From the NCBI GenBank assembly GCA_013815795.1, contig JACDFK010000008.1, forward strand, positions 1-32,258: a stretch of 32,258 nucleotides of DNA. Reading direction: 5' to 3'. Both the position numbers and the translations under genes were made by a program. The stretch is from Candidatus Babelota bacterium. Its GTDB lineage: Bacteria; Babelota; Babeliae; Babelales; Babelaceae. Position 1 is the stretch's first letter; each line of letters begins with the position of its first letter. Under the pieces are notes generated by a model. That model did not search any database. It saw nothing but the letters and a program-made list of their open reading frames with translations, and had not been told where the DNA came from. Of this stretch, positions 1-32,258 are shown in pieces.

Positions 1-480
1 TTCCAAGATGTATTAGATGAGTATAGTCTTATTGATCTTTATTTAGATGAAGCATATAGCTCATCGTGCGATAAAGTAAAAGAGATACATGAAGAGAAAA
101 TGGACATTACAAAATATTTCTACGACAAGATTTTAGAGGAAGTTATAAAGAACTCTATTCCTTTACATGAGGCCCTTCCATCTCTTCTTAAAAGACTGGG
201 GCAAACAGAGGTTCCTTCTTATTTGAAGACACTAGAAAAACTGATACACACCACATTTTCCTGTCTTCTTGATTTATATGTGTTGCACCGGGTGATTTCT
301 ATTCCGACCACACACAAAATAATGCTTATAGCAGGGGCTGATCATAGTATGTATGTAGAGTCAAGGATAATGGGGCGTTTAGATGCTGAAGAAATCTCTG
401 GCTTTGGGGACTATAGAGTTGAAAAAGACACAGTGCATGTTTTATCCACAGAAGAACTTAGTAGCCTCATAACACTATAA
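1..480 (+). CDS. C-terminal part of a CDS truncated by the left window edge; function unknown
   Basis: Frame 1 is open from base 1 (FQDVLDEYSLIDLYLDEAYSSSCDKVKEIHEEKMDITK...) through the TAA at 478-480. The track's ATG at 100 is internal to this open frame. Confidence 0.6.
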   Translation, partial: FQDVLDEYSLIDLYLDEAYSSSCDKVKEIHEEKMDITKYFYDKILEEVIKNSIPLHEALPSLLKRLGQTEVPSYLKTLEKLIHTTFSCLLDLYVLHRVISIPTTHKIMLIAGADHSMYVESRIMGRLDAEEISGFGDYRVEKDTVHVLSTEELSSLITL

Positions 481-509
481 ATAGTGCATAGAGTGATTTA
501 GTTGTTCTT

Positions 510-559
510 AAAAGGAATGAGGAAATAAGAATCTAAGCTCTTATTTCTTAATTCCTTTA
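510..559. terminator. Putative bidirectional terminator between convergent genes
   Basis: Inverted repeat AAAGGAATGAGGAAATAAG (511-529) / CTTATTTCTTAATTCCTTT (540-558), 17 of 19 positions pairing, between a plus-strand and a minus-strand CDS end. Confidence 0.6.
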
Positions 560-580
560 ACATTTTACCTGAATTCTTAC

Positions 581-1507
581 TTATTTTCGGGCTTCTTTAT
601 CAGCTTCAAAAGATATTTGACGATCTTTATGGACTCGTAAGATGATATGATTTCCTAGCTTTTGCCGTAGTGTATCAATCTCACCATATCCTATTTTATA
701 GAATTCTGTATCACCTATAATAATGACCAGTGTAGGAGCATCTCCTCGTACGAGACTAATAGGGTTTTCCAGCGTAAGGGGTTTAGACCACACTGCACTT
801 ATAAAAACCATGCCTTCACGGGAATGAACGTATCCAACTTTTTCCCCTAATGGATCAGCAGAAGGAAGTATGGCGATGGTTACCCCTTGAGCTTCATTTA
901 TAATTTTTGTAATTTGTAAGTTATTTCCTACTATTTTAGGTGTAAATCCTTCTGTTTTTTCTATAAATATCTGTGATCCTTCTTTATCTTGCTTAGATGG
1001 GGGCTGAATAATTTTACGAGAACCACCAATAGATATTCTTTCTACTTTTTGTTCTGGTAAGCCCGCAGAAGGCCGGTCTTTTTCTAACGATTCAGGTTTA
1101 AGGATTTGAGCTTTTCTATCTTTTTTTTCAGGCGTAATAATTTCATACTCTAATGTTCCTTGAGGGGCTGAAATAATTTCTATAGTTGAAGTAGGAAACT
1201 CAGCAAGTGTAACTATATCTTCAGGTTTTATATCAAGAGGTTGAACTGAAGGGTCATTTGAAACGGTAATAGTCAAGGAATTGATACTATTATTCGGTCT
1301 TTGTTCAATATTAACTTCTTTTCCTGCTGCAAGTTTTTCTTTACTAGGGTTACCTGTGTCGAAGTTTTTCGTATTTCTATACTCGAGAGTAAGGGGTTTA
1401 TTAGATGTATTATTAACTGTTAACTGTGGCAATTCCATAGCCATAAGTGAAGTATGTCCTATAAGAATGGTCATACAGGTTGATAGTGATAAAAGAAGTT
1501 TTTTCAT
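581..1507 (-). CDS. Exported protein of unknown function
   Basis: 308 aa ORF with a Sec-type signal peptide (MKKLLLSLSTCMTILIGHTSLMAM); ATG preceded by AAAGGAAATT on the minus strand. Confidence 0.75.
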   Translation of the reverse strand: MKKLLLSLSTCMTILIGHTSLMAMELPQLTVNNTSNKPLTLEYRNTKNFDTGNPSKEKLAAGKEVNIEQRPNNSINSLTITVSNDPSVQPLDIKPEDIVTLAEFPTSTIEIISAPQGTLEYEIITPEKKDRKAQILKPESLEKDRPSAGLPEQKVERISIGGSRKIIQPPSKQDKEGSQIFIEKTEGFTPKIVGNNLQITKIINEAQGVTIAILPSADPLGEKVGYVHSREGMVFISAVWSKPLTLENPISLVRGDAPTLVIIIGDTEFYKIGYGEIDTLRQKLGNHIILRVHKDRQISFEADKEARK

Positions 1508-2210
1508 AATTTCCTTTGTTTAATTTTTAATGAAAGAATTTGTTTCTGCGTTCAGAAGCATAGTAAGTTTTTAAAAATCGATAAAGATTGAGATTAAAGT
1601 ACCTAAAGTCTGTATGCTCTTACTGGGGGTAGACTGCTTCTTTTAAGGGGGATATCGAAATTTACCCTCCGTTTTGGTGGTGGAATTTTTGTATCTTTTT
1701 TATTCAATCTCCTTTTTAGTTGTTAGAGGGAAGTAAGGGACTATTTTCTTTAGAGTATCACATTTTGGTTTTCAATAAGTCAATACATTTAAAAATTATT
1801 TATTTAAAATTTATAAATAGAAGCATTGCGCAAGGGTCTTCTGATACCACAAAAAGATAATTTTGCTGAAAAAACAGTGAAACAAGTGCACTCCAGTAAG
1901 AAATTTACCCATAATCTTTTGCTGGAGTACGTTTCAGTGGAGTTTTATTGGTAATTCTACATTTCCATGCTACTCTTAAAAAAAAATAAAAGTTGCGTAC
2001 AAAAAATAATTTTTTAAACGCCACAAGTGCTAACCAATTGATTCTATCCAAGGGGTATCAGGTTTTTTTAGATAAGCATTAACAGCGCAGTAGTAAGAAG
2101 TAGTGTGCTGAGAGTAAAATAGTAAAGAAAACAGGTAAGAGCGATGTGGTTTACTGCTCTTAATAAGAATACATTTTTTTATACATCAGGTAACTATGAA
2201 TGTGAAGGCG

Positions 2211-2273
2211 TTATATCATAACGATGTTATATCATAACGATGTTATGTCATAACGATGTTATGTCATAACGAT
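2211..2273. repeat. 16-bp tandem repeat (about 4 units) directly upstream of the WD40 gene
   Basis: TTATATCATAACGATG x2, TTATGTCATAACGATG, TTATGTCATAACGAT. ATAAC/GTTAT half-sites make it locally palindromic. Confidence 0.9.
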
Positions 2274-2295
2274 TAAGACCAAAAAAGGAAATTCT

Positions 2296-3849
2296 ATGAA
2301 CGATCTCAGGCATACTATAGTTTTTGTTAGTGTGATATGTATAGTACTGGGGGCACTCCCGCTGAAAGGCATGGACTGTACAAAAGCCTCGATAGCTAGT
2401 GTTAATGACTGTGCCCTATCACGAGAAATTGTAATTAAACAAGAACTGCAAGATTTTATTTTTTATAAAGTATCTGCTTCAAAAAATTCTGAACAAACTC
2501 CCGGAATGGTTGAAATAGAGCGAGTTTTACCCGATCTCTGTGAAAAGGTACTTTTTCTTATGTATCTTAAGGTTCTTCCGAGTGATATTCAACATCTTAT
2601 TGCTCGCTTAGTACTTGGAAATACCATAAGCGATGCTATCAAACCTTTTAAAATTTTTAGAGGTCGTTCTGATTATGTTACTTTAGTGGTATTGAGCCCT
2701 GATGGCCTGACTCTTTTAGTGGTTATTAACGATAATACACCAACTTTATGGAATGTAGTAACGGAAGAAGAAGATGGATTTTTAGCAGGGCATACGAATA
2801 GAGTTGTTTCTGCAGCTTTTAGTCCTGACGGCACCAAAGTTCTCACCGGATCGTTTGATCAAACAGTACGAATGTGGAATGTAAAGAGTTGCCAAGAACT
2901 GTTTGTGTTAAAACCTTTCAAAGATGAGAGGCGAGGGACCGTTTTTGCACTAACTTTTAGCCCCGATGGAAAAACTTTTCTTTCTGCCTATCAAGGGGGG
3001 GTGGTGTATTTGTGTGATACACATACCGGAGCAACATTATTGCAGCTAAATTATGAGGGTTCGGTCAGATCGGTTGCGTTTAACCCTAATGGTGAAAGTT
3101 TTCTTACCGGAACACTAGATGATATAGCATGTTTGTGGGATATAAAAAAAGGACAGAATCTTAGACAGTTAAAGCATAGTGATTCGATCGATTTACAGAT
3201 ACAGGATTTTACGAACTCTGTCGTTTTTATTAAAAGATTTGATAAAGAGGAAGAGTGCTCATTAAAAAAGCAGCTCGGATATAAAGAAATTAGCTCGGTA
3301 GCATTTAACTCTACGGGCACCATTGCTTGTACAGCATCGGGCGAGGGAACAACCCGTTTGTGGGATATAGAAACAGGGTCGGAACTACTGTGTCTTCAGA
3401 ATTATAGGGGGCTGATTTCTTTTGTACAGTTCACTCATGATGACAGAACACTTTTCACTTATTCACCGAGCAATCTGATGTATGTATGGGATAAGGAAAC
3501 TGGACAAAAATTATTAGAAATAAACAATTTCGTTGAAAATTGTATTCACTCGATAGATTGTAGACCTCAAAGCAGCAGAATAGTAGTGGGATCAGGGGAA
3601 GGAAAAATAGGTATAGGTGATCTCCCTTCGTACGATGTTCTTCGTTGGGTATTATATGACGTAAATTTCTCTGAGTCCTGGTTTATTGTAAAGATTTCTC
3701 AAGCAAATAAAATCAAAGAGTGTTGTATAATCAGAGAAAACAGTTTTGAGCATAACGTATGGAAGAAAATGCCAAAATATATTCAAAAGTATTTAATGCA
3801 AGTATTTGTAGTTATAGTTCCTGATGATCAAACTTTACAGCTTTTCTAA
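2296..3849 (+). CDS. Exported WD40-repeat (beta-propeller) protein
   Basis: 517 aa with an N-terminal hydrophobic signal and repeated blades, e.g. 'GHTNRVVSAAFSPDGTKVLTGSFDQTVRMWNVKS', 'GSVRSVAFNPNGESFLTGTLDDIACLWDIKKG', 'EISSVAFNSTGTIACTASGEGTTRLWDIETG'. Confidence 0.88.
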   Translation: MNDLRHTIVFVSVICIVLGALPLKGMDCTKASIASVNDCALSREIVIKQELQDFIFYKVSASKNSEQTPGMVEIERVLPDLCEKVLFLMYLKVLPSDIQHLIARLVLGNTISDAIKPFKIFRGRSDYVTLVVLSPDGLTLLVVINDNTPTLWNVVTEEEDGFLAGHTNRVVSAAFSPDGTKVLTGSFDQTVRMWNVKSCQELFVLKPFKDERRGTVFALTFSPDGKTFLSAYQGGVVYLCDTHTGATLLQLNYEGSVRSVAFNPNGESFLTGTLDDIACLWDIKKGQNLRQLKHSDSIDLQIQDFTNSVVFIKRFDKEEECSLKKQLGYKEISSVAFNSTGTIACTASGEGTTRLWDIETGSELLCLQNYRGLISFVQFTHDDRTLFTYSPSNLMYVWDKETGQKLLEINNFVENCIHSIDCRPQSSRIVVGSGEGKIGIGDLPSYDVLRWVLYDVNFSESWFIVKISQANKIKECCIIRENSFEHNVWKKMPKYIQKYLMQVFVVIVPDDQTLQLF

Positions 3850-3933
3850 TATGCATGTATGTATAAACGCGATGAAAGTGAAGCTTTTTTATTGAAAGGT
3901 ATTTTTTGAAAGTTTAGAAAGTATGAATTACCT

Positions 3934-4671
3934 TTAAAAAAATGAAAGAATATGATTTTGTAAAAATACATAGCAGAGAGCACCGGCCGCAAGCCACGGG
4001 CCAAAAGGTATTTGAGTCGATTTTTTTTTGGTAATGAACAGTATCGTAATCCCTACAATTGAACCAAGAAATGATCCAACAAATAAGCTAGTCCATGCGC
4101 CCATTATACCGGTAAATGATCCTATCATTGCAAGAAGATCGAGATCTCCTTCACCGAGTCCTTCGATTTTACGCACAGCATAAAAAACACGAGCTATGGT
4201 CCATAAAATAAGATAACCAAAAACAGCTCCCGTTAAGCTGCTCAGAAGGGTGAGTGGTAGTTTTCCTGCTGCTGCTAATAAAAAAGCACAGGGAATCATG
4301 CACCACGTTGCATAGCGCGAAATAAGCATCGTTTCAAAATCGGTTCTTATGGTGACTATAAGAGCTGAGAAAAAGAGGCCGTATGCAAGCCAGTACTGAG
4401 AAGGCATATAATGGTAGGTCAACAGCGCTAGAAAGGCGGTGAGAAGCTCTATAAAGGGATATAAGATAGTTATTCTTTTTTTGCAATAACGGCAGGCGCC
4501 TTGTAATAAAATCCAGGAGATAACGGGTATAAGATCGTACCATGCGATTTTTCGAGAGCAACGGGGGCACACCGAGCGACCAAGTATACTTTTATTGTGA
4601 ATTACACGGTAACCAACTACATTAAGAAAAGAGCCCCAGCAGAGAAAAAATAGAAAGATAATCCAATCCAA
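3934..4671 (-). CDS. pilD: Type IV prepilin peptidase / leader peptidase (A24 family)
   Basis: GSFLNVVGYR, zinc-type CPRC...CRYC pairs, ISWxLLQGxCRYCKKRI, and catalytic-loop GLGEGDLDLLAMIG; multi-pass membrane protein. Confidence 0.92.
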   Translation of the reverse strand: MDWIIFLFFLCWGSFLNVVGYRVIHNKSILGRSVCPRCSRKIAWYDLIPVISWILLQGACRYCKKRITILYPFIELLTAFLALLTYHYMPSQYWLAYGLFFSALIVTIRTDFETMLISRYATWCMIPCAFLLAAAGKLPLTLLSSLTGAVFGYLILWTIARVFYAVRKIEGLGEGDLDLLAMIGSFTGIMGAWTSLFVGSFLGSIVGITILFITKKKSTQIPFGPWLAAGALCYVFLQNHILSFF

Positions 4672-4676
4672 AATGA

Positions 4677-5039
4677 TTATTCCCTTGTTTTTTCTTCTTC
4701 AAGAAGCTGATCAATACGTAACTGCTTTTCGAACTGTTTATCGAATTTAAACATAAGTTCGGGAGTGTAACGTGATCTGATTTTTGCTGCGAGTGCTTTT
4801 CTCAGGGAAGGTCTATATAGGACAAGTACATTCAAAATTTCGTTAAAACGTTCTTCTCCCTCTGCAGTATAGAAAAATACGGTACACATTCCTTTGTCAG
4901 GAGATAGTTGTACCCTATTTACCATAATATCTTTGAGCCGATTATCATCAAGGGATGTTTGCATAAAAAGCTGAGATATTTCTCGGAAAAGTTGTGACTC
5001 TTTTTGAGCTCGTTTAACATTTGAAGCGAAGGTAGTCAT
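4677..5039 (-). CDS. rbfA: Ribosome-binding factor A
   Basis: 120 aa; KH-like RbfA pattern 'VNRVQLSPDKGMCTVFFYT...LRKALAAKIRSRYTPELMFKFD'; adjacent to rpsU. Confidence 0.88.
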   Translation of the reverse strand: MTTFASNVKRAQKESQLFREISQLFMQTSLDDNRLKDIMVNRVQLSPDKGMCTVFFYTAEGEERFNEILNVLVLYRPSLRKALAAKIRSRYTPELMFKFDKQFEKQLRIDQLLEEEKTRE

Positions 5040-5042
5040 AGC

Positions 5043-5252
5043 TTACTTAATGTTTTGGGAAGCCATACGTATCCAATTTTGTTTAATCGCACGTAAAAGT
5101 TTCTTTCTACGTTTTTGAGTAGGTGGCTCATAGTAAACGATACGTTTCATATCACGAACAACACCTTCTCGTTCAATTTTCTTTTTTAACTGTTTTAGTG
5201 CGCGTTCAAGATTGTCATGAACGGCAATCGAGATATTTACTTTTTTGCTCAT
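5043..5252 (-). CDS. rpsU: 30S ribosomal protein S21
   Basis: MSKKVNISIAVHDNLERALKQLKKKIEREGVVRDMKRIVYYEPPTQKRRKKLLRAIKQ is S21-like. Start placed at MSKK (5252); the track extends to 5273. Confidence 0.88.
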   Translation of the reverse strand: MSKKVNISIAVHDNLERALKQLKKKIEREGVVRDMKRIVYYEPPTQKRRKKLLRAIKQNWIRMASQNIK

Positions 5253-5368
5253 GGGATAGCTCTGTCCTTCCATACATTTCTAAATACTTATAAAACTCTT
5301 AGTACCAGTATACTCTTTTTCTGCGTATTGTCTATAATCTTTAGCGAACAATCGTTCACGGATAGTTT

Positions 5369-6994
5369 TTAATAGACGAAATGGATACTTCCTAAAACGG
5401 TTTGTGATCTATACGAGTTGCGTTGTTTGATCGGTATCTGCAAGAGAAGTCCGGCCGAAAAGCTAGGTGTTAAATCGTAATTAAAGCCTACGTTAATAAA
5501 ATGGGATTCCCATTTACTGAGACATTCAGCTCGTTTAATATCAAACCCGGTAGTGAAGTAAATAGAACCTTCGGGAATAAAGGATCGGCATAATTTAATC
5601 TCATCTTCAGCGTGACTTACCATGCAGTATTCACCCCAAAATGAGAGGTTTCCTAGAAAGCGATGGGCGTTCATGCCTATGGTACCGTACCAGGTAGGTC
5701 CCGGACGCAAGGTTACATCTGCTGAATAAGGAAAAATTCCACTTTCAGCGAAATTAGTAGGCATACGGTAGTTACAGTAGTCACGTTTTACAAAAAAGGA
5801 AAAGCCTGCGGAAGCAGTTAGGTCGATGGTATCGGGAAAATCGATCGTAAAGCCGGCACGGCCGACGATGCTTGCATGTCCGTTGCTCCCAAAAGGAACA
5901 GCAAACTTAGTATTATTATGCACCTCTTGAGCCATAGGTATTCCAATTCCTCCTTCAGCAAAAGGCATAAAATTCACCCGTGGGTAGTACTCGAGGTCCT
6001 CATTCATAATATAAAGATGTCGCCAATACAAACTTATGTACAGGTCATCGAGCCCAGTTTTATGGTAATTACATATATCCAGATCGAGTATTTTTGCAAG
6101 TGTGTCTCGTTGGCTTAAGATATTTTCTTCAACAAACTGTTTACAGGCTCCACTAAATGAAAGACTAACCGTTTCAGTGTTACGTGGCCTAAAGGGCTGT
6201 ATTTGAGGAACACATTCTTCTTCTCTTAAGGGAGCACAGAGTGGCCTTCCAATACGAGGTTGTTCGGTAGGATCAACAAAAGGTGGTGTGATACCCGTAG
6301 GATCTGCCGCTTCTGGTCTGGTGATAACGTTGTCATACACCTTTCGAGGAGCCGCAGGACATGCGACGCCGAGCGCTTGACACGTTAAGTCTCCTCCTAC
6401 ATTGGGATACTGCATGGTAGCTGTTTGACGGACATCGGCTATTCCCCACTGTACTCTCAAACCGATACCATAAAAACAGCGATCTACTAAAAGAATCTCA
6501 CTTTCAAAGCGGACCCCATATTTTCGGTACTTAAGGGGAACGGTTAAAAAGCCAAACTCTTTTCTGAGATCCACATAGCGAGGATCTGTTACTAGATCTA
6601 AGCATATGTCGTCATTTCCAGTAGGAAAGTTAGCGGGCGTTATACCCAGGGCATCAAAGAGAACTCTTCTTAATTTTGGGTCATAAAAAAGACCAAATAT
6701 ATTCCAGCGTCCATCTATATCTCCCAGATTAATGGTAGATCCTTCGCTGTTCTTTCCACAGTTAGCATGTTGTTGAAATCCACTTACACTTGTGCGGAAA
6801 CGGTTTTCAACGTAGGTGTAATCAAAGTTCATGAGATTTGCTTTTTGGCGAGTCGTTAAAAACGAATAGGGATTGTAACTACTAAAAAATGGATACTGAT
6901 CATTTCTTGAGTTGGTAGGAAAGCTCTGTAAAGTGATAGGGAAAGCTATTAATGCACAGCCTATAATAAACTTTTTCACCCTAGGATACAGCAT
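5369..6994 (-). CDS. Putative outer-membrane beta-barrel protein
   Basis: 541 aa with signal peptide, alternating aromatic/polar beta-rich C-terminal half, and C-terminal aromatic residue (...VLGSIHFVY). Confidence 0.65.
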   Translation of the reverse strand: MLYPRVKKFIIGCALIAFPITLQSFPTNSRNDQYPFFSSYNPYSFLTTRQKANLMNFDYTYVENRFRTSVSGFQQHANCGKNSEGSTINLGDIDGRWNIFGLFYDPKLRRVLFDALGITPANFPTGNDDICLDLVTDPRYVDLRKEFGFLTVPLKYRKYGVRFESEILLVDRCFYGIGLRVQWGIADVRQTATMQYPNVGGDLTCQALGVACPAAPRKVYDNVITRPEAADPTGITPPFVDPTEQPRIGRPLCAPLREEECVPQIQPFRPRNTETVSLSFSGACKQFVEENILSQRDTLAKILDLDICNYHKTGLDDLYISLYWRHLYIMNEDLEYYPRVNFMPFAEGGIGIPMAQEVHNNTKFAVPFGSNGHASIVGRAGFTIDFPDTIDLTASAGFSFFVKRDYCNYRMPTNFAESGIFPYSADVTLRPGPTWYGTIGMNAHRFLGNLSFWGEYCMVSHAEDEIKLCRSFIPEGSIYFTTGFDIKRAECLSKWESHFINVGFNYDLTPSFSAGLLLQIPIKQRNSYRSQTVLGSIHFVY

Positions 6995-7139
6995 TATATG
7001 TCCTTTCTAAATTCCCAATTATTACTTACCGCTTTTAAAAAAAGCATACGACTGCTTAATTTATAGCATTGATACCGCTCTTCGTCAAATTATGTTATGC
7101 TGAGTGCTTCAGAAATTCACGGTACTGTCAGGAGGACGT

Positions 7140-7400
7140 ATGCCAGGATCTTTTTATTATAAGGCTTCTATTACTAAAAAAGACTGTTGGTTTTTTGTTG
7201 CCGTGTTACGCAGTTTCGAGCATCTGACGTTTGACAGGACCTGCGACGTGCCTACAAGTACCTTTGAGTTCTTTGTTCCTGAGGGTAATGAAAAGATTTT
7301 TCTTGAGCTCATGAGATTTTTAGAAAAAGAGGGAGTTGTTCATACTCTTCAAAAAGGTAGTAATCCTTTTGAAAGCGTTGAACAACCACCAGTGATTTAA
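7140..7400 (+). CDS. Small conserved-looking protein of unknown function
   Basis: AGGAGG ribosome-binding site at 7130-7135 points to the ATG at 7140 (MPGSFYYKASITKKDCWFFVAVLRSFEHLTFDR...) rather than the track start at 7104. Confidence 0.65.
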   Translation: MPGSFYYKASITKKDCWFFVAVLRSFEHLTFDRTCDVPTSTFEFFVPEGNEKIFLELMRFLEKEGVVHTLQKGSNPFESVEQPPVI

Positions 7401-8833
7401 GAGAAAAGTACTGTTAAGCGTTCCTTTATTTCAGAAGCATCAAGAATTCTTTGCATGTCCTTTATGCTGAGTCCTTGGGTTTTGCCTGTCAGAGCAATTC
7501 GTATAAGTACAAAAATATTTTTTGAAGGAAGAGACTCTTCTTTGCACATCTTTTGGATTACAGGAAGGATATCGGTCTTAGTTTCCAGAAGTTGTTCAAG
7601 GTGCGAATACAGATTTTTTAAAAATGGTTTATATTCTGAAAGATGGTGACTTTCCAGTAGTTCTTTCGAAGGGGCAGGGCGATTTACCAGAAAATCGAGA
7701 GCTTGTGGGCTTTCTTCGAGTGTGATAAGTTCCGGTTGAATATAAGCAACCAGTTTTTCTAACTCTTCACTATTTAAAGTCTCATAAAAAACATGAGCGG
7801 CTTTGAGATAGGGTTGACATAAGAGGGTTAATTCTAAGGTATTAGAGCGTCGTATCCACTGATGGTTCATCCACCGTAACTTTTCAAGATCATACCGAAT
7901 TTGACCTGTGGTTGAAATATGTTCAAAATTAAAGGTTTCAATGAGTTTTTCTTTATCCATAATCTCTTCTTCCACTGAGTGCCCAATTATTCCAAGATAG
8001 TTAAGTATCGCTTCTGGAAGATAGCCGTTTGCACGTAAATCTGTTAATGAAAACCCGAAATCGCGTTTGGATAATTTTTTCCCTTGAGCGTTTCCTAAAA
8101 TGGGAAGATGCCAAAAGACTGGTGCCTCTGTAGCGAATGCCTCATACAGCGCAACCTGTGGGGCCGTGTTAGAAAGATGGTCTTCTCCTCGAAATACATG
8201 AGTTATCTCCATCTCCTTATCGTCAACGAAGTTTGCAAATAAGAACGTAAAGCTTCCATCTTGCCGTGTTATAGGAACGTCGGAAAAATGTTTAAGATCG
8301 AACTGCATTGTTTTATGACCTAGATCATAAAAGGAAACTGTTTTTTCATAATCGAGCTTAAAACGCCATATAAAAGGGCTTCCCGCAGCTACACGTGCAG
8401 CACAAGCGTCTTCTGTTAAAGCAAGACACGTACGATCATAGCGGGGAGGTTGATGAAGAGCTAACTGCCGTTGACGTCTATTTTCGAGCTCTTCTGAAGT
8501 GCAAAAACAGCGATAAATAAGATTTCTTTCTTGACACTCTGCACGATACTTTTCATATAATGCAGTTCTTCGAGACTGGTAATAGGGCTCATGAGGGCCA
8601 CTTTTTAGGGGACCTTCATCGTAGTCTAATCCGAGCCATGCAAGGTCTTTTAGAATAAAACCTGCATCCGGGTCGATATTTCTCTCCTGATCGGTATCTT
8701 CTATACGGATAACAAAGGTACCTTCTTTTTGACGGGCAAAAAGGAAATTAATAAGTGCGGATCGGACATTTCCAAGATGCATAAATCCACTTGGAGAAGG
8801 TGCAAAACGGACGCGAACAGTTTTATGTGACAT
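7397..8833 (-). CDS. gltX: Glutamyl-tRNA synthetase
   Basis: 478 aa; HIGH-region 'VRFAPSPSGFMHLGNVRSALINFLFAR', 'IRIEDTDQERN', 'THVFRGEDHLSNTAPQVALYEAF', KMSKS-like 'GKKLSKRD'. Confidence 0.96.
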   Translation of the reverse strand: MSHKTVRVRFAPSPSGFMHLGNVRSALINFLFARQKEGTFVIRIEDTDQERNIDPDAGFILKDLAWLGLDYDEGPLKSGPHEPYYQSRRTALYEKYRAECQERNLIYRCFCTSEELENRRQRQLALHQPPRYDRTCLALTEDACAARVAAGSPFIWRFKLDYEKTVSFYDLGHKTMQFDLKHFSDVPITRQDGSFTFLFANFVDDKEMEITHVFRGEDHLSNTAPQVALYEAFATEAPVFWHLPILGNAQGKKLSKRDFGFSLTDLRANGYLPEAILNYLGIIGHSVEEEIMDKEKLIETFNFEHISTTGQIRYDLEKLRWMNHQWIRRSNTLELTLLCQPYLKAAHVFYETLNSEELEKLVAYIQPELITLEESPQALDFLVNRPAPSKELLESHHLSEYKPFLKNLYSHLEQLLETKTDILPVIQKMCKEESLPSKNIFVLIRIALTGKTQGLSIKDMQRILDASEIKERLTVLFS

Positions 8834-9896
8834 GAAATACTCTTTATTATAAATTTTATAAGAGGACCGTGCTGTCCTCTTGAGGATGACTATTCCTTTA
8901 AGGCATTATATCATTATTTTTTTTGCTGAGCCACATATGGAGACGTTTCTTAATTTTTTCTCCTCTCAAAGGAACAATCTTTGGGTATAAGGATAGAGGT
9001 GAGGCTCAGAAGGTTACTCGTGCAAAACGTTTCCTCCTCACTGTAATTAATCTCGGAAGGATATTATTCTGCCTTGTAGTTATTCTACGAGAGATTACGA
9101 GTAGAGGTACTGGTATCCATACGATACGAAGTAAGCTGTAAAGTTCTCTTTCGTTAACAATGTACATAATTCTAGGCAGCCACGGAGTTTTGGAGGGGTT
9201 AAGCATACTGATCGGAACCCATTACTACTCCATTACTAGTACTATTAAGAATGGCGTTTCTCTCATTTTTAATACGTAAAGTATAGTACTCTACAGTATA
9301 GTACTATTGTGAGGATCTTTTTTTCTTCCTGAAGTTTAGTTTAGTTTCACACTAATAAGCATATCTGTTGTGCATCATGTTTTTACGGATTAGCAGGTGT
9401 TTACTCTTATCCTACAGCAGAATGCCATTTGCTCAGCTTCTTATTTCTTAGTATCTTAAGAATAGTATCTTATTGAATAACAGAAAACCTTTTATGGTGT
9501 TGATAGAATGAATAGAAGTTCTACACGATTAAAAGTAACTATCTTTGAGTAGATTTTTAACTGTTTAATTGTGTATTGGGACATTATACAATTAAAGAAA
9601 GAGGGCGTGAAATATCTTTTTTTACCTGCTTGTGGATAGTATAGTAAGAGGAGGCTTTCTTTTTTCTTTGGTTAGAACAGATTTTTTAATGAGCTATTAA
9701 AAGCAGAATGTCTTTTGTGTGTATCAACAAACTAGTTTATGAGGTCCACTACTCTCCTTAACTTTTTAGTTAAAAGGGTACGGTTAAAGCGTACCTAGGG
9801 TAAAAGATATAAAAATATGTTTATTTGTTTTAAAATTAAATACTGTTTTAGAAGATAATTCAGTACATAAACCCTTATTAATAAAGAGCTTTGAGT

Positions 9897-10529
9897 ATGA
9901 AAAAACTGATAATAGCAGGCCTTATGGGCCTTTGTGTGGGTCCAGCATCTCTTTCTGCAAGCAGCAGAACGGAGGGAAGAATCGTTAAAGCGATTTACAG
10001 ACAAGATAATCAAAAGGTTGAGCAGTTACTTCGAAAACGTGGCTATCTTGAAAAATCGGTAAAAGAAAGATTTTTAAAGGCAGCTCAACAGTTTTCGGAA
10101 GACTATAAAGAAAAAAATACTATTTTGAAAAGTACTCCTGATCTTGCTGCAACTGTTATAGGTGTGACTTCATTGGCTCTAGCTGCTTATGGGTTTTACC
10201 CTGAACTAAGCGCACTCGCACGAGGATTGCAGTATAGTGCTCAATGGTATCTGGAGCCCGATGACATAAAAGGTTCAAGCGTGGGTAAAAAATTTGACGG
10301 TCTTGGAGCCGCTCTTACACCTGCAAAGAGTGCTACCGATAGTTTTTCAAGAGAAGCAGTGCGGGTTTTTGGTTCGATGGCACTGTTTATTGGTGGAGTT
10401 GTTTCACTCAAATATGGCTTACATCGCACTGTAGGAATTAGACGTTTTAAAAATGCACGAGTAATCGAAGAGCTGGTTGATGCGACTGCAGAAGTAGGTA
10501 GTTTTGATCTGAATGTTCGACGAGATTGA
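9897..10529 (+). CDS. Array member 1 (divergent): exported protein
   Basis: MKKLIIAGLMGLCVGPASLSASS signal; VKAIYRQDNQKVEQLLRKRGYLEKSVKERFLKAAQ matches the family core; ends RRFKNARVIEELV. ATG at 9897 is better than the track TTG at 9891. Confidence 0.75.
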   Translation: MKKLIIAGLMGLCVGPASLSASSRTEGRIVKAIYRQDNQKVEQLLRKRGYLEKSVKERFLKAAQQFSEDYKEKNTILKSTPDLAATVIGVTSLALAAYGFYPELSALARGLQYSAQWYLEPDDIKGSSVGKKFDGLGAALTPAKSATDSFSREAVRVFGSMALFIGGVVSLKYGLHRTVGIRRFKNARVIEELVDATAEVGSFDLNVRRD

Positions 10530-10658
10530 TACTATTTTTAGAGAACTATTTCTCTGATAAATATAAGTAGATAAAAATAAAATTTTTATAAATGCAATAG
10601 AAAGTAGTAATGGTTATTATTTTAGACTAAAGCCATTATGTTAACAGTAAGGAAATGT

Positions 10659-11486
10659 ATGAAATTATATATAGTGAGTGTTTTACTTCTAGTGAGTACT
10701 ACCCTCTATAGCATGGAAAATCCGATTGAAACAGGTCAATTAAAAACGCGTCAAGAGCGCCTTATTGAAGCTATTAATGATGGCGAGGTATTTACCGTTA
10801 AAAAGTATTTGGCAAAAATGGGCGATACGATTACCAAAGAGGAAAAAAGTGCACTTATAGAGGTTGCTCAAGAAGCACTTAATCGTTCTAGAGAAAATGT
10901 TTCCTTGAAAAAGAGTACGTGGGATCTTGCAAAATTTGTGTCCTGTACGGCTGTAGCGGCAGCCGCAGGAGGCTTTCTTTATAACTGTTATAAACGCGTA
11001 ACAGCATCTGCCGATATAGTAGATCAGAAGTTTACTCTTAAAAGAGAGAAAGATCTGGAAGTATCACGAGAGTCAGTCCGCTTATTAGCTGCTTCTAAAC
11101 AACGACGTCCGACCGAGGCGGCAGTTGAGCGTTGTGCTAAAGAAGCGGTGTCAAAAAAACTTTTTACTGCTGAGGATAGAACTAACACTTTTAATGGCCT
11201 TTTTAATTCACCGGCAACTCGTAACATAGCTCATGGTGTTCTAGGTATTAGAGATCAGGTGTACGATGCTAAATATAGAAAAAAACAGAACAAATTAACT
11301 GAAAAAAGCATGTTAAAATTTATGGGTGGTTGGACAGGTGGTCTTCTTTCTTTTTATATTGGTTGGAAAGCATGTAAAGCCAGTTATTCTGCATTTTTCT
11401 GTCCTGTAGCACAAGCAAAAGTTGCACAGGCGTTTGAAATTAAACGAGTATTGCAGCTTGTAAAAATACATAGCGACGTCCTTTAA
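10659..11486 (+). CDS. Array member 2 (divergent, enlarged loop): exported protein
   Basis: MKLYIVSVLLLVSTTLYSMEN signal; 'RLIEAINDGEVFTVKKYLAKMGDTITKEEKSALIEVAQEALNRSRENVSLKKSTWDLAKF' matches the core; longer region between hydrophobic segments. Confidence 0.72.
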   Translation: MKLYIVSVLLLVSTTLYSMENPIETGQLKTRQERLIEAINDGEVFTVKKYLAKMGDTITKEEKSALIEVAQEALNRSRENVSLKKSTWDLAKFVSCTAVAAAAGGFLYNCYKRVTASADIVDQKFTLKREKDLEVSRESVRLLAASKQRRPTEAAVERCAKEAVSKKLFTAEDRTNTFNGLFNSPATRNIAHGVLGIRDQVYDAKYRKKQNKLTEKSMLKFMGGWTGGLLSFYIGWKACKASYSAFFCPVAQAKVAQAFEIKRVLQLVKIHSDVL

Positions 11487-11889
11487 GTAAATTTTTAGTG
11501 TGGTGTTTTTTAGCCACCTGTAGGATGAAACGTTTTTAGAGACTATAACAAAAAATATAAGTAACTAATGCTTTGTAAAATCGTAAAGTCAGGTTGAGCT
11601 GTATTTTTAAGGTAAGAATGCGTGTTAATACTTACACTAGTGGTGTTATGGATAACAGTACCGCATAAGAGCGATTGATTCTTAGTTTAACTATAGTCAA
11701 AAATTTAATTTTTAGGTGTTCTGCGCAGATGCAGCGTTTTATTTTTTCTTTTCGAGAACTCCAAGATAGTTGGAAGATATGTGGTTGTTATCTAGAGACT
11801 ATGGAGAGGTTTTTTGAATACTGCTCTTTATGAGCCCGTTATGATATATGTTAGAAATAGATGGTATTTAAAGTAATAGAGGAACTCGT

Positions 11890-12465
11890 ATGATGAGAAG
11901 CTATAGAATAATGATAGGTAGTATGCTTATTGTGGCGACTTCAGCGAATATGAATGCTGGAAAGGATATTGATAGAAGTGAACGCCAATTGAGGGCTGCA
12001 ATTAGTGCAACTGATCTAGAGCAGGTAAAAATTCTTTCACAAAAAAAGGGAATGATTACTGCTGAAAATAAGGAGCGTTTAGTAGATGCAGCTGAAGAAA
12101 AGGTTGAATTTTATGAGGATAATTTCTCAATTATAAAGAGCAAAAGAGATTTAGCGACCTTTGTAGCTGGTATAGGAATCACCATAGGAAGTGTCTGTTT
12201 ATCAGGATTAGGTCTCTATTGGAGTTTTGATGGAAGCAAGTCTCACGCTAATGAAAACTATATGGAGACACGTAGGCGTGAGCGACGAAATCCACTAGCT
12301 ATGATAGCGCCTTTAGTAGGGTTTTATGCTTCATTGATAGGACTTGGCATTGCAATTAGAGGTTATAGATGCACCTCTGCTTCTTACTATCTTAAAAGAG
12401 CAGAAGATATACAAGAGTTTATCGAAAAGGTACCCGTTTTTTCTACAGAAACAGCAGTTGTTTAG
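11890..12465 (+). CDS. Array member 3: exported protein
   Basis: 'LRAAISATDLEQVKILSQKKGMITAENKERLVDAAEEKVEFYEDNFSIIKSKRDLATF' plus RCTSASYYLKRAEDIQEFIEKVPV. Confidence 0.78.
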   Translation: MMRSYRIMIGSMLIVATSANMNAGKDIDRSERQLRAAISATDLEQVKILSQKKGMITAENKERLVDAAEEKVEFYEDNFSIIKSKRDLATFVAGIGITIGSVCLSGLGLYWSFDGSKSHANENYMETRRRERRNPLAMIAPLVGFYASLIGLGIAIRGYRCTSASYYLKRAEDIQEFIEKVPVFSTETAVV

Positions 12466-12924
12466 GAGCCTTTTGAAACGAGTAGTTTACGAAAGTAGGT
12501 AACTCTAAAAGTTCTTTTTTACCAATAGTGAGAGATGATAAGCCATATAAACTTATTTTAATGGTGTTCTAGTAAGGTGCTAGTGCTATCGAATTCTTTA
12601 GACTCTGCCAGTGGGATATCAGGAAAAAGTGCTTGTAATGTATCGGAAATTAAAACCATTACATAATAGTTGTGTGCAGTATGGTAATGTTTTGTAGAAC
12701 ACAGTGATTACCACGTTGTGTTAATCATTTTTTAGTAAGAGCTTATTGTGAAGATACTGAGAAACTGTTTTTTGTCAGGTTTTATAAAAGAGTGTAACTG
12801 CTTTTAACCGGAGATGTGTTAACAGGGGTTGTGTAGTAAGATCTGATTTGAGATACTTAAAATCGTCTAACTATAGATAAATGGTGAAATATAAACTTTT
12901 AATATATGGTATGAAAGGCTTCTT

Positions 12925-13386
12925 ATGATAAAAAGTTCTGCTGTGATAACCGCTGTAGGCGTTTCTTTGGTCTGTGTAAGTTTGTATGCTGAACGCACTC
13001 TAGACAGTTGGTTTTCTGCTATTGAGAAAATCGATGTTGCACGTATCGAAAAGTTGCTAAAACGTGATGGAATTATCAATGCACAGGAGAAAAAAGAACT
13101 TTTAGCTGCTGCAGAAGATGCTGTTGAAGAGTGTGAAAAAAATGTTTCCTTGCTAAAAAGTAAGTCGGATTTGGCTTTATGTGGTACAGGGCTTGGGGTT
13201 ATTTCGTTGGGAGTATTAGTTGGAAGGCCTGCAATTAGTATGGGCTTGATAGGGGCTGGTGTTTACCTTGCATTAAAATCATGGAGATGTCCCTATGCAT
13301 TACGATGCCTTGCCAACGCTGAAGAGATAGAATATATGATTAAGAACGCTCCCTTATCGAGTGAGCATAACGGCGTAAAGTCGTAG
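12925..13386 (+). CDS. Array member 4: exported protein (short-loop form)
   Basis: 'FSAIEKIDVARIEKLLKRDGIINAQEKKELLAAAEDAVEECEKNVSLLKSKSDLAL' and WRCPYALRCLANAEEIEYMIKNAPLSS. Confidence 0.85.
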   Translation: MIKSSAVITAVGVSLVCVSLYAERTLDSWFSAIEKIDVARIEKLLKRDGIINAQEKKELLAAAEDAVEECEKNVSLLKSKSDLALCGTGLGVISLGVLVGRPAISMGLIGAGVYLALKSWRCPYALRCLANAEEIEYMIKNAPLSSEHNGVKS

Positions 13387-13601
13387 TTCAAGAAAGAGGG
13401 CCTTAAAGGTAGCTAAGAGTCATCTTTTCGCTCAGGAGATCTGTAAATTCCTGTGAACTGTGCAAGAGCTGAGATGTGATTAAAGAGAGGGTGTCTGTTG
13501 AATCCGAACTAGTATTTTTATATGCGTTATATAATAAGGTAAAAAAAATCAATAAGATTGGTGATAGTTAATATTTTATAAGAGTACATGAAAGGATTTA
13601 T

Positions 13602-14060
13602 ATGATCAAAAGTTCGGTTGTTATAACGGCTTTAACTGTTTTATTAGTGCCGGCATCTGTATATGCAGGGCGAACAAATAACAGACTACTTTCTGCTGTA
13701 GAACACAGTGATGCAGCACGCGTAGAAAAGTTGTTAAAACGAGAAGGTATTTTCGATGAGAAATATAAAAAGAAGTTATTGAAAGTCGCTCAGGAATCGG
13801 TTGAAGAATCTGAAAAATGGGCTTCATTATTAAAAAGTAAGTGGGAGATTACCGAATACGTTTTGGGCGCTGGAATTGCAACTGCAGGTATTATAAATAC
13901 TAATTCAATGCTTAAGATTGCCGGTGTTCTAACAGGTGCTTATCTTTTATTAAAGCCTTACCAACGCCATACTGCAACACGTCGGCTTGAAAACGCTGAA
14001 GATATAGAAGAGATGATTAAGAATGCTCCTGTGTCTGCAGAAGCTAGCGATACAAAGTAG
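13602..14060 (+). CDS. Array member 5: exported protein (short-loop form)
   Basis: MIKSSVVITALTVLLVPASVYAG signal; LLSAVEHSDAARVEKLLKREGIFDEKYKKKLLKVAQESVEESEKWASLLKSKWE; ENAEDIEEMIKNAPVS. Confidence 0.85.
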   Translation: MIKSSVVITALTVLLVPASVYAGRTNNRLLSAVEHSDAARVEKLLKREGIFDEKYKKKLLKVAQESVEESEKWASLLKSKWEITEYVLGAGIATAGIINTNSMLKIAGVLTGAYLLLKPYQRHTATRRLENAEDIEEMIKNAPVSAEASDTK

Positions 14061-14063
14061 TAT

Positions 14064-14118
14064 ATTTAGCACTAAAGCCGGTTAGAAACCTATATAAAAA
14101 TCGGCTTTAGTGCTAAAT
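14064..14118 (+). terminator. Strong inverted repeat after array member 5, putative terminator
   Basis: Perfect 17-bp arms ATTTAGCACTAAAGCCG (14064-14080) / CGGCTTTAGTGCTAAAT (14102-14118), 21-nt loop. Confidence 0.6.
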
Positions 14119-14283
14119 TTAATGTGTAAAATCATAGTGATAAGAATACTTACATACGTGGTTTTGCAAAAAACTCGGTACCGTTAAGTAGGTAAAGATT
14201 GTTAGTTTACTGTACTTAGAGTACTAAAGATGCAAGAAAACATATGCCTGAAAAGTTGCAAAAGAGCTCAGTGAAGGACTAGT

Positions 14284-14790
14284 GTGATGAAATGTTCTGT
14301 GCTGATAAGCACTTTATTTCTTTCTTTGACCTCTACATGCGTAGAGGCACGGCGCGATATTGATAGATTAGTCTCTGCTATCGAAGAAATCGATCTAGTT
14401 CTTGTTAAAAAATTACTCAAACGAGAAGGTTTTTCTGATGAAAAACAGAAAAAAGAGCTCGTAGGAATTGCAGAAGATATAGTTGAAGAGTGTGAAAAAA
14501 ATGTTTCTTTACTAAGGAGTAAGCAGGATTTTGCTCTCTGTGCTTGCGGGATCGCGTGCGCTGCTTTTGGTATCTTTTCACCAATTTTGAAATATAAAAA
14601 AAACTTGGCCAAGATACTTAGTAAAGAAGCGGATCGCTTGCTGCGGTTTTGTTTGATAGCGACGGGTGTGTATATTTCACTAAAATCCTTGAGTTGTCCT
14701 GCTGCCTCACGTGTGCTTGAAGATGCGCAAGATATAGAAGATATGCTGAGGAATGCATGTGTGCTTAGTAAGCATACCTGCGAAAGCTAG
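14284..14790 (+). CDS. Array member 6: exported protein
   Basis: 'LVSAIEEIDLVLVKKLLKREGFSDEKQKKELVGIAEDIVEECEKNVSLLRSKQDFAL' and LSCPAASRVLEDAQDIEDMLRNA. Confidence 0.85.
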   Translation: MMKCSVLISTLFLSLTSTCVEARRDIDRLVSAIEEIDLVLVKKLLKREGFSDEKQKKELVGIAEDIVEECEKNVSLLRSKQDFALCACGIACAAFGIFSPILKYKKNLAKILSKEADRLLRFCLIATGVYISLKSLSCPAASRVLEDAQDIEDMLRNACVLSKHTCES

Positions 14791-14935
14791 GGGCATTCCG
14801 GTGCAAAGCTTTTTAAAAGGTCGTGTAAAAACTATTTTTTATCTAGGGTTGTGTGTAAAACACTTAGAAGGAAGAGGTAGATTGAGTAAAGTAGTCTTAC
14901 AGATGATTAAAAAGAGTATTAGTTAGGAGTAGCGT

Positions 14936-14981
14936 GATAAAATATATAATGGCAACTAGATAAAATATATAATGGCAACTA
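14936..14981. repeat. Perfect 23-bp tandem duplication spanning the start of array member 7
   Basis: GATAAAATATATAATGGCAACTA at 14936-14958 and again at 14959-14981. Confidence 0.95.
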
Positions 14982-15535
14982 TATGGTGTATTTTACTAAT
15001 TCCTGTAAGTATATATGCGCGGTCTGAGGAAAATAAAAAAGATGAGACATTGATTTCTGCTATTGAAAGCGGCACTGTAAAGCTCGTTGAGAAATTGTTG
15101 ATTGGTGAAGGTATTGTTGACGAAAAATACAAAAATCTTTTGTTAGATATAGCGCATGGTCGAGTAGAGCATTATGAGAATGTTATTTCTGAAGTATCAA
15201 GAGTACACGATTTAAGAAAATTTCTATGGGGGGCTCGTGTTGGAACTGTAGCAAGCATCGCAGGCACAGTAGTTGCTTTAATTTCACATAAAGATACAGA
15301 ACAGCACGTAGTACCTTTTTCCGAAGATAGAGTTCGAATCGGTGCTTTAAGTACAACATTAGTAGCAATGATCTGTACGACTTATTGTATTTCTAGTTTA
15401 TTGAACGATGTAGTCGTATCAGCTGTGAATCAGAAGGTTTTACGCAGCAGTCGTGTTATGCTTAAAGATGCACGCGAAATAGAAGATTTAATTAGAAACG
15501 CACCTGTATCTACTAAAGACAATGATTTAAAATAG
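14972..15535 (+). CDS. Array member 7: exported protein with disrupted N-terminus
   Basis: MATIWCILLIPVSIYARSEENKKDETLISAIESGTVKLVEKLLIGEGIVDEKYKNLLLDIAHGRVEHYENVISEV...; family C-terminus DAREIEDLIRNAPVSTKDNDLK. Confidence 0.75.
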   Translation: MATIWCILLIPVSIYARSEENKKDETLISAIESGTVKLVEKLLIGEGIVDEKYKNLLLDIAHGRVEHYENVISEVSRVHDLRKFLWGARVGTVASIAGTVVALISHKDTEQHVVPFSEDRVRIGALSTTLVAMICTTYCISSLLNDVVVSAVNQKVLRSSRVMLKDAREIEDLIRNAPVSTKDNDLK

Positions 15536-15664
15536 TATCGAAAATGGTGTTTTTGATACAGTGGTAGAGGACCAATTTTGCTTACGTCTTTGTGTAAGTA
15601 AGATTGAGAAAAAAGACGGAAAAATTTAGATAAACGATTACCCATACAATACGTAAGGATTATA

Positions 15665-16216
15665 ATGATGAAAAAATATTTACTACTAAGTGTAGCGTGT
15701 CTTTCAGTGGTTTCTACAGGTATACATGCAGGACGTGAAAGAAATAAAAAAGTTACTCTTGATGAGGCTATTGAAAATGTAAACCTCAAGCTTGTTCAAA
15801 AGCTCTTAAAGCGAGAAGGTATTGCTGAAGAAACCCGCAAAAAGCTGCTTTTAGAAACTGCAGAGGATATAGTTGAGGAGTGTGAAGAACGCGTTTCTTT
15901 GGTAAAAAGTGGTTGGGATTGTGCGAGATTTGGCTGGTGGTCAACCTGGACGGGCCTTGGAGTAGCAGCTTGTGCTTTCGGAACTGCAGTGGCTTTAACG
16001 CCGAAGGGGAGAGAAGACAATTCTGATTACCTGGAGACTAAGAAATTAGCATTAGGTGGTGCGGGAATAGGGGCATTATGGACGCTTTTGGGTGGTTATT
16101 TTCTGTCTAATGCATGGAAATGTCCTACTGCATTACGACGTGTAGAAATTGCTCGTAAGATAGAAGATTTAATTAGAAATGCTCCTGTATCTAGTGAAAA
16201 CAGTGATTTGAAATAG
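15665..16216 (+). CDS. Array member 8: exported protein
   Basis: Canonical family sequence; nearly identical N-terminal half to the next gene. Confidence 0.9.
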   Translation: MMKKYLLLSVACLSVVSTGIHAGRERNKKVTLDEAIENVNLKLVQKLLKREGIAEETRKKLLLETAEDIVEECEERVSLVKSGWDCARFGWWSTWTGLGVAACAFGTAVALTPKGREDNSDYLETKKLALGGAGIGALWTLLGGYFLSNAWKCPTALRRVEIARKIEDLIRNAPVSSENSDLK

Positions 16217-16345
16217 TATCGAAAATGGTGTTTTTGATATAGTGGGAGAGGACAGGTTTTGCTTACGGTTTTGTGTAAGTAAGATTGAGAGAAAAGACGG
16301 AAAAATTTAGATAAACGATTACCCATACAATACGTAAGGATTAGA

Positions 16346-16897
16346 ATGATGAAAAAATATTTACTACTCAGTGTAGCGTGTCTTTCAGTGGTTTCTACAG
16401 GTATACATGCAGGACGTGAAGGAAATAAAAAAATTACTCTTGATGCGGCTATTGAAAATGTAGATCTGAAGCTTGTTCAAAAGCTCTTAAAGAGAGAAGG
16501 TATGGCTGAAAAAACGCGAAAAAAGCTGCTTTTAGAAACCGCAGAAGATATAGTTGAAGAGTGTGAAGAACGCGTTTCTTTGGTAAGAAGTGGTTGGGAT
16601 TGTGCGAGATTTGGCTGGTGGTCAACCTGGACGGGCCTTGGAGTAGCAGCTTGTGCTTTCGGGGCTGCAGTGGCTTTAACGCCTAAGGGGATAGAAACGG
16701 ATTTTGAGTACCAGCAGAAAAAGAAATTAGCATTAGGTGGTGCTGTAATAGGGGTATTATGGACGCTTCCTGGTGTTTACTATCTTGTACAGGCATGGAA
16801 ATGTCCTACTGCATTACGCCGTGTAGAAACTGCTCGTAAGATAGAAGATTCAATTAGAAATGCTCCTGTATCTAGTGAAGACAGTGATTTGAAATAG
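16346..16897 (+). CDS. Array member 9: exported protein (recent duplicate of member 8)
   Basis: 183 aa, colinear with member 8; the upstream about 130 bp is also nearly identical. Confidence 0.9.
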   Translation: MMKKYLLLSVACLSVVSTGIHAGREGNKKITLDAAIENVDLKLVQKLLKREGMAEKTRKKLLLETAEDIVEECEERVSLVRSGWDCARFGWWSTWTGLGVAACAFGAAVALTPKGIETDFEYQQKKKLALGGAVIGVLWTLPGVYYLVQAWKCPTALRRVETARKIEDSIRNAPVSSEDSDLK

Positions 16898-17027
16898 TAT
16901 CGAAAATGGTGTTTTTGATACAGTGGGAGAGGACCGGTTTCGCTTACGGCTTTGTGTAAACATAATAGATAGAAAATAGATGGTATAAGTCAGAAAACAA
17001 TTAACTATACTATACGTAAGGATTATA

Positions 17028-17597
17028 ATGATGAAAAGATATTTACTACTAAGTTTTGTGTGTCTTTCTGCAGTTCCAACTTGTATGCAGGCACGTTCCG
17101 AAAAAAGTAAGAATGATGCCTTAGTTTCTGCTATAGAAAACGTAGAGGTGAAGCTTGTTGAAAAGTTACTAAAGCGCGAAGGTATTGCTGACAACGGGCG
17201 TAAGAAATTATTGTTAGAAGCGGCCGAAGATGCAGCTGAAAGGTCTGAAGAAAATATTTCTTTGTTAAGAAACGGTTGGGATTGTGCACGATTTGCTGGA
17301 TGGACTGCATGGTCAGGCTTTGGAGCCTTTACTTGTCTTACGGGAACAGTACTAGCTTTAGCACCAGTGAAAGATAAGAATAAAAGAGAAATACCTTTTT
17401 TGGAAGATCAGACCCGCATGGGATTTTCAGTGTTGGGCGTTTTTGCGGCATTATGTACGGTCCCCGGTATCTATTATCTTAAAAAAGCCTGGAAATGTCC
17501 TCATGCATCGCGTCGCTTAGAGAGTGCTCGTATGATAGAGGATTTGATTAAGAAAGCACCTTTGTCTACTGAGAACAAAGATTTAAATATTCTATAA
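17028..17597 (+). CDS. Array member 10: exported protein
   Basis: 'LVSAIENVEVKLVEKLLKREGIADNGRKKLLLEAAEDAAERSEENISLLRNGWDCARF' ... 'AWKCPHASRRLESARMIEDLIKKAPLS'. Confidence 0.9.
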   Translation: MMKRYLLLSFVCLSAVPTCMQARSEKSKNDALVSAIENVEVKLVEKLLKREGIADNGRKKLLLEAAEDAAERSEENISLLRNGWDCARFAGWTAWSGFGAFTCLTGTVLALAPVKDKNKREIPFLEDQTRMGFSVLGVFAALCTVPGIYYLKKAWKCPHASRRLESARMIEDLIKKAPLSTENKDLNIL

Positions 17598-17719
17598 ATG
17601 ATTCTCTTTGATACATCCTGGTAAAAAGGTTTAGTTTTTGCTTTTAGGGAAAGTATTGAGATATAAATGAATAAGATTAAAAAAGTTGAACAAAACATTA
17701 CACAGAGTTAAGGATTATA

Positions 17720-18376
17720 ATGATGAAAAAATATATAGCACTAGGATTGTTGTCTGTTTTTACGATCGCTTCTTCAGTGCAGGCTGGTAAAAAAAATACG
17801 GTAGGTTCTACATTTGAAAGTGTTACATCGAACGTCGCGGAAAAATTTCACCTACTTGTTTCAACAGTGATGCCGTCGCGGTCTGAAAAACTTAAAAAAG
17901 ATACGTTAATTTCTGCAGTTGAAGACACTAATGTCAAGCTCGTTGAAAAATTTCTCAAACGTGAAGGCATTGCCGATGAAAACAGTAAAAAGCTCCTTTT
18001 AGAAACGGCAGAAGATGTAGTTGAGCAGCGTGAAGAGAGCGTTTCATTGCTAAGAAGCGGATGGGATTGTGCGAGGTTTGCAGGATGGTCAACATGGATT
18101 GGTCTTGGATCCTTTATGTGTCTTGCGGGAACAGTATTCGCTGTAGTGCCACAAGAGGAGAGAAACGGAGAAGAGATACCTTTTTCGAAAGATATTGAGC
18201 GTAAAGCTGCTGTAGGGGTTGGACTGTTAGGAGCACTCTGTACGGTGCCTGGTCTTTATTATCTTATAAAGGCATGGAAATGTCCTACTGCATCAACTCG
18301 CTTAGAAAGCGCTCGCACCATAGAAAATTTAATTAAGAAAGCATCTTTATCTACTAAAGAAACTGATTTACAGTAA
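17720..18376 (+). CDS. Array member 11: exported protein with N-terminal insertion
   Basis: Extra segment KKNTVGSTFESVTSNVAEKFHLLVSTVMP between the signal peptide and the family core; ends AWKCPTASTRLESARTIENLIKKASLS. Confidence 0.88.
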   Translation: MMKKYIALGLLSVFTIASSVQAGKKNTVGSTFESVTSNVAEKFHLLVSTVMPSRSEKLKKDTLISAVEDTNVKLVEKFLKREGIADENSKKLLLETAEDVVEQREESVSLLRSGWDCARFAGWSTWIGLGSFMCLAGTVFAVVPQEERNGEEIPFSKDIERKAAVGVGLLGALCTVPGLYYLIKAWKCPTASTRLESARTIENLIKKASLSTKETDLQ

Positions 18377-18402
18377 AATACAAACGATTATTATGTGTTA
18401 AT

Positions 18403-18428
18403 TCGCTACCAAAACGTTTTGGTAGCGA
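18403..18428. terminator. Perfect 26-bp palindrome downstream of array member 11
   Basis: TCGCTACCAAAACGTTTTGGTAGCGA is its own reverse complement; lies 27 bp after the stop codon. No clear T-run, so a terminator role is tentative. Confidence 0.45.
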
Positions 18429-18503
18429 TTGTGTACAAAGTGTAGTAGATAAGAGGGGGATTTGAGAAGGCCCCAAAACGATTGAACACAGGTAAGGATT
18501 AGA

Positions 18504-19037
18504 ATGATAAAAAAATATTTACTACTAAGTTTTGTGTCGCTTTGTATAGTTCCAGTAGGTATGCAGGCAAAACCTAATATGAATAGAAAGGCTTCCCTTG
18601 ACGTGGCTATTGAAAACGTAGATGTGAAGCTTGTTGAAAAGTTTTTGAAACGCGAAGGCATTGTTGATGAAAATAACAAAAAGCTCCTAGTAGAAACAGC
18701 GCAAGATGTAGTGGATCAGTGCGAAGAACGCGTTTCTTTGTTAAAAAGTGGCTGGGATTGTGCGAGATTTGGATGGTGGTCAGCCTGGATTGGTTGTGGA
18801 ACTGTGTTTTGTATTTCCGGATTAAGATATCGTGTTTTAAAATTTAATGATAAGGAAATTAAGAAAAAACTGGGATTTATTATTGCAGGGGGTGCAGTAT
18901 GCACGGCTACAGGTCTTTACTATCTTTCACAGGCATGGAAATGCCCTACCGCATCATCTCGCCTAGAAAGCGCTCGCATCATAGAAAATTTAATTAAGAA
19001 TGCTCCTTTATCTATCACAGCAACTGATTCACAGTAA
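18504..19037 (+). CDS. Array member 12: exported protein
   Basis: 'VAIENVDVKLVEKFLKREGIVDENNKKLLVETAQDVVDQCEERVSLLKSGWDCARF' ... 'AWKCPTASSRLESARIIENLIKNAPLS'. Confidence 0.9.
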   Translation: MIKKYLLLSFVSLCIVPVGMQAKPNMNRKASLDVAIENVDVKLVEKFLKREGIVDENNKKLLVETAQDVVDQCEERVSLLKSGWDCARFGWWSAWIGCGTVFCISGLRYRVLKFNDKEIKKKLGFIIAGGAVCTATGLYYLSQAWKCPTASSRLESARIIENLIKNAPLSITATDSQ

Positions 19038-19169
19038 GATATAAACGATTATTATGTGATAACGTGCTACAATAAGATTTTGTTTTTGATTGTGTGTAAA
19101 CTGTAGATAGATAGATAAGAGCGGAACTTGAAAAGCCTTCCACATGATTAAAAACAGGTAAGGATTAGA

Positions 19170-19688
19170 ATGATGAAAAAATATTTACTACTAAGTTTTG
19201 TGTCTCTTTGTATAGTTCCAGTATGTATGCAGGCAAAACCTGAGATGAATAGAAAAGCTACCTTTGATGTGGCTATTGAAAACGTCGATGTGAAACTCGT
19301 TGAAAAGTTATTGAAACGAGAAGGCATTGATGATGAAAATAGCAAAAAGCTCCTATTAGAAACAGCGGAAGATGTAGTGGCTCAGTGTGAAGAACGCGTT
19401 TCTTTGTTAAAAAGTGGCTGGGACTGTGCGAGGTTTGCATGGTGGTTAATGTGGATAGGTTGTGGAACTCGGGTTTGTGTTGGGGTATTAGATAGTTTTT
19501 TTAATAGTGGCAGGCTTAAAGGAATTGAAAAACCAGTTGGGTTTTTTACGGCAGGGGTCGGAGTGTGCACTGTTTCTGGTTTTTACTATCTTGTACAGGC
19601 ATGGAAATGTCCTACTGCTTTACGCCGCTTAGAGAATGCTCGTACGATAGAGGATTTAATTAAGAATGCACCTTTATCTACTACCTAA
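19170..19688 (+). CDS. Array member 13: exported protein (close paralog of member 12)
   Basis: Near-identical first about 95 aa to member 12, divergent loop, shared AWKCPTALRRLENARTIEDLIKNAPLS. Confidence 0.9.
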   Translation: MMKKYLLLSFVSLCIVPVCMQAKPEMNRKATFDVAIENVDVKLVEKLLKREGIDDENSKKLLLETAEDVVAQCEERVSLLKSGWDCARFAWWLMWIGCGTRVCVGVLDSFFNSGRLKGIEKPVGFFTAGVGVCTVSGFYYLVQAWKCPTALRRLENARTIEDLIKNAPLSTT

Positions 19689-19842
19689 ACGATTCATAGT
19701 ACTATCGTAAGGAACGGTTCTTGAGAAAAAAGTGACAGAGCTTTGTAGTACGAAAAATCATTTTTAATACATTAAAAAAAGAGTCGTAGCAAATTTAAAA
19801 TTAGGTACATTGATTACCATGTCATACTCGAAAGAAATTATA

Positions 19843-20388
19843 ATGCTTATAAAAACTGTCAGATTATTAACTCTTTTTTCTGCTTTTACACTTGCTGGAA
19901 TACTACAAGCAGTTGATGAGAAAGATACTTTGAGTTTCCCTATTGAAAACGTTGATCTGAAGCTTACAAAGAAAGAACTACAGCGCGAAGAAATTGTTGA
20001 CCAAAATCGCCAAAATTTACTTTTTAAAGCGGCGAAGAGTTCTGTAGAACACTGTAAAGAGAGGATTTCTCTCTTGAAAAGCGGTCGCGATTGTGCGAGA
20101 TTTGCGTGGTGGACGTCATGGTCAGGCCTGGGAACTGGAGCCACTCTATGGATAGTAGGCAAAGCTTTGTCTCCCCTGATCAAAAGTAATGGTCGTGATA
20201 CTAGCAAACATATTAAAGCTGCTGTTTTGTTTGGATCGATCGGGGCATTGTGTACAGCTCCTGGTGTTTTTTATCTTGCAAAAGCGTGGAAATGTCCTAC
20301 TGCGTTACGGCGTTTTGAGGATGCATGTGCAATAGAAGCTTTACTTAAAAAGGCTTTTTTCTCAAGTGAAAGAGGCGATTCTCAGTAG
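19843..20388 (+). CDS. Array member 14: exported protein
   Basis: Start chosen at MLIKTVRLLTLFSAFTLAGILQA (19843), aligned with paralog starts; core degenerate (KLTKKELQREEI) but AWKCPTALRRFEDACAIEALLKKA conserved. Confidence 0.82.
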   Translation: MLIKTVRLLTLFSAFTLAGILQAVDEKDTLSFPIENVDLKLTKKELQREEIVDQNRQNLLFKAAKSSVEHCKERISLLKSGRDCARFAWWTSWSGLGTGATLWIVGKALSPLIKSNGRDTSKHIKAAVLFGSIGALCTAPGVFYLAKAWKCPTALRRFEDACAIEALLKKAFFSSERGDSQ

Positions 20389-20540
20389 TATAAAAAATTA
20401 TTTCTCGATAAAAATGATGAGAATCGTATGCACACTACATAGCTCTCTACATAACGGGAGAGTAGTGTACGTAAAGTGTAATATCAAGAAAAATTACTTA
20501 TATACGTATCAACCAGAGAGATGTATGTTAAAAAAAAATT

Positions 20541-21038
20541 ATGAAAGCAACTCTTGTGTGTATGGTTGTCCTTTCGGTAGATCTCCAAGCTGTTCACGAT
20601 AAAGATCCAGTGATTTTAGCTCTTCAAGACGTGGCTGTGAAGCTCGTTAAAAAGCTTGTGAAAAGCGGAAATTTTGATAAAAAGCGTAAAAAAGTATCAT
20701 TAAAAGCTGCACAAGGTTTGGTTAGACAGTGTAAAAATCGCGTTATAGCGTTAGAAGTTGGCAGAGATTATGCATGGTCTACCTGGTTGAGCTTGGGAAC
20801 TGTCGCTACTTTTCTTGGCATACATGGTACTTTATTGGTAAATAAAAATACTAGAACAAGAGATGCTTTATATTTGGCAGTAGGAGCTGTATCATTTACG
20901 CTCTCTTGGGCCTGTTATTTAAAACATCCTTTAGCTTTCAATCGCCTGGAAAATGCTTGTAAAATTGAAGATTTGATTAAAAATATTCCCTTGAGTGCTG
21001 TAAAAAATGGGGAAAAGAGTGAGGAATATGTAGTATAG
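20541..21038 (+). CDS. Array member 15: exported protein with atypical start region
   Basis: MKATLVCMVVLSVDLQAVHDKDPVILALQDVAVKLVKKLVKSGNFDKKRKKVSLKAAQGLVRQCKNRV...; ends RLENACKIEDLIKNIPLS. Confidence 0.78.
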   Translation: MKATLVCMVVLSVDLQAVHDKDPVILALQDVAVKLVKKLVKSGNFDKKRKKVSLKAAQGLVRQCKNRVIALEVGRDYAWSTWLSLGTVATFLGIHGTLLVNKNTRTRDALYLAVGAVSFTLSWACYLKHPLAFNRLENACKIEDLIKNIPLSAVKNGEKSEEYVV

Positions 21039-21065
21039 TAATATTTTATCCAATAAGCATATCGG

Positions 21066-21236
21066 TAGAAGAGGCATTGGTAATTTCGGGGTTGTGCCTT
21101 TTGGTACCCGGTCTTTATAAAACTTTTCAAGCATAAAAATGTTCTCAAGCGCTTGAGCGTTTTAAGCCGTCTGAAATAACTGAAGGATATGGTTAAAAGT
21201 GCTCCTGTATGGAATGAGGATTCTCTTCTTAACTAG
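21066..21236 (+). pseudogene. C-terminal remnant of an array paralog
   Basis: Reads VEEALVISGLCLLVPGLYKTFQA*KCSQALERFKPSEIT then, after a frame change, DMVKSAPVWNEDSLLN*. Homologous to 'EVLIIAGLCFLVPGLYSTFSAWKCPRALNRLKQAEEIEAMVKNAP' of the gene at 22054; TAA replaces the conserved TGG (Trp). Confidence 0.85.
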
Positions 21237-21386
21237 TAAAAATGCTAGAGGTTTTGTTGGAAAATAAGTATAACTATCTGATTTGTCAAAAGGCTTTTTG
21301 AGATGTATAGTTTGAAATAATGAGATGCAAAGCTATAAATGCAGGTAAAAGGTTTATAGTGCGTTTTTATAACTGTAAGGAATAAT

Positions 21387-21863
21387 ATGATACAAAAATC
21401 ATTAAAATGTTATTTTTTAATTATCGCTACTGGTTGCTTGGGTATGAACCTTCGTTGTGATAATGCTTCTTTCATTGATGCGATTGAAAAAAGCGATGTA
21501 ATAGCTGTTAAAAAGCTCTTAAGAAAAGAGGGTATTGCTGACCTCTCGTCTAAAAACCTTTTGTTAGAAAAGGCAGAAGCTGTTATGGATACGTATACTG
21601 CAGGTATTTCTTTATTAAAAAGCAGATGGGATCTGAGAGCTTTTGTTGCAGGTCTTGGACTTTGTGGTGCGGCCTGTTTTGGGTTTACTAATATAGGGGA
21701 CATTGAACTATTAGGAAAGATAGTAAGACTGCCTATTTTGTTATTAGGTCTGTATGTTGCAAGAAATGCTTGGAAGTGTCCTGCTGCAGTGAGTTCTTGT
21801 GAAGATGCTCGCGAAATAAAGAATGCGATTAGCACTACAACAGTGCATAGCATAAACGCGTAA
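21387..21863 (+). CDS. Array member 16: exported protein (short-loop form)
   Basis: 'FIDAIEKSDVIAVKKLLRKEGIADLSSKNLLLEKAEAVMDTYTAGISLLKSRWDLRAF' ... AWKCPAAVSSCEDAREIKNAI. Confidence 0.85.
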   Translation: MIQKSLKCYFLIIATGCLGMNLRCDNASFIDAIEKSDVIAVKKLLRKEGIADLSSKNLLLEKAEAVMDTYTAGISLLKSRWDLRAFVAGLGLCGAACFGFTNIGDIELLGKIVRLPILLLGLYVARNAWKCPAAVSSCEDAREIKNAISTTTVHSINA

Positions 21864-22053
21864 TGAGCTGATGATGATTTTTAAAAACTTTTAAAGGTAG
21901 TCTCTTACCTATTTTTTAAAAAGTATGGAAATCAAAAAAGAGTTAAAGGATGTGGGTGAAAAGGACGGTTAATACTTTTGCTAGTAGAGAGTAGTGTGAC
22001 CTTTTGCTTCGCCAAAATACTAGAATGTTAATTCCACCTACTTAAGGATTATT

Positions 22054-22611
22054 ATGATGAAAAAATGTATGGCCCTCCTTTTAGGTGGTGCTCTTATCTC
22101 AGTGAACTGCTTGAAAGGCGATAGTTCTGTGGATATGCTTGTTCGGGCTATTCAAGATAAGGATAGAACAGCGGTTGAAAGATTGCTAAAAAGAAAAAAT
22201 ATCTTAGGCGAGCCTCAGAGAAACCGTGTATGTAAAGCGGCAGAAGGTGTTGTTGTAGACTGTGAAAATAGTGTTGTTTTATTAAAAAGCAGATGGGATG
22301 CTCTGAAATTTGGCTATGGTCTGACGCTCTCTACTGTTGGTACAGCGTTGTGTGGTCTCGGGGCCTTTGCCTTCGCCTTGACCTTTGAAGAAGGTTTTGA
22401 GTATGGTCGTGATCCTGATTGTGAAAACTCTGAAGAGCAGATAGCTGAAGTCTTGATAATCGCAGGCCTTTGCTTTTTAGTACCGGGTCTTTATTCAACC
22501 TTTAGTGCCTGGAAGTGTCCTCGAGCTCTTAACCGTCTTAAACAGGCTGAAGAAATAGAAGCTATGGTTAAAAATGCTCCACAGCTTAAAGAGCATACTA
22601 TCTTGAGTTAA
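22054..22611 (+). CDS. Array member 17: exported protein
   Basis: 'LVRAIQDKDRTAVERLLKRKNILGEPQRNRVCKAAEGVVVDCENSVVLLKSRWDALKF' ... AWKCPRALNRLKQAEEIEAMVKNAP. Confidence 0.87.
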   Translation: MMKKCMALLLGGALISVNCLKGDSSVDMLVRAIQDKDRTAVERLLKRKNILGEPQRNRVCKAAEGVVVDCENSVVLLKSRWDALKFGYGLTLSTVGTALCGLGAFAFALTFEEGFEYGRDPDCENSEEQIAEVLIIAGLCFLVPGLYSTFSAWKCPRALNRLKQAEEIEAMVKNAPQLKEHTILS

Positions 22612-22840
22612 GTTCAGATGGCGGCATGCATATTGTTACAATGAAAGCTGAATAGTTCGCTTCTATAATTGTAACTGTATCTAAAAAAATAAGAGGTTTT
22701 AGAGGTAAAAGCCCGAGAGCTGTTGTATTACTTATTTTCCTGGGTTACAATAAATATGACAATTATTAATAGTTTAGTAGCGTATAGTGTGCGAAAAACT
22801 GAATGAAATTACCTATATAAATTATGAAATAAGGACTATT

Positions 22841-23368
22841 ATGGTTAAAAAATATATGATGATGAGCTTACTTGTAGCTGCTTTTACCCCTCTTATGGTA
22901 CAGTGCAAATTCAACAGTGAACTATTGCTTAGTAAAGTTGAACAAGGAGATCTTGGGAAATTAAAGTTTTATTTACGCGGAGAAAATGGTATTAATGCAG
23001 ATCTCAAGGAATCTTTGAGTACGGCGGCTAAAAATGCCACCGAAAAAGCGTTTGATGCTATCTCATTTAGAGGAAGTTTCTCTGATAGCGCCTCATTTTT
23101 AGGCGGACTTTCTTTAGTAGGCTTGAGTCTCTTAAATTATCGAGCAATAAGTAAAGATAGTAAATCAGGGTTTTCCTATAAGGTGAAAGATACCCATCGG
23201 TATGGGTTTTATGTGATAGGGCTTCTAGGTCTTATTAAAGGGGTAAGCTTCGTGCAAAGAGGATGGAACTGCACAAACGCTCAAAAACGTCTTAAGAATG
23301 CGCAAGCTCTTGAGAGTTATATTAACGCTTTGCCTGTCGTTGAAGATGATATAAAATCAGAACAATAA
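22841..23368 (+). CDS. Array member 18: divergent subfamily, exported protein
   Basis: AAGGACTATT before ATG 22841 (MVKKYMMMSLLVAAFTPLMVQCKF); 'LLLSKVEQGDLGKLKFYLRGENGINADLKESLSTAAKNA'; GWNCTNAQKRLKNAQALESYI replaces AWKCPxA. Confidence 0.78.
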   Translation: MVKKYMMMSLLVAAFTPLMVQCKFNSELLLSKVEQGDLGKLKFYLRGENGINADLKESLSTAAKNATEKAFDAISFRGSFSDSASFLGGLSLVGLSLLNYRAISKDSKSGFSYKVKDTHRYGFYVIGLLGLIKGVSFVQRGWNCTNAQKRLKNAQALESYINALPVVEDDIKSEQ

Positions 23369-23389
23369 GATAGTTTTTTAAGATTGATG

Positions 23390-23425
23390 TCACCTTGTAG
23401 ATCTCTATGCTACAAGGTGATTTTT
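23390..23425 (+). terminator. Rho-independent terminator
   Basis: TCACCTTGTAG (23390-23400) / CTACAAGGTGA (23410-23420) followed by TTTTT. Confidence 0.8.
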
Positions 23426-23782
23426 ATGAAAATCTATGCAGTATACTGAAAAGTTTTGAGCACCTCATGACGGCGGATTTATAGTTTTTTGTTGAGGTAG
23501 TAGAATTTTTCTGTTTTTTTATTGAATTAATTGAGGCTTTTTCCGATCACCTGTAGTTTTAAAAAGCTCAAGGAAGTAGTAGAGGTTAGTTCTACACTTT
23601 CTTACAAAATAGTTATAGGGACGCGGTAAAATCTGAAAATTTAAATTTTTGTCGTGAGTTTTTGCTAAGGAAAAAGACTGATACAGTGTTTCTCCTTAAA
23701 CCAGTAGACATGGTGATTGAAAATAAAATATAACCAAAAGAGCAGTAATCTCTGTATGTGTGAATCGAAAAGGTATTTAAAA

Positions 23783-24433
23783 ATGAATGTATATAAAAAA
23801 TTGGCATTGACTGCCATTATGTGTATGAGTGGGGTAGTGTATTCTTCAGAACTGACTGTCGCTACCGACACAAATGATTCTGTAAAAGCGGTAGAAGAGA
23901 GTGAGAATGCTTCCTCTGAATCAGGAATCGCCGGAACAATGGCAGCTATTGCTCTCTTTGCAATGGTACATGATAAGCTGAAGTATGATCGACTACTTAA
24001 ACAACTCTGTAGGTATATTGAGCAAGGAGATCTTGAGAGGTTGACTTACTCTCTTAGTAATGTGCGTAAAAAAAAGGGGATTAGTAGAGAGATGAAAGAG
24101 ACTTTGCTTTCGGTAGCTGTAAAGGCATGCGATAATGCAGATGAAAATATAACGCTTAGGGGAAGTATAACCGATTGCGCTAAACTCTTAGGGGGTTTTT
24201 CTTTAGTTGGAGGGACAGTAGCATATGCTCATTCTTTATGGAACAAAGATGCTACAACTTTAAGTCTTTCACAAAGAGTCACGTACCATCTTGTAGGTTT
24301 GTATAGCTTGTATAAAGGAGTAAGTTATATAGAAAAAGGATGGAACTGTGCTCATGCTCAAAAGTGTTGTAACAGAGCACACAAGATTGAGACGTTCATT
24401 AAAACGATGAGAATCGATGAAAAACAGGTTTAA
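23783..24433 (+). CDS. Array member 19: divergent subfamily, exported protein
   Basis: MNVYKKLALTAIMCMSGVVYSSE signal; 'YIEQGDLERLTYSLSNVRKKKGISREMKETLLSVAVKACDNADENITLRGSITDCAKLLGGFSLVGG' parallels member 18; GWNCAHAQKCCNRAHKIETFI. Confidence 0.78.
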   Translation: MNVYKKLALTAIMCMSGVVYSSELTVATDTNDSVKAVEESENASSESGIAGTMAAIALFAMVHDKLKYDRLLKQLCRYIEQGDLERLTYSLSNVRKKKGISREMKETLLSVAVKACDNADENITLRGSITDCAKLLGGFSLVGGTVAYAHSLWNKDATTLSLSQRVTYHLVGLYSLYKGVSYIEKGWNCAHAQKCCNRAHKIETFIKTMRIDEKQV

Positions 24434-24456
24434 AAAGAAGAATAAGATAGTGTATT

Positions 24457-24503
24457 AAAAAAGCATCGTTATACTTTGGAAAAAAGTACAACGGTGCTTT
24501 TTT
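24457..24503 (+). terminator. Rho-independent terminator after the last array member
   Basis: AAAAAAGCATCGTT (24457-24470) / AACGGTGCTTTTTT (24490-24503), one G-T pair, right arm ends in a T-run. Confidence 0.75.
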
Positions 24504-25458
24504 ATGTTTTTATGGTGTATCAAAAGAAATTGACTCAAGTAGGGTGGTAAGGGTAATAAAAAGAGTGCAAGTCACACTACCCCCTTTGAGAGTATTGTAC
24601 ATCACCGATTTTTCTTACTAAAACCGTTTATTCTATTGCTCAATCATAGTTGTATTCTAAAACCGTAGTGTACTATTTGGCATCTGGTACTCATCATTTC
24701 TACATCTTTGCTGATTTTATAGATAAAATGTAAGGGAGTATTTTCCTAAAAAAGGCAGATGTAAGGATCTTTCCTCTCCTCGTTAAAAAGTATTTCCCCC
24801 TTGTGTGTAAAATAGAGTTCTGTTATCAGCACGCACGTTTATCATACAAGCGCGCAGATTTTTTAGTGCTTCCTGTCTATAGATGATTTCTGACGTTGTA
24901 TAAATACTTGGTGAGGAGCAACTCCTTCAATCGAGATGAAAGCTGTGAAGAGTAAGCATCAAAAAAGCATGAAAATAAGATGTAGTTTTTAATAGAATAC
25001 TCTCTGAGGCCACTATTCGTGCTGCTCATATGAGGCCGAAGCACCACTACAATCAATAAACTTTTTATAGAAAAAAAAAGGTTTTTTCTATGTGCACCTC
25101 TGAAGCAAGCCTTTATTTTGAAATTCTAATAGTGATTATACCCAGGTAGGCAAACCCAGTAAGAGTCCGTTTTAATTATGATACTTACCATGGTATACTA
25201 AGTTTAAATTACTACAAGGCTGTTTAGAGGTGTCTCAAATAGCCTTGTTTAAAGCTTTTTAGCAGACTCTCTCTGTCCATTGTAGAGATATGGTTTAATT
25301 ATTCTAAGAATATCTGTTTTAAGTGTAGAAATTATGTGGATACAAAAGTGCTTATAAAAAGAACCACCTTTTGATTTGTTGCTAAAAAAGTTTTATTATA
25401 GAACTATAATCAAAAATCTTAGCGTTGTAATCAAAAATTGAAAAAAGGTATTTTAATC

Positions 25459-25794
25459 ATGGAAATAAATAAAAAGCTGGCATTGTGTGCCTTTGTTTGT
25501 ATTTCTGGAGGACTCTTTGCTTCAGAACCTACGAGCGATGATCTTTTAACCCGAGCGGCTGAGTTTACGCAAGGCGTTAATGCTGAGCAAAAATTCAGAA
25601 ATAGCCCGCTTGATGAACAGATTGCTGTTGAGATGGAACTCTTTGAAGCTCTTCAAGAATCAGAGTTGCCCGAAAATAGCTCTACAGTACTACAAGCTGG
25701 AATGGAAGTAGAATATGCACAAGATATTCAAAATGATGCGGATGTACTAATAAAAAAAATTAAGTGGCAAAAATACAGTTCTAGGTTCCGTTAA
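25459..25794 (+). CDS. N-terminal part of a frameshifted exported protein gene
   Basis: MEINKKLALCAFVCISGGLFASEPTSDDLLTR... signal; reading frame lost at an A8 tract (25752-25759). See the finding. Confidence 0.65.
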   Translation: MEINKKLALCAFVCISGGLFASEPTSDDLLTRAAEFTQGVNAEQKFRNSPLDEQIAVEMELFEALQESELPENSSTVLQAGMEVEYAQDIQNDADVLIKKIKWQKYSSRFR

Positions 25795-25819
25795 GCCCCC
25801 TCAAATAAGTTTTGGTAAA

Positions 25820-26902
25820 TTGTTTCCTCCTCTTGAAATTGGACTATATAAGAAGGATCTAGTTCATTTATCTTTGACGGCTGCAGATTTAGCAGGAGAT
25901 GTGTTACTCTATAAACATCTTACTAAAAGAAGAGTAGAGACTATTCTGGCTTCACTTAAAAAAGATTATAACGGTTGTATTCGTGCATTAGAACTAAGTC
26001 TGGCCGCTGAGAGAAAACATGAGCTTGCCCAAGGTGAAAAAGGTGGAGATGCCTATTTTATAAAAATGATAGCATGTGCTCCTTTAAAAATATATATATC
26101 TAAAAATCATTATTTAATGGGATCTTTACCTTTCAATAAAGCGGTTTTGATTCCTTTAGTAGCGCGTTGGGGATGGGAAAAGGTAAGTGCTCATCTTCGT
26201 GGCCGTCTTCTTGTGGATTTACCCTATGTAAAGACCGCAGCGCAAGGTATAGGTATCTTTGGAGGTGATGATCCTCAGATGGAAACCAACCGTTTATGGG
26301 CGTTAGGAAAAACGTTTGATAGTGCTTATGAATATGACAAAAAGGGTGATTTAAAACCTGTTAAAGGAGTTTCTCCTCTTTCGCTTTCCTACTGTGTATC
26401 ACGTGTAAGTAACTTTTTTTATCCATCATCGGTAAGGTTAGGTGGTTCTTTAAAGAGCGGTTTACAGTTCTTGAATGATACAATTGGACTTTACATTCCT
26501 AAAGTTTGTTTTTCTAAAGAGGCTGATGTAGTATTTGATTTTTTGGGAATCGGATTTTCAGCACAAGCTTTCGATGCAAGTTTATCAGCAAAATGGCTTG
26601 AATATACGGTACAAGAGCGTTCCACTTTATTACTCTATCTTCGAGAATATAAGGAGCTTTTAGAGTCACCTCAGACTCCCCAAGAAAAACTTTTGAAAAG
26701 TGAACAGAAATTAAGAAATTTTGTTGAAAATGGGCATCAGGATACGTCTTGGTTTCCTATGAGTTTAGCTCAACAGTGGAAAAATTTTCGTTTCATGGGA
26801 GGTAGTACTCTTGGTAGGTATGCAACTACGTGGGTAGTTGGAGTCAGTATGATTAAAGGAGCACTAAATCTTAAGAAACTTTATAATTGGTATTTTGCAT
26901 AA
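25820..26902 (+). CDS. C-terminal part of the same frameshifted gene; function unknown
   Basis: Frame 2 is open from 25754, before any conventional start: KKLSGKNTVLGSVKPPQISFGKLFPPLEIGLYKKDL.... The track start is a TTG at 25820 with no obvious ribosome-binding site. Confidence 0.65.
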   Translation: MFPPLEIGLYKKDLVHLSLTAADLAGDVLLYKHLTKRRVETILASLKKDYNGCIRALELSLAAERKHELAQGEKGGDAYFIKMIACAPLKIYISKNHYLMGSLPFNKAVLIPLVARWGWEKVSAHLRGRLLVDLPYVKTAAQGIGIFGGDDPQMETNRLWALGKTFDSAYEYDKKGDLKPVKGVSPLSLSYCVSRVSNFFYPSSVRLGGSLKSGLQFLNDTIGLYIPKVCFSKEADVVFDFLGIGFSAQAFDASLSAKWLEYTVQERSTLLLYLREYKELLESPQTPQEKLLKSEQKLRNFVENGHQDTSWFPMSLAQQWKNFRFMGGSTLGRYATTWVVGVSMIKGALNLKKLYNWYFA

Positions 26903-27210
26903 TAAAAAAACGGTAAAAATAGAGTGTTAGTAGAGATGTATAGTAAAAGAACATATTTTTTACTGCTTTAAGTACCTAGTTGAACAAAGTTTATGAAAAA
27001 TTTTGTTAGTAAACTGAGGGTTAAAATCAGAATGTGGAAAACAACCCTTTGAAATAAGCGTTCAAAGGTTACTGTGTAGTTGAAGAGAAAAGGCTGCATC
27101 GTAGAGTAGAAAGGTAGAGGTTTGATGAAGATTTGCATGTAAAGCCCTCGGGCAGATCAAGCAAAGAATAGATAAACGAAAATAATAATTAACAGTTGAA
27201 GGATTATAGT

Positions 27211-28827
27211 ATGTTACATAGAACAGTAAAAAAGCGATTTACACTAGGACTTTTAGTTCTTCTGAGCGGCTCTTTTATCCAGGCGGGCGATAATTTTTGG
27301 CAGACCATGGGGGAAGCCGCGTTTGATATGGCCGGCCAGGTAGCAAAAAACGTGAAGCTACAAGAAGGTGTCGAGTTTATGGTAGATGGAACAAAAGCTT
27401 TTGTAAATGGATCGGTAGAGTTTGCAGATCGTAATATTAAGCGTTTGCAAGAGTATAATCTTGAAATGCAACGACAAAAAGATAAAGCTCATAATGATGA
27501 GATGGACCGGATTGATTCTCAGTTAAGAGATCGCGATATACCAGAGGAGTATAAAGCTGAACTTTTAAGACAGAAAGCTGCCTCTACAAAAGCGTATGAA
27601 GCCGAAAAGTTAGCAGGAATTAAAAAAAATGAAGAGTTAGCCGAGTTTGTTAAGAAACAAATGGATAAATCGAGTGACCTACTGTTTAATGCTGGAAAGG
27701 ATTATTTGAAAGCGGGGCAGGAACTTAAAAAAGTGACTGCAATGGCGTATCAACAACGGAAAGCAGAAGAAGAGAAGGCCAAGGTTTATATGGATAGTAT
27801 AGTTAAAAACCCCGGTTTTTTCATAGGGACGTTTGGAGCATGTGTTGCTCTGTACTATGGATTTAAGCATGGGATACAGTATGCGGATGATATGATACGT
27901 CTTCCTCAATTAGCTGAAGAAACATCCTTAATATCTGGACGTCAAAAGTTTGTTAATTGGGTAACCGGTGTTGAACCTCAAGAATCGGCGCTTTCTGATG
28001 TTATTCTTCATGAAACGGTAGCTGAACAGATTAATGAAATAGCTGAGTCTTTAGGCAATATCGTTAAAAACGGATCTATGTTACCAAATATTGTGTTATG
28101 GGGTCCTCCAGGATCTGGGAAGACGATGGTCGCAAAAAGATTAGCACGAAGCTCCGGTCTTGATTATATCTATTTTGCTGCATCTTCTCTAGATCAGTTT
28201 AGTACTGAAGAGGCTGTTAAAAATGTAGTGGAGCTTTTTGAATCTGCAAAGAAAAACAAGAAGAAGCTGATGATCATTATTGATGAAGCTGAAGTTGCTT
28301 TAGTAAAAAGATCACCAGAAACTCCAGAAAAAACCCGTAAAATCCTTACTCAGATATTAACGTATACCGGTACAGAAAGTCGTGATTATATGTTTGTTGC
28401 GATGACCAATAGACCTGAAGATCTTGATGAAGCGATATTAAGTCGTATCGATCATTCTCTTTATATCGGAAATCCAGAATATGAGCAAAGAAAAGCTCTT
28501 GTAGAAATGTACATCGATAAATATCTTGTTAAGGGTCAACATTTACAAAATAAACCAACAGGGTTATGGGACTATTTCTTTACAACTCCTGATCCAGTCG
28601 TAAAAGTCACTGTTGGAGAAGATGTTTTCTGCGATGAACATATAGAGTATCTTACCAAAATCCTTGATGGATTTAATGGTCGTGATATTTCTAAACTTGT
28701 TCTAGGGATGCTTAATGCAGCGTATGCAAAAGAAGATTGTACTCTTACCTGGACTATGGTGGAAAGATTAGTTAAAACCAAGATCATGGAAAAAACTGCT
28801 GGACAAAAAGGATTCATAAGAACCTAA
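27211..28827 (+). CDS. Exported/membrane AAA+ ATPase with coiled-coil, TM and AAA domain; ATAD3-like
   Basis: Signal MLHRTVKKRFTLGLLVLLSGSFIQAG; charged coiled-coil; TM 'FFIGTFGACVALYYGF'; Walker A GPPGSGKT; Walker B KKLMIIIDEAE; sensor 'MTNRPEDLDEAILSRID'; 'MYIDKYLVKG', 'GFNGRDISKLV'. AAGGATTATAGT precedes the ATG. Confidence 0.88.
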   Translation: MLHRTVKKRFTLGLLVLLSGSFIQAGDNFWQTMGEAAFDMAGQVAKNVKLQEGVEFMVDGTKAFVNGSVEFADRNIKRLQEYNLEMQRQKDKAHNDEMDRIDSQLRDRDIPEEYKAELLRQKAASTKAYEAEKLAGIKKNEELAEFVKKQMDKSSDLLFNAGKDYLKAGQELKKVTAMAYQQRKAEEEKAKVYMDSIVKNPGFFIGTFGACVALYYGFKHGIQYADDMIRLPQLAEETSLISGRQKFVNWVTGVEPQESALSDVILHETVAEQINEIAESLGNIVKNGSMLPNIVLWGPPGSGKTMVAKRLARSSGLDYIYFAASSLDQFSTEEAVKNVVELFESAKKNKKKLMIIIDEAEVALVKRSPETPEKTRKILTQILTYTGTESRDYMFVAMTNRPEDLDEAILSRIDHSLYIGNPEYEQRKALVEMYIDKYLVKGQHLQNKPTGLWDYFFTTPDPVVKVTVGEDVFCDEHIEYLTKILDGFNGRDISKLVLGMLNAAYAKEDCTLTWTMVERLVKTKIMEKTAGQKGFIRT

Positions 28828-28853
28828 TACTCCGCAAACGTTGGTGTGATTAC

Positions 28854-28887
28854 AAAGGGACCGTCTGTATGTACAGGCGGTCCCTTT
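28854..28887 (+). terminator. Putative terminator hairpin after the AAA+ ATPase gene
   Basis: AAAGGGACCGTCTGTA / TACAGGCGGTCCCTTT, 16-bp arms with one G-T pair and a 2-nt gap; short T-run only. Confidence 0.7.
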
Positions 28888-29075
28888 CATTATGTAAAGT
28901 ACCGCCTTATAAACAAAAAGGAAAATTTCTCTGTAATAAAGGTGTGCAAGTATGACAAGATTTTTTTATTAAAAAAACATCTTTTTAAGAAGAGAGGGTG
29001 TAGCTTTAGTAGGTTATTCGAAAAAATATTTTAAGGATAAAAAACAGAGAAAAAAACTTTTAGTGGAGAGATACC

Positions 29076-29177
29076 ATGAGTCCCGCGCGTGCCGAGGGGC
29101 GCTTTAACCGATCGATCAATTTTTCAATTCATATATCCAGAGGTACACGAATTAGGCAATCAACGGAGGAGATCTAA
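29076..29177 (+). CDS. Possible 33-aa small ORF or gene-start remnant
   Basis: GGAGAG 5 nt before ATG; MSPARAEGRFNRSINFSIHISRGTRIRQSTEEI*; locally GC-rich first half. Too short to be sure. Confidence 0.25.
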   Translation: MSPARAEGRFNRSINFSIHISRGTRIRQSTEEI

Positions 29178-29671
29178 AGGTAGGGAGGTGTAGGGAGAAA
29201 GATGCTCAGTAGGCAATGATTTAAAATAGAGTAGATGCCTTTCTTTGAATGGTAAATTCAATACAATAGATTCTCCGGAGATTCTCCGATTTAGTAATGC
29301 ATCGTGTAGAATCTCAGTAAAATCCAATGCGTATATATCTGTTTTTGATGATTTCAACAAATATTATGCACTAGTTATTATCGTATAACTCCTCGGTAGG
29401 AGATATTATTGAGCTGCAGTAAGAATCTGGTAGGTTCTCTATAGAAACTGGTTACGCGGTAGAAAGTTTCTTGTGGCAAAGATGAAAAGTTCGCTTATAC
29501 TTACAAGTTATTTCAGTGTGTATGGGATGTTTACAACAACGATAGTTTCTCTACGTAATGGATGGTTCAATTAGAAACTATTATTTTAATTACAGAACTT
29601 TTGACATTTACAGTACTACTCTGGTAAGGTATTTGACCGTAAGCACCTTGATAAAAAAGCCGGAGAGACTA

Positions 29672-29950
29672 ATGAATAAATGTTTAAAGATATTGTTAAC
29701 GTTAGATATTAAAGAGGGATTTTTACAGTCCTTTATTCAACATCATGCTCGTACGTATGATCTGGAAGGCATGGCGCAGCTTATGGGCCAGGATAAGTTG
29801 AAAATCGTGGTATGTGGTGAAAAAGAACAGGTAGACTCCTTTATCGATATACTCCATAAAGAATCGACAAATGCTGGTATTGCTGATATAGAAATAGAAC
29901 CTTATATCAAAGATAAAGATTATCGCGGTGTTTTTCGAGTAATTGAATAA
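29672..29950 (+). CDS. Acylphosphatase-like fold protein, catalytic residues apparently lost
   Basis: GGAGAG before ATG 29672. MNKCLKILLTLDIKEGFLQSFIQHHARTYDLEGMAQLMGQDKLKIVVCGEKEQVDSFIDILHKE... follows acylphosphatase order, but GVGFR appears as EGFLQSF and the catalytic-Asn region is altered. Confidence 0.5.
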   Translation: MNKCLKILLTLDIKEGFLQSFIQHHARTYDLEGMAQLMGQDKLKIVVCGEKEQVDSFIDILHKESTNAGIADIEIEPYIKDKDYRGVFRVIE

Positions 29951-30027
29951 AAAATAATGCACGTAGTTGAGTTTTGTTGTATACTAAAGGCACGTAAAAA
30001 ATAATAATTTTTTTCATGTGCTTAAAT

Positions 30028-32258
30028 ATGTTTACCTATAAAGTTGCCTGTATTTTTTTCTTTTCATTTGTATGTGCTGAATCTCCCAAAGATCCTCAAG
30101 TGCTTTCTAAAGTTACGCTTAAAGGTTCTTTGGTTGGGAAGGACCGTTTTCTGCATTCCTATTTTATTGAGCCGGGCGATCACTTTGATATTCAAAAACA
30201 CCAGCATTCTCTTGAAAAAATAAAAGAAGAGCTTATCCAAGAAGGGTATCTTGCCCCCCATGTAACCGACCAACTGTACCCTCTTGCGGACGGAACGGCG
30301 ATTAAAGTGGTTATTACGCTTGATCCTGGGTATCGTTATACCATCGACGCGGTTACTTTTACTGTTACTCCATCTGATATAGAAAAAGATCTTACTGCAT
30401 ATATTTCCAAAAGCTTAGTTCGAAGTTATTGTACACAAGAACTCCTACAATGGAGTGCGCACAGTATAAAAGAGTATGCACGTGCACGGGGTTACATCCA
30501 GCGAAAACTGGGTTATACTGCCACAAAAAACGATAAAAAAGGGACAGTTTCACTTGCTTTTCAGCTTGAGCTCGATGTTAAGAAACAGTATAGCTTTAAG
30601 GGAAATAGTTTTTACACGACAGAGCAGCTTACCACAGAGATCTTAAATTTTGATTTTAAAGGTATACCGGTTCCTTCATGCTTTCTTGTAGAAGACTTAG
30701 AGGCTTTCTATAAAAAAAGGGGATTTTTGCACGTAGTTGTTACGTGCCACGAAGAGGCAGATGCGTTTTCGTTTACTATTGTGGAAGGGCCCCGAGCGTT
30801 TATAACTGCTATTACTCTTACAGGGGATGAATCTACAATGAAAGCACTCCTTGTAAAGAGATGTAAGGCTTTGTATGGCATTTACGATGAAGATACGATC
30901 AAAAAAGTTTTACATGACTGTATTTCAGAACTTCACCTGCACGGTTATTGGGACGCGACGCTCATTAAAAAGGGAATAGCTCAGTATGATGAATATGGCT
31001 CCGAGTTGAGCCTCGTTCTTACATTAGGAGAACAACGCACCGTTCAAGATGTCCTAATTGCACCGTATCCGCACCTTGCTACTCAGAAACCATTTAGCTC
31101 CTATGTAAACCTATCTGAAGTCAGACCCTTAAGCAGTGAGTCTCTACGTAAGCAAAAAAGATATCTACAGGAGTATCTAAGGAATCAGGGATATTTATAT
31201 ACACCGGTAAACTATAGTATTACAGAGCGCGAAGGCAGAAAAGTTATTGAGTGGAGTATGGATCTTACTTCAGGACCAGTTCTTTTTGGTAAAACTACTA
31301 TTGTGGGGCTTTCAAGAATGAAGCCGGAGGTGGTGTATAGAGAGTTACACTATAAAGAGGGCGATGTCTGGAATCAGCACGCTATCGAATACTCGTTACA
31401 AAGACTTAAAAGTTTAGGGCTCTTTGAAACGATCTCATTAGGTCCTGAGATTATAGGTGAGCAGGTTCAACCCCTTATTATGAAATGTTGTGAAGATGAT
31501 CCTTTTGAGGTAAGGACCCGTTTTGGGTTCCAGCTTGTCAGTAAAAGTTTTACCCATCTTTCCTGGTCAACCTATAAAGTGGGTGGTTCTTTTTTATGGA
31601 AAAACCCTACAGGTAGTGCTGATAAAGTAGGGCTTGATCTCGATTTTACACGGTATACACGTATGGTTGCAGGTACGTATGAAGTACCATGGATTGGCCC
31701 TGTTCCAATACGTACTTTTTTTAAGGTGTATAGTGATCGTTTTGATCAGCCACTTCTTTCGCGGCCACACCAACGATTATATAAAGAGGCGCATGATGGA
31801 GCATCTGTTACCTTTTTTCATTCTCATCCTTGGTGTCAAAGTTTTGTAAGAGTGGGGCTTGAGAGTGCGAGAGTGTATGGCATATCAGAGCGGTTGGCAC
31901 AGATAATACAGTTTGACTCTCACCTGGTTGATAAAAGAACTCCTTATCTGTATGGTGAATCTTCGATGACTGTCGAACATTTTGATAATAAAGGAGATCC
32001 TTCAAAGGGGTTTTATACATTACTTTCATTAAAAGCGATGGTGCCCGTAGGTATAAAAAAGGGTTGGTTCGTTCGTGCTTTTATGGAACAGTCATTTTTT
32101 TATCCCCTGTATCGATCGGTGATCGGTGCATTTCGGTGGCGGTGTGGTCATATATTTAATGCTCAGTTTTCTACTATTTTGCCGACCGAGCGTTTTTACT
32201 TGGGAGGGCCGACGTCGGTACGTGGCTATGAGAAGAATATGGTTCCCCCGTTGAATGA
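30028..32258 (+). CDS. Omp85-family outer-membrane assembly protein (BamA/TamA type), truncated by the right window edge
   Basis: Open frame absent from the track because no stop occurs before the edge. MFTYKVACIFFFSFVCAESPKDPQVLSKVTLKGSLVGKDRF...; POTRA-like segments; barrel motif FYLGGPTSVRGYEKNM near the end. Alternative start at 30016. Confidence 0.82.
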   Translation, partial: MFTYKVACIFFFSFVCAESPKDPQVLSKVTLKGSLVGKDRFLHSYFIEPGDHFDIQKHQHSLEKIKEELIQEGYLAPHVTDQLYPLADGTAIKVVITLDPGYRYTIDAVTFTVTPSDIEKDLTAYISKSLVRSYCTQELLQWSAHSIKEYARARGYIQRKLGYTATKNDKKGTVSLAFQLELDVKKQYSFKGNSFYTTEQLTTEILNFDFKGIPVPSCFLVEDLEAFYKKRGFLHVVVTCHEEADAFSFTIVEGPRAFITAITLTGDESTMKALLVKRCKALYGIYDEDTIKKVLHDCISELHLHGYWDATLIKKGIAQYDEYGSELSLVLTLGEQRTVQDVLIAPYPHLATQKPFSSYVNLSEVRPLSSESLRKQKRYLQEYLRNQGYLYTPVNYSITEREGRKVIEWSMDLTSGPVLFGKTTIVGLSRMKPEVVYRELHYKEGDVWNQHAIEYSLQRLKSLGLFETISLGPEIIGEQVQPLIMKCCEDDPFEVRTRFGFQLVSKSFTHLSWSTYKVGGSFLWKNPTGSADKVGLDLDFTRYTRMVAGTYEVPWIGPVPIRTFFKVYSDRFDQPLLSRPHQRLYKEAHDGASVTFFHSHPWCQSFVRVGLESARVYGISERLAQIIQFDSHLVDKRTPYLYGESSMTVEHFDNKGDPSKGFYTLLSLKAMVPVGIKKGWFVRAFMEQSFFYPLYRSVIGAFRWRCGHIFNAQFSTILPTERFYLGGPTSVRGYEKNMVPPLN

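Follow-up and report, generated by a model that had tools for sequence, protein, structure and literature searches.

The window, the whole stretch of 32,258 nucleotides that was analysed (contig JACDFK010000008.1 of a Candidatus Babelota bacterium), carries an ATAD3-like AAA+ ATPase gene preceded by a second, split gene on the same strand (Table 1). The open reading frame of the ATPase is a real gene. In its longest reading it runs from a TTG at 27196 to 28827 on the forward strand (543 residues), but the ATG at 27211 is the likelier start because a GAAGGA sequence precedes it, and residues are numbered here from this ATG. The earlier note had chosen the same start and quoted the motifs of the protein; both points held, with GAAGGA ahead of the start and all the motifs present. 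The GC and GC3 contents of the gene are like those of its neighbours. The hairpin that follows it directly is terminator-like, with a short T tract, and is absent from the list of a simple terminator scan.

Table 1. Features of the ATAD3-like locus, in positions of the window
Feature	Position	Strand	Basis or remark
Partner gene, split	25459..26902	+	ORFs ending 25794 and starting 25820
Shine-Dalgarno-like GAAGGA ahead of ATG 27211	27198..27203	+	sequence read
ATAD3-like AAA+ ATPase gene	27211..28827	+	538 aa from ATG; stop at 28827
Predicted Sec signal peptide, residues about 1-25	27211..27285	+	sequence pattern; ends ..SFIQA/GDNF
Charged helical, coiled-coil-like region, residues 52-181	27364..27753	+	AlphaFold2 helices 52-106, 112-181; composition
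Hydrophobic, probable transmembrane segment, residues 200-221	27808..27873	+	hydrophobic stretch about 196-222; hhalign pairs with ATAD3A TM2 (247-264)
ATAD3-type linker with P.L..E(T/S)S motif	27874..28101	+	linker profile
EETSLISGRQKF in linker, residues 236-247	27916-27951	+	P.L..E(T/S)S motif
AAA+ ATPase domain	28102..28818	+	PF00004 E=6e-25
Walker A GPPGSGKT, residues 298-305	28102-28125	+	AAA domain
Walker B IIIDEAE, residues 355-361	28273-28293	+	AAA domain
Sensor 1 (TN, residues 399-400)	28405-28422	+	AAA domain
Arginine finger R412	28441-28452	+	AAA domain
Sensor-2 block GFNGRD, residues 487-492	28669-28686	+	AAA domain
Terminator-like hairpin directly 3' of the ATAD3-like gene	28854..28887	+	-27.3 kcal/mol, z=-5.9

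The AlphaFold2 model of the window protein displays a helix for the signal, a long stretch of helices, a further helix of membrane type, the linker and the AAA domain, in the same order as the sequence motifs and with pLDDT above 90 across most of the AAA part. Of the 28 family members that were aligned, most have a hydrophobic signal at the N-terminus. The order of coiled coil, single transmembrane segment, ATAD3-like linker and AAA core that had been proposed in the earlier note is thus retained, with the membrane segment itself as an inference, because its hydrophobicity is only moderate to weak (Kyte-Doolittle mean 1.26). The catalytic residues are invariant across the family alignment and complete in the window protein, so that ATPase activity is expected, as inferred from the sequence. 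No M41 zinc protease domain is present: the only Pfam matches are of the AAA type, and the AAA domain is the last part of the protein.

Many members of the family are directly preceded by a second gene, which encodes a protein of 340-730 residues with a signal peptide and is mostly separated from the ATPase gene by a gap of at most 60 bp or overlaps it. An iterated profile found 23 such partner proteins in the neighbourhoods, all of them upstream of ATAD3-like genes. Genome-wide, 24 of 27 partner genes lie directly upstream of ATAD3-like genes; of the remaining three, two match only weakly and one lies at the edge of a contig. In the window a frameshift close to A runs (about 25752-25775), which reflects either real decay or an assembly error, splits the partner gene, and the 293 bp between this gene and the AAA gene are longer than the usual gap. 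No credible Pfam or PDB match was obtained for the partner protein. As a conserved neighbour this Sec-signal gene is established, and it is a new, undescribed element; its function can only be inferred. In genome G004, which we take to be Babela massiliensis, the pair of partner and ATAD3-like genes is duplicated in tandem (L157:6494-12568, forward strand).

Homologues with the same order of parts were found across the Babelota (Dependentiae), bacteria that live obligately inside protist cells. An exact match to a published 16S primer pair for Babelota (PMC12172432) agrees with the placement of the genome of the window in this phylum, 48 of whose 101 genomes are matched exactly as well. A profile of the membrane segment and linker, made from bacterial rows only and without the Walker motifs, matches 40 of 101 Babelota genomes from at least 12 family-level groups, often with several copies per genome. 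Babela massiliensis is among the positives, with three matches, and no match was seen in the genome that we take to be that of Chromulinavorax destructans (G041). Outside the phylum, the same profile gave no matches in samples of 398 Pseudomonadota, 294 Planctomycetota and 345 Bacteroidota genomes, intracellular groups beyond them not being exhaustively covered. Scans of viral contigs with ATAD3A and the relative L010 revealed no relatives, the viral fold search gave generic AAA matches only, and the best matches of the plasmid search were FtsH and generic AAA proteins only. A scan of the genome contigs with a generic P-loop pattern was uninformative for the family and yielded only ordinary AAA proteins, which were used as outgroups. 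The locus is syntenic in bacteria, with gltX upstream, an acylphosphatase gene downstream in G002 and B. massiliensis, and bamA in G002; therefore the ATAD3-like gene is not a eukaryotic contaminant. A recent contaminant was rejected on this synteny and on the phylum-wide presence of homologues.

A truncated paralogue lies on the reverse strand elsewhere in the genome of the window (C20; L002:1501-2457), where the signal is followed directly by the linker and the AAA domain, without coiled coil or transmembrane segment. At the DNA level it shares 88% identity with the window gene over 265 bp close to its 3' end, against a protein identity of only 39% in the AAA core; the pattern resembles a gene-conversion mosaic, and the catalytic residues appear lost.

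Several lines of evidence tie the family to ATAD3. The human ATAD3A sequence, the sole eukaryotic row used, was validated by its 586 residues, its 355 bits with PF12037 and the published positions of the Walker A lysine (358) and of TM2 (247-264). The window protein is 27% identical to it over 451 residues (140 bits), and L010 39% identical over 327 residues. In a set of 2460 ORFs the bacterial linker profile retrieves human ATAD3A with E=9e-21, whereas the other AAA proteins of the set, about 100 in number, all go unmatched. With hhalign, the membrane segment and linker, the best-conserved parts of the family outside the AAA domain, match ATAD3A with a probability of 98.5%, against 0.4% for the FtsH control. 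An AAA-domain profile made from bacterial rows gives ATAD3A 232.7 bits, within the range of the family (138-301 bits) and some 100 bits higher than the remaining AAA domains, which reach 134 bits at best. The RPGR-type motif, present in 93 of 102 other AAA domains, is missing from all 39 family domains, ATAD3A included.

Evidence that does not depend on this ATAD3A sequence comes from the Pfam model of the ATAD3 N-terminal region (ATAD3_N, PF12037), which matches in ten Babelota genomes, inside family genes and immediately ahead of the AAA domain. Two of these matches exceed the curated cut-off, at 42 bits in G016 and at 25.7 bits in G071 with its neighbours; the stronger, that of G016, sits at a contig start. 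None of 14 control genomes showed a PF12037 match. Neither did the window protein nor any other part of its genome. The earlier note would have taken the lack of a match to this N-terminal model as refuting the kinship; the lack is literally true of the window protein, while the model matches its relatives. Because PF12037 fails on it, the window protein is filed as ATAD3-like and not as ATAD3 proper, that is, as a member of a Babelota-specific branch of ATAD3-type AAA+ ATPases, and we hold its kinship with high confidence.

In the maximum-likelihood tree the family and ATAD3A fall on one side of a branch (support 86/90) that separates them from FtsH and the CDC48-type AAAs, and the window gene lies inside a well-supported clade of its own family (100/99), its nearest rows being all from Babelota. 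The AU test rejects the grouping of ATAD3A with FtsH (p=1.4e-6) and with CDC48-type AAA domains (p=7.1e-7). The firm placement among FtsH or other bacterial AAA clades that would have spoken against the proposal was thus not observed, and the claim of a bacterial relative of ATAD3 bearing a Sec signal is supported by the linker profile, hhalign, the PF12037 matches in relatives, the AAA scores, the AU tests and the loss of RPGR. That the Babelota family belongs to an ATAD3-type clade is very likely, the homology with ATAD3 being strong. Gene transfer from a host, which had also been suggested, was not shown. ATAD3A was placed among the bacterial rows, but in this tree with a single eukaryotic row the AU test does not exclude that it branches as sister to the whole bacterial set (p=0.33); the direction of transfer is therefore open, and an ancient transfer either way remains possible.

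The likeness to ATAD3 (PF12037 plus PF00004) extends from the order of coiled-coil region, transmembrane segment, linker with its (R/E)ETS motif and AAA domain to the absence of the RPGR-type motif in both and to GR in the sensor-2 block. In contrast with ATAD3, the family has a Sec signal where ATAD3 has mitochondrial targeting, the N-terminal half of the window protein is divergent and unrecognised by PF12037, and the Babelota proteins are bacterial, with a co-located partner gene and several paralogues per genome. In the same phylum, the AAA plus C48/Ulp1-like proteins of B. massiliensis (PMC4378268) are likewise signal-bearing AAA proteins, but differ in architecture, and L004, from the genome of the window, scores as an ordinary AAA only. 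The product of this L004 gene (C131; L004:187-2481, forward strand) is a large AAA protein, one region of which looks, by eye, similar to the C48/Ulp1-plus-AAA family of B. massiliensis.

In the mechanism that we propose, the Sec signal would start the export of the N-terminal part, the coiled coil would end in the periplasm and the hydrophobic segment would stop the transfer, leaving the AAA domain to form a hexamer on the cytoplasmic face of the inner membrane. ATP hydrolysis would then pull on or remodel envelope partners and organise the membranes of these obligate intracellular bacteria; the product of the upstream gene would most likely be among these partners, as a substrate or adaptor. 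In ATAD3 the AAA domain lies in the matrix and the coiled coil on the outer side of the inner membrane (PMC13249166, PMC7663417), and by analogy the proposed bacterial topology would be its counterpart. The order of parts in the models of the window protein and of L010 agrees with this topology. The charges flanking the hydrophobic segment, however, favour neither orientation (higher after than before the segment in 10 of 26 members), and the truncated paralogue, in which signal and AAA domain occur without coiled coil or transmembrane segment, is easier to reconcile with export than with a membrane anchor, although it seems to have lost its catalytic residues. Both the placement as an inner-membrane motor with a periplasmic coiled coil and its action in envelope remodelling are inferred; we regard them as the likeliest reading, held with moderate confidence and about as likely to be right as wrong.

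The most serious rival takes the Sec signal as a first step of export, after which the AAA motor would act as an ATAD3 mimic in the host, for instance on mitochondria, where ATP is available. Sec signals are common in Babelota (44% of proteins in C. destructans, PMC6561590), secreted AAA proteins acting in the amoeba have been proposed for B. massiliensis (PMC4378268), other AAA proteins carry a signal without an obvious transmembrane segment (L002, L034), and C. destructans wraps itself in a host mitochondrion. However, according to the paper describing that wrapping, association with mitochondria is a trait of C. destructans alone, and it is precisely this mitochondrion-remodelling species that has no linker match, whereas B. 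massiliensis has three; the simplest mitochondrial version is disfavoured for this reason. The family moreover retains the membrane segment and linker as its best-conserved non-AAA parts. A secreted mimic is held to be clearly less likely than not, and export for another purpose is possible. One of the signal-bearing proteins named above, encoded on the forward strand in genome G019 (L034:292-2181), has two AAA domains and no obvious membrane anchor, and its gene adjoins a second such gene.

The kinship itself could be disputed if the protein were an ordinary membrane AAA of the FtsH or CDC48 type that merely resembles ATAD3. Ordinary searches with the window protein do return the generic PF00004 model and PDB sequence matches led by p97/NVL, and its best fold matches are Ycf2-FtsHi, p97 and FtsH; by fold and by sequence, the best-ranked PDB matches were generic AAA proteins only, with no ATAD3 chain among them. 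With FtsH and the mitochondrial AAA proteases it shares a similar AAA fold and the character of a membrane-anchored AAA+ motor, but it has no M41 domain, a different linker and no RPGR motif, and it is separate in the tree. CDC48, p97 and NVL have two AAA domains and no transmembrane segment, whereas the window protein has one AAA domain and, again, no RPGR. As the linker profile finds only the family and ATAD3A and the AU tests reject the alternative groupings, this explanation is all but excluded; the FtsH-like reading was rejected on the linker profile, the loss of RPGR, the lack of M41 and the AU tests. A recent acquisition from a protist host by the lineage of the window would fit the knowledge of ATAD3 from eukaryotes, the life of Babelota in protists and the host-parasite gene exchange proposed for B. 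massiliensis (PMC4378268). It is contradicted by the spread of the family over at least 12 family-level groups, and the composition of the gene, like that of its neighbours, and its all-Babelota closest rows also speak against it, so that we consider it very unlikely.

In the open-access literature searched, ATAD3 is treated as eukaryotic and its absence from fungi is noted as puzzling; no report of a bacterial ATAD3 family was found in that literature, most subscription papers being outside the search. A bacterial branch that is diverse and has a conserved partner offers an outgroup for ATAD3 and simpler proteins for structural and biochemical work, and poses a testable question on which way the gene moved. 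It is also a candidate membrane or host-interaction system in parasites of protists whose phylum is poorly understood. A bolder reading, which we hold as less likely than not, traces eukaryotic ATAD3 and the Babelota family to a gene that passed long ago between early eukaryotes and intracellular bacteria similar to Babelota, perhaps from the bacterial side. If this were true, a membrane-organising motor of mitochondria would have a living bacterial counterpart that still acts with a bacterial partner across an inner membrane.

Two further features of the window can be mentioned. Nineteen tandem, mutually related ORFs of 150-280 residues occupy positions 9891-24433 of the forward strand. Most of them bear a Sec signal, and an LLKREGI-like motif recurs in many; the six that were scanned gave no credible Pfam match. 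At 2296-3849, also on the forward strand, a WD40 beta-propeller protein of eukaryotic type is encoded, a homologue of which is found near the ATAD3-like gene in G009.
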